A stretch of 64,000 nucleotides of DNA, from positions 1 through 64,000 of the forward strand of contig NZ_JAGMWN010000012.1 of assembly GCF_017963645.1 (NCBI RefSeq), given 5' to 3'. Shown here piece after piece: positions 1 through 64,000 of this stretch. The position numbers and the translations under genes are program-made. Position 1 is the first letter of the stretch, and the number at the start of each line of letters is the position of its first letter. The notes under the pieces were generated by a model, which ran no database searches, had not been told where the DNA came from, and was given only the letters and a program-made list of their open reading frames with translations. Origin of the DNA: Marivibrio halodurans. Lineage in GTDB: Bacteria > Pseudomonadota > Alphaproteobacteria > UBA8366 > Aestuariispiraceae.

Positions 1-1120
1 TATTGCGTCGCGCTGTCCGTCGAGCCGTCGGCGTCCGACACCGTGTAGGTGAAGTTGTCCGGCAGATCCCCGCCCGAATGATCCTCGCTGGCGTCGGAGG
101 TATAGCTCCACGTCCCGTCGCCATTGACCGTCAGCTCGCCATATTGCGTGTTCACCGTGTCACCGGCCGACGCCGACTGCTCGTCGCCATTCTCGTCCGT
201 GTAGGTGAAGCTCACGACCTCGAGGCCACCATCGGCGCCCGCGTCGTCGTTATCCAGCACATTGCCGCCGACGCTGTTCGTGCCCTCGGCCACCGTGGCC
301 CCGCCGTCGCCGGAATCCGGGCCGTCGTCGCGGGCGATCGGCTCGCCGCCATCCGTGATCTCGATCGCCTGCTGCGCCGTCGACGTGTCCCCGTCGCCGT
401 CCGTGATCGTGTAGCTAAAGCCGTCGGTCGGATTGCCGTTGGAATTGTCGACATCCGCCACCGGCGTGAAGGACCAATCGCCGTTCGCCGAAACCGTCAA
501 CGAGCCGTACTGCGTCGTCACCGTCGACCCGGCGGCAGCCGTCTGCGCCTGACCGTTGGCATCGGTATAGCCGAAGCTCGTCAGCGTGGCGCCGTCCGGA
601 CCCTCGACGTCATTACCCATGACATTACCGGTGATCGGGCCCGTGCCCTCCGCCACCGACACCGTCGCGTCATCCACCGCGACCGGAACGCCGTCCGTCA
701 CCGTGATGTATTGCGTCGCGCTGTCCGTCGAGCCGTCGGCGTCCGACACCGTGTAGGTGAAGTTGTCCGGCAGATCCCCGCCCGAGTGATCCTCGCTGGC
801 GTCGGAGGTATAGCTCCACGTCCCGTCGCCATTGACGGTCAGCTCGCCATATTGCGTGTTCACCGTATCCCCGGCCGACGCCGACTGCTCGTCGCCATTC
901 TCGTCCGTGTAGGTGAAGCCCGTAACCGTCAGCCCGCCGTCGGCGCCGCCCTCGTCGTTCGTCAGGACATTGCCGCTCGTGCTGTTCGAGCCTTCCGCGA
1001 CGCTCGCCCCGCCGTCGCCGGCACCCGGGCCGTCGTCGCGGGCGATCGGCTCGCCGCCATCCGTGATCTCGATCGCCTGCTGCGCCGTCGAGGTATCCCC
1101 GTCGCCGTCCGTGATCGTGT
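1..1120 (-). repeat. Near-identical 708-bp repeat units in adhesin (left block)
   Basis: Bases 1-708 are one full unit encoding two 118-aa domains, and the same sequence restarts at 709. The second unit matches the first for about 400 bp and then diverges into a different domain pair. Both match the block starting at 5503. By eye, units 1-708 and 5503-6210 differ at about a dozen positions. Confidence 0.9.
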
Positions 1121-4100
1121 AGCTGAAGCCGTCGACAACGGCCCCGTTCGTGTTGTCCACGCTCGCGTTCGGCGTGAAGCTCCACGTCCCGTCCCCATTC
1201 ACCGTCAGCGACCCGTTCGCCGTCGTCACCGTCGACCCGGCCGTCGCCGTCTGCGCCTGACCGTTCGCGTCCGTGTAGCCGAAGCTCGTCAGCGACGCCC
1301 CGTCCGCGCCCTCGACATCATTATCGAGAACATTGCCGTCGACGGTATTGCCGCCCTCAACGACGCTGACCGTCGCATCGTCGATCGCCTGCGGGACGTC
1401 GTCCACGACATCGACCGTGAAGCCCGCGACCGCCTCGCTGCCGTCGGTGTCGGTAACCTTCACCTCGAAGGGCAGATTCGTGATCGCGTTCTCACCCGCG
1501 CCGTCCGGATGGTCGATCCGCCCTTGAAGATCGAAGGTGAAGCCATATTGGCCGCCCGATTCACCGAGCGTCACCGTGAAGATCGTGTCGGAGCCGGCGG
1601 AGCCGGTGATCGTCTGGCCATCCGGCGAGACGCTATAGGTGAGCGGCACGCCACCGGAGGTCAGGTTGGCATCCTGCAGCCCCTGAGGCACCTGCAGAAC
1701 CACGCCAGAGAGACCGTCCGTGCCGCCGTCGATGGTCAGGGATCCGGACACACTGGTGGCGTCGCTTCCGTCCGACCCGCTCGTCAGATCGTCCTCGTCG
1801 ATCGTGAAGGCATCGCCCTGAGCGCCCAAACCACCCTCGACATCGACCGTCGGGCCGCGATCCGTGACCGCGATCGGTTGCACGGCCGTGTCGGTATCCC
1901 CGTCGCTGTCGGTGATGGTGTAGGAGAAGCTGTCCTCGAGATACGAAGCGGTACCGTGGTCCAGCCCACCATTGGCGGTGTAGCTCCAGGTTCCGTTCGC
2001 GTTGACGGTCAACGAGCCATATTGCGTATCGACCGAGCTGCCGGCGGCGGCGGTCTGTTGCTGGCCGTTTTGATCGGTATAGGTGAAGCTGGTGAGCGAC
2101 GCGCCCTCGGCATCCGCCCCCAATTCATCATTGGCGAAGAGATTCACCGCGCCGTGCGAGGTGCCGATGGTAGCGCCGCCCTCGCCAACGAAGATCGGTG
2201 TTTCGGAGCGCGCGTTCGGCACATCGTCCACCACCTGGATATCGAGGTCGCCGCGCGCCTCGTCCCCATCCAGATCCGTCGCGACGACGGTGAGCGGGAT
2301 ATCGCTGATCGCGTTCTCGCCCGCACCCGCCGGGTGGTCGAGATTGCGGACCAGATCGAAGCTATAGGAATAGCCGCTGTTGGCGTCGCCCGTGATCGTC
2401 GCCGTGAAGACAGTCTGACCGTCGGCCGTCGCGGTCACGGTCAATCCATCGGAGGAAAGGCTGTAGCTCAACGCCTCCCCGCCCGAGGTCAATCCAGCGT
2501 TCGTGAGTTCCGTCGGGATCTCGAAGCGCACCGGGTCCGTCGCGGCGGGTCCATCGTCGCCGAAATCGATCTGAATCGCCTGGGTGAAGGACGACGCGCC
2601 GGTTCCATCCGTACCGGTCTCACCGTCCCCAACCTCGGAGCCGAGATCATCCTCATCCACGCTGCCGCCGCCGGGCTGGCCGAAGGGCTGCGAGGCGAAG
2701 CCGATCTGGGGACCGCCGTCGGTGATCGAGATCGCCTGAACGGCGCTCGCCGTATCGCCGTCGGAATCGGTCACCGTATAGCCGAAGCCGTCCTCCAGCG
2801 CGGTTGTCACATTGTCCAGATCATCCGTGACCGTATAGGTCCAGGACCCGTCGCCATTCACCGTGAGTTGGCCGTATTGCGTGTCGACCGTGGAGCCGGC
2901 GGCCACCGTCTGCTGCTGGCCGTTCTCGTCGGCATAGGTGAAGCTGGTAACCGTGCCTCCGTCGGCGCCGATCGCGTCGTTGAGGAGCACATTGCCACCA
3001 ACGCCGCCCTCCGCCTCGGTCATGGAGATCGCCGGCTCGTCGTTCGCGACCGGCGCGTCGTCGACGATATCGACCGTGATGTCCGCGCGCGCGACCGACC
3101 CATCGCCGTCCGTCGCCACCAGGGTGAAGGGCAGGTTGGAGATGACATTCTCGCCCGCGCCCGTCGGGTGGTCGATCGGCTGGGAGAGGGTCGCGGTATA
3201 GCTGTAGCCGTTCGTCGGATCGCCATTGAGCGTGATCGACAGCACCTCGTCCCCACCGGCGGAACCGATGATCGACATGCCGTCGCCCGACAGCGCGAAG
3301 GTAATGGCCTGTCCGCCCGCGGTCAGACCGGCCGCGGTCAATGCGGCCGGAATCTCCAGCACCAGGGGCGCGTTCGCCGCCGGACCGTCATTGCCGAAAT
3401 CGACCGCGATATCCTTGGTGACGAAAACGGCGTCGCTCTGATCGCTGCCGCCGGGCGACAGATCATCCTCGTCCAGCGCGATGTCGGACGTATCCGACAA
3501 GGGGTCGCCCGGGCCGCCGGGGAAGCCGAGCTCCGGCCCGCCATCGCCGATGGTGATGTCCTGCGTCGCGCTGGCGATATCGCCGTCACCGTCCGTGATC
3601 ACATAGGTGAACGGATCGTGCATCCCATCGCCATCGACACTGGTATTCGTCGTATAGCTCCAATTGCCGTCGGCATGAACGGTCAAGGAACCATATTGCG
3701 TATCGACCGCCTGGCCGACCGTTCCGGTCTGCTGCTGGCCGTTCTCGTCGGTGTAGGTGAAGCTCGTGATCTCCGCCCCGTCGGCGCCGAGATCGTCATT
3801 GGCCAACAGATTCGGCGCGCCGTCATCGGTGCCGATGGTCTGCCCCCCTTCGGAGACGGTCAGGGTCTGCTCGTCCGCGGCCTGCGGCACGTCATCGACG
3901 ACATCGACCGTGAAGGTCGCGCTGGCCGTGCTGCCGTCGGTGTCCGTGACCGCGACGCCAAAGGGAATGCCGGACAGAACATTCTCGCCCGCCGCGTTCG
4001 CGTGATCGAGCGCGCCTTCCAAGTTGAAGGTGAAACCGTACTGGCCGCCCGATTCCGTCAGATCGACCGTGAAGACCGTATCGCCGCCCGCGCCCGCGGT

Positions 4101-7100
4101 CGCCGTCAGGGTTTGGCCGTTATTGGACAGCGTGTAGACGAGCCCCTGCCCACCCGAGGTCAGGTTGAGATCCTGCAGCGCCTGCGGCACTTCCAGCGAG
4201 ACCCCGCCGATCCCGTCGGCCCCGCCGTCGATGGTCAGCGAGCCGGAGACACTCGTCGAGTCCGATCCGTCCGTCCCGCCGGCGACATCATCCTCGTCCA
4301 GCGCGAAGGAATCGCCGCCGACGCCAAGGCCACCATCGACATCGATGCTCGGCCCCTCGTCGGTTAGCTGGATTCCCTGCGTCCCGGCGGAGGTATCGCC
4401 GTCGGCGTCGGTCACGGTATAGGTGAAGCTGTCGAACGGATGCGGCGTCACATCGTGGTTCGCCGCCTCGTCCGCGGTGTAGCTCCAGCTACCATCGGCA
4501 TTGACGGTCAGCTTGCCATATTGGGTATCGGCCTCCTGGCCGACCGTTCCAGTCTGCTGCTGACCATTGTCGTCGGTGTAGGTGAAGCTGGTGATCTCGC
4601 CGCCATCGGCGCCCAGATTGTCGTTCGCCAACAGGTTCGGCGCGCCGAAATCGGTGCCGATGGAACCGCCGTCCTCGCTGACATTCAGGGACTGCTCGCC
4701 CGCGGCCAACGGCACGTCGTCGACGACCGAGACATCGAAGCTCGCCTGCGAGGTGCTGCCGTCGGAATCCGTGACGGTCACGTCGAACGGCAGGGTCAGG
4801 CTGTTTTGCGCCTGGCCGGCCGGATGGTCGATCGCCTTGGAAAGCGTGAAGTCGTAGCCGCTGTTATTCGCGTTGATCGTCGCCGTGAAGACGGTATCGC
4901 CGCCGGCCGAGCCGGTGATCGTCTTGCCGTCGCCCGACAGCGCATAGGTGATCTCCACCCCGTCGGAATAGAGCGTCGGCAACCCGACCGTGCCCGCGAA
5001 GGACACGTCCGTCACCGCGTCGGTGCCATGGGTTTGGGTGAACGTGCCGGAGACGGTCGTCGATTCGGGCGTGGCATCGCTGCCCGCGCTCAGGTCGTCC
5101 TCGTCCACCGTGGCATCGGTCGCGTCGATCTGCGCGGCATTGCCGTCCGTGATCTCGATCGCCTGTTCGGCCGTCGACGTATCCCCGTCGCCATCGGTGA
5201 TCGTGTAGCTGAAGCCGTCGGTCGGATTGCCGTTGGAATTGTCGACATCCGACACCGGGGTGAAGGACCAAGTACCGTCGCCATTCACCGTCAAGGAGCC
5301 GTATTGGGTCGTCACCGTCGACCCGGCAGCGGCCGTCTGCGCCTGACCGTTGGCATCGGTATAGCCGAAGCTCGTCAGCGTGGCGCCATCCGGGCCCTCG
5401 CTGTCATTCGCCATCACGTCGCCGGTAATCGGGCCCGCGCCCTCCGCCACCGTGGCGGTCTCGTCGTTCACCGCGACCGGCACGCCGTCGGTCACCGTGA
5501 TGTATTGCGTCGCGCTGTCCGTCGAGCCGTCGGCATCCGACACCGTGTAGGTGAAGTTGTCCGGCAGATCCCCGCCCGAATGATCCTCGCTGGCGTCGGA
5601 GGTATAGCTCCACGTCCCGTCGCCATTGACCGTCAGCTCGCCATATTGCGTGTTCACCGTGTCACCGGCCGACGCCGACTGCTCGTCCCCGTTCTCGTCC
5701 GTGTAGGTGAAGCTCACGACCTCGAGGCCACCATCGGCGCCCGCGTCGTCGTTATCCAGCACATTGCCGCCGACGCTGTTCGTGCCCTCGGCCACGCTGG
5801 CCCCGCCGTCGCCGGAATCCGGGCCGTCGTCGCGGGCGATCGGCTCGCCGCCGTCCGTGATCTCGATCGCCTGCTGCGCCGTCGACGTGTCGCCGTCGCC
5901 GTCCGTGATCGTGTAGCTGAAGCCGTCGGTCGGGTTGCCGTTGGAATTGTCGACATCCGCCACCGGCGTGAAGGACCAATCGCCGTTCGCCGAAACCGTC
6001 AACGAGCCGTACTGCGTCGTCACCGTCGACCCGGCGGCAGCCGTCTGCGCCTGACCGTTGGCATCGGTATAGCCGAAGCTCGTCAGCGTGGCGCCGTCCG
6101 GACCCTCGACGTCATTGCCCATGACATTACCGGTGATCGGGCCCGTGCCCTCCGCCACCGACACCGTCGCGTCATCCACCGCGACCGGAACGCCGTCGGT
6201 CACCGTGATGTATTGCGTCGCGCTGTCCGTCGACCCGTCCGCGTCCGACACCGTGTAGGTGAAGTTGTCCGGCAGATCCCCGCCCGAGTGATCCTCGCTG
6301 GCGTCGGAGGTATAGCTCCACGTCCCGTCGCCATTGACCGTCAGCTCGCCATATTGCGTGTTCACCGTGTCACCGGCCGACGCCGACTGCTCGTCCCCGT
6401 TCTCGTCCGTGTAGGTGAAGCTCACGACCTCGAGGCCACCATCGGCGCCCGCGTCGTCGTTATCCAGCACATTGCCGCCGACGCTGTTCGTGCCCTCGGC
6501 CACGCTGGCCCCGCCGTCGCCGGCCCCCGGGCCGTCGTCGCGGGCGATCGGCTCGCCGCCGTCCGTGATCTCGATCGGCTGCTGGGCGCTGGAAATATCG
6601 CCGTCGCCATCCGTGATCGTATAGGTAAAGCCCGTGGAGACCGGCCCGCCGCTCTGGTCGATGCCGTCGTTCGGGGTGAAGCTCCAATCCCCATTCGTGC
6701 CGACCGTGAGCGAGCCATATTGCGTGTCGACCGTGGAGCCGGCGGCCACCGTCTGCTGCTGGCCGTTCTCGTCGATATAGGTGAAGCTCGTCAGCGTGGC
6801 GCCGTCCGGGCCGCCATCGTCATTACCCATGACATTGCCGGTGGCGGCGGAGCCGCCCTCGACCACGGAGACGAGGGTGTCGTCCACCGCGACCGGAACC
6901 CCGTCCGTGACCGTGATATACTGCGTCGCGCTGGAGCTGTCGCCGTCCTGGTCGGCGATCATGTAGGTGAAGTTGTCCGGAAGCGCGCTGACGGCGGAAT
7001 GATCCTCCGTCGCGTCCGGGACATAGCTCCAACTCCCGTTCGCATTGACGGTCAGCGAGCCGTACTGCGTATCGACCGCCTGGCCGATCGTTCCAGTCTG

Positions 7101-9674
7101 CTGAGCGCCGTTCTCGTCCGTATAGGTGAAGGAGGTGACGGTGACGCTGCCATCGCCGCCGGCATCGTCGTTATCCAGAACATTGCCGGAAATACCGGTC
7201 GCGCCCTCGACCACCGTGGCCCCGCCATCGCCGGCGCCGGGCCCGTCATCCTCGGCCACCGGGCCGGGGCCATCCGTAATTTCGATCGGCTGCTCCGCCG
7301 TCGAGGTGTCACCGTCGCCATCCGTGATGGTGTAGCTGAAGCCGTCCGCGACGGCCCCGTTCGTGTGATCGATGCCGGTATCGGGCGTGAAGCTCCAACT
7401 CCCGTTCGCATTGACGGTCAGCGAACCGTATTGCGTATCGACCGCCTGGCCGACCGTGCCGGTCTGCTGCTGGCCGTTCTCGTCCATATAGGTGAAGGAG
7501 GTGACCGTGGCGCCATCCGGGCCGGCATCGTCATTGCCCATGACATTACCGGTGATCGGGCCCGCGCCCTCGACCGCCGTGGCGGTCGGATCGTCCACCG
7601 CGAGCGGCACGCCGTCCGTCACCGTGATGTACTGCGTCGCCGTATCGGTCGAGCCGTCGGAATCCGACACCGTGTAGGTGAAATTGTCCGGCAGATCGCC
7701 GCCCGAATGATCCTCCGACGCATCCGACACATAGGTCCACGTGCCGTTCGCATTGACCGTCAGCGAGCCATATTGCGTATCGACGGTGGAGCCGGCCGCC
7801 GCCGTCGCCGTCGCGCCGCTTTCCGTCGTGTAGGTGAATTCGGTGACCGACAGCCCGCCATCCGGGCCGGCGCTGTCGTTCGTCAGCACATTGCCGTCGA
7901 TCGAGTTGACGCCCTCGGCCACCGACTGGCCGCCATCGCCCGCACCAGGCCCGTCGTCATTCGCGGTCGGCACGCCGACATCGGTGATCAGGATCGGCTG
8001 CGTCGCGGAAGAGGAATCGCCGTCGCCGTCCGTGATCGTGTAGGTGAACCCGTCCGGAACCGGCCCGCCGCTATTGTCGACGGTGGCATCCGGCGTATAG
8101 CTCCAGGTGCCGTTGGCATTGACCGTGAGCTGGCCGTTCTGCGTCGTCACCGTCTGTCCGGCCAGCGCGACCTGGATGCCGCCGCCCGGCGCGGTATAGG
8201 AGAAGAAGGTGAGCGAGGCGCCGTCCGGTCCCTGCACGTCGTTGGACATGACATTGCCGGAAATGGCCGCACCGCCTTCCGCGACGGAAACCGCCGAATC
8301 GTCGATCGCGGTCGGCACGCCGTCGGAAACGCCGATGAACTGCGTCGCGCTATCGGACAGACCGGCGCTGTTGGTCGCGGTATAGGTGAAGGTTTCCGTA
8401 AGGCTCGTGCCCGCGGAATGGTTCTCGCTCGGGTCGGAAGTATAGCTCCAGGTGCCGTTGCCGTTCACGGTCAACTGGCCATAACGGGTATCGACCGGCA
8501 CGCCGGGCGTTCCGGTCTGAACCGCGCCATTCTCGCCCACATAGGTGAAGGAGGTCACGGAAACCGTGCCCGACCCGGCCGAATCATTCGCCAGGACATT
8601 GCCGGAAACCGAATTGCCGCCTTCCGCGACACTCGCGCCGCCGGCGGTCAGCGCCGGCCCGTCATCCAGGGCGTTCGGCGGCGCCGGCAGGGGCGGCGTC
8701 GTCGGCACCGCCGGCGGGTTCGGCAGAGGCGTCGGACCCGCCGTCGTGATCGGCGGCGGGGTCGTGATCGGCGGCGGGGTAATGCCCCCGGACGGCGGGT
8801 TGGAGATCGTCGAGGGGCCCGAGCCCCCCCCCGAGGACGTGGATGGCAGCGCACCCGAGCCCGTCGTGCCGCCGCGCGAGGTATCGCCCCCGATGCCCTC
8901 GCTGCCCGGGCTGGATTCCCCCGACCCGTTGCCGTAGTTGGTCACCGGGCCGACATTCGATTGACCGGAGGCCGTATTGGTATCGGCCAGCGCATCGGCC
9001 AGCGCGTCGATGTTGGAGCCCATGTCGATGAGCTCCTGCGACGACATCAGGCTTCCATCCGGCAGCAGCAGGATCGGCGGCGCGTCGGAGAAGGCCGCGT
9101 CGACGAGCGAGCCCATGATGATCTGGCCGCCGTCGGAGAAGCTCAGGATGATGTTGTTGTCGGTCTGGATGACCTCGACTTCCTCGAGGTCGAAATTGAG
9201 TCGCAGCGGCTGGCCCGGCTCGATCAGCATCTCGACGGAGACGCCGGCATCCGGACGCTCGACGTCGATCGCGCGACCCTCCAGCTCGGGATCGCTGGCG
9301 GCGATCTCGAAGGGGTTGGTATTGTTCGTGTTCTGCTCCGCCTGGGCATCCTGGATGGCGGAGTCGGGAGTCAAAAGAAGCGGGGGATTCGCCGTGAAGC
9401 CACCCGGCTCCGTCGATGTCAGCACGACCTGTCCGCCGCCCGGGAAGGTAAGCGTGATCGCATCCGGCGTGCTGGAGATCGTCGCCTCGCCCGCGTCGAA
9501 GTCGAGGCGCAGGGCCTGACCCGGCGCGATCGGCACCTCCTCGCTGCCGCCGCCGAGCGGCGCGGCGATCGAGATCGCGGTGCCCGCGGCCTCGCTGCTT
9601 TCCGGGATGTAGTCGAACGCGTCATCCGCCCCGTTCTGGTATCCGAGGCTCGGAATCTGACCGTCAACCGCCAT
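1..9674 (-). CDS. Giant VCBS/T1SS-143-type repeat adhesin, C-terminus beyond the left edge
   Basis: The minus frame starting with ATG at 9674 stays open to base 1, giving more than 3,224 codons, and the repeats stay in register throughout. AAGGA lies 8 nt before the ATG. There is no N-terminal signal peptide, as expected for a type I secretion substrate whose signal is C-terminal. Residues 1-230 hold two copies of a small module (LRLDFD... and LRLNFD..., each followed by a GGQ motif). A Pro/Gly/Thr-rich linker covers about 270-340. After that come cadherin/VCBS-like domains of about 118 aa (SVAEGG, NVLANDxxG, SFTYTDENG, YGxLTVNxxGTWSYT, TDSDGD). Between about 5090 and 1330 they alternate with modules resembling the T1SS-143/DUF5801 repeat (DGLSGVxLQVPQ, IDHPDGAGENAI). 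Family knowledge points to a surface adhesin of the BapA/LapA kind. The TolC gene just upstream fits. The calcium-binding C-terminus and secretion signal are not visible here. Confidence 0.92.
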   Translation of the reverse strand, partial: MAVDGQIPSLGYQNGADDAFDYIPESSEAAGTAISIAAPLGGGSEEVPIAPGQALRLDFDAGEATISSTPDAITLTFPGGGQVVLTSTEPGGFTANPPLLLTPDSAIQDAQAEQNTNNTNPFEIAASDPELEGRAIDVERPDAGVSVEMLIEPGQPLRLNFDLEEVEVIQTDNNIILSFSDGGQIIMGSLVDAAFSDAPPILLLPDGSLMSSQELIDMGSNIDALADALADTNTASGQSNVGPVTNYGNGSGESSPGSEGIGGDTSRGGTTGSGALPSTSSGGGSGPSTISNPPSGGITPPPITTPPPITTAGPTPLPNPPAVPTTPPLPAPPNALDDGPALTAGGASVAEGGNSVSGNVLANDSAGSGTVSVTSFTYVGENGAVQTGTPGVPVDTRYGQLTVNGNGTWSYTSDPSENHSAGTSLTETFTYTATNSAGLSDSATQFIGVSDGVPTAIDDSAVSVAEGGAAISGNVMSNDVQGPDGASLTFFSYTAPGGGIQVALAGQTVTTQNGQLTVNANGTWSYTPDATVDNSGGPVPDGFTYTITDGDGDSSSATQPILITDVGVPTANDDGPGAGDGGQSVAEGVNSIDGNVLTNDSAGPDGGLSVTEFTYTTESGATATAAAGSTVDTQYGSLTVNANGTWTYVSDASEDHSGGDLPDNFTYTVSDSDGSTDTATQYITVTDGVPLAVDDPTATAVEGAGPITGNVMGNDDAGPDGATVTSFTYMDENGQQQTGTVGQAVDTQYGSLTVNANGSWSFTPDTGIDHTNGAVADGFSYTITDGDGDTSTAEQPIEITDGPGPVAEDDGPGAGDGGATVVEGATGISGNVLDNDDAGGDGSVTVTSFTYTDENGAQQTGTIGQAVDTQYGSLTVNANGSWSYVPDATEDHSAVSALPDNFTYMIADQDGDSSSATQYITVTDGVPVAVDDTLVSVVEGGSAATGNVMGNDDGGPDGATLTSFTYIDENGQQQTVAAGSTVDTQYGSLTVGTNGDWSFTPNDGIDQSGGPVSTGFTYTITDGDGDISSAQQPIEITDGGEPIARDDGPGAGDGGASVAEGTNSVGGNVLDNDDAGADGGLEVVSFTYTDENGDEQSASAGDTVNTQYGELTVNGDGTWSYTSDASEDHSGGDLPDNFTYTVSDADGSTDSATQYITVTDGVPVAVDDATVSVAEGTGPITGNVMGNDVEGPDGATLTSFGYTDANGQAQTAAAGSTVTTQYGSLTVSANGDWSFTPVADVDNSNGNPTDGFSYTITDGDGDTSTAQQAIEITDGGEPIARDDGPDSGDGGASVAEGTNSVGGNVLDNDDAGADGGLEVVSFTYTDENGDEQSASAGDTVNTQYGELTVNGDGTWSYTSDASEDHSGGDLPDNFTYTVSDADGSTDSATQYITVTDGVPVAVNDETATVAEGAGPITGDVMANDSEGPDGATLTSFGYTDANGQAQTAAAGSTVTTQYGSLTVNGDGTWSFTPVSDVDNSNGNPTDGFSYTITDGDGDTSTAEQAIEITDGNAAQIDATDATVDEDDLSAGSDATPESTTVSGTFTQTHGTDAVTDVSFAGTVGLPTLYSDGVEITYALSGDGKTITGSAGGDTVFTATINANNSGYDFTLSKAIDHPAGQAQNSLTLPFDVTVTDSDGSTSQASFDVSVVDDVPLAAGEQSLNVSEDGGSIGTDFGAPNLLANDNLGADGGEITSFTYTDDNGQQQTGTVGQEADTQYGKLTVNADGSWSYTADEAANHDVTPHPFDSFTYTVTDADGDTSAGTQGIQLTDEGPSIDVDGGLGVGGDSFALDEDDVAGGTDGSDSTSVSGSLTIDGGADGIGGVSLEVPQALQDLNLTSGGQGLVYTLSNNGQTLTATAGAGGDTVFTVDLTESGGQYGFTFNLEGALDHANAAGENVLSGIPFGVAVTDTDGSTASATFTVDVVDDVPQAADEQTLTVSEGGQTIGTDDGAPNLLANDDLGADGAEITSFTYTDENGQQQTGTVGQAVDTQYGSLTVHADGNWSYTTNTSVDGDGMHDPFTYVITDGDGDIASATQDITIGDGGPELGFPGGPGDPLSDTSDIALDEDDLSPGGSDQSDAVFVTKDIAVDFGNDGPAANAPLVLEIPAALTAAGLTAGGQAITFALSGDGMSIIGSAGGDEVLSITLNGDPTNGYSYTATLSQPIDHPTGAGENVISNLPFTLVATDGDGSVARADITVDIVDDAPVANDEPAISMTEAEGGVGGNVLLNDAIGADGGTVTSFTYADENGQQQTVAAGSTVDTQYGQLTVNGDGSWTYTVTDDLDNVTTALEDGFGYTVTDSDGDTASAVQAISITDGGPQIGFASQPFGQPGGGSVDEDDLGSEVGDGETGTDGTGASSFTQAIQIDFGDDGPAATDPVRFEIPTELTNAGLTSGGEALSYSLSSDGLTVTATADGQTVFTATITGDANSGYSYSFDLVRNLDHPAGAGENAISDIPLTVVATDLDGDEARGDLDIQVVDDVPNARSETPIFVGEGGATIGTSHGAVNLFANDELGADAEGASLTSFTYTDQNGQQQTAAAGSSVDTQYGSLTVNANGTWSYTANGGLDHGTASYLEDSFSYTITDSDGDTDTAVQPIAVTDRGPTVDVEGGLGAQGDAFTIDEDDLTSGSDGSDATSVSGSLTIDGGTDGLSGVVLQVPQGLQDANLTSGGVPLTYSVSPDGQTITGSAGSDTIFTVTLGESGGQYGFTFDLQGRIDHPDGAGENAITNLPFEVKVTDTDGSEAVAGFTVDVVDDVPQAIDDATVSVVEGGNTVDGNVLDNDVEGADGASLTSFGYTDANGQAQTATAGSTVTTANGSLTVNGDGTWSFTPNASVDNTNGAVVDGFSYTITDGDGDTSTAQQAIEITDGGEPIARDDGPGAGDGGASVAEGSNSTSGNVLTNDEGGADGGLTVTGFTYTDENGDEQSASAGDTVNTQYGELTVNGDGTWSYTSDASEDHSGGDLPDNFTYTVSDADGSTDSATQYITVTDGVPVAVDDATVSVAEGTGPITGNVMGNDVEGPDGATLTSFGYTDANGQAQTAAAGSTVTTQYGSLTVSANGDWSFTPVADVDNSNGNPTDGFSYTITDGDGDTSTAQQAIEITDGGEPIARDDGPDSGDGGATVAEGTNSVGGNVLDNDDAGADGGLEVVSFTYTDENGDEQSASAGDTVNTQYGELTVNGDGTWSYTSDASEDHSGGDLPDNFTYTVSDADGSTDSATQ
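5503..6580 (-). repeat. Near-identical 708-bp repeat units in adhesin (right block)
   Basis: A full unit spans 5503-6210 and restarts at 6211, remaining near-identical for about 365 bp. It is a close copy of the block at 1-1120, although about 4 kb of quite different repeat modules lie between them. This suggests recent duplication or gene conversion. Confidence 0.9.
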
Positions 9675-10185
9675 GGCTCTCGTCCTTGCGCTTCCGGGTC
9701 GCTGCGCCTCCCGTCCCTTCCCGAACGATCGGCCGACCCATGAAAGTCCGTTCACGGCGTTCCCGCCGCCTGCCCGACCGCCCCAACGGCGGCCGGGGAA
9801 TACCTTGGACACACGTCTCCCAAGGTCATCCAACCATACAATATGCCGGACACGCCCTCGATTTCCACAAAAACATGTTAAAATATATATCTTATTTATA
9901 TAAAATGCAGTATTTTATGGTTTATCCATTCTTCCCAAAGACATATGCTATTCTACCGGCCGTGCCTCCCTCCGGATTCCGAGCATCCGCCGGCATGCTC
10001 GGGCCCGTGCCATAGCCGGACCGTCCCTTGGCGCGAGGTGGTCATCCGGCATGCCGCGACGTCGTACCGGCGCGGCTTTATATGTTCCGGCCTCCCGACA
10101 CCCGCGATACCCGCCCCCTCCAATGTTCCCAATCGATGTTCCTAACCGATATCCCGAACCGCCGCGTAAGGCGCGCCGGATTGCC

Positions 10186-10209
10186 GGACGCGGACGCGGA
10201 CGCGGACGC
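10186..10209. repeat. GGACGC hexanucleotide x4
   Basis: Four perfect tandem copies of GGACGC lie in the non-coding leader between the two adhesin-system genes. No coding role is apparent. Confidence 0.8.
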
Positions 10210-10230
10210 GCAAGGGCCGGATAGGCTTAT

Positions 10231-10457
10231 ATCAAATCTTGTTGATCATGCCCCATGCGGACGTCCCTCCCGGGTTCTCGGCCAGGGGCGCGTGCCGTGG
10301 CGATGCGGGACATCGCGAGGCACGGGTGACGCCGTCGGAGGGCGTTAGCGCGGCTTGACGATGCCCCGCATCGCCTGCGCCACCCTTCCTGCCCGCCTCC
10401 GTCCGTTCAGGGGAAAGCCGAACGCGATCCGCATGGGCGTGACCAACAAGATTTGGA
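10231..10457. repeat. Imperfect ~30-bp inverted repeat flanking ~165 bp
   Basis: The left arm 10231-10262 and right arm 10428-10457 are inverted copies sharing the core CAACAAGATTTG and CCGCATGGG, with only a few mismatches. The right arm ends at the stop codon of the tolC-like gene (10458-10460). The DNA between the arms encodes nothing I recognise. It could be a remnant of a small non-autonomous element or a long-range RNA stem downstream of tolC. Confidence 0.6.
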
Positions 10458-12518
10458 TTAGTCGGAGAAGAAGCCGTAGGGCACGGCCGGCGCCCGGCGC
10501 CCGGCGCCATCATTGGACACCGATCGGTCGGGCCGGGCGGCCGGCGCATCCGCCGATCGCACCGCCTCGCTCGCGGATGCTCCATTGGAAGGGGAGTCAA
10601 CATGGAGCTGCGCGCGCGGCGCCTTGCTGGGCGTGCCCGGGGCGCCCATACCCCATGTGCCCACTGGATCCCGGGCGCTGTCGTCATTCAGGTCGGACAC
10701 CGGCGGGGCGGACTGCCCGCCGAGCGACGTGAAATGCGCCGAGCGATCCTCCTCCCCGCCGCCGTTCGGGACAGGGCCCGCGGCCGCGTTCGCTTCCCGG
10801 GTCTCCTCGCTGACACGACGGATCGGCGCGATCTCCGGGAACCCATCGTCGTTCCGCGCACTCGGGTCCAACGGAGCGCTCGGATCCAGGGGCGCATTGG
10901 GGTCCAGCGGAGCGCTGGGGTCCAGTGGGGCGCTGGGGTCCAAGGGGGCATTGGGGTCGAGAGACGCGCCACCATCGGGTTCGGTATAGACCGACGGCGC
11001 TGGCAAGCCGTCCCCCGTCCCCGGCATCATGGTCGGATCGCCTTCTCCACCCTGCCCAACACCGCCCTCGCTCGGCGGTGCCGTCAATTGGCGTTCGAGG
11101 TCGATCTGATCCGGCGGCGTGGGGTCGAGTTCGGAACGCGCGGCGCCAAGCTGCGGCACATCCAAGGCGGCCAGCAGAATACCGCCGGTCGCGAGAATAC
11201 GATACACGGAGAAAAGTTCCGTGAATTCCGAGCTCACCAAATTACCGCGCGCCAGGAAGTACTCGTTCTCCGCATCGAGCAATTCAAGCAGATTACGGCC
11301 GCCGAGATCGAACTGCTGACGATAAGTCTGCCGCACGCGGTCGTTCGCCTCGACCTCGCGACGCTGCGCGCGCAATCGGTCGCGCGCGGCGGTCAGGGCG
11401 TTCCAGGCGAGGCGCATTTCCTCCTCGGTCAGGCGCATGGCGCGATTGTGCCGCTGACGCGCCTCGGCGATCCGATGAATAAGCTCCTGGCGCCGATTGA
11501 TATCCTGCCCGCCACGATAGAAATTATAGCGCAGGCGAAGCAAGGCAGACGCGCCGTAATCGGTGCCACGCGCGGCCTCCTGATTGCGCGCCGTGTCGGT
11601 CGTCATCTCCAGATCGACGGTCGGATAAAAAGCGCTCTTGCTCGTCTTGTATTCCTCCCGCGCCGTGTCGACATCGGCGCGGGTCACCGCGATCGTGGGA
11701 TTGTTGCGCAACGCGATCTCGACCGCGCCGTCCAGGCTCTTCGGCAAGGACCAGAGCGGTGGCTGCGGGCGATAAAGCTCCCCCGGACTCTCACCGATAA
11801 TCCGGACATAGGTGGCGTCCGCGTCGCGCAGCCGGGCCTCGGCCTCGGTCAAGGTCGATTCCGCCGCGGCAAGGCGCGACTGCGCCTGCTGGATATCCGC
11901 GACCGTCGCGGCACCGCCGGCCGCCTTGGCCTCGACGAGTTCCAGCGTCTGCTCATGGCTGCGGACATTATCCTCGGCGATCGCCACCAGCTCGCGTTGG
12001 CGCAAGGACTCCAGATAAGCCTCGATCGCGTCGAGGCCGACGAACTCCGACGTCTCCCGAACCCGCCGCGCGGCGGAGACCACGCGGCTTTCCTGCCGCG
12101 AGACATCGGCGTCCGTGGCGAAGCCGTCGAATAGCGGCTGCACCAGGCTGACGCTGGCGTCATAGACCGGCATGCCGACATGATCGGAATCCCCGCCGGC
12201 CTTTTCACGATTGCGGGTCGAATTGTCCTTGGTCAGCTCATAGCCGGAAGAGGCGGAAAAATCGATGGTGGGATAGTACCCACCCTCGGCCTGTTCGAGT
12301 TCATACTCGACCGCGCGCTTGTTCTCCGCGACGATGCCGACATCCGGGTTGGTCTGAAGCGCGCTGCGCACCGCGTCCGTCAACTCGACCGCGCCAGCCG
12401 GCATGACCACCGGGATCGCGGCCAACACGGTGCCCGCCAGCAGCGCGCGCAGAAGCAACGGCCGTCGTGGCTGCCTCGCCCTCACGGGCTGCGCCTCCTT
12501 CTGGCTGTTCCCCCGCAT
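10458..12518 (-). CDS. TolC-family outer membrane efflux/secretion protein with C-terminal disordered extension
   Basis: 686 aa from the ATG at 12518, chosen over an upstream GTG at 12560 because GAAGGG lies 6 nt before it and the signal peptide then sits at the true N-terminus (hydrophobic core LLLRALLAGTVLAAI, cleavage near AGA-VEL). Residues about 45-450 show the two-fold TolC/OEP pattern (ELTDAVRSALQTNP, later VEIALRNNPTIAVTRAD; long helices with RQELVAIAEDNVRSHEQ). This is the outer-membrane channel of tripartite type I exporters. The gene precedes the giant adhesin in the same orientation, so it probably serves adhesin export. The last 235 residues, from LDVPQ onward, are unusual for TolC: low-complexity, Pro/Asp/Ser-rich, with LDPxAP repeats. 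No ABC or membrane-fusion subunit is visible in the window. Confidence 0.9.
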   Translation of the reverse strand: MRGNSQKEAQPVRARQPRRPLLLRALLAGTVLAAIPVVMPAGAVELTDAVRSALQTNPDVGIVAENKRAVEYELEQAEGGYYPTIDFSASSGYELTKDNSTRNREKAGGDSDHVGMPVYDASVSLVQPLFDGFATDADVSRQESRVVSAARRVRETSEFVGLDAIEAYLESLRQRELVAIAEDNVRSHEQTLELVEAKAAGGAATVADIQQAQSRLAAAESTLTEAEARLRDADATYVRIIGESPGELYRPQPPLWSLPKSLDGAVEIALRNNPTIAVTRADVDTAREEYKTSKSAFYPTVDLEMTTDTARNQEAARGTDYGASALLRLRYNFYRGGQDINRRQELIHRIAEARQRHNRAMRLTEEEMRLAWNALTAARDRLRAQRREVEANDRVRQTYRQQFDLGGRNLLELLDAENEYFLARGNLVSSEFTELFSVYRILATGGILLAALDVPQLGAARSELDPTPPDQIDLERQLTAPPSEGGVGQGGEGDPTMMPGTGDGLPAPSVYTEPDGGASLDPNAPLDPSAPLDPSAPLDPNAPLDPSAPLDPSARNDDGFPEIAPIRRVSEETREANAAAGPVPNGGGEEDRSAHFTSLGGQSAPPVSDLNDDSARDPVGTWGMGAPGTPSKAPRAQLHVDSPSNGASASEAVRSADAPAARPDRSVSNDGAGRRAPAVPYGFFSD
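10865..10960 (-). repeat. 18-bp tandem repeats encoding LDPxAP in the TolC tail
   Basis: Five full 18-bp units plus a partial one start at 10865 and encode LDPSAP/LDPNAP hexapeptides at about residues 520-553 of the TolC-family protein. The units differ only at a few bases, so copy number may vary between strains. Confidence 0.85.
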
Positions 12519-13054
12519 ATACCGCCCTTCGTTCACGGACCGCCGGACCCATCCTTGCACCGAATAGGCGAAGCCCCGTTCCGCATTTCTCCGAGACCCT
12601 CGGAAAGCGCAGCCAAGGACTCCTCGCTACAGAACGGGTATCCACCCTCTATCAAAGACTAGATATAGTATAGAATACCATATCTTTGCCAGAGAAAACC
12701 GTCCCGATAAGATGGCATTCGGCCTGATTTCACCGAAATCGTCCGCCGCCCCGCGATCCGGGAAGCGCTGGCCGCCCGCGCGAGGCGCTTGCGTCAAATA
12801 CATGATGACACTACGGTTTCCGTCGGGAGTAGGGGAAACGTGCCGTCGCGACGGCTGGCCGGCCGCCCGAACAGGGCGGGACGGCGCACGGACGGTCAGG
12901 TGGGGTACGTCGATTTATTGGGGGCAGGGCCGCCTGTGACGCAGTATGAATCCGACATCCGTGATTTTCCCGGGAGGCGCGAAACGCGCGCCCTGCATGA
13001 AAATTCGGGCCCGGCATGCCCTTACCGGACATCGATTCAGCGGACGGAGGCCGC
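12519..13054. other. Divergent intergenic region, tolC-like gene / amino acid ABC operon
   Basis: This 536-bp gap separates the minus-strand tolC-like gene from the plus-strand ABC operon. I see no recognisable gene. It contains a 25-bp AT-rich palindrome (12661-12685) and presumably the promoters of both directions. No convincing -35/-10 pair could be fixed. Confidence 0.6.
12661..12685. promoter_or_regulatory. 25-bp AT-rich palindrome upstream of tolC-like gene
   Basis: The half-sites AGATAT-n-GTAT and ATAC-n-ATATCT are perfect inverted copies around a 3-bp centre, allowing mismatches at the n positions. It lies about 145 bp upstream of the tolC-like ATG, in the only AT-rich patch of this gap. 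It looks like a dimeric regulator site. The regulator is unknown. Confidence 0.45.
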
Positions 13055-13828
13055 ATGACGGACGCGGCGCCGGTTCTGGAGGTCGAGGACCTGCACAAGA
13101 GCTTCGGCGAGATCGAGGTTCTCAAGGGCATTTCCCTGACCGCCAATCGAGGCGACGTCATCGCGATGCTCGGCTCCTCGGGCTCCGGCAAGAGCACCTT
13201 TCTGCGCTGCCTCAATCTTCTTGAGACACCGAACTCCGGCAAGGTCTCGGTCCAGGGCGAAACCATCCGTATGGGCTTGAAGCGGGGATTGCCCGCCGCC
13301 ACCGACCGGCGTCAGGTGGAACGTATCCGCACACGCCTCGCCATGGTCTTCCAGGGCTTCAATCTCTGGTCCCACATGACGGTCCTGGAAAATGTCGTCG
13401 AGGCGCCGATCCATGTGTTGGGCCTGGGCCGCGCCGAGGCGATGGAGCGCGCCGAAACGCTGCTTAACAAGGTCGGCATCTGGGAACGTCGCGATTATTA
13501 CCCGGCGCATATGTCCGGCGGTCAGCAGCAGCGCGCGGCGATCGCGCGCGCGCTCGCGATGAATCCGGACGTGCTGCTGTTCGACGAGCCGACCTCCGCG
13601 CTCGATCCTGAACTGGTGGGGGAGGTCCTGACGGTCATGCGCGATCTGGCGGAGGAAGGGCGCACGATGATCGTCGTCACGCATGAGATGGGATTCGCCC
13701 GCGACGTGGCCTCCGAGGTCGTGTTCCTGCATCAGGGCCAGATCGAGGAACAGGGTCCGCCCGGGCAGGTCTTCAAGAACCCGCGATCCGACCGATTCAG
13801 GCAGTTCCTGGCCCGAACCCGGGAATAG
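13055..13828 (+). CDS. Polar amino acid ABC transporter, ATP-binding subunit (HisP/GlnQ type)
   Basis: 257 aa. It energises import at the cytoplasmic membrane. Visible are Walker A (GSSGSGKST), the Q-loop region ([18 protein letters not shown]), the ABC signature ([14 protein letters not shown]), Walker B ([14 protein letters not shown]) and the switch His (VVTHEMGF). These features and the length are typical of the HisP/OccP/NocP group. An in-frame start at 13016 exists, but 13055 is preferred because GGAGG lies just upstream and the ABC domain then begins at the usual distance. It is the first gene of a four-gene set with a binding protein and two permeases. Substrate is most likely a basic or opine-like amino acid, inferred from the HisPJQM-like layout only. 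Confidence 0.93.
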
Positions 13829-13967
13829 GGTCCGGCATACCGGCCCCACGAGACGATCGCGAGAAAAGCGGGAGCGAGCGGGGCGGCAGATGCATTCAAC
13901 CGACGGGTCGCGCGGCGGACGGGATGGACGGCCGGCGACCCGGCAAAACAGGGAGCACGAGAAAACG

Positions 13968-14762
13968 ATGCGGTTTACGAGACTAACGGCCACGATCGCC
14001 GCGGGCGCTTTCGCCCTCGGCCTCGGCATGGGCGCGGCGAGCGCCGAAGACACGCTGCGGATCGGCGTCGAGGGCGCCTATCCCCCCTTCTCCTGGACCG
14101 AAGCCGACGGCACCCTCAAGGGCTTCGACATCGATATCGCCCGCGCGCTGTGCGAGCAGATGGGCCGCGACTGCGAATTGGTGCCCCAGGATTGGGACGG
14201 CATCATTCCGGCGCTGCTGGCGAAGAAGTACGATGCCATCGTCGCCTCCATGTCGATCACGGAAGAGCGCAAGAAGCGCGTCAACTTCACGGACAAGTAC
14301 TACAACACCCCGGCCAAGTTCGTCGCGCCGGCCGACGCCGATTTCGAGGCGACGACGGAAGGCCTGGACGGCAAGGTCGTCGGCGTCCAGCGCGGCACGA
14401 TCCACCAGTGCTATATGGAGAAGGCGTTCCCGGACGTCGAACTGGCGCTTTACGCCACGCAGGAAGAGGTCTTCCTCGACCTCGCCTCGGGCCGCATCGA
14501 CGCGCAGATTTCCGACTCGATCCAGGCGAAGGAAGGCTTCCTCGACAAGGAGGAAGGCGAGGGCTTCGCCTTCCTCGGCGATGATCAGTTCGATCTGGAG
14601 TGTCATGGCGAGGGCGCCGGCATCGCGGTGCGCAAGGAGGACGACGACCTCCGCGTCGCCTTCAACGACGCGATCAAGGCCCTGCGAGAAAACGGCACCT
14701 ATGCCGAAATCAACGACAAGTATTTCGAGTTCGACGTCTACGGCGCCGAGCCCGGATCCTGA
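13968..14762 (+). CDS. Periplasmic polar amino acid-binding protein (LAO/HisJ type)
   Basis: 264 aa. A signal peptide (core TIAAGAFALGLGMGAASA, cleavage before EDTLRIG) is followed by the family-3 solute-binding fold: GVEGAYPPFSWTEADG, the FDIDIARALCEQMG region, PQDWDGIIPALLAKKYDAI, and SMSITEERKKRVNFTDKYY. These are the hallmarks of lysine/arginine/ornithine- and histidine-binding proteins. Cysteines in CEQMGRDC match the disulfide pair common in the LAO group. It lies between the ATPase gene and the two permeases. A hairpin follows the stop codon, which may raise the level of this component over the permeases. Confidence 0.93.
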   Translation: MRFTRLTATIAAGAFALGLGMGAASAEDTLRIGVEGAYPPFSWTEADGTLKGFDIDIARALCEQMGRDCELVPQDWDGIIPALLAKKYDAIVASMSITEERKKRVNFTDKYYNTPAKFVAPADADFEATTEGLDGKVVGVQRGTIHQCYMEKAFPDVELALYATQEEVFLDLASGRIDAQISDSIQAKEGFLDKEEGEGFAFLGDDQFDLECHGEGAGIAVRKEDDDLRVAFNDAIKALRENGTYAEINDKYFEFDVYGAEPGS

Positions 14763-14767
14763 TCGTC

Positions 14768-14784
14768 CGGCCGTTTAACGGCCG
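14768..14784 (+). promoter_or_regulatory. Perfect GC-rich stem-loop after binding-protein gene
   Basis: CGGCCGTT and AACGGCCG form an 8-bp perfect inverted repeat around one base, starting 5 bp after the binding-protein stop. In vivo the loop would be about 3 nt with 7 bp paired. Such hairpins between a solute-binding gene and permease genes often stabilise upstream mRNA or cause partial termination. Confidence 0.5.
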
Positions 14785-14877
14785 TGGCGCGGCCCGCCGG
14801 ACGGTTCCTTATGGGACCGCCCGGCGGCCTCGCCGCCACGAGATCCACCCTTTCCCCGGTAACGAGAGCGGATCGGC

Positions 14878-15567
14878 ATGGACCAGGTCGTCGCCTATCT
14901 GCCGAGCATCCTGAACGGGACGCTGGTCACCATCGCGCTGGCCTTGCTCTCCCTGGCCCTGGCGGTCGCCCTGGGATTACTGGGGGCCTGGGCCAAGCTA
15001 TCCGACAATCCGGGCGCCAATCGCCTGGGCGCCGCCTATACGACCCTCATCCGGGGCATCCCGGCGCTCGTCATGATGTTGCTGCTGTTCTATGGTGGAC
15101 AGGAAATCGTCAATCGCGTCGGCTCCGCCACCGGGCTTTGGGAATATTACGAGATCGACCATTTCACGGCCGGTGTCTTCGTCGTCGGCTTCATCATGGG
15201 CGCCTACTATACCGAAACCTTCCGGGGCGCCTATCTCTCCATTCCGCGCGGGCAGATCGAGGCGGCGACCGCTTGCGGCATGACGCCTCCACTGATCTTC
15301 CGGCGCATCGTCTGGCCACAACTCGTGCGCTACGCGCTGCCGGGCTTCACCAACAACTGGCTGGTCCATCTGAAGGAAACGGCGCTGGTCTCCGTTCTGG
15401 GACTGGAGGAACTGGTCCGCGAGAGCTTCGTCGCCGGCCGATCGACGCGCCAACTCTTCACCTTCATCTTCGTGGCGCTGGTGATCTATCTGATCCTGAC
15501 CGCGCTCTCCGAAACCGGCCTGCGCTGGCTCGACCGGCGCTACAGCCGCGGCGTCAGGAGGGCCTGA
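14878..15567 (+). CDS. Amino acid ABC transporter permease (HisQ type)
   Basis: 229 aa with about five hydrophobic helices. The BPD-transporter EAA loop is visible as QIEAATACGMTPPLIFRRIVWPQ, and the N-terminal PSILNGTLVTIALALLSLALAVALG segment is typical of the HisM/GlnP family. The end (TALSETGLRWLDRRYSRG) matches the usual C-terminus. It forms the membrane channel with the next gene, 4 bp downstream. The start at 14878 follows GAGAGCGGATCGGC. Together with its neighbours it makes a complete import complex. Confidence 0.92.
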   Translation: MDQVVAYLPSILNGTLVTIALALLSLALAVALGLLGAWAKLSDNPGANRLGAAYTTLIRGIPALVMMLLLFYGGQEIVNRVGSATGLWEYYEIDHFTAGVFVVGFIMGAYYTETFRGAYLSIPRGQIEAATACGMTPPLIFRRIVWPQLVRYALPGFTNNWLVHLKETALVSVLGLEELVRESFVAGRSTRQLFTFIFVALVIYLILTALSETGLRWLDRRYSRGVRRA

Positions 15568-15571
15568 GCCA

Positions 15572-16387
15572 ATGGCCGAAAGCGACGCGAGCGGCGGCAT
15601 GATAGAGACGATCCGGCAATTCTCGGCCGAAAGCTCGCCGATCGACTTCGTCATCATCCTCGAACATGGCGATCTGTTCCTGATGGGGTTGGTGCAGACC
15701 GTGGCGCTGGTCGGGCTGGCGCTGGTGATCGGCGGAGCGCTATCGATACCGCTGTCGCTAATCCGTGCCTACCGCCATCCGGTCCTCAACCCGATCGTCT
15801 GGGTCTATACCTATACGTTCCGGGGCACGCCGTTGCTGCTGCAACTCTATCTGATCTACTACGGCCTCGGTCAGTTCGAGGCCGTGCGCGAAAGCTTCCT
15901 TTGGCCGATCATGCGCGATGCTTGGTGGTGCACGCTGTTCGCCTTCGTGCTCAATACCTGCGCCTATACGACGGAAATCCTGCGCGGCGCGATCGACGCC
16001 ACCCCATGGGGCGAGGTGGAGGCCGCCAAGGCCGCCGGCATGTCGCCCGCCACCCGGGTGCGCCGGATCATCCTGCCCAGCGCTTTCCGCCGCGCCCTGC
16101 CGCAATATTCGAACGAGGTCATCTTCATGCTGCATGGCTCCGTCGTCGCCTCGACGGTGACGGTGCAGGATATCCTGGGCGTCGGCTGGACCCTGAACGG
16201 CAAATATTATCTGGCCTATGAGGGGTTCATCGCGGCCGCCGTGCTCTATGCCCTTCTGGTCTGGGGGATCAGCCGCCTGTTCCGGTATCTGGAGCGCCGC
16301 TACCTCTCCCACCTCCGCCCGAGGGACGGATCGTCCGGCGGCGGGAAACGCGGGCCGAAGGCGCCATCCCCCCAACCGGCGACGTGA
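15572..16387 (+). CDS. Amino acid ABC transporter permease (HisM type)
   Basis: 271 aa, second membrane subunit of the importer. It shows an LMGLVQTVALVGLALVIGGALS helix region, the YTFRGTPLLLQLYLIYYG motif characteristic of HisM, and the EAA loop EVEAAKAAGMSPATRVRRI. It starts 4 bp after the HisQ-type gene and is therefore cotranscribed. The C-terminal 20 residues are Gly/Pro/Lys-rich. Its stop lies only 9 bp from the stop of the convergent deacylase gene. Confidence 0.92.
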   Translation: MAESDASGGMIETIRQFSAESSPIDFVIILEHGDLFLMGLVQTVALVGLALVIGGALSIPLSLIRAYRHPVLNPIVWVYTYTFRGTPLLLQLYLIYYGLGQFEAVRESFLWPIMRDAWWCTLFAFVLNTCAYTTEILRGAIDATPWGEVEAAKAAGMSPATRVRRIILPSAFRRALPQYSNEVIFMLHGSVVASTVTVQDILGVGWTLNGKYYLAYEGFIAAAVLYALLVWGISRLFRYLERRYLSHLRPRDGSSGGGKRGPKAPSPQPAT

Positions 16388-16396
16388 GATTCGGCC

Positions 16397-17554
16397 TCAA
16401 TCCTCCAACAGGCTGCCCTTCTTGCGATAGCCGAGCGGCTTGTCACCGACGACCTTGACCAACCGGTCCCCGGGCTGAACCAGGCGATGTTCGTTATAGG
16501 TGAAGAGACGGCCCGTCTGCGCCGTCGTCACCTCGACGCGGTTCTCGCCTGGCACGGCGGCGGGGTCGATCAGGACGGCGACGACCTCCCCCTCCTCCAC
16601 CATCGCGCCGAGCGGACGCTGATAGGCTACGAGCCCCGCGATGGGGGCGTTGACGGTATCGACCGCATCCAGGCGATAGGCGGTCGATAAGCCGTCCGGG
16701 GGCGGGGTCAGCCCGTCCGCCGCGCCGGAGGCGAGCGCCCCGATCCGCGCCAGGAACCGCATCAACCCGGCCGCGTCCTGGCGTCCCAACTCGTCCGAGA
16801 CATCGTTCTTCCCGCGCAGTTCGATCGTCGCGCCGAAGCAGACGGCGGGCAGGTGCTCCGCCTCCGCCACGCCCGCTTCCGCGAGGCGCCACCAAAGCTC
16901 GACCGGCGCGGTGTCGAAGGCGCCGCCACCGGCCTCCTCCTCCAACAGGACGATCCCTATGCCCATCGCCTGGGCCAGCGTCATCGCCGTCCCCGCCCGC
17001 GCCTCATTGGCATAGAGATGCGGTTCCGCCTCCCCGTCGCAATGCAGGTCGAGCACATGATCCGCGTCGGCGGAAAGCCGCATCAATGTCTTGCGCCATT
17101 GCATGGTCGGCGTGCGATCCGGCAAATCGTCGAGAGCCTCGCGCAGCGCCCCGCGCACCCGCGTCACATCCGCCGCGACATCGCCGGAGAGCGGGCCATT
17201 CAGCCGATCCTTCACCAACGGCGCGAGGTCGGCCCAATCGCGGTTGTAATTACCGCTGCCGTCATAGGCATAGCGGCCGGAAACGATACCGCCCAAGCGG
17301 TTGTCCATGCCGAGCGGATTGGCATAAGGCACGACCACGATCTCGCCCACGATCCGGCCGGCCGCGTCCGCATCGTCCAGCAGCGGCAGCAGGTGATGCA
17401 GCGCCATCAGCCCGGGCCATTCATCCGCATGCAGCGCCGCCTGGAGATAGACCTTCGGACGCGCGCCCTCCCGGCCATAGCGATGGACGACGAGGCTGCG
17501 CTCGACACCGGGCGTGGGTGCCAGAAGCGGCAGGGTCTCGGTGCGACGGGACAT
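16397..17554 (-). CDS. Succinylglutamate desuccinylase/aspartoacylase-family zinc deacylase
   Basis: 385 aa from the ATG at 17554, with AAGGAG 8 nt upstream. Zinc-binding motifs of the AstE/aspartoacylase branch of the M14 fold are visible: LQAALHADEWPG (H and E) early on, NRD near residue 110, and DLHCDGEAEPHLY with the third ligand. The last about 80 residues form a biotinyl/lipoyl-like beta region (APIAGLVAYQRPLGAMVEEGEVVAVL) common to this subfamily. The enzyme hydrolyses an N-acyl or peptide-like bond of a small amino acid derivative. Substrate cannot be read from sequence. It converges on an amino acid ABC importer, so it may act on the imported compound, which is inference. Confidence 0.85.
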   Translation of the reverse strand: MSRRTETLPLLAPTPGVERSLVVHRYGREGARPKVYLQAALHADEWPGLMALHHLLPLLDDADAAGRIVGEIVVVPYANPLGMDNRLGGIVSGRYAYDGSGNYNRDWADLAPLVKDRLNGPLSGDVAADVTRVRGALREALDDLPDRTPTMQWRKTLMRLSADADHVLDLHCDGEAEPHLYANEARAGTAMTLAQAMGIGIVLLEEEAGGGAFDTAPVELWWRLAEAGVAEAEHLPAVCFGATIELRGKNDVSDELGRQDAAGLMRFLARIGALASGAADGLTPPPDGLSTAYRLDAVDTVNAPIAGLVAYQRPLGAMVEEGEVVAVLIDPAAVPGENRVEVTTAQTGRLFTYNEHRLVQPGDRLVKVVGDKPLGYRKKGSLLED

Positions 17555-17748
17555 GGGGTAATCTCCTTGCCGATTAAGAAATCGGATGCGGCGCGAGACC
17601 AAAGGAATATGCCCGCCCCCATGGACGCGCAAGGGGGCCGGCGCTAGGCTGCACCTGAAGAGTGCCCGTCCCGAGGGTACCGGAGGAAACGCCACGTCAT
17701 GTCAGAGAAACGACGTCCCGCCGGCCGCGCCACGATCCGGCGGGCCGC

Positions 17749-18552
17749 ATGAATTTCGTTCCGATCACGGATCCACTGTTCTATCTGGTCGCGATCCCCG
17801 GCGTTCTCGTCGCCGGAATATCGAAGGGCGGATTCGGCGGCGGGTTGGGCATCGTCGCCGTGCCGGCGATGGCCCTCGTCATAGGGCCGGTGCAAGCGGC
17901 GGCGATCATGTTGCCGATCCTGTGCGTGATGGACCTGTTCGGCCTCGCCGCCTATCGGCGGAAGGCGGATTGGCGCAATCTGATGTGTCTACTGCCGGGC
18001 GCGCTCGTCGGCACAGCCATCGGCGCGCTCACCTTCCATTGGTTCGACGCGGATGCGGTTCGGCTGACGATCGGCCTCGTCGCCGTGATTTTCACGCTGC
18101 ATCACTGGTCGGGCACCGGCACGCGACGCAGGCCCCCGGGCCCGGACGAAGGCGACACGATGCCGGGGCCGAGCCATGTACGGGGCGGCATCTGGGGAAC
18201 ATTCGCCGGTTTCACGAGTTTCGTCGCCCATGCGGGCGGCCCGCCGGTACAGTTCTACATGCTGCCGCAACGGGTCGATAAGACGCTTTATGTCGGAACG
18301 ACCGTCTGGCTCTTCTTCATCGTGAATGCGGTCAAGCTGGTCCCCTATTCGACACTCGGCCTGTTCTCCGTTCAGAATCTCGGCACCTCGCTCGCTCTTC
18401 TGCCTCTCGCTCCGATCGGCATCTGGATCGGCGTGCGCCTGCATGGTCTCGTCGGCCAAGCGCTCTTCTATCGTATCGCCTATGGCCTATTGTTCCTGAC
18501 CGGATTGAAGCTGTGCTGGGATGGGATCGACGGGCTCTTGCGCGTGACTTGA
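17749..18552 (+). CDS. TauE/SafE-family membrane permease
   Basis: 267 aa, about eight hydrophobic segments. The signature glycine-rich start GISKGGFGGGLGIVAVPAMAL and the mirrored second-half motif WGTFAGFTSFVAHAGGPPVQ are diagnostic for the TauE/SafE family of anion (sulfite, sulfoacetate or related) exporters in the cytoplasmic membrane. The start at 17749 puts the first helix right at the N-terminus. Longer in-frame starts would add an Arg-rich tail and were rejected. It is divergent from the deacylase. No sulfur genes lie nearby, so substrate is open. Confidence 0.9.
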   Translation: MNFVPITDPLFYLVAIPGVLVAGISKGGFGGGLGIVAVPAMALVIGPVQAAAIMLPILCVMDLFGLAAYRRKADWRNLMCLLPGALVGTAIGALTFHWFDADAVRLTIGLVAVIFTLHHWSGTGTRRRPPGPDEGDTMPGPSHVRGGIWGTFAGFTSFVAHAGGPPVQFYMLPQRVDKTLYVGTTVWLFFIVNAVKLVPYSTLGLFSVQNLGTSLALLPLAPIGIWIGVRLHGLVGQALFYRIAYGLLFLTGLKLCWDGIDGLLRVT

Positions 18553-18616
18553 CCGGCCGGCGCGATGGCATGGGAAGTGGGTATTGCGAGGGATCAACCG
18601 TGACAGGATTCTCGCC

Positions 18617-19165
18617 ATGACGGACGTGAACGCCATCGCCAAGGCATCCGTGGAGGTGCGAGACATGATCGCGGCATGGGCCATGGCACGCGCCGATGGC
18701 GCACCGGTTCCATTTAAGCGCGACTTCGATCCGATAGCGATTCCACGCCTGCTGCCGCATATCTGGATCTATCGGTTCGACCCCGAGCTGGACGACTTCG
18801 TTTGTCGGCTGGCGGGCGAGCGCATCAACCTCGCCTGGGGTGCCGTCAGCTTGCGCGGACAACGGTTTCGCGATATCGTCGGGGTGAAGAATCACGCATC
18901 GGCCCTGCGCCGGTGGCTCGACGTGATCCAGACGCCCCTCGTCCAATATGGAATGCAGGAGGACCCGCTCGGCGGCACGAATCACGCCGAACGGCTGGTT
19001 CTCCCCATGGCCTCCGAGGGGGGCACGGTCGACTACACGATCGGATTGAGCCTCTATGAGCGGCGGCAGACCGACCATAAGCTGACACCCCCGGTCTGGG
19101 ACAATGTTCATCGAATCGCCTGCGCGGAGTTGGACGCCGATTTCCTGGCGCGTTTGAAGCGTTAG
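18617..19165 (+). CDS. PAS-domain protein (PAS_5-like), single domain
   Basis: 182 aa, soluble. The sequence FDPIAIPRLLPHIWIYRFD, VCRLAGERINLAWG, LRGQRFRDI and ERLVLPMASEGGTVDYTIGLSLY matches the small stand-alone PAS_5 proteins frequent in Alphaproteobacteria (often named PAS domain-containing protein). There is no output domain. Partners and ligand are unknown. The ATG at 18617 has AGGA 8 nt upstream. An upstream TTG at 18584 is possible but weaker. It follows the TauE-type gene by 64 bp and could be cotranscribed with it. Confidence 0.75.
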   Translation: MTDVNAIAKASVEVRDMIAAWAMARADGAPVPFKRDFDPIAIPRLLPHIWIYRFDPELDDFVCRLAGERINLAWGAVSLRGQRFRDIVGVKNHASALRRWLDVIQTPLVQYGMQEDPLGGTNHAERLVLPMASEGGTVDYTIGLSLYERRQTDHKLTPPVWDNVHRIACAELDADFLARLKR

Positions 19166-19288
19166 TGCATGATGGGTCGATATGGAACCGCCCGAGATTG
19201 CCTTATGCGAGTTTATACCGGAAAAAACGCGCGGAGGCGGTTCGCATCGTCAAGCGACCGCGACACGATCCGGAAGCGCGGCGATATG

Positions 19289-20212
19289 TCAGACGCCGGA
19301 TATCTCCCCCTCTCCTCCCAATGAATCGGTAAGCCAGGTCCCGAGGAGCTGGGCTTCCGCGCTGAGCGGCCGGTCCGCGCGGCGTACCAGGAAATATGCC
19401 CCGGGCGAGGCAATCTCCGCGTCCGTCAACCGCGCGAGGCGTCCGGCCTCCAACAACCCACCCACCATCGAGTGCCAGCCGAGCAGCGCCCCCTGCCCGT
19501 CCAGCGCCGCCTCCACCGCGATGGAATAGCTGTTGATTCGGTTAAGGCGCAGCGGCCGTGCCGGCGCGCCCGCCGCGCGCATCCATTCCGGCCAGCCGAG
19601 CCACCCTTCCTCCATCACGCCGCCGATATCGATGAGGGGCAGGCGGGCGACATCGTCCAGCGTCTCGACCGGGCCCTGTTCCGCCACGAATTCCGGAGCC
19701 GCGACGGGATAGATCCGGTCGGCGAAGAGCATCCGGCTCTCCAGCCCCGGCCATTGCCCCTGCCCGAACCGCACGGCCAGGTCGACCCGCTGCCGCGTCA
19801 GGTCGATCGTGAAGTCTGAAATGACGTGATGCAGCTTCAGTTCCGGATAGGTGCGCCAGAAATCATGCAGCCTCGGCACCAGCCAGAAGCGCGCGACGGA
19901 GGACGTGCTGCCGATCGTCACCTGCTCCCCCACCGGACCGCGAAGGCCGCGCGCCGCGCCCGCCATGCCGGCGAAGGCGGCGGACACGGCATCGTGGAAG
20001 GCCTCGCCCTCCTCCGTCATGACGACACGTCGATGCAATCGGCGGAAGAGCGGCCGACCGAACCATTCCTCCAGCCGCCTGATCTGACGGCTGACCGCCG
20101 CGGGCGTGACGTTCAACTCCCCGGCCGCGTCCTTGAAGCTGAGCCGCCGGGCCGCCGCCTCGAACGCGGCGACGGCACTGAGCGGCGGAAGGTCGTGGGG
20201 GCTCTTTGACAT
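19289..20212 (-). CDS. LysR-family transcriptional regulator (GcvA-like)
   Basis: 307 aa. The N-terminal winged HTH reads PPLSAVAAFEAAARRLSF, KDAAGELNVTPAAVSRQIRRLE, and FRRLHRRVVMTEEG, the GcvA/AmpR-like subtype. The rest is a periplasmic-binding-like effector domain (VTIGSTSSVARFWLVPRL, LHHVISD, DLAVRFGQGQWPGL). It is divergent from the Rieske oxygenase gene with about 110 bp between the starts. That is the classical arrangement for a LysR activator of its neighbour. The effector may therefore be the oxygenase substrate, which is inference. Confidence 0.92.
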   Translation of the reverse strand: MSKSPHDLPPLSAVAAFEAAARRLSFKDAAGELNVTPAAVSRQIRRLEEWFGRPLFRRLHRRVVMTEEGEAFHDAVSAAFAGMAGAARGLRGPVGEQVTIGSTSSVARFWLVPRLHDFWRTYPELKLHHVISDFTIDLTRQRVDLAVRFGQGQWPGLESRMLFADRIYPVAAPEFVAEQGPVETLDDVARLPLIDIGGVMEEGWLGWPEWMRAAGAPARPLRLNRINSYSIAVEAALDGQGALLGWHSMVGGLLEAGRLARLTDAEIASPGAYFLVRRADRPLSAEAQLLGTWLTDSLGGEGEISGV

Positions 20213-20324
20213 TACTTGAAGTTACCCGATACATGTGAATTTGTCAGCTTTACGCGCATTCCAATTTCAGATGAAAGTCATCGGACAGCCGCGCCTCGCT
20301 ACCATTGCAGGAGGTGAGAGGGAC

Positions 20325-21554
20325 ATGACCGATATAGTGCGAACCGAAACAATACTGACTTCGGACAAATTAAACGTACTTCATCTCGCCTTGGAATCCG
20401 TTTCGGCCGAGGGCGGCACGGTCGGCCTGCCGAACGCCTGCTACACCGACGACGAGACCATGGAACGCGAACGCGATACCGTTTTCGCGAAGCACTGGGC
20501 GGGCCTGGGCTTCACCGCCGACATCGCCAAGCCCGGTGATTGCTTTCCGATCGATTTTCTCGGACAGCCGTTGCTGATGGTGCGGGACAAGGGCGGCGGG
20601 GCCCGTGTCTTCCACAATGTGTGCAGCCACCGGGGAATGATCCTCGTCGAGAAGGCGGGGCCCAGCAAGGGCGTGCTGCGATGCCGCTATCATAGCTGGG
20701 CCTACGACCTGGAAGGGCGGCTGAGGCGGACTCCCTATGTCGGCGGGGCGGGTCAGGACACGCACCCGGATTTCGACCCGACCTGCCACGGCCTGCGCGA
20801 GGTGCGCGCCCATGAGTGGTTGGGCGTCGTCTGGATCAATCTCGACGGCATGGCCCCGCCCTTCGAGGTGGCGAACGACCGTATCCTGGCGCGCTGGCGC
20901 GAATTCGCCGACGCACCGCTCGTCCATACGGGCGAGGACTGCCGCCTGACCTTTGAATTGGCGACCAATTGGAAGCTCGCGATCGAGAATTATTGCGAGG
21001 CCTATCACCTGCCCTGGGTTCACCCGGCGCTTAATAGCTATTCGCGGATCGAGGATCACTACAATATCGTCGAACCCGGCCATTTCTCCGGCCAGGGATC
21101 GACAGTCTACAATCCGATCCTGTCGCCCGACGGGCGCAAGTTCCCCGCCCTGCCGAACCTGAGCGCGACATGGGATACGGGTGCGGAATATGTCTCGCTC
21201 TATCCCAATGTCATGCTGGGCGTGCATCGGGACCATTGCTACGCCATCGTCGTTCTACCCGACGGGCCGACCCGATGCCGCGAGCGGCTGTGCCTGCATT
21301 ATTTCGACGAGGCGGTGCGCGATCCCGACTATGCCGAATTGCGCCTGACCAACCAGCGTACCTGGTCGCAGGTCTTCATGGAGGATGTCTTCGCGGTCGA
21401 AGGCATGCAGAAGGGCCGTGCCTCCCCCGGTTTCGGCGGTGGCGTCTTCACGCCGGTGATGGACCCGCCGACGCGGTGCTTCCACGTCTGGACGGCCCAA
21501 ACGATGCTGGACGGCCCGCGCGGACGGGAAGCGGCACGCGCCGCGGCGGAATAG
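20325..21554 (+). CDS. Rieske non-heme iron oxygenase, alpha subunit, quaternary-amine type
   Basis: 409 aa from the ATG at 20325 (GGAGG 10 nt upstream; an upstream in-frame ATG at 20235 lacks a site). The Rieske cluster ligands are CSH (C100, H102) and CRYH (C120, H123). The catalytic iron region reads NWKLAIENYCEAYHLPWVH with His228 and His233, and a later EDVFAVEGMQ segment. The residue that bridges the two metal centres is Glu225 instead of the common Asp. In the family, Glu at this site is associated with carnitine/betaine-type monooxygenases such as CntA. The enzyme probably demethylates or cleaves a quaternary ammonium compound and needs a separate reductase, which is not in the window. 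Regulated probably by the divergent LysR gene. Confidence 0.85.
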   Translation: MTDIVRTETILTSDKLNVLHLALESVSAEGGTVGLPNACYTDDETMERERDTVFAKHWAGLGFTADIAKPGDCFPIDFLGQPLLMVRDKGGGARVFHNVCSHRGMILVEKAGPSKGVLRCRYHSWAYDLEGRLRRTPYVGGAGQDTHPDFDPTCHGLREVRAHEWLGVVWINLDGMAPPFEVANDRILARWREFADAPLVHTGEDCRLTFELATNWKLAIENYCEAYHLPWVHPALNSYSRIEDHYNIVEPGHFSGQGSTVYNPILSPDGRKFPALPNLSATWDTGAEYVSLYPNVMLGVHRDHCYAIVVLPDGPTRCRERLCLHYFDEAVRDPDYAELRLTNQRTWSQVFMEDVFAVEGMQKGRASPGFGGGVFTPVMDPPTRCFHVWTAQTMLDGPRGREAARAAAE

Positions 21555-21584
21555 CAACGCCGGAACGCGTACCCGGCCGGCGGT

Positions 21585-23612
21585 TCAAGCGGCGCGCAGA
21601 CTATAAACCTTCTGCGCGCCGAACTTCTTGGCGAGCGCCATGTTGCCGATATATTCGATCGCCCAGGGTTGATCGTCGAGCCTGGCGGCCCCGCCTTCCT
21701 GCGTCGCCTCCGCCGTCAGCAGGGCAGCATATTGTTCCGAGCAATAGACTTGCCCCGGCACCGTGACGGGCTCGATCCGCGCCGCCCGGTTGACATGGCC
21801 GCCATAGAAATTCGGCCGGCCGGTCAGCGGATCGATCTCGCGATAGGCCGGTCCGGCATGGAGCGCGATGCGCAGATCCAGCTCCGCCGCCGGACCGGTG
21901 AGCCGCCCGCGCGCCGCGCGGATCGCCGCCTGCAGGGCCAGCGCATAGCGCGCCATTTCCGCCGCCGTGTCCGTGACCGCGAAGATCGCATCCCCCCAGG
22001 TGTTGAGGAAGACGGGCGTCGGCGCGTCATCGAGCCCTTCCGCCACATGGGTCAGGAAGCGGACGAAATCCGGCACATGTTCCTCATGGATTTTGGAAAA
22101 GCCGACGACATCCGCGAAAAGCAGCGCCTGGATGCCGCGTTGGCCGGTGCGTGCCTCTTCCGGGCTTGGCGCCGGGGCCTTGGCGAGCGCATCGAGCAGC
22201 CCCGTATCGGACGGCGGCGTCCCGTCCGGCGCGCGCAAGGCCGTCAAATTGATCATGCGCAGCCGTCCCGTCGGCGCCCAAAGCGCGGTCATGTCCGCCG
22301 TGCCGCCGACCAGGCGCGTCGGCGTCCCGTCCCAGAGCGACACCAGATAGGGGGCGGTGCCCAGCAGGTCCGCCCGCAATTCCGCCATGCCGGCCATGAC
22401 CTGCGCGCCATAGCGGAACAGGATATCGTCGCCCAGATGCTTCTCCGTCGTGGCGTAACTCACCGTGTTGGCGAGCTTCATGATATTGTCGAACCGCTTG
22501 ATCCAGTGCGGCCCCGCGGCCGCGACCGATGCCTCGACGAAATCCGCGCGCGCGAAGGGAAGGACGATATTGACCTCCGCCCCGCGCTCCGCCAACGCCT
22601 CCAGGAACAGGATATCGCCGCCCTGCGCCGCCGCCGCATAACCGATGCGGCAGTCGATTTCCTCCAGCTTCGCCGCGATCGCCGCCTTCGCCGCGCGCTC
22701 GCACCCCGCCGGGAAGCGCGCGGACGGCCGATCCGGCGCGTCGATCATATGGCCGGTGAAGAGCGCGATCGCCGGCGGGCATACCGCCGCGCGCACGGCC
22801 TCCGGCACCGCGAGGCCGCGCGCCGCCAATTGATCAAGGCGCCGATTGAGTTGCGCCGCCCCGTCGCTCGTCGGCGGGTCGCTCGCCATCAGGGCCACCG
22901 CCTCGGCGGGCGCGCCCGCGATCAACAACGCCTCGACGGAGGGCGGCGGTGCGCCCGCCGCCTCCGCCTTGGCGAGCGCCGCGCGGGCAAGCGCCTCCGC
23001 GCGCCCGCTCTCCCCCGTTAGATAAACCGCGACCGCCGCCAGCGCGCCGAGGTCCGGCCGATCGGTCAGGCGCCACCCATCCTCCAGTACATCGCGCGCG
23101 CGGGCGAGTTCCTCCTCGCCCCCCTCGCGCGACCATAGCGTCAGATGCAGCCGGCCGAGCAGCGCGAAGGACGCCCCATCGCTTCCGTCCGACGCCCGGG
23201 ACAGGCCCGCCTCCGCCATCGCCTGCATGGCGGAAGCGAGGCCGGAGATCGCGTCGAGCGCCGCGTCGTCCGGCGCATCCGCCTTCGGGTCGATCGCGCG
23301 CATCACCTCGACCATTCGGTCATAGGCCGCGCGCACCCGGGGATTATTGCGTACCAGCGCGGCCTCCAGCGGCGCGGCCAGACGCTTCGCCTCCCCGAAG
23401 GCACCGGCGCTCAAGGCGGCCTCCGCGCCGAGGCGCTGAAGTTCCCGGTCGGCCGGAAAGCGTTCCAGGCCGGTACGCGCCAGATCATGCGCGACAAAAT
23501 ATTGACCGTCGCGGATCAAGACGCGCACGGCGCGCTCGAAATCGTCCGCCTCGTAACTGGACGGATCGAGGCCATGGCCCGCCAGCGCGGCCAGCATATC
23601 GGAATCGCTCAT
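21585..23612 (-). CDS. Class III nucleotide cyclase with N-terminal TPR-like and Rossmann-like regions
   Basis: 675 aa, soluble. Residues 1-300 are Ala-rich alpha-helical repeats of TPR/TRAFs-binding type. Residues about 300-480 include GHMIDAPDR and GGDILFLEALAERGAEVNIVLPF, a Rossmann-like segment resembling SLOG or similar nucleotide-sensor domains (uncertain). Residues 493-675 are a class III cyclase catalytic domain: first metal Asp501 (LLFADVVGFSKI), second metal Asp541 (NTWGDAIF), transition-state Asn608/Arg612 (HVNRAAR). All catalytic residues seem present, so it should make cAMP or cGMP. GAGGAG precedes the ATG. It is the last gene of the operon with the STAND protein and binding protein (47-bp gap). 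Confidence 0.88.
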   Translation of the reverse strand: MSDSDMLAALAGHGLDPSSYEADDFERAVRVLIRDGQYFVAHDLARTGLERFPADRELQRLGAEAALSAGAFGEAKRLAAPLEAALVRNNPRVRAAYDRMVEVMRAIDPKADAPDDAALDAISGLASAMQAMAEAGLSRASDGSDGASFALLGRLHLTLWSREGGEEELARARDVLEDGWRLTDRPDLGALAAVAVYLTGESGRAEALARAALAKAEAAGAPPPSVEALLIAGAPAEAVALMASDPPTSDGAAQLNRRLDQLAARGLAVPEAVRAAVCPPAIALFTGHMIDAPDRPSARFPAGCERAAKAAIAAKLEEIDCRIGYAAAAQGGDILFLEALAERGAEVNIVLPFARADFVEASVAAAGPHWIKRFDNIMKLANTVSYATTEKHLGDDILFRYGAQVMAGMAELRADLLGTAPYLVSLWDGTPTRLVGGTADMTALWAPTGRLRMINLTALRAPDGTPPSDTGLLDALAKAPAPSPEEARTGQRGIQALLFADVVGFSKIHEEHVPDFVRFLTHVAEGLDDAPTPVFLNTWGDAIFAVTDTAAEMARYALALQAAIRAARGRLTGPAAELDLRIALHAGPAYREIDPLTGRPNFYGGHVNRAARIEPVTVPGQVYCSEQYAALLTAEATQEGGAARLDDQPWAIEYIGNMALAKKFGAQKVYSLRAA

Positions 23613-23659
23613 CGAAAAATCTCCTCCCCCTCGCCGCGCCGTCCGCGCGCCTCTAGAGC

Positions 23660-24916
23660 CTAACGCATCGACCGGGGCGGCGCCGGATAAACCACCGTGT
23701 CCCAGGCCCAGTTCGCCGGCGCCACGATCTGAAACCGCCCATCGCGGATCTGATAGAACAGCATCGGTTTCGCCACGTTCCGGCCGGTCTCGTCGAACCG
23801 AATTTCGCCGAACAACGTCTCCAGATTGGTTTCGGCGAGGGCCGCGCGCACCGCGTCGCGCTCCAGCGTCCCCGCCCGTTCGATCGCATCGGCCAGGACC
23901 AGCACGGCGGCACTCGACTGGGCCGCCTGATAGGTCACGGGCCGACCGGTCTTCTCCTCGTAGAAGAAGGCATATTCATTGGCCGTGCCGAACCACCGGT
24001 CGCGATAGCTGAGATACCGGTCCCATTGGGTGCCGCAGATCAGATAATCGCGCGCCGCCGGGGGACGATCGGCCAGGGCCGCCGGATCGCAATGGGTCAT
24101 CGCCACCAGCGGCAGATAGATCCCCGCCGCATGCAGCGCATCGACCGCCGCCGTGCTGCCGGCCGAGAAGCCGGAGAACAACAGCGCATCCGCCCGCGCC
24201 GCTTCCGCCGCCTTGAGGATCGCGGGAAGGTTCGAGAAATCCTCCGCCAAGACCTCGTCGACCGCGATGGTCATGCCCCAGCGCATCAGTTCGTCGAGCA
24301 CGCCGTCGCGAATCTCCTGCGTGCCGGCATTGCCGAGAAAGGCGAGCGCGATGCGCGCCTCCGCCGGATCGCGCCCCACCGCCAACAGTTCCTTGCCGAT
24401 CAGATCGACCGTGCCGGCGAGATATTGCCGCGAGGTGGAGGGTACGGCGAACAGGTTCCGGCGGCCCTGATCGAACAGGAAGCTCGCCGTGCCGTTGGAG
24501 ATCACGACCGGCATGTCGGCCGCCTCGGCGACGGCGGCGACGCTCTCGCTCAGCCCCGAGCTATAGGGGCCTAGGAGGAAATCGACCCCATCCTCCTCGA
24601 TCAGCGCGCGGGTCGCGGCCGTGGCGCCCGCCGTATCCGATTCATCGTCCCGGAAGGCCAGGGCGAAGCGCGCGCGCCGCCCGTCCGCGAGGGCGATGCC
24701 GCCCGCCTCGTTCACGGTTTCCACCACCAGGGCGTAACCGTCGATCACCTCGCGCGAGATGGCGGCGAAGCGTCCGCTTTCGGAGATCGCGGCGCCGAGC
24801 GTGACGGTAACCGTCCCGTCCGTCTGCGCGCGCGCCGCGCCACCGGCGAACGACAGGGCGCCCCCCATCGCCAAACCGATGACCAAAAGGATCGGAAGAA
24901 GCCGGCGCGCCCTCAT
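23660..24916 (-). CDS. Periplasmic Leu/Ile/Val-type ligand-binding protein (type I fold)
   Basis: 418 aa. A signal peptide (core LLPILLVIGLAMGGALSF, cleavage near ARA-QTDG) precedes a type I periplasmic-binding fold of the LivK/Peripla_BP_6 family: VTLGAAISESGRFAAISRE, GIALADGRR, LLGPYSSGLSES, VISNGTASF, LAFLGNAG, and YQAAQSSAAVLVLADAIERAGT. The ATG at 24916 overlaps the stop of the STAND gene (ATGA) and has a strong GGAGGAGG site. No permease or ABC ATPase lies nearby. It probably acts as a periplasmic receptor for the system encoded around it and not for import. Ligand unknown; the family binds branched amino acids, amides and many other small molecules. Confidence 0.9.
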   Translation of the reverse strand: MRARRLLPILLVIGLAMGGALSFAGGAARAQTDGTVTVTLGAAISESGRFAAISREVIDGYALVVETVNEAGGIALADGRRARFALAFRDDESDTAGATAATRALIEEDGVDFLLGPYSSGLSESVAAVAEAADMPVVISNGTASFLFDQGRRNLFAVPSTSRQYLAGTVDLIGKELLAVGRDPAEARIALAFLGNAGTQEIRDGVLDELMRWGMTIAVDEVLAEDFSNLPAILKAAEAARADALLFSGFSAGSTAAVDALHAAGIYLPLVAMTHCDPAALADRPPAARDYLICGTQWDRYLSYRDRWFGTANEYAFFYEEKTGRPVTYQAAQSSAAVLVLADAIERAGTLERDAVRAALAETNLETLFGEIRFDETGRNVAKPMLFYQIRDGRFQIVAPANWAWDTVVYPAPPRSMR

Positions 24917-27900
24917 CGTCCCTCCTCCACATCGAGGAAATAGCGGTCCCGCTCCACCGGACCGAGCGGCCGGTCGCGGCGTTGGCGCGCGTGGGCGACG
25001 AGCGAGCGAGTATCCGGGAAGACCGGTGCGAGAAGAAGCGTGCCGTCGTCCAGCCCCGCCGCGACCGTGTGTCCCGTGGGATCCAACGCCGCCTCGCTGA
25101 CCGCATGGTCGCTCTCCACCGGGCGGGCCAGTTCGACACCGCTCGCCGTGTCCCAGAGCCGGACCGTCCCGTCCGAGGATGCGGTCAGGAGCCGCCCGCC
25201 TTCCGCGTCGAAGGACAGCCCCTCCACCGCCCCGCCATGGCCGGCGAAAGCCGCGCGCTGATAGCCGGTGCGGGTGTCCCACAGATTGACCGTCCCCCCT
25301 TCCCCGCCGGCCGCGATCGACCCGCCGGCCGGCGCGAAGGCCAGATGATAGACCGCGCGCGATCCGCCGAGCCGCAGCACCGCCGAGCCGTCGGCCGCGT
25401 CCCACAGCACGATCCGTCCATCGGCCGACGCCGTCGCGACCTGCCCGCCGTCCGGCGCGAACAGGGCCGACGTCACCGGCGCGGCGTCGGACGCCTCCCC
25501 GCCGGGAGCGAGCCGGACGGCGGTCCAACCAGCCGACTCCCCAGTCGCATCCCCAATCGCATCCCCAGTCGCGCGCCCAGCGGCCTCATCCGCGCCATCC
25601 CCCTCACTACGATGCCAAAGACGCGCGGTCCCATCGGCCGAGGCGCTGACGAGGCGCGCGCCGTCGGGCGACCAGGCGACCCGCCGCACGGCCGCCTCGT
25701 GCCCGGCAAGCGTCGCGCGTAGCGCGCCGTCCCGGGCCGAGAAGAGCCGGACGGTTCCATCATCCGATGCGGTCGCGAGCGTCGCGCCGTCCGGCGCGAA
25801 GGCGATGTCGCGGACATCGTCCGTATGGCCGTAGAGGACCGCCAGCGCCTCCCCCGTCGCCGCGTCCCAAAGGCGCGCCGCGCGATCTTGACCGGCGGTC
25901 GCCAGACGCGCGCCATCCGGCGAGAGTTCCAGCATATGGACCCGCCCCTCATGCGCGGCGACACGCCACCCCGGATCATTCGCCGACGCGTCCCCGCCCG
26001 TGAAGGCTTCCGGCAGGTCCCATCGCGCCAGCCTCCCTTGTCGGTCGGCCGCGAACAGGACGCCGCCATCGGCCGAGAAGACGAGCCGGTCGGCCGAGCC
26101 CGCCATGCGTCCGAACAAGCGCGCCGCGCCGCCATTCATCGTCCCCTCCGCGCGCCAACGCCGAAGCCTCCCGTCGCGCGCACCGGTCAGGACATGCCGC
26201 CCATCGGCGGAGAAGAGCGCCCGGGTCAGCCCATCCTCCGAGCGCAGGGTGGCGAGCGGCCGGCCCGTCACGGTCCACAAACGCACCGTCCCGCCCGCAT
26301 CGGCAGTCAGCGCACGGAGGCCGTCGCCCGCGAAGTCGACCGAAACCACGCGCGCGTCGCTCGTCGCGTCGCTCAGAACCGCGATCTGCCGGCCCGTCGG
26401 CCCATGCCAAAGAATGGCCTTGCCGTCGCGATCCCCGCTCAACAACGCGCCGCCGTCCGACGAATAGGCAAGCGCCGTCACCGAGCGGCCATGCCCGACC
26501 ATCCGCGACAAGGGTCGCCCGTCGATCCCATCCACCTGCAACACCGCGCCGTCCCGGGTGCCGAGCGCGACGCGCGCGCCGTCCGGGGTAATCGCCATCG
26601 CGGTGATACCGCTTTCCGCCACGGACACGAAACGGGGGGGCTGTCCCGCCCCGGGCCAGAACACGACACGGCCCGAGAGATCCGCCGCGATCCACCCACC
26701 CGCCGGATGCGCGACCAGGGCGGAGAAACGGTCGCCGCCCGTGCGGACGCGCGCCAGGATCTCCCCCGTCTCCACCCGCGAGACGGCGAGTGTCCCGTCC
26801 CAGCCGGCGCTGGCGATATCGCCGCCGGTCGCGTCGAAGGCGAGACCCGCGATCGGCCCCGCATGCGCCGCGATCGTCGCGACCAAGGCGCCATCGGACG
26901 CGCGCCAGAGCGCGATGGCGCCGTCCGCCGCCGCCGTCGCGATCCGCCGCCCGTCGGAAGAGATCGCGGCATCCGTCAACCGCCCGCCGCGCGGATCGAG
27001 CGCGAAGACGGGCCGTTCCCCGTGCCCCGCGTTCCAGACCAGCGCGCGGCCATCGGCGCCGACGCTGACCATGCGGATGCGGTCGGGCGCGACGCGGATC
27101 GATTCCACCGCCGCGTCGTGTCCCGGCAGCCGGTCATTGCCCCGGAAGCGGCGCAATGCGTGGTAAAGCGCCGATTCCGCCTCCGCCACATAGGGGCGTT
27201 CCGGCCGGTCGAAATCCGAAGGCAGGGCGGCGAGCGCAAGTTCGAGCGCGGTTCGGAAATCGCCCGCATTCGCCCGTTCCCGACTGATCCGAGCCAGGAA
27301 TTGGGATTGCTTGCGCAGCACGCGCTCGGTCTGCTTCTCCGCCCGGAGCAGCGCGACCTCCGCCGCCTCGCGCGCGGCCTCGGTGCGGCGCGCCTGGAAG
27401 GCGGTGGCGCGCGCCAGGGTCTCGGCCTCCTCCCGCGCGGTCTCGGCGTCGCGGGCGCGTGACTCGGCGACGGCGCGTTGCGCCTCGGCTTCCTTCTGCC
27501 CGCTATAGCCGAGCCACCCGCCCGCCGCCGCGACGAGCGCGAGCCCCGCCATCGCGACCGCCAGCATGCGGGTCCGCTTCAATTTGCGGCGCTGGGCCTC
27601 GGCCGCCTCTTCCTGACGGTGCTGGAACGCGGCATAGGAGGCCTCGATATAGGCGATGGTGGCCTCGTCCAGATCCTCGCGCCGCCCACGCAGAAGATCG
27701 CGGGCATCGAACAGCGGCTTGCCTTCCGACAACAGGAGATCGGGGCTTTCCCCCTCTTCCCGCCAATGGGATGCCTGATCGGCGATGCGCGCGCGCAGCC
27801 GCAGGAAATCCTTATCCGCCTGTAGCCAGACCGCCAACCGGGGCCAGCGCGTCAACAGCGCCTCATGCGCGACGCGCACATGGCTCTCGCCGCCCTCCCC

Positions 27901-29658
27901 GTCGATGACCAGAAGCCGGGCTTCGACGAACGCATCGACCAGCGCCGCGCGGTTCGAATCCTCCCCCACCGCCTCGACCAGCGTGGGGCGCCGGGCCGTC
28001 GGCCGGTCCTCGTCTCCCTTGGCCAGCGTGACCAGACGGCGCAGCACGGGATTCAGCGCCTCCTGCACCGCCGGCGGTTGCTCGGCAAAACAAGCCTCCG
28101 CCCGCTTGGCGAGCGCGCCTTCCAACCCGCCCAACGCCTCATAGGCATCGAAGGTGAGATACCCTTCGTCGCTGCGCGCCTCGAACAACTCGTCCAGCAC
28201 GAAGCTCATCAAAGGCAGCGCGCCCGGGTCCTGGGCGGCCGCGCCCTGCAGGACCTCGTCCAGGCGTTGCTCGCGCACGGGGTCCATCTCGAAGCGCAGG
28301 CCCGCCGCGCGGGCCGGCTGGCGGATCATCTGACCGATCTCGGAGAAATCGGGGGGCAGGAGATGGATTTGCCCATCCCCTTCCATCAGGGTGACCAGTT
28401 TCTTCAGCCGCGCCGTGCGATGATAGAAATCGTCCCGCATCGTGGCGACGACATGGACCAGGCCGCTGCGGGCCAGCGCATCGATCACGTCGATGAAATG
28501 GACCGCCTGATCGTCGGTGATCGCCTCGCCGGTGAAGAGTTCCTCCGTCTGGTCGAGCGTGAGGGCGAGGCGCGCCTCGGGCCGGCGACTCAGCCGCTCG
28601 GCCTCCGCCACCTTGTCGGCCACGGCGGCGAGCGCGATGCGCAGGGGCTCGATCACGGCATCCGGCGCCCGGTCGATCAATCGGGTCAGCGTGGCCGGGT
28701 CATAACCCAGCCCCTCCAGTTCCGGCAGCGCATGCTCCGACAACAGGGCCTGGGCGATACCCCGGGCGATATCGGCCTCCCCATCGGAGGGGCGTACCGT
28801 CGCGCGCCGCCACACGCCGATGCCGTCCACCACGCCCGGCTGGCACAGGGTCGGAATCACGCCCGCGCGCACCAGCGAGGATTTGCCGCCGCCCGACGCC
28901 CCCAGCACCATGACGAAGGCCTTGCCGCGATGCGCCTGCCGGGTCAGCGCGTCCTTGACCTCGCCGATCCAGCGCGTACGGCCGAAGAAAACCGGCGCAT
29001 GTTCGTACTGGAAGGCCGCCAGCCCCCGGAAGGGCGAGCCCCGGGTCCAGGTGACGGCCGGCGCGCCGCTGTCGTCGGACAGGCGTTCCGGCACCTTGGC
29101 GCGCATCAGGCGGCGCAGATGCTCCTCCGCCATCTCCTCGAAGCGATCGGGCGTGTCGAAGGGGTGGAAGGCGCTCTTGAAGCCGCTGTCGTGGCTGCCG
29201 AACCATTTGTTGAGGAAGGCGTCGAGTTTCTTCTTCTGCTCCAGCCGATCGATCAGCGCCTGCTCGTCGCTCATGTCGGAAATCGGCGGCGCGGTCTTGC
29301 GATAGACCATGATGTCCGGCTTGCCGGTCTCGCGGAAAGCGGTCAGCGCGTCCTCGAACTCCCATTCCGTGCCGGAATCATAGGTCGTGCCGTCGGTCCG
29401 CCGGAACTGATCCGGCAATCGCGTGCCGAGACGCGACCATAGGATGCAGACCACGATATCGGCGTCGGACGGTTTCTCGATCTCCTCCTGGAAATGGGCG
29501 TGGGCCCGCAGGGGTTCGTGCTCCCACAACATCGGCTTGATTTCCAGGAAGCCGGAGAACTCGCTTTGCAGCCGATCGAGAATACGCGCGCAGATCAAGC
29601 GCTCCTGGCCGACATCGCCGGGCGACGAGATGAAAACTTTGACGCTGCGCCGTGCCAT
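24913..29658 (-). CDS. DUF4062 - STAND NTPase (nSTAND1) - transmembrane - WD40 protein
   Basis: 1,581 aa from the ATG at 29658. Residues 1-120: DUF4062 domain (KVFISSPGDVGQERL, DIVVCILWSRLGTRLP, GTEWEFEDALTAF). Residues 205-600: STAND P-loop NTPase with Walker A GASGGGKSS (253-261), Walker B LALTLDQTEELF (364-375), sensor RDDF (408-411) and the winged-helix end VRVAHEALLTRWPRL. A KRTR-flanked hydrophobic helix covers 698-719. A coiled coil (AEAQRAV...REEAETLAR) covers 720-800. About 14-16 WD40 repeats follow, 845-1581 (GHTDDVRDIAFAPDG, DDGTVRLF). By the positive-inside rule the NTPase is cytosolic and the propellers are periplasmic. STAND proteins are ligand-triggered oligomeric switches, often immune. 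The binding-protein gene overlaps its stop. Confidence 0.9.
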   Translation of the reverse strand: MARRSVKVFISSPGDVGQERLICARILDRLQSEFSGFLEIKPMLWEHEPLRAHAHFQEEIEKPSDADIVVCILWSRLGTRLPDQFRRTDGTTYDSGTEWEFEDALTAFRETGKPDIMVYRKTAPPISDMSDEQALIDRLEQKKKLDAFLNKWFGSHDSGFKSAFHPFDTPDRFEEMAEEHLRRLMRAKVPERLSDDSGAPAVTWTRGSPFRGLAAFQYEHAPVFFGRTRWIGEVKDALTRQAHRGKAFVMVLGASGGGKSSLVRAGVIPTLCQPGVVDGIGVWRRATVRPSDGEADIARGIAQALLSEHALPELEGLGYDPATLTRLIDRAPDAVIEPLRIALAAVADKVAEAERLSRRPEARLALTLDQTEELFTGEAITDDQAVHFIDVIDALARSGLVHVVATMRDDFYHRTARLKKLVTLMEGDGQIHLLPPDFSEIGQMIRQPARAAGLRFEMDPVREQRLDEVLQGAAAQDPGALPLMSFVLDELFEARSDEGYLTFDAYEALGGLEGALAKRAEACFAEQPPAVQEALNPVLRRLVTLAKGDEDRPTARRPTLVEAVGEDSNRAALVDAFVEARLLVIDGEGGESHVRVAHEALLTRWPRLAVWLQADKDFLRLRARIADQASHWREEGESPDLLLSEGKPLFDARDLLRGRREDLDEATIAYIEASYAAFQHRQEEAAEAQRRKLKRTRMLAVAMAGLALVAAAGGWLGYSGQKEAEAQRAVAESRARDAETAREEAETLARATAFQARRTEAAREAAEVALLRAEKQTERVLRKQSQFLARISRERANAGDFRTALELALAALPSDFDRPERPYVAEAESALYHALRRFRGNDRLPGHDAAVESIRVAPDRIRMVSVGADGRALVWNAGHGERPVFALDPRGGRLTDAAISSDGRRIATAAADGAIALWRASDGALVATIAAHAGPIAGLAFDATGGDIASAGWDGTLAVSRVETGEILARVRTGGDRFSALVAHPAGGWIAADLSGRVVFWPGAGQPPRFVSVAESGITAMAITPDGARVALGTRDGAVLQVDGIDGRPLSRMVGHGRSVTALAYSSDGGALLSGDRDGKAILWHGPTGRQIAVLSDATSDARVVSVDFAGDGLRALTADAGGTVRLWTVTGRPLATLRSEDGLTRALFSADGRHVLTGARDGRLRRWRAEGTMNGGAARLFGRMAGSADRLVFSADGGVLFAADRQGRLARWDLPEAFTGGDASANDPGWRVAAHEGRVHMLELSPDGARLATAGQDRAARLWDAATGEALAVLYGHTDDVRDIAFAPDGATLATASDDGTVRLFSARDGALRATLAGHEAAVRRVAWSPDGARLVSASADGTARLWHRSEGDGADEAAGRATGDAIGDATGESAGWTAVRLAPGGEASDAAPVTSALFAPDGGQVATASADGRIVLWDAADGSAVLRLGGSRAVYHLAFAPAGGSIAAGGEGGTVNLWDTRTGYQRAAFAGHGGAVEGLSFDAEGGRLLTASSDGTVRLWDTASGVELARPVESDHAVSEAALDPTGHTVAAGLDDGTLLLAPVFPDTRSLVAHARQRRDRPLGPVERDRYFLDVEEGR
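25541..25576 (-). repeat. 12-bp x3 short tandem repeat in a WD40 loop
   Basis: Three 12-bp units lie inside the WD40 region and encode a small Ala-x-Gly-Asp/Glu loop between two propeller blades. This is likely slippage-derived loop expansion. Confidence 0.7.
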
Positions 29659-29994
29659 GATCCGCCCAATGATTCCCGACAGTTCCGGTCGACAGCCCCA
29701 CGTCCCCGGTCGGTTCGACCGCGACCTTACGACGGCGCGCGGCCGCCACCAAGCGCCGCGATTGCCGCCCCGCGTGCTTTGTGGTTTCATCCCGACGTCC
29801 CATCGAGACGGGGCCTTCAGGGGGGGATCGAAAACTGTCGCAAGCACGGAAAAACCCGCGCCGACAGACGGGGAGGCGACGACGCCACCACGCGGGGCAA
29901 CCGAACGCCTCCCGCCATTTCTCGGTATTTCCACCGGCGGTCGTAGGCGCCCGGCCGGTCGACATCTACCGGCGCGCGGGTGGTGGGGCCTGAC
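29659..29994. other. Divergent intergenic region between STAND operon and sensor/MFS pair
   Basis: This 336-bp gap separates the starts of two divergent transcription units (29658 minus, 29995 plus). No recognisable gene is present. A small perfect hairpin, CGGTCG/CGACCG, lies near 29708. The promoters of both units must lie here or overlap, so they may be co-regulated. I could not identify convincing promoter elements. Confidence 0.6.
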
Positions 29995-30714
29995 ATGCGC
30001 CTGCCACTGCGCATCGCCATCATGCTATTGCTGGTTCTGGGCTTCGGGGTTGGGCTGACGGCTTTTCTCAGTCAGGCGAAGTTCGAGCGCACGCTCGAGG
30101 ATCTCGTGCGCTCGCGCCTTCAAGTGGTCGCGCTCGACCTGTCGCACACGATGGAAGGCGCGCTCGGCCTCGGCCTCTCCCTGGAGGAAGCGCGCAACAT
30201 CCCCGACGCGCTGGCCACCGCCGCAGCCGCGGATTCGGATATCCTGTGGATCGGCGTGCGCGATCAAACGAATAGTGTCCTCTTCGAAACCGGCACCCCG
30301 CCGCCTGAGGAACAGGGGTTGAGCGTGACGGCACCGATCGTCAACGCCTTCGACCAACCGGCCGGCCGCGTCACGGTCGTCGGATCGCGCGCGGCGGTCG
30401 GCCAGGTGGTCGCGGACAGTCTGCGGCGGCTAGGGCTGGTTTCGGCGATCGCCGTGCTGGCGGCGACCCTCGTCGGCGCGCTGCTCGCCAGTCTGGCGTT
30501 GCGCGGAATCGTGCACCGCTTCGCGGAGGCGCGCGACGCCCTGCGGGCGATGCGAAACGGCCGAACGCCGGAGATTCCACCGCCGGACGCGGATGCCACG
30601 CCGCTCGACCGGGACTTCATCGCGTTTCGGCGGCTCGCGCGCCAGGCTTTCGTCGATCTCCACCACGCGGAGCGGGAAGCCAACGGGTCCGCGCCACCGC
30701 GCGCGAAAGGCTAA
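29995..30714 (+). CDS. Membrane sensor-like protein with periplasmic domain, no output domain
   Basis: 239 aa from the ATG at 29995. An N-terminal helix (LPLRIAIMLLLVLGFGVGLTAF), a periplasmic region of about 115 residues (KFERTLEDLVRSRLQVVALDLSH, DILWIGVRDQTNSVLFETG) and a second helix (LVSAIAVLAATLVGALLASLAL) form the architecture of a bacterial sensor. After the second helix only a HAMP-like stub (FAEARDALRAMRNGR) remains, with no kinase, cyclase or methyl-accepting domain. It sits 5 bp before the HAMP-MFS gene, which has an equivalent sensor unit, so the two may form a heteromeric receptor. Family not recognised. Start chosen by the position of the first helix. Confidence 0.7.
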   Translation: MRLPLRIAIMLLLVLGFGVGLTAFLSQAKFERTLEDLVRSRLQVVALDLSHTMEGALGLGLSLEEARNIPDALATAAAADSDILWIGVRDQTNSVLFETGTPPPEEQGLSVTAPIVNAFDQPAGRVTVVGSRAAVGQVVADSLRRLGLVSAIAVLAATLVGALLASLALRGIVHRFAEARDALRAMRNGRTPEIPPPDADATPLDRDFIAFRRLARQAFVDLHHAEREANGSAPPRAKG

Positions 30715-30719
30715 GAGCG

Positions 30720-32780
30720 ATGCAGGCCGAACAGGCGAACCGTCTTGCCCGGACCCTCAACCTCCGACTGATGGGGCTGACGGTTCTGTTGCTGGCCGCG
30801 ACTCTGGGCGGCGTCGGGCTCTATGCGCTTTCACTGTTCGACGATGCCCTCGCCCCCGCGATCGACCGCAAGGCGACCACGATCGCGCGCCTCGGTGGGG
30901 ATGTGATCGAACGGGGGCTGACCCACGGCATTCCTCTCGCCCGCATGACCGGGGTGGAGGAATTCCTGGCCAAGCAGGCCGAAGGCCATCCGGAAGTCCT
31001 TTACCTTAGTGTCGAGGGACCCGACGGCCGGGTGCTCCATACCCATGGGACCCCACCGGAGGAGCCCCCGGAAACCACCGGCGAAACCCCGATGGAAGGC
31101 GGGGCCGGCCGACCCTTCACCCGCACGATCCGGGGCGACGCGGTGGATCACGCGACCCCGCTCATCGCCCCGGGCGACGAAGGAAACCGGGTCGTCGGGG
31201 TGCTGCATGTCGGCGTCGACCGGGCCTTCGTGCGCAAGGAATTGCAGGATATCCTGTTCGATATCGGGGTGGTGATCTTCGCCGCCCTGCTGATCACCTT
31301 CGAGTTCCTCCTCTATCTCGTCACCACGACCTTGAGCGGCCCGATCCGCGAGGCAAGCCGATTGATCGCGCGGCTGTCGGAAGGGGATTTCACCGCCCGG
31401 GTCGGCCGCGTGGGCCGGGACGAGATCGGCCGGACCCTGGGCGCGCTGAACGATGTCGTGGACGCGGTGAACAGCCGGTACGAGGCGCTCAGGAATCGCG
31501 CCACGGGCCGGGCGCCGGCGGCGCGCCTGGCTGAAACCTACCGCTTCGCCGCCGATCACGGGGCGGAGCGGATCGACGCCGACCGGATCGCCGCGATCCG
31601 CACCCCGCTTTTCCTCTTCATCTTCGCGGAATCGCTCTCGCTCAGCTTTTTCCCGCTTTATGTCGATAGCCTGCTGGGTCCCGTGCCCTGGCTCGGGCGG
31701 GAGGTGGCGATCGGCCTGCCGATCGCGATCTTCATGATGATCTGGGCCTTCAGCCAACCGATCGCCGGCGCCTTCTCCGAGGGGCGCGGCCGGCGCCCGG
31801 CCTTCCTGATCGGCGCGGCGATCGCCATCCTGGGTTTCGCGCTGACGGCATTCGCCGGGGATTATTATCAACTCCTCGCCTTTCGCTCGCTCACCGCCTT
31901 CGGCTATGGCGCGGCCTATATCGCCTGCCAGGGTTATGTCGGCGACAACACGACCGCGGAAAACCGGACCCAGGGCTTCAACGTCTTCGTTGTCGGCTTC
32001 TTCGCCGCGACGATCTGCGGGACGGCCGTGGGGGCGATCCTGGCGGACCGGCTGGGCTATCGGACGACCTTCCTGATCGCGGCGATCCTGGCGGGCATGG
32101 CCTTCCTTTTCGTCTGGCGGCTGCTTGACGAGCGGCCGGCGGCGAACCGCGCGGCCAGCCGCTTCACGCTCGCCGACATCCGGGCCGTCTTCGCCAATCC
32201 ACGGTTCCTGGGCCTGACGCTCTTCGCGGCGATCCCGGCCAAGTTCCTGCTCGCCGCCTATCTCTATTTCCTGGCGCCGCTGCATCTCGACGCGCTCGGC
32301 AACAGCCAGTCGGCGATCGGGCGCATCCTGATGATCTACGCCATCCTGATGGTCTTCCTTTCGCCCTGGACGGCACGTCTCTCGGATCGGGTGGGGCGGC
32401 CGCTCGTCTTCGTCACGGCGGGGACCGCGCTGTCGGGACTCGCGCTCTGCGCCACATTGATCGTGCCGGGCACGCCGGGCGTGCTGGCGGGCGTGCTGGT
32501 GATGGGGATCGGGCACGCGATCTCGGTCTCGACGCTGGCGACCATGGTGCCGCTGGTCGCGCGTGAGGAATGCGCGCGCCTCGGCCGCGGCACCGTTATC
32601 GGCATCTATCGGTTGGTCGAGCGTTTCGGCAGTGTTTTCGGGCCTTTCGCCGCCGGGGCGCTGCTCGCCGCCGGCGGGTTCGCGCTCTCCACGGTGGCGA
32701 TCGGCGCGGGCATCGCCGCCTGCGCCCTGCTGCTGCTGCTCACCTTCCGGCTCAGCCCAATGCGCGAGAAATTTGAATAA
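30720..32780 (+). CDS. Fusion of periplasmic sensor and HAMP domain with an MFS transporter
   Basis: 686 aa. TM helix 17-39, a periplasmic domain about 40-178 (KATTIARLGGDVIERGL, EVLYLSVEGPDGRVLHTHG), TM helix 180-202, a HAMP domain 203-255 (LSGPIREASRLIARLSEGDF, GRDEIGRTLGALNDVVDAV), and then a complete 12-helix MFS transporter, 293-686, with an inter-helix motif SEGRGRRPAFLIG. HAMP domains normally carry signals to kinases, cyclases or chemoreceptor tails. Here the downstream output is a transporter, so ligand sensing may gate transport directly. It is cotranscribed with the preceding sensor-like gene and is divergent from the STAND operon. Transport substrate and direction are unknown. Confidence 0.88.
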   Translation: MQAEQANRLARTLNLRLMGLTVLLLAATLGGVGLYALSLFDDALAPAIDRKATTIARLGGDVIERGLTHGIPLARMTGVEEFLAKQAEGHPEVLYLSVEGPDGRVLHTHGTPPEEPPETTGETPMEGGAGRPFTRTIRGDAVDHATPLIAPGDEGNRVVGVLHVGVDRAFVRKELQDILFDIGVVIFAALLITFEFLLYLVTTTLSGPIREASRLIARLSEGDFTARVGRVGRDEIGRTLGALNDVVDAVNSRYEALRNRATGRAPAARLAETYRFAADHGAERIDADRIAAIRTPLFLFIFAESLSLSFFPLYVDSLLGPVPWLGREVAIGLPIAIFMMIWAFSQPIAGAFSEGRGRRPAFLIGAAIAILGFALTAFAGDYYQLLAFRSLTAFGYGAAYIACQGYVGDNTTAENRTQGFNVFVVGFFAATICGTAVGAILADRLGYRTTFLIAAILAGMAFLFVWRLLDERPAANRAASRFTLADIRAVFANPRFLGLTLFAAIPAKFLLAAYLYFLAPLHLDALGNSQSAIGRILMIYAILMVFLSPWTARLSDRVGRPLVFVTAGTALSGLALCATLIVPGTPGVLAGVLVMGIGHAISVSTLATMVPLVAREECARLGRGTVIGIYRLVERFGSVFGPFAAGALLAAGGFALSTVAIGAGIAACALLLLLTFRLSPMREKFE

Positions 32781-32883
32781 AATTCTCGACTTTCTCGCGC
32801 TTGGTAACCTTTTGTTAGGAATTCCACGTCTATCCTTAATCCACGGCTTAGGCCGCCTTCCTAATCGGGATTGGAGGGGCAGG

Positions 32884-32903
32884 ACATCCCGGGTTCGGGA
32901 TGT
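32884..32903 (+). terminator. Terminator-like hairpin downstream of HAMP-MFS gene
   Basis: ACATCCC and GGGATGT form a perfect 7-bp stem with a 6-nt loop and are followed by TT. The U-tract is short, so termination may be weak. It lies about 100 bp after the MFS stop. Confidence 0.5.
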
Positions 32904-32967
32904 TTGATACCGGATCGGACTCGCGTTCGATCGGATCAGGGCATGCGTCGCGGCGCTTGGCTGGTGG

Positions 32968-33046
32968 GGACCGGCAGACGCACGTATAAGGGGCGGTTCA
33001 CGCGACCTGTCGCGGGGCCGCCCTTTGCCTGTTCATCTGCCGGTTC
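32968..33046. ncRNA. Long three-part hairpin, candidate structured RNA
   Basis: An outer 9-bp stem (ACCGGCAGA with TCTGCCGGT), a second 9-bp stem (AAGGGGCGG with CCGCCCTTT, one G-U) and an inner CGCGA/TCGCG stem nest within 79 nt with small internal loops. The pairing was checked by eye. It is non-coding and has no T-run afterwards. Strand and function are undetermined. It may be a leader element, an sRNA or part of a termination region. Confidence 0.45.
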
Positions 33047-33158
33047 ACCGCATCGCCCGCCCGCGCAATTTTATCCATTGCCGCCATGCCGGCTCTGTTC
33101 TAAAGCGCGCATCGGTCGATAATCACCATGTCGACGCGATCGGGCGGTGAAACAAAAC

Positions 33159-35261
33159 ATGACGCTTCTTCTCGGCATCGATACCGGCGGCACCTATACG
33201 GATTCAGTTCTCTTCGACGAAGCCGGCGGGCATGTCGTCTCCGCCGCCAAATCCCTCACCACCAAGCACGATCTCTCGTTGTGCGTCGGCGACGCGATCG
33301 ACCGCGCGCTCGACGCCGGTCCGCCCGACGCGCGGTCGCGAATCGGGCTGGTTTCCCTCTCCACGACCCTCGCCACCAATGCGATCGTGGAGCGTCACGG
33401 TTTCCCGGTCGGCCTCGTGCTGATCGGACAATCGCGCGCCGCGCTCGACAGGGCCGGTCTCGCCGAGGCGCTCGGCGGCGATCCGGTGGTGCTGATCGCC
33501 GGCGGGCACCAAGCGGACGGGCAGGAGCAGGCTCCGCTCGACGAGGCCGCCCTGATGGACGGCATCGCCATGCTGCGGGAGAAGGCCGCCGCCGTCGCCG
33601 TCAGCGGCTATTTCGCCGTGCGCAACCCAACCCACGAACGGCGCGCACGCGACCTGATCCGGCGGGAAACGGGCATGCCGGTTTCCTGCGGCCATGAGTT
33701 GGCGAGCGCGCTCGACGCGCCGCGCCGCGCCTTGACGGCCCTGCTCAACGCGCGGCTGATCCCGCTATTGCAGCAATTGATCCTGGCCGTGCGCGACCAT
33801 CTGGCGCGACGGGGAATCGAGGCGCCGTTGATGGTGGTGAAGGGCGACGGATCGCTGATCGCCGCCGAGACCGCGCTGATGCGGCCCGTCGAAACCATCC
33901 TTTCCGGCCCGGCGGCCAGCGTCGTGGGCGCGCGTGCCCTCTCCGGCGAGGCGAACTGCATCGTCTCCGATATCGGCGGCACGACGACGGATATCGCCAT
34001 CCTGAACGGCGGCCGCCCGGTAATGGACCCGGACGGCGCCTCGGTCGGCGGCTACCGCACGATGGTGGAGGCGGTGGCGGTGCGGACACTCGGCCTCGGC
34101 GGCGACAGCCAGATTCGCCTCGACGACGAGAAACGGCTGGTGGTCGGACCGAGGCGGGTGGTGCCGCTCAGCCTCCTGGCGCGCGACCACCCGGCGGCGC
34201 TGGAGACCTTGCGCGAGCAGGCACGGCGCGCCTGGCCCAAGACCCATGACGGGCGCTTCGCGCTGCGCCTGCGCGGCCTGGGCGGGGCCAAGCTATCGCG
34301 TAACGAGGCGATGTTGTGGGATCGGCTCGAAACCGGACCGGTAAGCCTGGAGGCGCTGTTCGCCGGTCGCCCGTCGGAACAGCCGCTACAGCGCCTGGTC
34401 GATCGCGGCTTCGCCATCCTGGCGGGCTTCACCCCCTCCGACGCGGCCCATCGCCTCGGCCTTCAGACGGGATGGAACCTGGAAGCCGCGACGCTAGGCG
34501 CCGAGCTTTGGGCGCGGAGCGACCGGCGCCCCGGCCATCCCGTGGCACCCGACGGTGAGAGCTTCGCCCGCCAAGTGATCGAACGCGTGATCCGCCAATC
34601 CGGAGAGGCCATCCTGGATGCCGCGATGGCGGAAGAAACACGCCGTCGCGGCCGCCCGCCCCCGCCACCCTCCGCGGCGGCGTCCCCATCCGGTGGAAGC
34701 AATCGGCCCGGTGGAAGCAATCGGCGTTTCCTGGACGCGGCCCTCGCGCCGAAGGCCGATTCCGCCCCCCCGGCGGAAGAAGACGGCGATACGGATGCGG
34801 CGCCGCTCGTCTCATTCTCCGTCACCCTCAACCGCCCGCTGATCGGTATCGGCGCGCCGGCCACGACCTATTATCCGGCGATCGCGGAGCGTCTCAACAG
34901 CCGTCTGGCCGTGCCGACCCATTCGGATGTCTGCAATGCCGTCGGCGCGGTCGCGGGTGGCGTCAGCCAGAGCCAGTCCGTGCTGATCACCGCGCCGGAA
35001 GAAGGCCGATTCCGCGTGCACGGCGAAGGTGGTCCGGAGGATTTCAGCGCCCTGACGGATGCGGCCGCCCGGGCCACGGATCTGGCCCGTGGCGGGGCGG
35101 AGCGCAAGGCGCGCGAGGCGGGCGCCGACGAAATACGTGTCGAGGTCACCCGCGCCGACCGGGTGGCGAGCGTGGCCGGCGGCCACGAGGTCTTCGTCGA
35201 GAGCGCGATCAACGCCACCGCCTATGGCCGGCCGCGATTGACGCCGGGACGTCCCGGTTAA
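33159..35261 (+). CDS. Hydantoinase/oxoprolinase-family protein (HyuA-like)
   Basis: 700 aa from the ATG at 33159 (an in-frame GTG 12 bp upstream is possible). ASKHA-fold ATPase motifs are visible: LLGIDTGGTYTDSVLFD at the N-terminus, STTLATNAIVERHG, ETILSGPAASVVGA, and IVSDIGGTTTDIAIL. These identify the HyuA branch of ATP-dependent hydantoinases and oxoprolinases, which cleave cyclic amides. No HyuB-type partner gene is adjacent, so it may act alone or in a different role. A low-complexity insert with two GGSNRPGGSNRR-like copies lies near residue 515. Its stop overlaps the convergent kinase gene by a few bases. Confidence 0.85.
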   Translation: MTLLLGIDTGGTYTDSVLFDEAGGHVVSAAKSLTTKHDLSLCVGDAIDRALDAGPPDARSRIGLVSLSTTLATNAIVERHGFPVGLVLIGQSRAALDRAGLAEALGGDPVVLIAGGHQADGQEQAPLDEAALMDGIAMLREKAAAVAVSGYFAVRNPTHERRARDLIRRETGMPVSCGHELASALDAPRRALTALLNARLIPLLQQLILAVRDHLARRGIEAPLMVVKGDGSLIAAETALMRPVETILSGPAASVVGARALSGEANCIVSDIGGTTTDIAILNGGRPVMDPDGASVGGYRTMVEAVAVRTLGLGGDSQIRLDDEKRLVVGPRRVVPLSLLARDHPAALETLREQARRAWPKTHDGRFALRLRGLGGAKLSRNEAMLWDRLETGPVSLEALFAGRPSEQPLQRLVDRGFAILAGFTPSDAAHRLGLQTGWNLEAATLGAELWARSDRRPGHPVAPDGESFARQVIERVIRQSGEAILDAAMAEETRRRGRPPPPPSAAASPSGGSNRPGGSNRRFLDAALAPKADSAPPAEEDGDTDAAPLVSFSVTLNRPLIGIGAPATTYYPAIAERLNSRLAVPTHSDVCNAVGAVAGGVSQSQSVLITAPEEGRFRVHGEGGPEDFSALTDAAARATDLARGGAERKAREAGADEIRVEVTRADRVASVAGGHEVFVESAINATAYGRPRLTPGRPG

Positions 35262-36352
35262 AGGATTCCCAACAGGTCACTCAACGGGTTCACCGACCGC
35301 CAATCGGCGCGCACGCGCTCGATCACCTCCGGCGTCAAATAGTGATCGACCCGCCCCCGGACATGCTCGACCAAGTCGTCGGCGCTGTTCTCGGCCGACC
35401 AATCCTCCGTGTCCTCGGCCAGATGCTTGTCGCCGCGCCTGGCATTCGCGCTCGCCACGCGCCATTTCGCGCACCAGGTGATCGACCAGAGCCACATCAG
35501 ACGCCGCAGCGCCATCAGATGCGGGCGCTGCGCATCGGCGAGGTCACCGGGCAGCGCATCCAGATAGCGCGTATGGAACCGCGCGATCGCCTCGTGCCCC
35601 GGATCGGAGAAAGTCGCGACGTCCCATGTCGTCGAGGTATAGAGCGTCGCGTGCGCCAAATCGAACCCGGCCGCGCCGTAACGCGCCTTCTCCAGATCGA
35701 CCAGAACGGCCCGCCCATTCGCCTCGTCCATCAGGAAATTGCCCGGATGGGCGTCGAAGGAAATCAAGGTCGTGGGGGGAGCGTCCTCCATCGCGCCGGC
35801 ATGCCGCGCGGCCGCGTCGATCTCCGCCTCGATCATCCGGCGCGCATCCTGCTCCAACGCCGCCGCATCCAGATGCCGCGCATGGTCACGCACCTCCTCC
35901 AGCGTGGCGGCGTAGGCATCGCCCGGATCGGCGAGCGGCGCGCGCTCCGCCGCGGGAGGAACCGGCAGGGCGTGGATCGAGGCGAGCGCACGGGCGACCT
36001 CCGGCAGTCCTTCCGGCAATTTGACCGGCGCGCCGATGATCTCCTCGACGATAAGAGCCCCCATGGGCAATCCGGGGCAGGGACGGATTTGCCCGAAATA
36101 ACGGGGCGCATGTCCGCCCGCGCTCGCCCGGCCGAAGCAGGCGGCCTGATAGTCGAGATTGCGCGCCGCGTCGAGGCGCATCTGGCTCTGCCGCGGCACG
36201 CGGAGCAGCCGTCCCGTGCCAGAGATGCGGATATGATCGTGGGCAAGCCCCGTCGTCGGCAGCGGCTCCAGCTTGCCGGGCGATATTCCGGCGAAACTGG
36301 GCACCAGCGCCAGTGCCTCGGCCAGCGCGGGGATGCTGTCCATCATTTTCAC
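35258..36352 (-). CDS. APH-family small-molecule phosphotransferase
   Basis: 364 aa from a GTG at 36352, which has GAGG 8 nt upstream; the ATG at 36346 is an alternative. Protein-kinase-like fold of the aminoglycoside phosphotransferase/choline kinase group: catalytic loop ISFDAHPGNFL and metal-binding VLVDLEKARYG, followed by FDLAHATLYTSTTW. An N-lobe with RLLRVPRQSQMRLDA is visible. Substrate cannot be told. The family includes choline, homoserine and sugar kinases. It is downstream of two transferases in the same direction (10-bp gap), so they may modify one small molecule in sequence. Confidence 0.82.
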   Translation of the reverse strand: MKMMDSIPALAEALALVPSFAGISPGKLEPLPTTGLAHDHIRISGTGRLLRVPRQSQMRLDAARNLDYQAACFGRASAGGHAPRYFGQIRPCPGLPMGALIVEEIIGAPVKLPEGLPEVARALASIHALPVPPAAERAPLADPGDAYAATLEEVRDHARHLDAAALEQDARRMIEAEIDAAARHAGAMEDAPPTTLISFDAHPGNFLMDEANGRAVLVDLEKARYGAAGFDLAHATLYTSTTWDVATFSDPGHEAIARFHTRYLDALPGDLADAQRPHLMALRRLMWLWSITWCAKWRVASANARRGDKHLAEDTEDWSAENSADDLVEHVRGRVDHYLTPEVIERVRADWRSVNPLSDLLGIL

Positions 36353-36362
36353 GTAAGACGCC

Positions 36363-37007
36363 TCATAGCTTCTCGCGCCCCAACCCATCGCTGCCCAACC
36401 ATCCCTGATAGTCGTCTCCATCGTCGATATCTTCAAGCTCCGCCTCGCGCGCAACGCGCCACGAGGCCGGGAAACCAGCCAATGTATCCTCGTACGCGTA
36501 CGCGCTCGACCACCGTACCCCGGCGAACAGCCGATCCGGCAGCGGTGCCGCGCGCCTCAGCCCGATCAGCCAGTAGCCGCCGTCCGGCGCGGGTCCCAGC
36601 ACCGCCTCATGCGTTCCCAACCGGTCAAAGGCGGCACGCGCATGGGCGCGCGTCACGCCCGGAATGTCGCTGCCCAGGATCACGGCCGGACCGGGCGGCA
36701 ACGACCGGAGAATCCGGGCCATGCGTTGCCCCAGATCGCCGCGCCCCTGCGGAAGAATCGCGACGCCCCGGCGCCTTGCCGGTGTCAGCGCGGGCCCATC
36801 CGCGCCGTCCGGCGTCAAGGCGAGCCATGTCCGCCAGCGCGGATCGCCGCCGAGCGTGCGGATCGCGCGGTCGAACTGCGCCCGGTAAAAGCGCAACGCC
36901 GCCATGGCGCCGATATCCCGGGCAAGACGACGCTTGACCCGACCGAAGCGAGGATAGCGGGCAAAGATGACGAGATGACATGTCCGAATCGCGCACCCCC
37001 TATCCAT
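36363..37007 (-). CDS. TIGR04282/DUF2064-family nucleotidyl- or glycosyltransferase-like protein
   Basis: 214 aa from the ATG at 37007, overlapping the end of the upstream gene by 8 bp. The motif sequence HLVIFARYPRFGRVKRRLARDIG, VAILPQGRGDLGQRM, AVILGSDIPGVTRAH and VLGPAPDGGYWLIGL is diagnostic for the TIGR04282 (DUF2064) group, which has a nucleotide-diphospho-sugar transferase fold. It is paired with a TIGR04283 glycosyltransferase, the usual partner. In some genomes the pair belongs to arsenosugar or rSAM/selenodomain clusters. No such radical SAM gene is seen here, so the product is unknown. Confidence 0.88.
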   Translation of the reverse strand: MDRGCAIRTCHLVIFARYPRFGRVKRRLARDIGAMAALRFYRAQFDRAIRTLGGDPRWRTWLALTPDGADGPALTPARRRGVAILPQGRGDLGQRMARILRSLPPGPAVILGSDIPGVTRAHARAAFDRLGTHEAVLGPAPDGGYWLIGLRRAAPLPDRLFAGVRWSSAYAYEDTLAGFPASWRVAREAELEDIDDGDDYQGWLGSDGLGREKL

Positions 37008-37749
37008 AGATCCGGTGGATGAGCCACGCCGGCACGCCACAGAAATGGAGACCGAGACAAAGGAGATTGCGCGTGCCCCGGCGCAGATACCCTTCACGGC
37101 GATAGCGCGCGGCGCTCGTCATCGCCGCCCCGTCGAGCGCGACCAGCCGCCGCCGCCCGATCCTGCGGACGAGCGCCACATCCTCCATCAAGGGAACCGG
37201 TGGGAATCCGCCCGCCTCTTCATACGCCATGCGCGCGACCAGCAGCCCCTGATCGCCATAGGGCAATCCCAGGAAGCGGGAGCGCCAGGCGACGAACCGC
37301 TCCAGGCGCCGCGCGGCCGGATTCCTCTCATCATCGAGGGTGAAGCGGAAATAGCCCGCGCGCCCGCGCGCGCCGGGCGCTGTCGTGAAATCACGGATCA
37401 GGGCCGGCCACTCCCCGGGCGGCACGGTGTCCGCATGCAGGAAAAACAGCCAATCGCCGAGCGCCACCCGCGCGCCTTCCGCCAATTGCGGACCGCGCCC
37501 GCCTTCGGCCACCGCGATGCGCGCGCCGAAGCGTTGCGCGATATCGAGCGTCTCGTCCCCCGAACCGCCATCGACCACGACGATATCCACCGACAGGCCC
37601 GGCGTCGGCACGGCGAGCGCGCGCAATGTGGCGCGCAGGCTCGCGGCGGCATTCAACGTCGGAATGACGATACCAAGACCGATTGGCCTATCCGGCGCGC
37701 TGGCGGCCACGGAGCGCGTGGTCGTACCGGCGGGAAACTGGGCATTCAT
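37000..37749 (-). CDS. TIGR04283-family glycosyltransferase 2
   Basis: 249 aa. GT2 fold: IGLGIVIPTLNAAASLRATL, DIVVVDGGSGDETLDIA, LFFLHADTVPP and the ending of the domain near PLMEDVALVRRIGRR, with a hydrophobic C-terminus (LCLGLHFCGVPAWLIHRIYG). Matches the rSAM/selenodomain-associated transferase 2 group (TIGR04283). The first gene of a three-gene minus-strand unit with TIGR04282 and an APH-like kinase. The ATG at 37749 was chosen because the GT2 domain begins soon after; a longer in-frame extension to 37806 has no supporting motif. Confidence 0.9.
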   Translation of the reverse strand: MNAQFPAGTTTRSVAASAPDRPIGLGIVIPTLNAAASLRATLRALAVPTPGLSVDIVVVDGGSGDETLDIAQRFGARIAVAEGGRGPQLAEGARVALGDWLFFLHADTVPPGEWPALIRDFTTAPGARGRAGYFRFTLDDERNPAARRLERFVAWRSRFLGLPYGDQGLLVARMAYEEAGGFPPVPLMEDVALVRRIGRRRLVALDGAAMTSAARYRREGYLRRGTRNLLCLGLHFCGVPAWLIHRIYG

Positions 37750-37859
37750 GCGGGCGGGCAAACCTCTCGCGGTCGTTGTCGGTCGAAACCATCGGCATGC
37801 AAGCACCGCGCCGGATGGCGATAGAATAGCGACTTTATTAAATCATGGGACGTGCTTCC

Positions 37860-38372
37860 TCAGAGACGACGCCCGGCCGCCGCCAGAAGGCTCTCGATCG
37901 GCCAGCCATCACCCGGCTTGACCGGCTTTGTGACGATATAGGTAAAATAGCGTTCGATCCCGAGATCGGCGGCGAGCCACTCGTCGACAAGGGCCTGATA
38001 AGCGGCAATGCCCGGTGCCACGACCAGCGCGATATAATCCACCCCGCCGCCAATGGCGTAGCAGAAAAGCACCGCTTCCTCCGCGCGCATCGCCTGCTCG
38101 AAGCGCGCGAAATCGACCGCGCCGTGGCGGCCCAACGTGAATTCGACGAAAACCAGCGCGGTCGCGACCAGCCGGTCGATATCGATCAACGCACGATAAC
38201 CGGTGATATAGCCCGCCGCCTCCAGACGCTTCACCCGCTCATGCGCGGGGCTGGGGCTAAGCCCGACGGCATCCGCCAGCGCGGTCTTGGTCATGCGTCC
38301 GTCCCGCTGCAAGGCGGCCAGGATCTTCAGATCGATCGAATCCAGTTTCGGGGCGCGCGCGTCGCTTGGCAT
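37860..38372 (-). CDS. Lrp/AsnC-family transcriptional regulator
   Basis: 170 aa. HTH: LDSIDLKILAALQRDGRM, TKTALADAVGLSPSPAHERVKRLE; then the AsnC ligand-binding (RAM) domain from GYRALIDIDRL to YIVTKPVKPGD. This family senses amino acids and acts as an octamer or dimer on promoters. It follows the EamA-type exporter by 25 bp and is probably cotranscribed, suggesting it controls that transporter in response to an amino acid, which is inference. Confidence 0.93.
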   Translation of the reverse strand: MPSDARAPKLDSIDLKILAALQRDGRMTKTALADAVGLSPSPAHERVKRLEAAGYITGYRALIDIDRLVATALVFVEFTLGRHGAVDFARFEQAMRAEEAVLFCYAIGGGVDYIALVVAPGIAAYQALVDEWLAADLGIERYFTYIVTKPVKPGDGWPIESLLAAAGRRL

Positions 38373-38397
38373 TGTGACAGTCTAGGTCCTCGCGGTC

Positions 38398-39327
38398 TCA
38401 TTGGCGAGGGGCGGAGGCGAGCGCCAGGCGCCGCGCGCGAACCCGTTCGCGGTGAAAGCTGTAGAGACCCGTGCCGACCACGATCGCCGCGCCGATCAAC
38501 ATATGGGGGTCCGGTATCTCCGCGAAGACGAACACCCCCAGCAACAGCGCCCATATCAAATTGCTGTAGCGGAAGGGCGCGATGAAGCCGATATCGCCCG
38601 CCCGCATGGTCATGACGGAGAGCAGATAGCCCACGAAGATAAAAACCGCCGATGCCGCCAGCAACCAACCCGCCGACGACTCGACCGGCACCCACTCCCC
38701 CGTCACCGCGACGCCGACCGCCCCCGAGATCATGATGACGATCGCCGTCAGGCTGGCCGCCAGCATCGATGGAACGTCCCGCGACAGGCACCGCGTCGCC
38801 AGATCGCGTACGACGACGAAACCGACGGAGCCAAGCGCGTAGAGGGTATGGAGATTGAAGCCTTCGGCCCCGGGCCGGACGATGATCATGACGCCGGTGA
38901 ACCCCACCGCGATCGCCAGATAGCGCCGCCAGCCCACCGGCTCCCCCAGGAACAGCGCGGCCGCCAGCGTCACGGCCAATGGCAGGGCCTGGAGAATCGC
39001 GGTCGCGTTCGCGATCGGCATATGAAAGAGCGCCGTCAGGAAACAGAGCGTCCCACCGACCTCCCCCACCATCCGCAAGGCAAGGACACCCCGGTCGCGA
39101 TGCGCCGGAAGCACGCGGAACGCCCCCAGCCGCCAAGCCAGGACGAGGATCAACAGGCTGGCCCCGATACCGCGCAACAGGATGATCTGGAATAGGCCAA
39201 GCTCCACCGAGGCGAGCTTCACCAACGCGTCATTGATGCCGAAGGCCGCCATCGACCCCATCATCAGCAGTGCCCCTCTCACATTATCGGAAAGGGGTTT
39301 TCGCCCTGTCGCACCATCCTCCGTCAT
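38398..39327 (-). CDS. EamA/DMT-superfamily transporter
   Basis: 309 aa with about ten hydrophobic helices and the internal duplication of EamA proteins: ALLMMGSMAAFGINDALVKL in the first half, and the second half with SAVFIFVGYLLSVMTMRAGD and FRYSNLIWALLLGVFVFAE. These proteins export metabolites or amino acid derivatives across the inner membrane. Located directly before an Lrp regulator in the same direction, which points to amino acid export. Confidence 0.92.
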   Translation of the reverse strand: MTEDGATGRKPLSDNVRGALLMMGSMAAFGINDALVKLASVELGLFQIILLRGIGASLLILVLAWRLGAFRVLPAHRDRGVLALRMVGEVGGTLCFLTALFHMPIANATAILQALPLAVTLAAALFLGEPVGWRRYLAIAVGFTGVMIIVRPGAEGFNLHTLYALGSVGFVVVRDLATRCLSRDVPSMLAASLTAIVIMISGAVGVAVTGEWVPVESSAGWLLAASAVFIFVGYLLSVMTMRAGDIGFIAPFRYSNLIWALLLGVFVFAEIPDPHMLIGAAIVVGTGLYSFHRERVRARRLALASAPRQ

Positions 39328-39379
39328 GTCCGCCTTCTATCCCGGCGATGTGGATCGGTCCAGCGGCCATGAAGGGCCG

Positions 39380-39670
39380 TCACCGCCCACCGCGGTGGGT
39401 ATCGTCACCCGTCGGCGGCACCGGATCGTACCCGCTGCCCCCCCAGGGATGGCAACGCGCGATTCGTTTCAACGCAAGCAGCCCGCCGCGCATTGCCCCA
39501 TGGGCGCGCACGGCCTCGGCCGCGTATTCGGAACAGCTCGGTAGAAAGCGACAGGTCCGTCCCATCACGCTCGACAACGTCACGCGATAGAGGAGGATCA
39601 GGGCAAGCACCGCCCGCTGGCCCGGATTGAGTTTCAGGCGGTCCGGCCGGGGAATCGGCCGGCCGGTCAC
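39380..39670 (-). CDS. yidD: YidD membrane protein insertion efficiency factor
   Basis: 96 aa. Diagnostic sequence [51 protein letters not shown] and GGSGYDPVP, with the conserved cysteines. YidD aids YidC-dependent membrane protein insertion at the inner membrane. The start overlaps the stop of the NifU-like gene (ATGA), and this yidD/NifU-like/folE order is common in Alphaproteobacteria. Confidence 0.96.
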
Positions 39671-40125
39671 GCCGGTTCGCCGTCGGCGGGACCGGCGTCC
39701 TCGCCGCTCGCGCGATCGAAGGCCTTCACCGCCGCCTTGAAGGGAAGCATGATGGAGGCGTGGCGGGATTTATGATCGCGGGCGGGCAGCAATACTTCAA
39801 GCTCCGCCCACTCCTCGCCCGGCGGCGGATCGCCGCGCTTCAACATGCCTTCCATCGCATCGCGCACCGCGACCAATTCCGCGCGCGTGCGACCGACTGC
39901 ATGGCGCTTCATGATGGCGGCCGCGCTCTGCCCCAGGGTGCAGGCACGCACCTCCTGGCCGTAGGCGGCGACGCGACCGTCCGCGACACGCACATCCACG
40001 CGGATGCGACTGCCGCAAAGCGGGCTCGTCTCCTGCACGCTCGCCTGCGGGTCCATGAGCCGGTCGTCGGCGCTCAACCCCCGGGCGATCTCCAGGATTC
40101 TATCGTTATAGAGTGTCTCGCTCAT
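39667..40125 (-). CDS. NifU/IscU-like iron-sulfur scaffold homologue
   Basis: 152 aa. The IscU-type fold motifs [12 protein letters not shown] and [14 protein letters not shown] carry two of the three cluster cysteines. At the third site, near [12 protein letters not shown], the expected Cys is replaced by Ser or Ala, so the protein has only two cysteines. Family members assemble Fe-S clusters; this branch may have another role. It is translationally coupled to yidD and divergent from folE, sharing an intergenic region with a perfect inverted repeat. Confidence 0.85.
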
Positions 40126-40182
40126 TCCGTTCCGTCGCGCGCTGCCATGCTTCTCGCGAAGACGTCATCCGTACTCCCAGGG

Positions 40183-40217
40183 ATATTGTTGACTCAAGGG
40201 GCCGTTGCAACAATATA
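40183..40217. promoter_or_regulatory. Divergent promoter with perfect 9-bp inverted repeat (folE / NifU-like)
   Basis: ATATTGTTG (40183-40191) and CAACAATAT (40208-40216) are perfect inverted repeats separated by 16 bp. On the plus strand TTGACT and AATATA are 17 bp apart. On the minus strand TTGCAA and AATATC are also 17 bp apart. This symmetrical arrangement suggests overlapping divergent sigma70 promoters and possibly a bound regulator. Confidence 0.5.
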
Positions 40218-40381
40218 CGCCGCGTTTCGACGTCGCGAGCCGGGGCCGTGATGGCCGGGCTGGTCGATTGGACCGTCCCACCCCATCTCGTCACCATGGG
40301 ACGGACGATTATATCCGGCCCACGCACGGCGATCGACGCATCGACCCCCCGCGCCCTTGGAGTGCAAGTCAGGATTCCCCC

Positions 40382-40984
40382 ATGCCCGATACAGCGAATA
40401 AGCCCTCGATCGTCGCCGAGCGCCCCGAGCGGAAGGAGGCCGAGGCGGCCGTCCGTACCCTGCTGTCCTTCATCGGCGAGGATCCGGCGCGCGAAGGTCT
40501 GCTGGACACGCCGGGACGGGTGGTCCGCGCCTATGAGGAATTCTTTGCCGGTTATACCATCGACCCGGAGGAGGAACTGCGCCGCACCTTCGAGGAGACC
40601 GAAGGCTATGACGAAATGGTGATGCTGCGCGGCATCGGCTTCGAGAGCCATTGCGAGCATCACATGGTCCCGATCATCGGCACGGCCAGCATCGCCTACC
40701 TGCCGGCGAGCCGTGTCGTGGGTATCTCCAAGCTGGCGCGGGTGCTTGAAATCTTCGCCAAGCGTCTGCAAACGCAGGAGACCATGACGGTCCAGATCGC
40801 CGAGACGATAGAGCGCGTGCTGAAGCCGCGCGGCGTCGCCGTGGTGATCGACGCGGAGCATCAGTGCATGACCACGCGCGGCATCCATAAGCCGGGGGTC
40901 AGCACCGTCACCAGCCATATGACCGGCGCCTTCCGTACCGATCCGGAAACGCGCCGGGAATTCCTGGCGATGGTGCGGGGATAG
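40382..40984 (+). CDS. folE: GTP cyclohydrolase I
   Basis: 200 aa. Converts GTP to dihydroneopterin triphosphate, first step of tetrahydrofolate synthesis, in the cytosol as a homodecamer. Visible are the zinc ligands in [10 protein letters not shown] (Cys and His) and HQCMTTRG (Cys), plus [20 protein letters not shown] and [13 protein letters not shown], all canonical. The start at 40382 (MPDTANKP) matches family length. A longer frame upstream lacks conservation. Transcribed away from the NifU-like/yidD pair. Confidence 0.97.
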
Positions 40985-41027
40985 GATAAGCCCCGCGCTC
41001 CTCCACGCGGGTCTTTCAGCCGGCCGG

Positions 41028-41522
41028 TCAGCTAAGCGGCTTCACCAGCGTTTGCAGATAAGGTGCGAAACCGCGCTTTTCGTAAGCACGGGCGGCGGGC
41101 TCGTTTCCCGCCACATAGGAAATCGTCATCCGGCGGACGCCGAGCGCGCGGAAATGCGCCTCCGCCGCCTCCATCATCGCCTCCGCCACCCCGCGCCCGC
41201 GCCAATCCACCACGACATAAAGATCGGAGATATGGGCCGGCGCGGCATAGTCCACGGTGAGATAATGGCCCTCATCCTCCTCGACGAAGCCGATCAGGAA
41301 GGCGATCGCCGCGCCCCCTTCTTCGCCCGAGGCTTCCGCGATCAGACAACATCCAAGGTGGTCGGCCACCTTCCCCAATAGATGGTCGAGGTGATCGGCC
41401 GCCATGGCCGCGCCGGGCCGGCGGCTGGGGTGGAGCGCGCGCTCGACCTCCTGCAACGCCGCCATGAAGCGGGTCAGGGTCGGACGGTCGGCCTCGGTCG
41501 CGTCGCGGATGGTAAAGGACAT
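41028..41522 (-). CDS. GNAT-family N-acetyltransferase
   Basis: 164 aa from the ATG at 41522. The GNAT fold is clear: FTIRDATEADRPTL at the N-terminus, SDLYVVVDWRGRGVAEAMMEAAEAHFRALG with the acetyl-CoA pyrophosphate loop R-x-x-G-x-A, and ISYVAGNEPAARAYEKRGF. Substrate unknown. It converges with folE and precedes nothing obvious in its own direction. Confidence 0.9.
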   Translation of the reverse strand: MSFTIRDATEADRPTLTRFMAALQEVERALHPSRRPGAAMAADHLDHLLGKVADHLGCCLIAEASGEEGGAAIAFLIGFVEEDEGHYLTVDYAAPAHISDLYVVVDWRGRGVAEAMMEAAEAHFRALGVRRMTISYVAGNEPAARAYEKRGFAPYLQTLVKPLS

Positions 41523-41611
41523 GCGCGAAATGGTCCCCAAAGCACCGGCCGGGTCAAGCCCGGCCGGCGGGGAGCGCCCATATCACCGCCCATTCCGTCG
41601 CCGCGCGCCTT

Positions 41612-44600
41612 CTATTCCGCCGCCGCCGGGGCCGCCCGGCGCGGATTGCGGAATCGCTCCAGAAGCAGCTTCTCGTTCGCCTTGGCGGTTTCGATATGCT
41701 GCTCCTTCACATGGCCATAGCCCCGGATATGCTCCGGCACGGAGGCGAGTTCGACCGCCACCGGGTGATTGGCGGTGCCGAGCGTGCCGAGAACCTCGGC
41801 GATCACGGTCTCGTACTCGGCGATCAAGGCGCGCTCTCGCTTGCGTTCCTCGGTATAGCCGAAGATATCGAAGGGCGTGCCGCGCAGTCCCTTCAGCTTC
41901 GCCAACAGGCGGAAAGCCGGCATCATCCAGGGACCGAATTGTTTCTTCACCAGATGCCCCGTCTTCGGGTCACGCGGTGCGCCTAGCGGCGGGGCGAGGT
42001 GGAACTTGAGCTTGTAGTCCCCCTCGAACTTGGCATGAACCATCCGCTCGAAGCTGCCGTCGGTGTAGAGGCGCGCGACCTCGTACTCGTCCTTGATGGC
42101 GAGAAGCTTGAAGTAATAGCGCGCGACCGCCCGGGCGAGGGCGTCGGAATCGCGCACCGCGCGCGCCTCCGCCGTCACCACGCGATCCACCATGTCCTTA
42201 TAGCGCCGCGCCAGTTTCTCGCCCTGATAGGCGCGCAGGAAATCGACACGCTTGGCCACCATGCCTTCCAGGGTGGTGGCGATCGCCTGGTCGTCCTGTT
42301 CCGCCGGGGTCTGTTGGGCGGCGGATTGCTCGTTGGCGCGGCGGACCAGCTTCTGGACCGCGGCCAGGTCATGCGCCGCCCGGCGCCCCCATAGAAGCGC
42401 GCGTTTGTTGAACTCGATCGCGACGCCGTTCAGCTCGATCGCCCGCTCCACCGCCTCCAGGCTGACCGGAAGCAGGCCCTTCTGCGCGGCATAGCCGACC
42501 ATGAAGAGGTTGGTCGCGATGGAATCGCCCATCAGCGCCTCGGCGAGTTCCGTCGCCTCGACGAAATGGGCGGCATCCTTACCGACCTCCTCGGCGATCA
42601 CGTTCTTCATCTCCTCGACCGGGAAGGTCCAGTCGGGATTGCGGGTGAAATCGCCGGTGACCGTCTGATGGGTGTTGATGATGGCGCGGGTCTGGCCATG
42701 ATCCGACTTCGACATCGCATCCATGCCCGAGGCCACGACGATATCGCAGCCCATGATCAGATCCGCCCCACCGGCGGCGATACGCAGTGCCTTGATCTGT
42801 TCCGGCGACTTGCCGACCCGGATATGGCTGGTCACCGCGCCGCCCTTCTGGGCGAGGCCCGCCATGTCTAGGACGGAGCACCCCTTGCCTTCCAGATGCG
42901 CCGCCATGCCGATCAGCGCGCCGATCGTGACAACGCCCGTCCCGCCGACGCCGGTCAGCAGGATGCCGAAGGGCTTGGCCTCGACGCTCGCCGCTTCGGG
43001 ATGGGGCAGGGTTTCGAAGATGTCGGCGACGCCGGCTTCCTTGCTCGCATTGGCGGCGGCGCCCTTGCCCTTGCGAAGCTGCCCGCCCTCGACCGTCACG
43101 AAGCTGGGGCAAAAGCCGTTCAGGCAGGAGAAATCCTTGTTGCAGCTCGACTGATCGATCTGGCGCTTACGACCGAACTCGGTTTCCTTCGGCACGACGG
43201 AGACGCAGTTGGACTTGACGCCGCAATCGCCGCAGCCCTCGCAGACCAACTCGTTGATCACCACCCGCTTGGCGGGGTCGGGAAACTTGCCGCGCTTGCG
43301 CCGGCGACGTTTCTCCGCCGCGCAGGTCTGATCGTAGATCATGATGCTGCAGCCCTCGGTCTCCCGAAGCTCGCGCTGGATATCGTCCAGGTCGTCGCGG
43401 TGATGGATCGTCGTGCCGCCCGGGAACATGCCGGTCGTATATTTCTCCGGCTCGTCGGAGACGATGACGAGGCGCGAGGCACCCTCCGCCACGACCTGCG
43501 CGGCCATCGTCGGCACGTCGATCGGACCGTCATGCGGCTGACCGCCGGTCATGGCGACGGCGTCGTTGTAGAGGATCTTGTAGGTCACATTGACCTTGGC
43601 GGCCGCCGCCGCGCGGATCGCCATCAGGCCGGAATGGAAATAGGTGCCGTCGCCGAGATTGACGAAGACATGCTTCTCCTCCGTGAAGGGGGCCTGACCG
43701 ACCCAGGTCATCCCCTCCCCGCCCATCTGGGTGAAGGTGGCGGTCGAGCGGTCCATCCACTGCGCCATGTAGTGACAGCCGATACCGGCGATGGCGCGGC
43801 TACCCTCCGGCACCTTGGTGGAGGTGTTGTGGGGACAGCCGGAGCAGAAATAGGGCAGCCGGCTCATCGGCGACTTGTTCTGGGCGAGCGACTTCTCCTT
43901 CGCGTCGAGGAAACTCAGCCGCTGTTGGAAGTGAGAGTCCTGCTCGCCGGTCGCGTCCCCGCCCGGAAGCGCCTTCAGCCGTCCGACCAGGACCTGCGCG
44001 ATCCGCGCCGGGGTCAATTCGCCATAGGCCGGCAACAGTTCCTCTCCTGCCTCGTCGAACTTACCGACGACGCGCGGACGCTTTGCCGTGGTCCAGTTAT
44101 AGAGCTGTTCCTTGAGTTGGTTCTCCATCAGGGCACGCTTCTCCTCCACGACCAGGATTTCCTCCTGGTCCTGGGCGAAGGCGCGGATACCCTCGCGCTC
44201 CAGCGGCCAGGGCATGCCGATCTTGTAGATGGAGATGCCGAGTTCCTTGGCCCGCGCCTCGTCCACATGCAGATCCTCCAGCGCCTGCATGACGTCGAGA
44301 TAGGCCTTCCCGGTGGTCACGATGCCGAGCCGGGGCTTCGGCGATTTCAGCACCACCTTGTTGAGATTGTTCGCCCGGGCATAGGCAAGCGCCGCATAGA
44401 GCTTGTACTTATGCAGCATCTCCTCCTGCTCCAGCGGCTGATGGCCCGTCCAGCGCGCGTTCAACCCGCCCTCCGGCATGTCGAAATCATCCGGCAGGCG
44501 CGTTTGCAGGCGCAGCGGATCGACATGGACGGAGGCCGAGGTATCCACCGTGTCCGCCAGCGTCTTGAAGGCGACCCAGCAACCCGAATAACGGCTCATC

Positions 44601-45196
44601 GCGAAGCCGTGCAGCCCCATATCCAGGAATTCCTGAACATTGGAGGGATTCAGGACCGGAATCATCGCATCCATGAAGGCGTATTCGGTCTGGTGCGCGG
44701 TGGTCGAACTCTTGCAGGTATGATCGTCGCCGGCGAGCGCCAGGACGCCACCATGCCGCGACGTGCCGGCCAGATTCGCATGCCGGAACACATCGCCGGA
44801 CCGGTCGACACCCGGCCCCTTGCCGTACCAGATGGAGAAAACGCCATCGACCGTCGCGCCGGGGAAAAGGCCGACCTGCTGCGTGCCCCAGATGGCGGTC
44901 GCCGCCAGATCCTCGTTCACGCCGGGCTGAAAATGGATGCCGCCATTGGCGAGGAAGCTGCGCGCCTTCCATAGTTGCTGATCCAATCCGCCCAGCGGCG
45001 ACCCGCGATAGCCGGATATGAACCCGCCGGTCTTGAGGCCGGCATCGTGATCGCGCGCACGCTGCATCAACGGCAGACGCACCAGCGCCTGGGTCCCGGT
45101 CAGAAAGATTCGTCCCGAGTCGACGGTATATTTGTCGTCGAGATGCACATCGGCGAGCGCTTGTCGGATTTGCTCGGAGGTCTGATGTTCGGCCAT
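41612..45196 (-). CDS. Fused indolepyruvate:ferredoxin oxidoreductase (IorA-IorB type)
   Basis: 1,194 aa. Oxidatively decarboxylates aryl or branched 2-oxo acids to acyl-CoA with ferredoxin. N-terminal pyruvate-oxidoreductase-like domain (GFISGYRGSPLGGLDQQL), TPP domain about residues 430-640 (YFCSGCPHNTSTK, FVNLGDGTYFHSGLMA, ILYNDAVAMTGGQPHDG), a Cys-rich Fe-S segment (ELVCEGCGDCGVKSNC and CNKDFSCLNGFCPSF), then the gamma-like domain (ILLTGVGGTGVVTIGALIGMAA), and a C-terminal helical domain. This single-chain form is common in aerobic Proteobacteria. The ATG at 45196 was chosen over an upstream ATG in the same frame because the conserved region begins with EQIRQALADVHLDDKY. Confidence 0.92.
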   Translation of the reverse strand: MAEHQTSEQIRQALADVHLDDKYTVDSGRIFLTGTQALVRLPLMQRARDHDAGLKTGGFISGYRGSPLGGLDQQLWKARSFLANGGIHFQPGVNEDLAATAIWGTQQVGLFPGATVDGVFSIWYGKGPGVDRSGDVFRHANLAGTSRHGGVLALAGDDHTCKSSTTAHQTEYAFMDAMIPVLNPSNVQEFLDMGLHGFAMSRYSGCWVAFKTLADTVDTSASVHVDPLRLQTRLPDDFDMPEGGLNARWTGHQPLEQEEMLHKYKLYAALAYARANNLNKVVLKSPKPRLGIVTTGKAYLDVMQALEDLHVDEARAKELGISIYKIGMPWPLEREGIRAFAQDQEEILVVEEKRALMENQLKEQLYNWTTAKRPRVVGKFDEAGEELLPAYGELTPARIAQVLVGRLKALPGGDATGEQDSHFQQRLSFLDAKEKSLAQNKSPMSRLPYFCSGCPHNTSTKVPEGSRAIAGIGCHYMAQWMDRSTATFTQMGGEGMTWVGQAPFTEEKHVFVNLGDGTYFHSGLMAIRAAAAAKVNVTYKILYNDAVAMTGGQPHDGPIDVPTMAAQVVAEGASRLVIVSDEPEKYTTGMFPGGTTIHHRDDLDDIQRELRETEGCSIMIYDQTCAAEKRRRRKRGKFPDPAKRVVINELVCEGCGDCGVKSNCVSVVPKETEFGRKRQIDQSSCNKDFSCLNGFCPSFVTVEGGQLRKGKGAAANASKEAGVADIFETLPHPEAASVEAKPFGILLTGVGGTGVVTIGALIGMAAHLEGKGCSVLDMAGLAQKGGAVTSHIRVGKSPEQIKALRIAAGGADLIMGCDIVVASGMDAMSKSDHGQTRAIINTHQTVTGDFTRNPDWTFPVEEMKNVIAEEVGKDAAHFVEATELAEALMGDSIATNLFMVGYAAQKGLLPVSLEAVERAIELNGVAIEFNKRALLWGRRAAHDLAAVQKLVRRANEQSAAQQTPAEQDDQAIATTLEGMVAKRVDFLRAYQGEKLARRYKDMVDRVVTAEARAVRDSDALARAVARYYFKLLAIKDEYEVARLYTDGSFERMVHAKFEGDYKLKFHLAPPLGAPRDPKTGHLVKKQFGPWMMPAFRLLAKLKGLRGTPFDIFGYTEERKRERALIAEYETVIAEVLGTLGTANHPVAVELASVPEHIRGYGHVKEQHIETAKANEKLLLERFRNPRRAAPAAAE

Positions 45197-45490
45197 GATT
45201 GCTTCGCTTCTCCCGTCCGGCGCGATTCGAGGCCCGCGCGCACCTACCTGTTCGAAGGATCTTATTATAATGGATATGGCGTCTTCCGCCCCGCGCCTCA
45301 AGCGAGGGCCGGACGGAATGCCTTCCTTCATTCGCCAAGATAGGTTAGCATTACTGACCTATTTTTTCAAGGCCGCGCCCGCTCCCGCCCGTAACTGGCA
45401 TTTCCACGCGTGCATCCGCCCGCCCAAGGGGCTATAGGAGGGCGCCCCCTCACGGGCCACGTTTTCACTAGACGGTTCGCGGGTTTCAGC

Positions 45491-46495
45491 ATGACCATCC
45501 TCGTTACCGGCGCGGCCGGTTTCATCGGCTCCCACGTTGTACGGGACCTTGCCGCACGCGGGCAGCGCGTCGTCGGGATCGACAATCTGAACGACTATTA
45601 CGATCCGACTCTAAAACAGGCGCGGCTGGCGACACTGAACGGGTTGGACGGCTTCACCTTCGAGAAAATCGATATCGCCGACCGCGCCGCGATCGAGGAT
45701 TTGTTCGCGCGCCGTGGCGACATCACGCGGATCGTCCATCTCGCCGCCCAGGCGGGCGTGCGTTATTCGCTGGAGAACCCGCACGCCTATATCGAGGCGA
45801 ATATCCTGGGCCAGCTCAACATCCTGGAGGGCGCGCGACGCCTCGCCGCCGAAGGGCGGCTGGAGCATATGGTCTACGCCTCAAGCTCCTCCGTCTATGG
45901 CGGCAACACGAAGGTTCCCTTCTCGACCGACGACCGCGTCGATACGCCGGTTTCGCTCTATGCCGCGACGAAGCGCAGCGACGAGTTGATGGGCCATTGC
46001 TACAGCCACCTCTACCGCATTCCGATGACGGGCCTGCGCTTCTTCACGGTCTACGGTCCCTGGGGCCGGCCGGACATGGCGGCCTATCTATTCACCGACG
46101 CGATGGTGAAGGGCCGGCCGATCAAGGTCTTCAACAACGGTGACATGCGACGCGATTTTACCTTCGTGCGCGATATCGTGGCCGGCGTGCTGGCGGTGCT
46201 CGACGGCCCTCCCGCCGATGGCGGCGAGGCGGCGGGCCCCGACGGCGTCCCCCACCGGGTCTATAATATCGGCAACAACCGGCCCGAGCCCCTGATGCGC
46301 ATGATCGAGGTGCTGGAGGACGCGCTGGGCATCAAGGCCGAGATCGATTTCCAGCCGATGCAACCGGGCGACGTCCGCGAGACCTATGCCGATATCTCCG
46401 CCATCGCCCGCGATTTCGGCTATGCCCCGACGACGCCGATCGATGTCGGCATTCCGGAATTCGTCGCCTGGTATCGCGACTATCACACGCTTTGA
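45491..46495 (+). CDS. NAD-dependent epimerase, UDP-glucuronate 4-epimerase-like
   Basis: 334 aa from the ATG at 45491. Extended SDR fold: nucleotide site TGAAGFIGSHV, VGIDNLNDYYDP, VHLAAQAGVRYSLENP, catalytic Ser in YASSSSVYGGN and YxxxK in LYAATKRSDELMGHCY, then GPWGRPDMA and NNGDMRRDFTFVRDIV. The NDYYDP and RYSLENP motifs are typical of UDP-GlcA 4-epimerases (CapI/LspL), which feed galacturonate into surface polysaccharide. No other polysaccharide genes lie beside it. Confidence 0.92.
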   Translation: MTILVTGAAGFIGSHVVRDLAARGQRVVGIDNLNDYYDPTLKQARLATLNGLDGFTFEKIDIADRAAIEDLFARRGDITRIVHLAAQAGVRYSLENPHAYIEANILGQLNILEGARRLAAEGRLEHMVYASSSSVYGGNTKVPFSTDDRVDTPVSLYAATKRSDELMGHCYSHLYRIPMTGLRFFTVYGPWGRPDMAAYLFTDAMVKGRPIKVFNNGDMRRDFTFVRDIVAGVLAVLDGPPADGGEAAGPDGVPHRVYNIGNNRPEPLMRMIEVLEDALGIKAEIDFQPMQPGDVRETYADISAIARDFGYAPTTPIDVGIPEFVAWYRDYHTL

Positions 46496-46528
46496 CGGCG
46501 CGCCCGTCCGGCGCCCCGCGCGAGCGGG

Positions 46529-47464
46529 TCAGCGCGGCTCGAACAGCCGACCGTGGCCGGCGAGCGATGCCTCCGCCCCGGCGAGACGCAGCGCATGCCA
46601 GCCGAGCGCCATGTTGGAGGATGTGACCGGCTTGCCGAGCGCCGCCTCCAGCCGTCCGATGACGGGCGCGAGCCGGATGGAGGTGCAGGAGACGAAAAGC
46701 CCCTCCACCGCCGGATCGCCCGCCAACGCCATGCCCGCATCGAACAGACTGTCCGGCGATATGCGCGAAGCATCGTTATCGTTCGGGATCGAGAAGGACC
46801 CCATCCGGGGGATGGCGAGACCGTGCGCCTCGAACCCGGTGCGAAGGCATTCATCGACCTCCGGCATATAGGGGGTCAGCATGGCGACGCGCGTCACCCC
46901 CAGCGATCCAAAGGCGGCGAGCGCGGCGCTCACCGGCTCCGTCACGGCGACGCCGGGGCGCGCCGCCCGGACCAGGTCGCGCACCCGGTCCGGACCGATC
47001 AGCATCGCCGCCGAGGTACAGCCATAGGCGATCACGTCGAACGCCGCCCCGGGCAGCAGCAGATCGGCGGTCGCCGTGATCCGTGCTTCCATGGCGGCCA
47101 GGGAACGCGTCGTGATTTCCGGATCGTTCGCGATTCGCGCGGCATGGACGGCGATGCTCTCGGCGCCGCCTTCCGCCTCGGCCGCCGCCTGCATCAGGGT
47201 CCGCCACTCGAACTCGACCGTATGATCGCTGGCCAGGACGATGAGGCCGATCCGCGCCTTCCAGCCGAGCGACGGCACCAATTCACATGGAATCGCCGCC
47301 CGGTACTCACCGCGACACTCACCAAGGAACGGGCCCCCGCCACGCGATGCCGTCGCCGCATCGCGCACCACGGGCACCCTGCCCGCAAGGTTTGTCCGGG
47401 GAGCCGGCGATAGGACGAAATCGCCGCCCCGGCCGGGCCGTACGGGGTCGCTTTCCTCATGCAT
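46529..47464 (-). CDS. Asp/Glu racemase-superfamily protein (maleate isomerase / arylmalonate decarboxylase-like)
   Basis: 311 aa from the ATG at 47464, with AGGAGG 5 nt upstream. Two catalytic cysteine motifs of the superfamily are present: FDVIAYGCTSAAML and GLFVSCTSIRLAPVI. IGLIVLASDHTVEFEW and GVAVTEPVSAALAAFGSLG, LLTPYMPEVDE are also typical of the maleate isomerase branch. The first about 60 residues are low-complexity and not conserved, so an internal start is possible. Reaction is probably cis-trans isomerisation or decarboxylation of a dicarboxylic acid; substrate unknown. Confidence 0.82.
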   Translation of the reverse strand: MHEESDPVRPGRGGDFVLSPAPRTNLAGRVPVVRDAATASRGGGPFLGECRGEYRAAIPCELVPSLGWKARIGLIVLASDHTVEFEWRTLMQAAAEAEGGAESIAVHAARIANDPEITTRSLAAMEARITATADLLLPGAAFDVIAYGCTSAAMLIGPDRVRDLVRAARPGVAVTEPVSAALAAFGSLGVTRVAMLTPYMPEVDECLRTGFEAHGLAIPRMGSFSIPNDNDASRISPDSLFDAGMALAGDPAVEGLFVSCTSIRLAPVIGRLEAALGKPVTSSNMALGWHALRLAGAEASLAGHGRLFEPR

Positions 47465-47558
47465 CGCCACCTCCTCGGTTGCGTTCCGATACCGGGAACG
47501 ATTTAGGATAGGGGCGGGGTTCGCGGAACGCCTAGCGAAATCGCGACATCACTTTTCG

Positions 47559-48065
47559 CTATGCGCGCCGGATATCGTGCCAATCCGCGTCGGTGAGAGC
47601 GGCCAGTTGATCCGGCGTCAACCGAAAGACGGCATCCGGCGCGCCGGCCGCGGCCCAGATCTCCGCATGCGCGCGCAAATCCCGGTCGAGAAGGACGACC
47701 GGCGTCTCGCGATGACCTACCGGCGCGACCCCACCGATCGCGAAGCCGGTCCGCTCCCGCACGAAGGCGGCATCGGCGCGCCCCGGAGGCTCCCCGATCG
47801 CGGCGGCGACCTTCTTTTCGTCCACCCGGTTCGTGCCGCTCGTCACGACCAGCACGACGCGGTCGGTTTCCGCGCCGCGAAAGACGATGGATTTCGCGAT
47901 CTGCGCGACGGTGCACCCGATGGCGGCCGCCGCATCCTCCGCCGTGCGGGTGGAAGCGGGAAAGCGCTTGATCTCCAGGTCGAGGCCGAAGCGGTCCAAC
48001 ACCGCGCCGAGCCTTTCGACCGAGCCTTTCGCCGCCGCCCCGTTATCGCCCGTACCCATCGACAT
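47559..48065 (-). CDS. YbaK/EbsC-family aminoacyl-tRNA deacylase
   Basis: 168 aa from the ATG at 48065 (GGGAGG 10 nt upstream; ATG at 48059 also possible). YbaK/ProX-like fold: FPASTRTAEDAAAAIGCTVAQIAKSIVF with the conserved Lys, VTSGTNRVDEKKVA, and TGFAIGGVAPVGH. The family hydrolyses mischarged tRNAs such as Cys- or Ala-tRNAPro. Stand-alone gene between the racemase-like gene and the second cyclase. Confidence 0.9.
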   Translation of the reverse strand: MSMGTGDNGAAAKGSVERLGAVLDRFGLDLEIKRFPASTRTAEDAAAAIGCTVAQIAKSIVFRGAETDRVVLVVTSGTNRVDEKKVAAAIGEPPGRADAAFVRERTGFAIGGVAPVGHRETPVVLLDRDLRAHAEIWAAAGAPDAVFRLTPDQLAALTDADWHDIRRA

Positions 48066-48345
48066 GCCGATCCATCCTCCCGATCCGCCGAATTCTTCCA
48101 CACGCTGGAAATCTTAACGATTCCAATAGATACTTTGCCACTACGGTTCCGCGCGAGTCCGTTATACTGAAGGGGCCTCAAGCGTCCAAGGCGGCGCGAT
48201 CGGCGGAGTAGTACAAGCCCCGGGGGGACTCGAACGGGGGGAAGGGATCGATGGTGCAGAAGGTCGGGACGGTATCGCAGCCGCGCGCGGCCGGCGAAGT
48301 CTTTACCGTGCGCGCCGTCTCACGCGCGGGACCGGGATTCTAACC

Positions 48346-50571
48346 ATGGCCCGCTCGGTTTCCTTCGAAGTTTACTACATGCAGAACGGGCGCTGGCAGA
48401 TTCATGCCCGCTTCGAAGCAGCCGACCGGGACGATGCGATCGAGGAGGCCAAGCGCCTTGACAGCGGGGCCTTCAGTGCCGCCTGCGTCGTAAGGGAAGC
48501 CTTCGATAGCGCCACCAACACCGCCAGCGAATCGGTGATCTATCATACGCCGACCATGAAGGCGAAGCCGCCCGTCTCCTTCATTACCTCCGGCGCGGTG
48601 GATAGCGGCAAGATGGCGGGGGGGAAATCCCGGGGACCCGCCTTGGCGGCGCCGGCGGGTTCGGCCGCGGCCAACGCGGCCGACGACGCGCGCAAGCGCA
48701 TCGACGCCGCCAAGAAGAAACGCGCGGAACGCCTAGACCGGCAAAAGCGGGGAGCCCGCTCCGCCCAGAAAAGGGGGGGGCGCGACCAACCCCTCGCGAG
48801 CGTGCCCGCCCGCCGGGCGAAGCGGCAGGATGTCGATCTTCCCAGATTGACGCTTTGGATCGCGCTCGCCTTCATGGCGGCCTGCCTGGTCGGAACGGCG
48901 GTGGGCGTCCTCGCCTTCCACGGTTTGCGGTGGCTCGCCTCGACGGGCGTCTCCCTGGAACGGACCTTCAGCCAAACGGTCCTGATCGGCAGTTGGGTGA
49001 TCGGCTGGGCCTTCACCTTCTTCCCGATGCTGAGGAAAGCCCTCGACGACAGCCGTCCCGGCACGCCGGGCGAGGACGCTCTAGAACCTCTCGCGCCGGA
49101 AAGTGCCAAACCGGCCAAGAAACCTCCCGGACGCAAGGACGCCGCCACCGCGTCCCTGGCGGCGGAAGCGGAAGCGTTGCGCGGAATGGAAGAGGAGGAG
49201 CCATCCGCCGCGCACGAGGAGGACGAGCCGGACGAGCCCGGCGACCCCCGCGAGGCGCTCGACGCCCTGGCCCGCGATGTCCTCGACGCGCTGGAGGCCG
49301 AACGGCGGTCGCACGGGGAAGATGCTCCGCTGATCGAGGAAGGGGAGGATATGCCCGCCCCCTCCTCCGTCGGGGCCGCCGAGGAGGCGGTCACCACCAT
49401 GCCGGACAGGACCGAACCAAGCGACCTCGACAAGAACACGAACCTGCCGCCGAACTCGGCGACCGACCGGCCGTCGGAACCGCCCGCCGAAAACGCCCCG
49501 CCCTCCACCCCCCGGCCCGGGCATCCAGCGGAAGAGGGCGCGGCGGCGGTCAAGGCCGGCCTGTCGAGGCTGGTGCGCGAGGCGCAGGGGCTCTATGGCC
49601 GCACCCTGATCCAGGACAGCTATCTTCGTTTCGGATTGATCCTCTTCCTCGCCGGGGCGGCGGAAACCTTCGCGCGCCGGTCGGGTGTCACCCAGCGCCA
49701 ACTGGTCGAGATGTTGGCGGCGGAGATCGAGCGGCTCGGCGCCTCCAAGCAGCATGCCCGGGGGTTCGCGGCCAATATCGATGAATATCTACTCGATCAG
49801 CGCTATTTCGACATGTACGCGGCCGGGCGATCCGGCGGGCTGCGCATCTCGAAGGGCACGAACGAGGACTCCGGTCTCGAACGCGCGGTCGAGACCTGGC
49901 GCCGGCCCGCCGAAGCCCGTCAAACCACCCGTCAGGAACGGGGGGGCGCTCAACCTGAGTCGAAACATTTCGACACCGACCCCCGCCGCAAGGCGCGGGG
50001 CGACGACACGCCGCTCGGGTTCGTCGCGGTGCTGTTCACGGATATCGTCGACTCCACCAACCTGCAGCAGCGTAACGGCGATAAATGGATGATGAATGTC
50101 GTGCGCGCGCACAACGACATCGTGCGCGAGGCGCTGACCCGTTTTCGCGGTCAGGAGATCAAGCATACCGGCGACGGCATCATGGCCAGCTTCCCGGATG
50201 TTGTCGCCGCGGCGGAGGGCGCGCTCGCCATGCAGGACGGCTTCGCGCGTTTCAGCGAGATGATGCCGGACCTGGCCTTCACCGTTCGCGTGGGATTGAG
50301 CGCGGGCGAGCCGATCCATGAATCGGGGGACATCTTCGGGACGCCGGTCAATCTTGCCGCCCGCGTGATGAGCAAGGCCGGCGCGGGGCAGATCGCCGTC
50401 TCCGGTATCGTGGAGGAGATGTGCCGCGACCAAGCGATGAAGTTCGTGGAACTCGGCCGGTTCCAACTCAAGGGATTCCAGAAACCGCAACCGATCTTCC
50501 GCCTGACGCGGCCGCGCCGCCGACCGCGCGACCCGACGGCCGGCAAACGGGCGACGGCCGTCGTCAGATGA
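48346..50571 (+). CDS. Membrane-anchored class III adenylate/guanylate cyclase
   Basis: 741 aa. Residues 1-75 form a small conserved N-terminal domain (SVSFEVYYMQNGRWQIHARFEA). A basic Ala/Lys region follows. Two TM helices lie at 167-192 and 209-228. Residues 235-420 are a long acidic, Pro-rich disordered linker. A helical region (RTLIQDSYLRFGLILFL) comes before the cyclase domain, 556-741, with metal Asp566 (LFTDIVDSTNLQQR), Asp610 (KHTGDGIMASF) and Asn669/Arg673 (TPVNLAARV). All catalytic residues are intact, so activity is likely. A TATACT box lies at 48163-48168 about 180 bp upstream. This is a second class III cyclase, unrelated in architecture to the one at 21.6 kb. Confidence 0.9.
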   Translation: MARSVSFEVYYMQNGRWQIHARFEAADRDDAIEEAKRLDSGAFSAACVVREAFDSATNTASESVIYHTPTMKAKPPVSFITSGAVDSGKMAGGKSRGPALAAPAGSAAANAADDARKRIDAAKKKRAERLDRQKRGARSAQKRGGRDQPLASVPARRAKRQDVDLPRLTLWIALAFMAACLVGTAVGVLAFHGLRWLASTGVSLERTFSQTVLIGSWVIGWAFTFFPMLRKALDDSRPGTPGEDALEPLAPESAKPAKKPPGRKDAATASLAAEAEALRGMEEEEPSAAHEEDEPDEPGDPREALDALARDVLDALEAERRSHGEDAPLIEEGEDMPAPSSVGAAEEAVTTMPDRTEPSDLDKNTNLPPNSATDRPSEPPAENAPPSTPRPGHPAEEGAAAVKAGLSRLVREAQGLYGRTLIQDSYLRFGLILFLAGAAETFARRSGVTQRQLVEMLAAEIERLGASKQHARGFAANIDEYLLDQRYFDMYAAGRSGGLRISKGTNEDSGLERAVETWRRPAEARQTTRQERGGAQPESKHFDTDPRRKARGDDTPLGFVAVLFTDIVDSTNLQQRNGDKWMMNVVRAHNDIVREALTRFRGQEIKHTGDGIMASFPDVVAAAEGALAMQDGFARFSEMMPDLAFTVRVGLSAGEPIHESGDIFGTPVNLAARVMSKAGAGQIAVSGIVEEMCRDQAMKFVELGRFQLKGFQKPQPIFRLTRPRRRPRDPTAGKRATAVVR

Positions 50572-50729
50572 TGGCCGCGCGGCGGCCCGGCCACGGGTCG
50601 GCCACGGGTCGACCGTGCTTGGAAGCCTGGAGCCCGCCTGTTAACACTTCCGCAGACTTCGCGCCGTGATCGGATCGCCGGCCGCGACGAGACCCGACCC
50701 AGGACCCGACCCAGGAAAGGACCGTCCCG

Positions 50730-51896
50730 ATGACCGCCTGCATAACCGGCTGGAGCCATTCACCCTTCGGCAAGCTGGAGGACGAGGATGTCGAATCCCT
50801 CATCGGACGGGTCGCCGCCGACGCGCTGGCCGATGCCGAGATCGCGCCGGAGGAAGTCGATGCCATCTATCTCGGCTGGTACAATGGCGGCTTCTCCAAG
50901 CAGGATTTCGGCGCCTCGCTGGTGATGAACGCGATTCCCGGCCTGCGCTACGCGCCCGCGACGCGGCTGGAGAACGCCTGCGCCACCGGGTCGGCCGCCG
51001 TTCACCAGGGCCTCAACTTCATCGAGGCACGCCAGGGCCGCACCGTCCTGGTGATCGGCGTCGAAAAGATGACCGCGACGCCGGGACCGGAGATCGGCGG
51101 CATCCTGTTGCAGGCCGCCTATCTGAAGGAGGAAGGCGAGACCGAGGGGGGATTCGCCGGGGTCTTCGGCCAGATCTGCAATGGCTATTTCCAGAAATAC
51201 GGCGACCAGAGCGACGTGCTCGCCGCCATCGCGGCGAAGAACCACAAGAACGGCTGCGCCAATCCCTACGCCCAGATGCGCCGCGATCTGGGCTATGACT
51301 TCTGCCGGACGGTCTCGGACAAGAACCCCGTCGTGGCCGGGCCGTTGAAGCGCACGGATTGCTCGCTCGTCTCCGACGGGGCGGCGGCGCTCGTGCTGCG
51401 CGACGTCGACGCCGCGCTCGCCGGCAGGAAGGCGGTCGCCTTCCGCTCACGCGCGCAGGTGAACGATTTCCTGCCTATGTCGAAGCGCGACATGACCGGT
51501 CTGGACGGCTGCGCCCGCGCCTGGCGCAAGGCACTGGAGGACGCGTCCCTCTCCATCACCGATCTGGATTTCGTGGAAACCCACGACTGCTTCACCATCG
51601 CCGAATTGATGCAGGTCGAGGCGATGGGCCTCGCCCGGCCGGGAGAAGGCGCGAAGGCCGTGCTGAACGGGCTGACCCGCAAGGATGGCAGGCTTCCGGT
51701 CAACGCATCGGGCGGCCTCAAGGCAAAGGGCCACCCGATCGGCGCCACCGGCGTCTCCATGCATGTGCTGACCGCCATGCAGGTACGCGGGGAAGCCGGC
51801 GACATGCAGGTGGACGGCGCGGAAATCGGCGGCCTCTTCAACATGGGCGGCGCGGCCGTCGCGAACTATTGTTCCATCCTGGAGGCCATCCGCTGA
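50730..51896 (+). CDS. Thiolase-family acetyl-CoA acetyltransferase (SCP2-type)
   Basis: 388 aa. Thiolase fold: nucleophilic Cys in RLENACATGSAAVHQG, His in ETHDCFTIAE, and second-half His in GGLKAKGHPIGATG. The C-terminal Cys motif is changed (FNMGGAAVANYC), as in SCP2-type thiolases. It belongs to the acetyl-CoA C-acetyltransferase group, active in beta-oxidation-like or ketone degradation. GAAAGGA lies upstream. Followed by an AcuI-type reductase 60 bp downstream, possibly in one unit. Confidence 0.9.
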   Translation: MTACITGWSHSPFGKLEDEDVESLIGRVAADALADAEIAPEEVDAIYLGWYNGGFSKQDFGASLVMNAIPGLRYAPATRLENACATGSAAVHQGLNFIEARQGRTVLVIGVEKMTATPGPEIGGILLQAAYLKEEGETEGGFAGVFGQICNGYFQKYGDQSDVLAAIAAKNHKNGCANPYAQMRRDLGYDFCRTVSDKNPVVAGPLKRTDCSLVSDGAAALVLRDVDAALAGRKAVAFRSRAQVNDFLPMSKRDMTGLDGCARAWRKALEDASLSITDLDFVETHDCFTIAELMQVEAMGLARPGEGAKAVLNGLTRKDGRLPVNASGGLKAKGHPIGATGVSMHVLTAMQVRGEAGDMQVDGAEIGGLFNMGGAAVANYCSILEAIR

Positions 51897-51956
51897 CGTC
51901 GGGCGACGACGGGGAAGGCTTCCACGCACGCGCATCGAACGACAGGAGAGCGAACC

Positions 51957-52958
51957 ATGGCAGGCACATTCCGCGCGCTGGTGCTTCGCGAGGGCGATGA
52001 CGGCAAGGCCAAGGCCGGGATCGAGGCGCTGACCGAGGACGATCTGCCGGAAGGCGAAGTCACGGTCGCCGTCGACTATTCCACCCTTAATTACAAGGAC
52101 GGCATGGTCGTCGACGGCAACAAGGGCCGGCTCGCCCGGAAATTTCCGCATGTGCCCGGCATCGACCTCGCCGGTACGGTGGAGCATTCCAGCGACGACC
52201 GCTACAGGCCCGGCGACAAGGTCGTGCTGACCGGCTGGCATGTCGGGGAGCGTTATTGGGGCGGCTTTTCCCAGAAGGCGCGGGTCAAGGCGGATTGGCT
52301 GGTGCCGCTGCCGAACGGGCTGGACACGAAACATGCGATGGCGGTCGGCACGGCGGGCCTGACCGCGATGCTGTGCGTCCTGGCGCTGGAGGATCACGGC
52401 CTCAAGGCCGGAAACGGTCCGGTGTTGGTGACCGGCGCATCGGGCGGGGTCGGGTCGGTCGCGACCGCGATCCTGGCCAAGCGCGGCCATGACGTGACCG
52501 CGCTGACCGGCCGGCCGGAGGAAGCGGATTATCTCAAGCGCCTCGGCGCCACCGATATCCTGGAGCGTTCCGCCCTCTCCGAGCCCAGCGACAAGCCGCT
52601 GGAGAGCGAGAACTGGAACCACGCGGTCGACACCGTCGGCGGTTCCGTCCTGGCCCGCGCGATGGGTCAGATGAAATACGGCACCTCGATCGCCTGTTGC
52701 GGGCTTGCCGGGGGACCGCAGGTACAGACCACGGTCGTGCCGTTGCTGCTGCGCGCGGTCAATCTGCTCGGCATCGATTCCGTGCTGCAACCCTTCGAGA
52801 ACCGGGTCCGCGCCTGGAAGCGCGTCACCGAGGATCTGCCGAGCGAGATGCTGGACACGGCGATGAGTACCTGCACCCTCGACGAGCTGCCCGCCCGGGC
52901 CAAGGATATCCTGAAGGGCCGGGTCCGCGGGCGGCTCGTGGTCGATCTCGCCGGCTGA
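51957..52958 (+). CDS. acuI: MDR-family oxidoreductase, acrylyl-CoA reductase (AcuI/YhdH) type
   Basis: 333 aa. Zinc-free medium-chain reductase: YSTLNYKDGMVVDGNKG, FPHVPGIDLAGTVEHS, GWHVGERYWGGFSQKARVKA and the NADP loop VTGASGGVGSVATAILAK. The motifs fit AcuI/YhdH, which reduces acryloyl-CoA to propionyl-CoA using NADPH. In marine Alphaproteobacteria this step is linked to dimethylsulfoniopropionate and 3-hydroxypropionate use; no ddd or dmd gene is visible here. Confidence 0.9.
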   Translation: MAGTFRALVLREGDDGKAKAGIEALTEDDLPEGEVTVAVDYSTLNYKDGMVVDGNKGRLARKFPHVPGIDLAGTVEHSSDDRYRPGDKVVLTGWHVGERYWGGFSQKARVKADWLVPLPNGLDTKHAMAVGTAGLTAMLCVLALEDHGLKAGNGPVLVTGASGGVGSVATAILAKRGHDVTALTGRPEEADYLKRLGATDILERSALSEPSDKPLESENWNHAVDTVGGSVLARAMGQMKYGTSIACCGLAGGPQVQTTVVPLLLRAVNLLGIDSVLQPFENRVRAWKRVTEDLPSEMLDTAMSTCTLDELPARAKDILKGRVRGRLVVDLAG

Positions 52959-53058
52959 ACGGCCGGGTTACTACGCGCCGGCCTTCCCGCCACTCGACGC
53001 CATGAGGGAATCGTCCTAAGTTCCACGCGTTGAGGGGAAACCACAAGAAGGTCGGTCG

Positions 53059-53910
53059 ATGCATAACGGGGCACCTACCCCGGATCGAGGACTCGGACTC
53101 GGATCCGCCATAGTCCGACGGCCGGCGCATGCGCGCGCGGCGGCCCGCGTGGGCGCCTTCTTGGGGGTGTGCCTGCTCGGCGCCGCCCTGTCCGCCCTTG
53201 CGGCTCTTCCCTCTCCTGCCTCCGCGCACGCGCGACCGGGGCCCGCCCCGTCCGGGACCGTTCAACTCGCCCAATCCTATCTCGGCGATCGCACGTTGGA
53301 ACGTGCGCCGGATTTCGTCGTCGAGCGTTATCGCGACCGCGCGGAAAGCGGCGACGCCCGCGCCCAATTCTATCTGGGCCTGATGGCCGAGCAGGGGCTG
53401 ATCACCGGCACGCCGGACGACGCGGCGGCGCGCGGTTGGTTCGAACGCGCGGCGCGCCATGGCTATCCACCCGCGCAATACAAACTCGGCGTCATGCTGG
53501 AGGAAGGGCGCGGCGGTCCGCCGGACGCCAAGGGTGCGGCCACGAACTATCGGCAAGCCGCCGATTCCGGCATGGCCGAGGCGCAGTACAACTACGCCCT
53601 GATGATGAGCCAGGGGCGCGGCCTGCCCCAGGATATCCCGACCGCCATCCGCTGGTTCGAGCGCGCGGCGCTGGCCGGGGTCGTCGAGGCGCAAATGGCG
53701 TTGGCCGAAATCCACAGCGTCGGTGTCGGCGTTCCCATCGATCCGGTCGAGGCATGGGCATGGCTCAAGCGCGCCGCGGAGGCCGGAAACGCCGAGGCCT
53801 TGGAGCTTCTGCCGCAAATCGAGGCCCGGATGGACGAACCGGCCAAGGAGGAGGCGCGCAAGCTCAAGAGCGCGCACGACACCCTGGCCCAAATCCGGAC
53901 CGAGCGCTGA
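53059..53910 (+). CDS. Secreted SEL1-like repeat protein
   Basis: 283 aa. A long N-terminal signal or anchor (VGAFLGVCLLGAALSALAAL, possible cleavage at ASA-HA) precedes five SEL1-type TPR repeats: AESGDARAQFYLGLMAEQG, AARHGYPPAQYKLGVMLEEG, AADSGMAEAQYNYALMMSQG, AALAGVVEAQMALAEIHSVG, and AAEAGNAEALELLPQIEAR. Such proteins are periplasmic scaffolds. Partner unknown. Ends about 200 bp before the corrinoid cluster. Confidence 0.9.
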   Translation: MHNGAPTPDRGLGLGSAIVRRPAHARAAARVGAFLGVCLLGAALSALAALPSPASAHARPGPAPSGTVQLAQSYLGDRTLERAPDFVVERYRDRAESGDARAQFYLGLMAEQGLITGTPDDAAARGWFERAARHGYPPAQYKLGVMLEEGRGGPPDAKGAATNYRQAADSGMAEAQYNYALMMSQGRGLPQDIPTAIRWFERAALAGVVEAQMALAEIHSVGVGVPIDPVEAWAWLKRAAEAGNAEALELLPQIEARMDEPAKEEARKLKSAHDTLAQIRTER

Positions 53911-54114
53911 ACTCCATTGCCCATCCCCTATTGTCGGGAACGCGACGTGCGTGCTGGTCGCGCCAGGAATAAATCTGGTCGCGGCCACGGGAGTTTGTCC
54001 GGCCCCAGCCGGTAGCGTTGGGCTCGACGCATGGGGGCTTCCGTGGGTGGATCGGCCGGCCGTTTCGCCCCGTTAGCCTTTGACGAGGGCCGTCGTTTTT
54101 AGGGGATAGAGGAC

Positions 54115-54804
54115 ATGGCCGAGGAAGACGATCTCGATCTGAACGAACTCGACGACCAGGAACTGGTCGAGCAGATGTGGGACGATCTCTATGACGGGCT
54201 CGCGGACGAGGTCGTCGCGGGGACCAACATCCTGCTGAGTCGTGGCTGGCCGCCCTACCGAGTCCTGACCGAGGCGCTGGTCGAGGGCATGCGGATCGTC
54301 GGCGTCGATTTCCGCGACGGCATCCTGTTCGTGCCGGAAGTGCTGATGGCCGCGAACTCGATGAAGTCCGGCATGAACATCCTGCGCCCGCTTCTGGCGG
54401 AGACCGGCGCGCCCCCGCAAGGCAAGATGGTGATCGGCACCGTCAAGGGCGACATCCACGATATCGGCAAGAACCTCGTCTCCATGATGATGGAGGGCGC
54501 CGGCTTCGAGGTGATCGATATCGGGATCAACAACCCGGTCGAGAACTATCTGGAAGCGCTGGAGAAGCACAAGCCCGACATCCTGGGCATGTCGGCGCTG
54601 CTGACCACCACCATGCCCTATATGAAGGTCGTGATCGACACGATGAAGGAGCAGGGCATCCGCGACGACTATACCGTGCTCGTCGGCGGCGCGCCGTTGA
54701 ACGAGGAGTTCGCGCGCGAGGTCGGGGCCGACGCCTATTGCCGCGACGCGGCCGTGGCGGTCGAGATGGCCAAGGAATATCTGGCCCGCAAGCACAATCA
54801 ATAG
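54115..54804 (+). CDS. Corrinoid (B12-binding) protein of MtbC/MetH-core type
   Basis: 229 aa, cytosolic. N-terminal helical cap (residues about 20-95) and Rossmann cobalamin-binding domain with the base-off motif GDIHDIGKN (112-120, His115 as cobalt ligand), the SALLTTTMPYMK loop and VLVGGAPLNEEFA. It carries a methyl group on cobalt between two methyltransferases. First gene of the one-carbon cluster that also encodes the methyl-THF-side methyltransferase (60735) and the RACo-like reactivase (61689). Confidence 0.94.
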   Translation: MAEEDDLDLNELDDQELVEQMWDDLYDGLADEVVAGTNILLSRGWPPYRVLTEALVEGMRIVGVDFRDGILFVPEVLMAANSMKSGMNILRPLLAETGAPPQGKMVIGTVKGDIHDIGKNLVSMMMEGAGFEVIDIGINNPVENYLEALEKHKPDILGMSALLTTTMPYMKVVIDTMKEQGIRDDYTVLVGGAPLNEEFAREVGADAYCRDAAVAVEMAKEYLARKHNQ

Positions 54805-54856
54805 AGGCGCAAGCGAACCCGGACGCCACGGCGACACCGGGTCAGGAGGGCGCGCC

Positions 54857-55561
54857 ATGGCGTCCGAACACGACGAGGAGTTGCCCCCGCCCCCCGTTCC
54901 GGCGCCCGACGAAGCGCCGGAACGGGTGAGCGGCTCGGCGGCCATGCTGATCATCGCCTGCGGCGCGCTGGCGCGCGAAATCCTGGCGCTGATCGACCTC
55001 AATGGCTGGCGGCACATGGATCTCACCTGCCTGCCGGCCGACCTGCATAACAGGCCGAAGCTGATACCGGAGCGGCTGCGCGCGAAGATTCGCGCCAATC
55101 GCGACCGCTATGACCGTATCCTCGTCGCCTATGCCGATTGCGGCACCGGCGGCGATATCGACAAGGTTCTGGCCGAGGAAGGGGGCGAACGGCTGGCGGG
55201 GCCGCATTGCTATGCCTTCTTCGCGGGCCAGGAGGCGTTCGACGCCCTGCACGAGGCCGAGCCCGGCACCTTCTACCTGACCGACTATCTGGCCCGACAT
55301 TTCGAGACGCTGGTGATCAAGGGCATGAAGCTCGACCGGCATCCGGAATTGCTGGCGATGATGTTCGGCAATTATAAGCGGCTCGTCTATCTGGCGCAGA
55401 CCGACGACCCGGCGCTCGACGCGCGGGCGGAAGCGGGGGCCGCGCGCCTCGGCCTCGCCTATGAGCGGCGGCGAACGGGCTATGGCGAACTCGCGGATTT
55501 CATGGCCGAGGCGGCCTCCGGCCACGCGACGGTCCCCTCGGCGCAAGCAGGAAAAGGCTAG
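54857..55561 (+). CDS. DUF1638-family protein
   Basis: 234 aa. Matches DUF1638: LIIACGALAREILALIDLNGW, HNRPKLIPERLRAKI, ILVAYADCGTGGDIDKVL, HCYAFFAGQEAFDAL and TFYLTDYLARHFE. Function unproven; members are found beside corrinoid methyltransferases. Cys in ACGAL and ADCGTGG are conserved and could bind metal or cofactor. An acidic, Pro-rich N-terminal tail of about 28 residues precedes the domain. Located 52 bp after the corrinoid gene and 3 bp before the next gene. Confidence 0.88.
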   Translation: MASEHDEELPPPPVPAPDEAPERVSGSAAMLIIACGALAREILALIDLNGWRHMDLTCLPADLHNRPKLIPERLRAKIRANRDRYDRILVAYADCGTGGDIDKVLAEEGGERLAGPHCYAFFAGQEAFDALHEAEPGTFYLTDYLARHFETLVIKGMKLDRHPELLAMMFGNYKRLVYLAQTDDPALDARAEAGAARLGLAYERRRTGYGELADFMAEAASGHATVPSAQAGKG

Positions 55562-55564
55562 AGA

Positions 55565-55870
55565 ATGGCGCAACTCATCACCGTCTATTGGCGCGACATC
55601 CCCGCCCAGGTCATCGTCAAGAAAGGCCGGCGCGATCAGGTCAAGCGCGTGCTGGCTGAGCGCTTCGAGAAGGCGATCGACCGCGCCGCGATGCGCGGCA
55701 AGGCGCGCGCGACCGACGACTACCTGGCCGAATGGCGCAAGGCGGACCCGGTCGAGGTTTCCGACGATCTGAACGGCGAGGCGGAGACGGCCGCCGCAGC
55801 GCTGGAGCGCGACTACGATCAGGCGCGCCTCGACGCGCTGGTCGCCAATGGCGGCCATTCACCCGGCTGA
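55565..55870 (+). CDS. 'Virulence factor' (PF13769-like) small protein
   Basis: 101 aa, soluble, charged. ITVYWRDIPAQVIVKKGR and ALAERF-type helix match the small protein family named virulence factor, which travels with DUF1638 and corrinoid genes in Alphaproteobacteria. The name reflects a historical annotation and gives no mechanism. It starts 3 bp after the DUF1638 stop, so is cotranscribed. A role in the methyl-transfer pathway is inferred from context. Confidence 0.75.
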   Translation: MAQLITVYWRDIPAQVIVKKGRRDQVKRVLAERFEKAIDRAAMRGKARATDDYLAEWRKADPVEVSDDLNGEAETAAAALERDYDQARLDALVANGGHSPG

Positions 55871-55983
55871 TCCGCCCCCCCCGCATCACGAGCGGGCAAT
55901 CGCGTTTTACTTGCACCCCCGAATAGAATCACCTTACCAAGGGTTGGGTGGGTCATTGGCCACGAACTTCGGGGGGACGTGGG

Positions 55984-57483
55984 ATGATACGCGGTTCATT
56001 CGCCACGGTTGTCAGGAATAGCGCGCCGGCCCTCGCCGCGGCGCTGTTGCTCGCCGCCTGTTCCGGCCCTTTCGTGACCAGCCGGGAATTCGACGCGGAC
56101 GTCTATGACGACCCCGAGAAACGGGCGGAGATCGCCGAGATCGAGAAACTCGATCTGACGATCCGCCAATCCGGCGCGCTCGCCCGGAAGATGGAGGCGC
56201 TCTATCTCGCCCAGGTGCGCGACGACGTGGCGGAACAGCGCGCCGCCCAGACCGGCATCCTCGGCCTGATCGCGGCGGCGGCCGGCTTGATCGCCTATGA
56301 CGCGCATAACGACTATCTGATCGGCGCCGGGCTTGCCGGCGGATTGTTCTATGCCGCGCAATCCTCCCAACCCATCGGTATCCGCCGGATGTTCTACGAG
56401 AAGGCGATGGAGGGCTTCGCCTGCGTGGCGGAGCGCGCCGATACCCTCGGCGCCGACACGGCGATTCACACCTTCCAGCAGACCCACGCCAATCTACAGC
56501 GGGCCTCCGAGCGTCTGCTCATTCTCTGGCCCAAGGTGGAAACGGCCCTGTCCCGCATCCCCGCGCCGCCCGGCGAAACGGCAGCAAACGGGACGGCAGA
56601 AAGCGGGACTGACGACAAAGCCTGCACGATCAAGGGTGTGAAGGATATCCGCGAACGCATCGGGGAAGATGCCAAAGATTATCTGCGGAAGACCGGAGAA
56701 GCCAGGCGCCAACATGGCGAGGCCTTGACCAAGCTGAACGAATTGGCCGCGACCCTCAGCGGCACGACCTGGGCCATACAGCGCCAGACCACCCTGGCCC
56801 TGGCCAAGGCGGAACCGGATTTCGTCGCCTATATCGCGGGAATCCAGAACAGCTTCGGCACGGGCTTCACCAATATTTCGGGATTGAACGCCCCCGTCAC
56901 GGCGAAGGCTTCGGGAATAGAGGGCATCCCCCTCTTTACGGAACAGGAGAAGGGGACCAATAACGAGGCTGCAGGTAATGCGACTCTCAAAGACATCCGC
57001 GAAAAATGCGAGGATGCACCAGCCACGTCCAAAGCTCTCGATAAAGCCATCGCGTTGGCGAAGAGCCTGACGCCGATCTATTCGGAAATCGACGAGAATC
57101 TGCTGCGCCTAACCGCGCTCGGCGACGTCACGTTGCGGCCGACCGATATCTCGACCGACGATATCGCGGCCTGCAAGGCCTCGATCGGCGATACCGGCGC
57201 GATCGCCGGCCTGACCGCCAGTCCGGATGTCCTGCGGATCGAGGCGTCGGAGCCCAAGAAGACCGCGAACCTCGTGCTCGAGGGGGGGACACCGCCCTAT
57301 AGCCTGGTGCCGACGGACACGGCGGCGATCGAGGCGGAATTGAAGCCCCTCACCACCACGAAATCCCTGGTCACCGTCACCCGGAAAGGCAATGCGCCGA
57401 CCGAGGCGAACAAGTCGGTCGATCTCCTGCTGATCGATGGGCGGGGCATGTCGATCCGCGTGCCCGTCACGCTGGTCAAGTAG
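55984..57483 (+). CDS. Lipoprotein of unknown function
   Basis: 499 aa from the ATG at 55984. Lipobox LLLAACSG near residue 25 marks an envelope lipoprotein. A central glycine/alanine hydrophobic stretch (GILGLIAAAAGLIAYDA, GAGLAGGLFYAAQSS) may insert in membrane. Long helical segments follow (residues 150-260), and the last 90 residues look like an Ig/BIG-type beta domain (LRIEASEPKKTANLVLEGG, TPPYSLV). No family recognised. It stands inside the corrinoid gene cluster without an obvious link to one-carbon chemistry. Confidence 0.8.
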   Translation: MIRGSFATVVRNSAPALAAALLLAACSGPFVTSREFDADVYDDPEKRAEIAEIEKLDLTIRQSGALARKMEALYLAQVRDDVAEQRAAQTGILGLIAAAAGLIAYDAHNDYLIGAGLAGGLFYAAQSSQPIGIRRMFYEKAMEGFACVAERADTLGADTAIHTFQQTHANLQRASERLLILWPKVETALSRIPAPPGETAANGTAESGTDDKACTIKGVKDIRERIGEDAKDYLRKTGEARRQHGEALTKLNELAATLSGTTWAIQRQTTLALAKAEPDFVAYIAGIQNSFGTGFTNISGLNAPVTAKASGIEGIPLFTEQEKGTNNEAAGNATLKDIREKCEDAPATSKALDKAIALAKSLTPIYSEIDENLLRLTALGDVTLRPTDISTDDIAACKASIGDTGAIAGLTASPDVLRIEASEPKKTANLVLEGGTPPYSLVPTDTAAIEAELKPLTTTKSLVTVTRKGNAPTEANKSVDLLLIDGRGMSIRVPVTLVK

Positions 57484-57591
57484 GAGAGCGACTGAGCGGC
57501 GCCCTTGGGACGCCCCCTTGTCGGCGGCCCGGCGGCCGGCGCGTTGCTTCACCGCTTGCCCCGCGACGGCGATTCGACCGAAACTGCGGTT

Positions 57592-58455
57592 ATGAAAAGC
57601 GATTCCCGTCCTTTCGCGTCCAATGCGCGGCGCGTATTCGGTGCCGTCATCCTTCTCGCCCTCGCGGCGACAGGGGATATGACGTCCCCGCAGGCCAGCG
57701 AGCGCCGCGGGCCACCGGCTGCCCCCGCCGACTTCCAACCCGAGAAATGCGGCGAACGCCATCTGCGCCTGTTCGACGGGAATTTCGATCAATTCTGGTC
57801 CTATGCCGAACGCCATGGCTGGACCGGGGTCGGGGAATTCGCCTGGTCCGTCCCCCATCCGGAAGGGGAGGCGGACGCCGTCTGGCGCGCCCGCGCGAAG
57901 CAATGCTTCCTGGAGGTCGAACGGCGCAACATGGGCCGTAGCGACGTCGTCAGCCTCTACACCCTCGGCTATTTCCTGTGGCATGGCGGCACCGCCTTCG
58001 GCTTCGAACGCGACCCCGCGAAGCAACCCGGCGTGCGGGAGCGCGGCTATCGCATGCTGCTGCGCGCGCGCCAGATGGGGTATGAGAAAGCCTCGCTCGC
58101 GCTGGTGGGCGTGCATTACTCAATGGTTCGCGCCCTCGACACGGCGGCGTTGCGCCGCATGCGCGACGGCACCGACCCGTCGCCGACGCCGGAATGGTGG
58201 CCCTCGACCGACCGATTGCTAGAGGATTTGAACGCCATGGGGGCGAAGGGGCTGGCCGGCGCGTTCCTCTCGCTCAGCTCGATCTATCGCGAGCGCTGGC
58301 TGATGGCGGAATATTTCCACATCGACCACAAGGGCGAGCCCGTGCGCGGCCCGGACCCCGACCTCCTCAAGGCGTCGAACGTCTATACCCATTGGTACGA
58401 TACGTTGCGCGCGGAGCAGAACCTGACCGTCGGTGTCCCCTCGCCCCGCCCGTGA
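57592..58455 (+). CDS. Secreted hypothetical protein
   Basis: 287 aa from the ATG at 57592; an in-frame start 87 bp upstream would bury the signal peptide. Signal: RRVFGAVILLALAATGDM with cleavage near QAS-ERRG. The mature part is helical with SEL1/TPR flavour (YTLGYFLWHGGTAFGFE, GYRMLLRARQMGYEKASLAL, GAKGLAGAFLSLSSIYRERW). No named family recognised. It follows the lipoprotein and probably forms a pair with it in the periplasm. Confidence 0.7.
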   Translation: MKSDSRPFASNARRVFGAVILLALAATGDMTSPQASERRGPPAAPADFQPEKCGERHLRLFDGNFDQFWSYAERHGWTGVGEFAWSVPHPEGEADAVWRARAKQCFLEVERRNMGRSDVVSLYTLGYFLWHGGTAFGFERDPAKQPGVRERGYRMLLRARQMGYEKASLALVGVHYSMVRALDTAALRRMRDGTDPSPTPEWWPSTDRLLEDLNAMGAKGLAGAFLSLSSIYRERWLMAEYFHIDHKGEPVRGPDPDLLKASNVYTHWYDTLRAEQNLTVGVPSPRP

Positions 58456-58519
58456 TCCCCGCCCGTGCCCCCATGATCTCCGCCTGCGGCCCCTGCCGGG
58501 CGGTCCATGCGGAAGCCGA

Positions 58520-58551
58520 TTGACAAAACCATATAAAGATATTTTTATATG
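58520..58551 (+). promoter_or_regulatory. Promoter with 22-bp palindromic operator for ArsR-methyltransferase gene
   Basis: TTGACA (58520-58525) is followed by an AT-rich stretch containing CATATAAA and TTTATATG around a 6-bp centre (58530-58551), with only one mismatched pair. The palindrome sits between and over the -35/-10 elements, so binding would block transcription. It precedes an ArsR-family gene, suggesting autoregulation. SahR-type ArsR regulators of the methionine cycle use similar AT-rich palindromes. Confidence 0.7.
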
Positions 58552-58581
58552 TAGGAGGAAACGCGCTACGAGGCGTCGATC

Positions 58582-59592
58582 ATGGACGAGTTGCTGCAAG
58601 GCCTGCGCGCCGCCGCCGAACCGACGAGGCTTCGGGTCCTGGCCTTGTGCGCGCATGCGGAGCTGACGGTCTCCGAACTTGTCCGCATCCTGGGGCAGAG
58701 CCAGCCGCGCGTCTCCCGGCATCTGAAATTGATGGTGGAGGCCGGCCTGCTGGAACGTTTCCAGGAAGGCAACTGGGCGCGCTACCGCCTGGCCGGGATC
58801 GGGACGCCGACGCTTTCCGACAAGAACGCGGACCGTCATGCCGCCGTCGCGCGCTTCGCGGAGGCGGTGATCGATCTGCTGCCGGCCGACGACCGGACAC
58901 TCGGACGCGATCTGGATCGGCTGCAGAAGATCAAGGCGGAGCGTGACCGCGCCGCCCAGGACTACTTCGCCCGCAACGCCAAGCGCTGGGACCGCATCCG
59001 GGCGCTGCATGTCGACGAAAAGGAAGTGAATCAAGCGCTGGTTCGCGTTTTCGGCGCGGATCGCGGCGCGCGTTCGCTCGGCCGGTTCCTCGATGTCGGA
59101 ACGGGCACCGGCCGGATTTTGGAGCTTCTGGCCCCCCGGGCGGAGGCGGCCGTCGGCGTCGACAGTTCATCCGCGATGCTGTCCATCGCGCGGGCGGCGA
59201 TCGACCGGGCGCACCTCAACCACTGTCAGGTGCGCCAGGGCGACATGTATCAGCTTCCCTTCGCCGACGGGGCGTTCGACAGCGTTTCCGTCCATATGGT
59301 GCTACATTACGCGGACGAACCGGCCCGGGTGCTGGAGGAAGCCGCACGCGTTCTTGCCCCCGGCGGACGGTTGGTGGTGATCGATTTCGAGGCGCACAAT
59401 CTGGCCGAGCTTCGGGCCGAGCATCAGCACCGCTGGGCCGGTTTCGAGCAGGAGGACGTGCGGGAGTGGATGCGGGACGTCGGATTTCAGGTCCATCCCG
59501 TCGAGACATTGGAGGGTGGGCCGCTGACGGTCTGCCTATGGGTCGGCGAACGGCCGGCCGAAGCGAACGAGAACGCCCTCGCGGCGGGCTAG
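58582..59592 (+). CDS. ArsR-family HTH fused to SAM-dependent methyltransferase (one-carbon/methionine regulator)
   Basis: 336 aa. Residues 1-90: ArsR winged HTH (AAAEPTRLRVLALCAHAELTV, GQSQPRVSRHLKLMVEAGLL). Residues 120-330: class I methyltransferase with FLDVGTGTGRILELLAP (SAM motif I at 171-177) and MYQLPFADGAFDSVSVHMVL. This ArsR-MTase fusion usually precedes metF or methionine genes in Alphaproteobacteria, and senses SAM or SAH in related SahR proteins. GAGG lies 8 nt before the ATG. A strong palindrome overlaps its promoter. It begins the second half of the one-carbon cluster. Confidence 0.9.
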   Translation: MDELLQGLRAAAEPTRLRVLALCAHAELTVSELVRILGQSQPRVSRHLKLMVEAGLLERFQEGNWARYRLAGIGTPTLSDKNADRHAAVARFAEAVIDLLPADDRTLGRDLDRLQKIKAERDRAAQDYFARNAKRWDRIRALHVDEKEVNQALVRVFGADRGARSLGRFLDVGTGTGRILELLAPRAEAAVGVDSSSAMLSIARAAIDRAHLNHCQVRQGDMYQLPFADGAFDSVSVHMVLHYADEPARVLEEAARVLAPGGRLVVIDFEAHNLAELRAEHQHRWAGFEQEDVREWMRDVGFQVHPVETLEGGPLTVCLWVGERPAEANENALAAG

Positions 59593-59644
59593 GCGAACGG
59601 CGTCGAGCCCATAGCGGTCGGGTGAAGGAGGAGGCGAGAAGCCC

Positions 59645-60520
59645 ATGCGCACCATCCGCGATACGCTTACCCATCGGGTCACGCTGACCGACGGTTCCGT
59701 GGCCCGCAGCCTGCGTGGCGCCGCGATCGACCCGGCGCGGGACTTCTTCGGCCAGACCGATCTCTACGAAGCCCTGAACCTGACCCGGATCGATCTGGTT
59801 CGTGCGTCCCATAAGGCCTTCCTGGAGGCCGGGGCGGACGTGATCCGCACCAACACGCTGCGCGCCAATCCGCTGACCCTGGCCGCCCACGGGATGGCGG
59901 AGGAAACCTTCATCCTGAACTACAACGGCGCCCAGGCGGCGGCCGAGGCCGTGGACAGCGTACCGGGCCGCGGCCGGCGGCGCTTCGTGCTGGGTGTCGT
60001 GCGCGACGACGGTTGGGATGTCGGCCCGGCCGAGGTCGAGGCCGCCGTCGACACCCAGGTCCAGGGTCTGATCGCCGGCGGGGCGGACGGCATCCTGCTC
60101 GACGTCATGCCGGGCCTGGGCCGCATCCAGGCCATGCTTTCCGGCGCGCGGCGCGCGCGGGCGGCGCTCGGCTGCGAGACGGCGATCTTCCTGCAGAAGA
60201 CCGAGACCGGCCCCGGCTTCGGGCCGCGCACGCTCGATTCCTGCGACGGGGTCGTGCGCTACCGCCAGGGCGACGCCGCGCGGACGGCCTGGCTCGACGC
60301 GGCGATCGCCGATGGCCGGGTCAATCTGATCGGCGGCGGCGCGACGCCGGAGCAGACGGCGCGCATCGATCAGGCGCTACGCCAGCGGGCGGAGGACAAT
60401 CTGCGCCCCGTTCTCGGCTGGCTGCGCGACCAGACGAGCGTGGACGACTTCGAGCCCGCGTCGAGCTGGACCACCTTCCCCGAGGCGGAGATGCCCGCCC
60501 CGGTCGCCGTGAAGGTCTGA
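59645..60520 (+). CDS. Homocysteine S-methyltransferase-like protein lacking zinc cysteines
   Basis: 291 aa, shorter than normal (about 310-340). The TIM-barrel N-terminal part aligns with MetH/BHMT: LTDGSVARSL, HKAFLEAGADVIRTNTLRAN and LIAGGADGILLDVMPGL. Where the family has GGCC-GTTPEH with two zinc ligands, this protein reads GGGATPEQ (230-237), and the earlier N-C zinc ligand segment is missing. It should not bind zinc or activate homocysteine as known. It may be a partner subunit, an altered methyl acceptor enzyme, or a decayed paralogue. GGAGGAGG precedes the ATG. Cotranscribed with the ArsR gene (52 bp). Confidence 0.82.
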   Translation: MRTIRDTLTHRVTLTDGSVARSLRGAAIDPARDFFGQTDLYEALNLTRIDLVRASHKAFLEAGADVIRTNTLRANPLTLAAHGMAEETFILNYNGAQAAAEAVDSVPGRGRRRFVLGVVRDDGWDVGPAEVEAAVDTQVQGLIAGGADGILLDVMPGLGRIQAMLSGARRARAALGCETAIFLQKTETGPGFGPRTLDSCDGVVRYRQGDAARTAWLDAAIADGRVNLIGGGATPEQTARIDQALRQRAEDNLRPVLGWLRDQTSVDDFEPASSWTTFPEAEMPAPVAVKV

Positions 60521-60531
60521 GGCTACCGACA

Positions 60532-60558
60532 TCCCTCCCCCACGAGAGGGGGGAGGGA
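60532..60558 (+). promoter_or_regulatory. GC-rich 10-bp stem-loop, intra-cluster
   Basis: TCCCTCCCCC pairs perfectly with GGGGGAGGGA around a 7-nt loop, 12 bp after the stop of the methyltransferase-like gene, followed by CTTTCTT. It resembles an intrinsic terminator or mRNA processing hairpin. The next gene in the same direction starts 176 bp later, so it may allow partial read-through. Confidence 0.6.
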
Positions 60559-60734
60559 CTTTCTTCCCCGGTGGACATAGCCGCATCGCCCCCGATGACG
60601 CTGCGGCGACGGTAAGCGACGTTGCCGCGCATTCCGGCGGTACGGCGATTTCCTACAAAACGGCGGTGGACGGATGATCGTCCGACCACCCGCGCCGCCA
60701 CGCATCGCGCCACATTTCGCCGGGAAACGCCGCC

Positions 60735-61652
60735 ATGACCGACACCGTCATCAGTTCCGCCACCAAGACCCACATCATCGGCTTCGACCGCCCCTTCACG
60801 GTGATCGGCGAGCGCATCAATCCGACCGGGCGCAAGAAGCTCGCCGCCGAGATGAAGGAATATAATTTCGAGACGGTGGAGAAGGACGCGCTGGCCCAGG
60901 TCGCGGCGGGCGCCCATATGCTCGACGTCAATGCGGGCATCCCGCTGGCCGACGAGCCGGATATCCTGGCGAAATCGATCCAATTGGTGCAGTCGCTGAC
61001 CGACGTGCCGCTGTGTATCGACAGCTCGATCGTGGAAGCGCTGGAGCGCGGCCTGGAGGTCTATCAGGGCAAGGCCCTGCTCAACTCCGTCACCGGCGAG
61101 GAGGAGCGGCTGGAGGCCGTCCTGCCGCTGGTGAAGAAGTATAATTGCGCGGTCGTCGGCATCTCGAACGACGAGACCGGCATCTCCGAGGACCCCGATG
61201 TCCGCTTCGAGGTCGCCCGGACGATCGTCGAGCGCGCCGCCGATTTCGGTATCCCGCGCGAGGATGTGGTGATCGACCCGCTGGTCATGCCGATCGGCGC
61301 GCTGGGCAATGCGGGCCAGGGCGCGCTGCGCCTGATCCGCCGCCTGCGCGAGGAACTCAAGGTCAACACCACCTGCGGCGCGTCGAACATGAGCTTCGGC
61401 CTGCCGAACCGACACGGCCTCAACGCCTCCTTCCTGTCGATGGCGATCGGGGCCGGCATGACGACGGCCATCATGAACCCGCTGCACGAGCAGGAGATGC
61501 ACTCCGTCTGGGGCGCGGACGTGATCGCCGGTCACGACAAGGACTGCGCGAGCTGGATCCGCCGCTTCCGCGAACCCGCGGCCGAGGGCGCCGAGGCCGG
61601 AACCGGCGCGCGCGGCGGCCGGGGCGAACGGCGCCGGCGCCGCGTCGCCTGA
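60735..61652 (+). CDS. Methyltetrahydrofolate:corrinoid methyltransferase (MtgA/AcsE/MetH pterin domain type)
   Basis: 305 aa. Pterin-binding TIM barrel: FTVIGERINPTGRKKLAAEM, AAGAHMLDVNAGIPLADE, VPLCIDSSIVEALERGL, LLNSVTGEEERLE, NDETGISEDPDVRFE and TTCGASNMSFGLPNRHGLN. These are the conserved blocks of enzymes moving the N5-methyl group of methyl-THF to or from corrinoid. Works with the B12 protein at 54115 in the cytosol. C-terminus is Arg/Gly-rich, 20 residues beyond the domain. The RACo-like gene follows 36 bp downstream. Confidence 0.94.
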   Translation: MTDTVISSATKTHIIGFDRPFTVIGERINPTGRKKLAAEMKEYNFETVEKDALAQVAAGAHMLDVNAGIPLADEPDILAKSIQLVQSLTDVPLCIDSSIVEALERGLEVYQGKALLNSVTGEEERLEAVLPLVKKYNCAVVGISNDETGISEDPDVRFEVARTIVERAADFGIPREDVVIDPLVMPIGALGNAGQGALRLIRRLREELKVNTTCGASNMSFGLPNRHGLNASFLSMAIGAGMTTAIMNPLHEQEMHSVWGADVIAGHDKDCASWIRRFREPAAEGAEAGTGARGGRGERRRRRVA

Positions 61653-61688
61653 TCGACCCTTCCCGCGAATCAGTCGAGGATCGGCGGC

Positions 61689-63788
61689 ATGGCGGATCCG
61701 GTAACGGTCCAGAACGTGAACGGGGCGGCGGCGGACGATCAGGATCCGCCGCCGTCGCGCTTGGCCCATGTGGTCTTCACCCCTTCCGGCAAGCATGGGG
61801 ATTTCCCCGTGGGCACGCCGATCCTGCAAGCCGCCCGCACGCTCGGCGTCGATCTCGATTCCGTGTGCGGCGGCCGGGGCATCTGCGGGCGATGCCAGGT
61901 GGTGCCGGGCTTCGGTGACTTCTCCAAGTTCAAGGTCAGAAGCCAGCCGGACCACCTCTCCGCCTTCTCCCAGGTCGAGACCCGCTATAAGGACAAGCGT
62001 GGGCTGAAGGACGGCCGGCGCCTTGGCTGTTCCGCCGTGATCCTGGGCGATCTCGTCGTGGACGTGCCCGAGGACAGCCAGGTCCACAAACAGGTCGTGC
62101 GCAAGCGCGCCGAGGTCCGCAATATCGAGATCGACCCGGTCGTCACCCTGCATTATGTCGAGGTCCGTCAACCGGACATGCATCACCCCTCCGGCGATCT
62201 GGAGCGGCTGGAAGCGGCGCTTGAGGAACAATGGGACATCCGTGTCGACCGCGCGGACCTGCCCGTTCTGCAACATCTGCAAAAGGCACTGCGCGCCGGG
62301 GACTGGAAGGTTACGGCGGCGGTGCGCAATGGGCATAAGCTGGTTCATGCCTGGCCCGGATTCCACGATCGGTCCTTTGGCTGCGCGGTCGACATCGGCT
62401 CGACCACCATGTCGGTGCATCTGACCGACCTGCAAAGCGGCGAGGTCGTCAGTTCCGTGGGCGCGATGAACCCCCAGATCCGCTTCGGCGAGGATCTGAT
62501 GAGCCGCGTCTCCTACGTCATGATGAATCCGGGCGGCGACAAGGAAATGACGGCGGCCGTGCGCGAGACGCTCGGCTTCCTGATCCTGCAGGCGACGACG
62601 GAGGCCGGCATCGACCCGACCGACGTGCTGGAACTTACCCTTGTCGGCAATCCGATCATGCATCACCTGATGCTGGGAATAGACCCGACGGAGCTTGGCT
62701 GGGCGCCCTTCGCGCTGGCGACGAACGAGGCGCTTCGCGTCTGGGCCTCCCAGATCGGGCTGGAGGGCAAGGTCAATCCGGGCGCGCGCGCCTATTTCCT
62801 GCCCTGCGTGGCAGGTCATGTGGGCGCGGACGCGGCCGCGGTGGTGCTGTCGGAAGCGCCGCATCTACTCGACGAGGTGACGTTGATCGTCGATGTCGGC
62901 ACCAATGCGGAAATCGTGCTGGGCAATAAGGAACGGTTGCTGGCCTGCTCCAGCCCGACCGGCCCGGCGCTGGAAGGCGCGCAGATTTCCGCCGGCCAGC
63001 GCGCCGCCAACGGCGCGATCGAACGCGTGCGCATCGACCCCGAGACGCTGGAGCCGCGCTTCAAGGTAATCGGCGCCGATCTTTGGTCCGACGAGGAAGG
63101 TTTCGACGAGGCCGCGCGGCGCACCGGCATCACCGGCATCTGCGGCTCCGGCATCATCGAGGTGCTGGCGGAGATGTATCTGGCCGGCCTGATCGACGAG
63201 GACGGCGTGATCGACGGCGCCATGGCGGCGCGCACCGAGCGCATCGTCGCGGAGGGGCGGACCTTCTCCTATGTCCTGAGCCGCCCGGCCGGTGGGCGCG
63301 ATCCGGAAATCCGGATAACGCAGGCGGATGTGCGCGCGATCCAACTGGCCAAGGCGGCGCTCTATGCCGGGGCGCAGTTACTGGTGGATAAATTCGGGCG
63401 CGAACCCGACCGCGTCGTCCTTGCCGGCGCCTTCGGCAGCCATATCGACGCGAAATACGCGATGATCCTGGGGCTGGTGCCCGACTGCCATCTCGACCGG
63501 GTCCAGTCGGTCGGCAACGCCGCCGGAACGGGCGCGCGCATCGCGCTGCTGAACCGCAAGGCCCGCGACTGGATTCGCAAGACGGTGCGCGACATCGAGA
63601 AGATCGAAACCGCCGTGGAGCCCCGGTTCCAGGAACATTTCGTCGGCGCCATGGCCTTCCCGCACAAGACCGCGCCCTTCCCCAAGCTGCGGGAGGCGGT
63701 AACCCTGCCCCCGCGCAAGCAGGCCGCGAAAGCCGGCAATGGCGACGGCGAGGATGGCGGGCGCCGTCGGCGTCGTCGTCGCGGCTAA
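61689..63788 (+). CDS. ASKHA-domain corrinoid activation protein (RACo/RamA-like, DUF4445)
   Basis: 699 aa. Residues 25-120 form a 2Fe-2S ferredoxin domain with Cys60, Cys66, Cys69 (VCGGRGICGRCQ) and Cys114 (LGCSAVI). Residues about 220-660 are the ASKHA ATPase-like domain (AVDIGSTTMSVHLTDL, LIVDVGTNAEIVLGN, GICGSGIIEVLAEMYL, VVLAGAFGSHIDAKYA). Such proteins use ATP to drive reduction of inactive Co(II) corrinoid to Co(I). It replaces the MetH reactivation domain in split systems. C-terminal tail is Lys/Arg-rich (RRRRRRRG). It follows the corrinoid methyltransferase gene directly, so is cotranscribed. Confidence 0.95.
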   Translation: MADPVTVQNVNGAAADDQDPPPSRLAHVVFTPSGKHGDFPVGTPILQAARTLGVDLDSVCGGRGICGRCQVVPGFGDFSKFKVRSQPDHLSAFSQVETRYKDKRGLKDGRRLGCSAVILGDLVVDVPEDSQVHKQVVRKRAEVRNIEIDPVVTLHYVEVRQPDMHHPSGDLERLEAALEEQWDIRVDRADLPVLQHLQKALRAGDWKVTAAVRNGHKLVHAWPGFHDRSFGCAVDIGSTTMSVHLTDLQSGEVVSSVGAMNPQIRFGEDLMSRVSYVMMNPGGDKEMTAAVRETLGFLILQATTEAGIDPTDVLELTLVGNPIMHHLMLGIDPTELGWAPFALATNEALRVWASQIGLEGKVNPGARAYFLPCVAGHVGADAAAVVLSEAPHLLDEVTLIVDVGTNAEIVLGNKERLLACSSPTGPALEGAQISAGQRAANGAIERVRIDPETLEPRFKVIGADLWSDEEGFDEAARRTGITGICGSGIIEVLAEMYLAGLIDEDGVIDGAMAARTERIVAEGRTFSYVLSRPAGGRDPEIRITQADVRAIQLAKAALYAGAQLLVDKFGREPDRVVLAGAFGSHIDAKYAMILGLVPDCHLDRVQSVGNAAGTGARIALLNRKARDWIRKTVRDIEKIETAVEPRFQEHFVGAMAFPHKTAPFPKLREAVTLPPRKQAAKAGNGDGEDGGRRRRRRRG

Positions 63789-63902
63789 ACGGGTCGCGAA
63801 TTCGTGGGTGATGGGACGCGTCGCGCGTAATTCTGCGCCCCGGAAACATTCATGGGCACCGGATAGTCGCACCCATACCGGCGCCAGGCGGGAGCAAGGC
63901 CG

Positions 63903-64000
63903 ATGACGGAAGTGAGAGCGATGAACGAGGTCGACCAGATCATCGATTTCATGAGCAGCTGTTCGCTCGAGGTGACGCCGAACGGCGCCGCCAAGATCGA
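63903..64000 (+). CDS. Start of probable methylenetetrahydrofolate reductase, partial
   Basis: Only 32 codons before the window ends. ATG at 63903 (GGGAG upstream) or 63921. The N-terminus contains SLEVTPNGAAKI, which resembles the beginning of MetF-type (methylene-THF reductase) proteins. Context supports it: one-carbon cluster, ArsR-methyltransferase regulator and methyl-THF enzyme upstream. Too short to be sure. Confidence 0.5.
   Translation, partial: MTEVRAMNEVDQIIDFMSSCSLEVTPNGAAKI

What the first reader, a model, noticed from the sequence alone, without database searches (positions are those of the whole stretch)
21585..29658. Three-gene operon: DUF4062-STAND-WD40 NTPase, periplasmic binding protein, class III cyclase
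The STAND gene stop overlaps the binding-protein start (ATGA), and the cyclase follows 47 bp later. A trans-envelope STAND switch, a periplasmic LivK-type receptor with no transport partners, and a cytosolic cyclase with TPR-like and SLOG/Rossmann-like sensor regions form a coherent signal chain: extracytoplasmic ligand, STAND oligomerisation, then second-messenger production or an immune-type response. STAND, DUF4062 and cyclase domains recur in bacterial conflict and signalling systems, but I do not know a described system of this composition. The functional reading is inference; the gene order and motifs are seen.
Basis: partly seen in the sequence, partly recalled or inferred. Interest (0 to 1): 0.82.

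Follow-up and report, generated by a model that had tools for sequence, protein, structure and literature searches.

The report
Periplasm-gated NADase-STAND operon with cyclase
Three neighbouring bacterial genes look like one alarm circuit: a receptor outside the inner membrane, a membrane-spanning immune-type switch with a predicted NAD+-destroying domain, and an enzyme predicted to make a cyclic-nucleotide signal; relatives of the parts travel together in other bacteria, but the function is untested.

Summary
The minus strand carries DUF4062-nSTAND1-TM-WD40 (24913-29658), an ATGA-overlapped LivK-type binding protein (PBP, 23660-24916) and, 47 bp on, a class III cyclase (21585-23612).

Comparative genomics supports a linked system, in modules rather than as one fixed operon. 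The closest STAND relative (L064, 56% identity) is followed 4 bp later by a PBP forming a 100/100 clade with the window's; that genome also holds the best cyclase relative, on another contig. Across 385 class genomes, 7 of 9 with the full STAND also have the cyclase (23 of 385 overall; p=3.5e-8). The two genes touch in three other lineages. Other family members sit beside classical TIR proteins (TIR-TM, TIR-CHASE2, TIR-nSTAND1-WD40).

DUF4062 models as a TIR/deoxyribosyltransferase fold (Z 12.6) with an invariant glutamate; a 2026 preprint shows DUF4062 proteins are NADases. I therefore read the STAND protein as a membrane-spanning TIR-type NADase gated from the periplasm by the PBP, with the cyclase as companion signalling arm.

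Not shown: PBP-WD40 contact, NADase activity, cyclase product, any phenotype. The SLOG claim was not confirmed. All three genes adjacent were found nowhere else.

The parts
24913..29658 (-). STAND protein, 1581 aa: DUF4062 - nSTAND1 - TM - WD40
   Evidence: homologues up to 56% identical
29089..29649 (-). DUF4062 (TIR-like) domain, aa 4-190; Glu E100 in GTEWEFEDA invariant in 20 of 20 aligned homologues
   Evidence: Pfam PF13271; alignment A2; model pLDDT 86; best PDB matches TIR domains and nucleoside deoxyribosyltransferases, Z 10-12.6
27742..29034 (-). nSTAND1 NTPase domain aa 209-639 with Walker A GASGGGKSS and Walker B LALTLDQTEE
   Evidence: Pfam PF20703 5.7e-94
27505..27567 (-). single transmembrane segment aa 698-718, basic side first (N-in/C-out predicted)
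   Evidence: hydropathy, conserved place in homologues, Cys count
24979..27051 (-). WD40 propeller region, about aa 870-1560, predicted periplasmic
   Evidence: Pfam WD40 5.2e-84; topology
23660..24916 (-). LivK-type periplasmic binding protein, 418 aa, signal peptide about aa 1-31, no lipobox, no importer genes adjacent
   Evidence: sister (100/100) to the STAND-linked PBP of L064
21585..23612 (-). class III nucleotide cyclase, 675 aa: predicted TPR-like helices, Rossmann-like middle, C-terminal cyclase domain
21591..22136 (-). cyclase domain, aa 493-674; metal Asp D501 and D541 and Arg R612 kept; Asn N537 where adenylyl cyclases have Lys and guanylyl cyclases Glu
   Evidence: family alignment of 27 sequences; Foldseek hits to class III cyclases, TMt up to 0.79
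29980..30714 (+). divergent gene S244: 244-aa membrane protein, no Pfam family (possible extended member)
   Evidence: conserved pair with the next gene; S244-MFS pair next to a close cyclase relative in L141
30720..32780 (+). divergent gene MFS686: HAMP domain fused to an MFS transporter (possible extended member)
   Evidence: Pfam HAMP + MFS_1

Best explanation
The operon encodes a membrane-spanning, NLR-like switch gated from the periplasm. (1) The secreted binding protein, descended from an ABC-importer receptor, binds a small extracytoplasmic ligand. (2) The closed (or empty) binding protein docks on the periplasmic WD40 propellers of the STAND protein. (3) This releases the cytosolic nSTAND1 NTPase to oligomerise. 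(4) The clustered DUF4062 domains become an active TIR-type NADase, giving growth arrest or death and/or an NAD+-derived signal. (5) The cyclase is the companion signalling arm: its helical and Rossmann-like N-terminal part receives the state of the first module (contact or an NAD+-derived product) and sets production of a cyclic nucleotide read by CRP- or channel-type receptors elsewhere in the genome. Shown: gene order, domains, TIR-like model and conserved Glu, co-occurrence and adjacency. From published work: NAD+ cleavage by DUF4062 proteins. Inferred: topology, steps 1-3, enzyme activity here, the whole of step 5.
For: STAND->PBP recurs with a 4-bp gap in L064, and the two PBPs form their own clade (100/100) apart from PBPs that sit with LivH/LivM/ATPase genes; that genome also has the closest cyclase relative (43%, 8e-118). 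STAND/cyclase co-occurrence: 7 of 9 STAND genomes against 23 of 385 overall, p=3.5e-8, and 6 of 8 families, p=1.4e-5. Direct neighbours in L132 (4-bp overlap), L133 (divergent), L093 (3-bp gap). Cyclase relatives adjoin other TIR proteins: TIR-TM (L060, directly downstream), TIR-CHASE2 (L061), TIR-nSTAND1-WD40 (L150), TIR-multi-TM (L056): 6 of 23 cyclase loci found by cyclase search alone have a TIR or DUF4062 gene nearby against 0 of 36 control loci, p=0.002. DUF4062 fold and Glu; NADase precedent PMC13174449. cNMP receptors adjoin cyclase relatives (CRP in L149 and L059, P450-cNMP_binding in L053) and a cNMP-binding ion channel gene faces the STAND-PBP pair in L064.
Against: The exact trio in one operon is seen only here. 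PBP linkage rests on two genomes. The window's cyclase lies in a subclade (with L191, L141, L142, L053 and others) different from the one holding most TIR-linked cyclases. Cyclase specificity residues match no characterised class (PMC11224242). The SLOG assignment failed every profile test. In two homologues the first Glu of the motif (E98) is lost, and in G043 the Glu motif and the WD40 part are missing, so enzyme activity and sensor are not universal. No defence genes cluster clearly nearby.
Confidence: 0.42

Rival explanations
1. Ordinary antiphage abortive-infection protein: the DUF4062-STAND works alone as a Swarozyc- or Avs-like sensor of phage proteins, and the PBP and cyclase are accessory or unrelated passengers.
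For: DUF4062 is antiphage in PMC13174449; weak PADLOC match to PDC-S60 over the DUF4062 part (7.7e-8); patchy distribution of the STAND (9 of 385 genomes); most homologues lack a PBP neighbour.
Against: A TM segment between NTPase and WD40 puts the sensor part outside the cytosol, a poor place to see phage proteins made inside; the PBP pairing recurs with its own clade; cyclase co-occurrence p=3.5e-8.
Confidence: 0.2
2. Non-immune chemosensory relay: a periplasmic ligand controls cyclic-nucleotide output, and DUF4062 is only an oligomerising adaptor without NADase activity.
For: PBPs of this family bind small nutrients; cNMP receptors adjoin related cyclases; in homologues L081 and L094 and in G043 the DUF4062 motif is altered; human NWD1, NWD2 and NPHP3, also with DUF4062, showed no NADase activity.
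Against: The window domain keeps the Glu motif GTEWEFEDA, and classical TIR domains take the place of DUF4062 beside related cyclases.
Confidence: 0.22
3. The PBP belongs to a transport or sensing unit elsewhere (a remote ABC importer or the divergent HAMP-MFS protein) and its place in the operon is recent and accidental.
For: Homologues of the divergent S244-MFS pair are often followed by another type of PBP (ABC_sub_bind), a gene missing here; 15 LivH-like matches exist in the genome; PBP adjacency to the STAND is known from two genomes only.
Against: Start overlaps the STAND stop (ATGA); same order in L064 in another genome with its own PBP clade; no orthologue of the cognate permease in the genome.
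Confidence: 0.16

Closest known systems
Swarozyc (DUF4062 antiphage NADase; PMC13174449)
   Same: DUF4062 TIR-like domain with the Glu motif; presumed activation by clustering
   Different: Swarozyc has a short C-terminal HTH/winged auxiliary domain that binds the phage portal; here nSTAND1-TM-WD40, with PBP and cyclase genes
TEP1 and APAF-1-like proteins (DUF4062-NACHT-WD40 in TEP1)
   Same: Effector domain, STAND NTPase and WD40 propellers in the same order
   Different: Eukaryotic and cytosolic or vault-bound; no TM segment between NTPase and WD40 and no PBP partner (own knowledge)
nSTAND1 and NTP-dependent conflict systems of Kaur et al. 2020 and 2021 (PMC7159879, PMC8195603)
   Same: nSTAND1, cNMP cyclase and TIR modules recur; a TM-plus-extracellular PBP domain is reported as one variable region in their System 4
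   Different: There the PBP is fused in a two-gene caspase or cyclase system; here it is a free secreted protein coupled to a DUF4062-STAND. DUF4062 does not occur in the text of either paper
Pycsar (class III pyrimidine cyclase plus TIR or TM receptor)
   Same: A class III cyclase next to TIR-family effectors
   Different: No cNMP-binding domain seen on the TIR-like partner; PycC specificity residues not matched; no PADLOC PycC match
HAAT/LivK ABC-importer binding proteins
   Same: Closest sequence relatives of the PBP (about 40% identity)
   Different: Importer genes absent here; separate clade with the STAND-linked PBP of L064
Thoeris (TIR plus SLOG sensor)
   Same: TIR-like enzyme plus a second protein that may read a nucleotide product
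   Different: SLOG not confirmed; the second protein is a cyclase, not a ThsA-type effector

Membership tests
STAND NTPases (nSTAND1) | nSTAND1 NTPase domain with Walker A/B plus effector and repeat sensor | tested here: met
   PF20703 5.7e-94, DUF4062 N-terminal, WD40 C-terminal
DUF4062 TIR-like NADases | TIR-like fold with conserved catalytic-site Glu | tested here: met
   Model matches TIR and deoxyribosyltransferase structures, Z up to 12.6; E100 invariant in 20 homologues. Equating E100 with the catalytic Glu rests on motif spacing recalled from deoxyribosyltransferases
DUF4062 TIR-like NADases | NAD+ hydrolysis | not testable with these tools
   needs an assay
Swarozyc | C-terminal HTH/winged portal-binding auxiliary domain | tested here: not met
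   C-terminal part is nSTAND1-TM-WD40
Swarozyc | antiphage activity | not testable with these tools
   needs phage challenge
HAAT ABC importer | PBP encoded with two permeases and two ATPases | tested here: not met
   no such genes next to it; relatives do have them; nearest permease in the genome 30% identical
Class III nucleotide cyclases | two metal Asp and catalytic Arg in a cyclase fold | tested here: met
Class III adenylyl cyclase (canonical) | Lys/Asp substrate-specifying pair | tested here: not met
   N537 and N601 at these positions; Asn in 23 of 27 family members at the first
Pycsar | PycC cyclase with pyrimidine-recognition residues | tested here: not met
   no PADLOC match; residues differ from BcPycC, EaPycC and AnPycC by motif spacing (against PMC11224242)
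Pycsar | effector with a cyclic-nucleotide-binding domain | tested here: inconclusive
   none in the Pfam rows shown for the STAND protein, but only the best 25 of 50 families were listed; none in the N-terminal and TM-linker segments scanned alone
SLOG superfamily (middle of the cyclase) | statistical similarity to SLOG/DprA/LOG families | tested here: inconclusive
   no Pfam or PDB hit; hhalign to DprA 1% probability, no better than the control; only a motif resemblance and a predicted alternating helix/strand pattern
Thoeris | ThsB TIR plus ThsA SLOG effector | tested here: inconclusive
   TIR-like partner present, SLOG unconfirmed, no ThsA-type effector seen

The most novel reading that the evidence does not exclude
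A trans-envelope bacterial inflammasome-like complex: a free periplasmic binding protein acts as ligand receptor for a membrane-spanning TIR-type NADase STAND protein, and an NAD+-derived product is sensed by the N-terminal part of a dedicated cyclase, turning NAD+ cleavage into a cyclic-nucleotide signal. One cyclase family would serve several exchangeable TIR-type sensors (DUF4062-STAND, TIR-CHASE2, TIR-TM).
Probability: 0.2. Interest if true: 0.88.

Novelty: new variant of a known kind. Interest (0 to 1): 0.66.

Why it matters
STAND/NLR-type switches are usually thought to read signals made inside the cell. A switch with its sensor in the periplasm, fed by a binding protein taken from nutrient uptake, would let bacteria couple an external small molecule to NAD+ depletion. 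The recurring partnership of one cyclase family with several TIR-type proteins, most of them membrane-anchored, suggests a cross-talk between NAD+ cleavage and cyclic nucleotides that I did not find described in the searched literature, and it gives defined protein pairs to test.

Tried and rejected
(1) Fixed three-gene operon across genomes: rejected; only pairs recur. (2) PBP as subunit of a nearby importer: rejected locally and no cognate permease orthologue. (3) SLOG domain: Pfam, PDB-profile, LOG and DprA comparisons all negative; the whole-cyclase model has low confidence (pLDDT 61), so only its cyclase domain was used. (4) Cyclase product from active-site residues: no known set matches. 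(5) Plasmid carriage: no cyclase homologue on plasmids; STAND hits there mostly cover the nSTAND1 part only. (6) Defence island: PADLOC over 37 window proteins gave only scattered single matches, which were not traced to genes. (7) The 1347-aa frame next to the cyclase in L142 has no homology to the query proteins and looks like a non-coding frame.

Full report
What is there. The minus strand carries three co-directional genes: a 1581-aa STAND protein (24913-29658), a 418-aa periplasmic binding protein (PBP, 23660-24916) whose ATG overlaps the STAND stop as ATGA, and a 675-aa class III cyclase (21585-23612) 47 bp further on. Both downstream genes have good ribosome-binding sites. Pfam gives DUF4062, nSTAND1 and WD40 for the first, Peripla_BP_6 for the second and Guanylate_cyc for the third. 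The STAND protein has a single strong hydrophobic segment at aa 698-718, preceded by a basic stretch; a similar segment lies at the equivalent place in the eleven homologues examined; the 862 residues after it hold no cysteine. With the positive-inside rule this puts DUF4062 and the NTPase in the cytosol and the WD40 propellers in the periplasm, the compartment to which the PBP's signal peptide sends it. This topology is predicted, not shown.

DUF4062. A 2026 preprint (PMC13174449) reports that DUF4062 proteins are TIR-like NADases, that a bacterial one (Swarozyc) protects against phage by depleting NAD+, and that human TEP1 (DUF4062-NACHT-WD40) is an active NADase. The window's DUF4062, folded in an alignment of 20 sequences (pLDDT 86, pTM 0.82), matches TIR domains and nucleoside deoxyribosyltransferases/DNPH1 best (Z up to 12.6). 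In the motif GTEWEFEDA the second Glu, E100, is invariant in all 20 sequences, and by motif spacing (my own knowledge of deoxyribosyltransferases) is the catalytic one.

The PBP. Among 98 relatives its nearest homologues (about 40% identity, in 15 genomes) are mostly followed by LivH-, LivM- and ATPase-like genes. In the window none of these is present, and the own genome has no orthologue of the permease (best 30% identity). A scan of 84,980 species genomes with the STAND N-terminal profile gave 33 loci. In the closest one, L064 (Rhodospirillales MAG, STAND 56% identical), the STAND gene is followed after 4 bp by a PBP (48% identity) that forms a clade with the window's at 100/100 support, apart from importer PBPs. 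Both are rather long branches with unusual composition, so the clade carries some caution.

The cyclase. Homologues share a predicted helical N-terminal part, a Rossmann-like middle and the cyclase domain with both metal Asp and the Arg; the position that is Lys in adenylyl and Glu in guanylyl cyclases is Asn in 23 of 27 sequences, and none of the published pyrimidine-cyclase sets fits. The product cannot be predicted.

Linkage of STAND and cyclase. In 385 genomes of the class, the full DUF4062-nSTAND1 occurs in 9, the cyclase in 23, both in 7 (p=3.5e-8; excluding the window's own genome p=4.5e-7; by family 6 of 8, p=1.4e-5, with an assumed total of 171 families). Among 19 genomes found through the STAND scan, 10 have the cyclase, including L064's genome, which gives the best match of all outside the window (8e-118) on another contig. 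The genes are immediate neighbours in L132 (cyclase->STAND, 4-bp overlap), L133 (divergent) and L093 (cyclase->STAND, 3-bp gap), and about 5 kb apart in the two related loci L067 and L069.

A wider pattern. Beside other members of the cyclase family stand classical TIR proteins of four architectures: TIR-TM directly downstream (L060), TIR-CHASE2 divergent (L061), TIR-nSTAND1-WD40 convergent (L150) and TIR-multi-TM about 1 kb away (L056). Counting only cyclase loci found by cyclase search, 6 of 23 have a TIR or DUF4062 gene within 6.5 kb, against 0 of 36 control loci (p=0.002). The control loci differ in length and origin, so this is a rough control. The tree needs seven changes of this label (at least three forced by well-supported branches), so the link was gained or lost repeatedly. 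The window's cyclase sits in the other main subclade, whose members are linked to TIR-type genes only here and, by genome, in L064's organism. Cyclic-nucleotide receptors (CRP in L149 and L059, P450-cNMP_binding in L053) adjoin related cyclases, and an ion channel gene with a cNMP-binding domain faces the STAND-PBP pair in L064. The own genome has nine cNMP-binding-domain matches.

The divergent genes. S244 (29980-30714) and the HAMP-MFS protein (30720-32780) form a pair found widely, often followed by an ABC_sub_bind binding protein and sometimes by SpoIIE-type phosphatase and STAS genes. In L141 this unit lies beside a close relative of the window's cyclase, and in L146 an MFS homologue lies about 3 kb from one. 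They may belong to the same sensory region; I treat this as open.

Mechanism. I judge most likely a membrane-spanning, NLR-like switch: ligand-bound PBP docks on the periplasmic WD40 part, nSTAND1 oligomerises, DUF4062 domains cleave NAD+, and the cyclase is a companion signalling arm. Domains, gene order, TIR-like fold and linkage are shown; topology, PBP docking, activity and the cyclase's role are inferred. Rivals are a plain antiphage STAND with passengers, a non-enzymatic chemosensory relay, and an accidental PBP.

Known or new. Each part is of a known kind, and PBP, cyclase and TIR modules are known in bacterial conflict systems (PMC7159879 reports a TM-PBP region in one of its systems). 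In the literature that could be searched I found no description of a free PBP coupled to a DUF4062-STAND or of this cyclase-TIR partnership. Hence: new variant of a known kind, with a more novel reading open to test.

Noticed in passing
window 29980-32780 (+); L141, L156, L164-L175, L177: S244 plus HAMP-MFS fusion is a conserved gene pair, often followed by an ABC_sub_bind binding protein and sometimes SpoIIE phosphatase and STAS genes: a possible MFS-type receptor feeding a partner switch.
   Followed up: partly
L061 8265-12407, L060 5739-8368, L056 8488-13306, L150 4805-10920: Cyclase relatives beside TIR-CHASE2, TIR-TM, TIR-multi-TM and TIR-nSTAND1-WD40 genes.
   Followed up: yes
L053 5849-8188 (-): Cytochrome P450 fused to cNMP-binding domains, divergent from a cyclase relative.
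   Followed up: no
L064 15794-17074 (-): Ion channel with a cNMP-binding domain, convergent with and overlapping the end of the STAND-linked PBP gene.
   Followed up: partly
L035 3632-7232, L030 578-3446: A PBP of the same family lies next to a gene that reads as a SulP-type transporter with STAS-like and cNMP-binding parts (by eye and phmmer), not next to ABC genes: another apparent re-use of this PBP family.
   Followed up: no
L050 8325-10574 (G043): DUF4062-nSTAND1 homologue that ends just after the TM segment, with no WD40 and with the Glu motif lost.
   Followed up: no
L067 2191-5064, L069 6846-9713: DUF4062-nSTAND1-TM proteins in which the part after the TM looks like an FGE/SUMF1-type domain (by eye) in place of WD40.
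   Followed up: no
window 1-12560: Very long repetitive open frames in the first 10 kb next to a TolC-like outer-membrane protein gene (10458-12560, -); possibly a giant secreted repeat protein with a type I secretion part.
   Followed up: no
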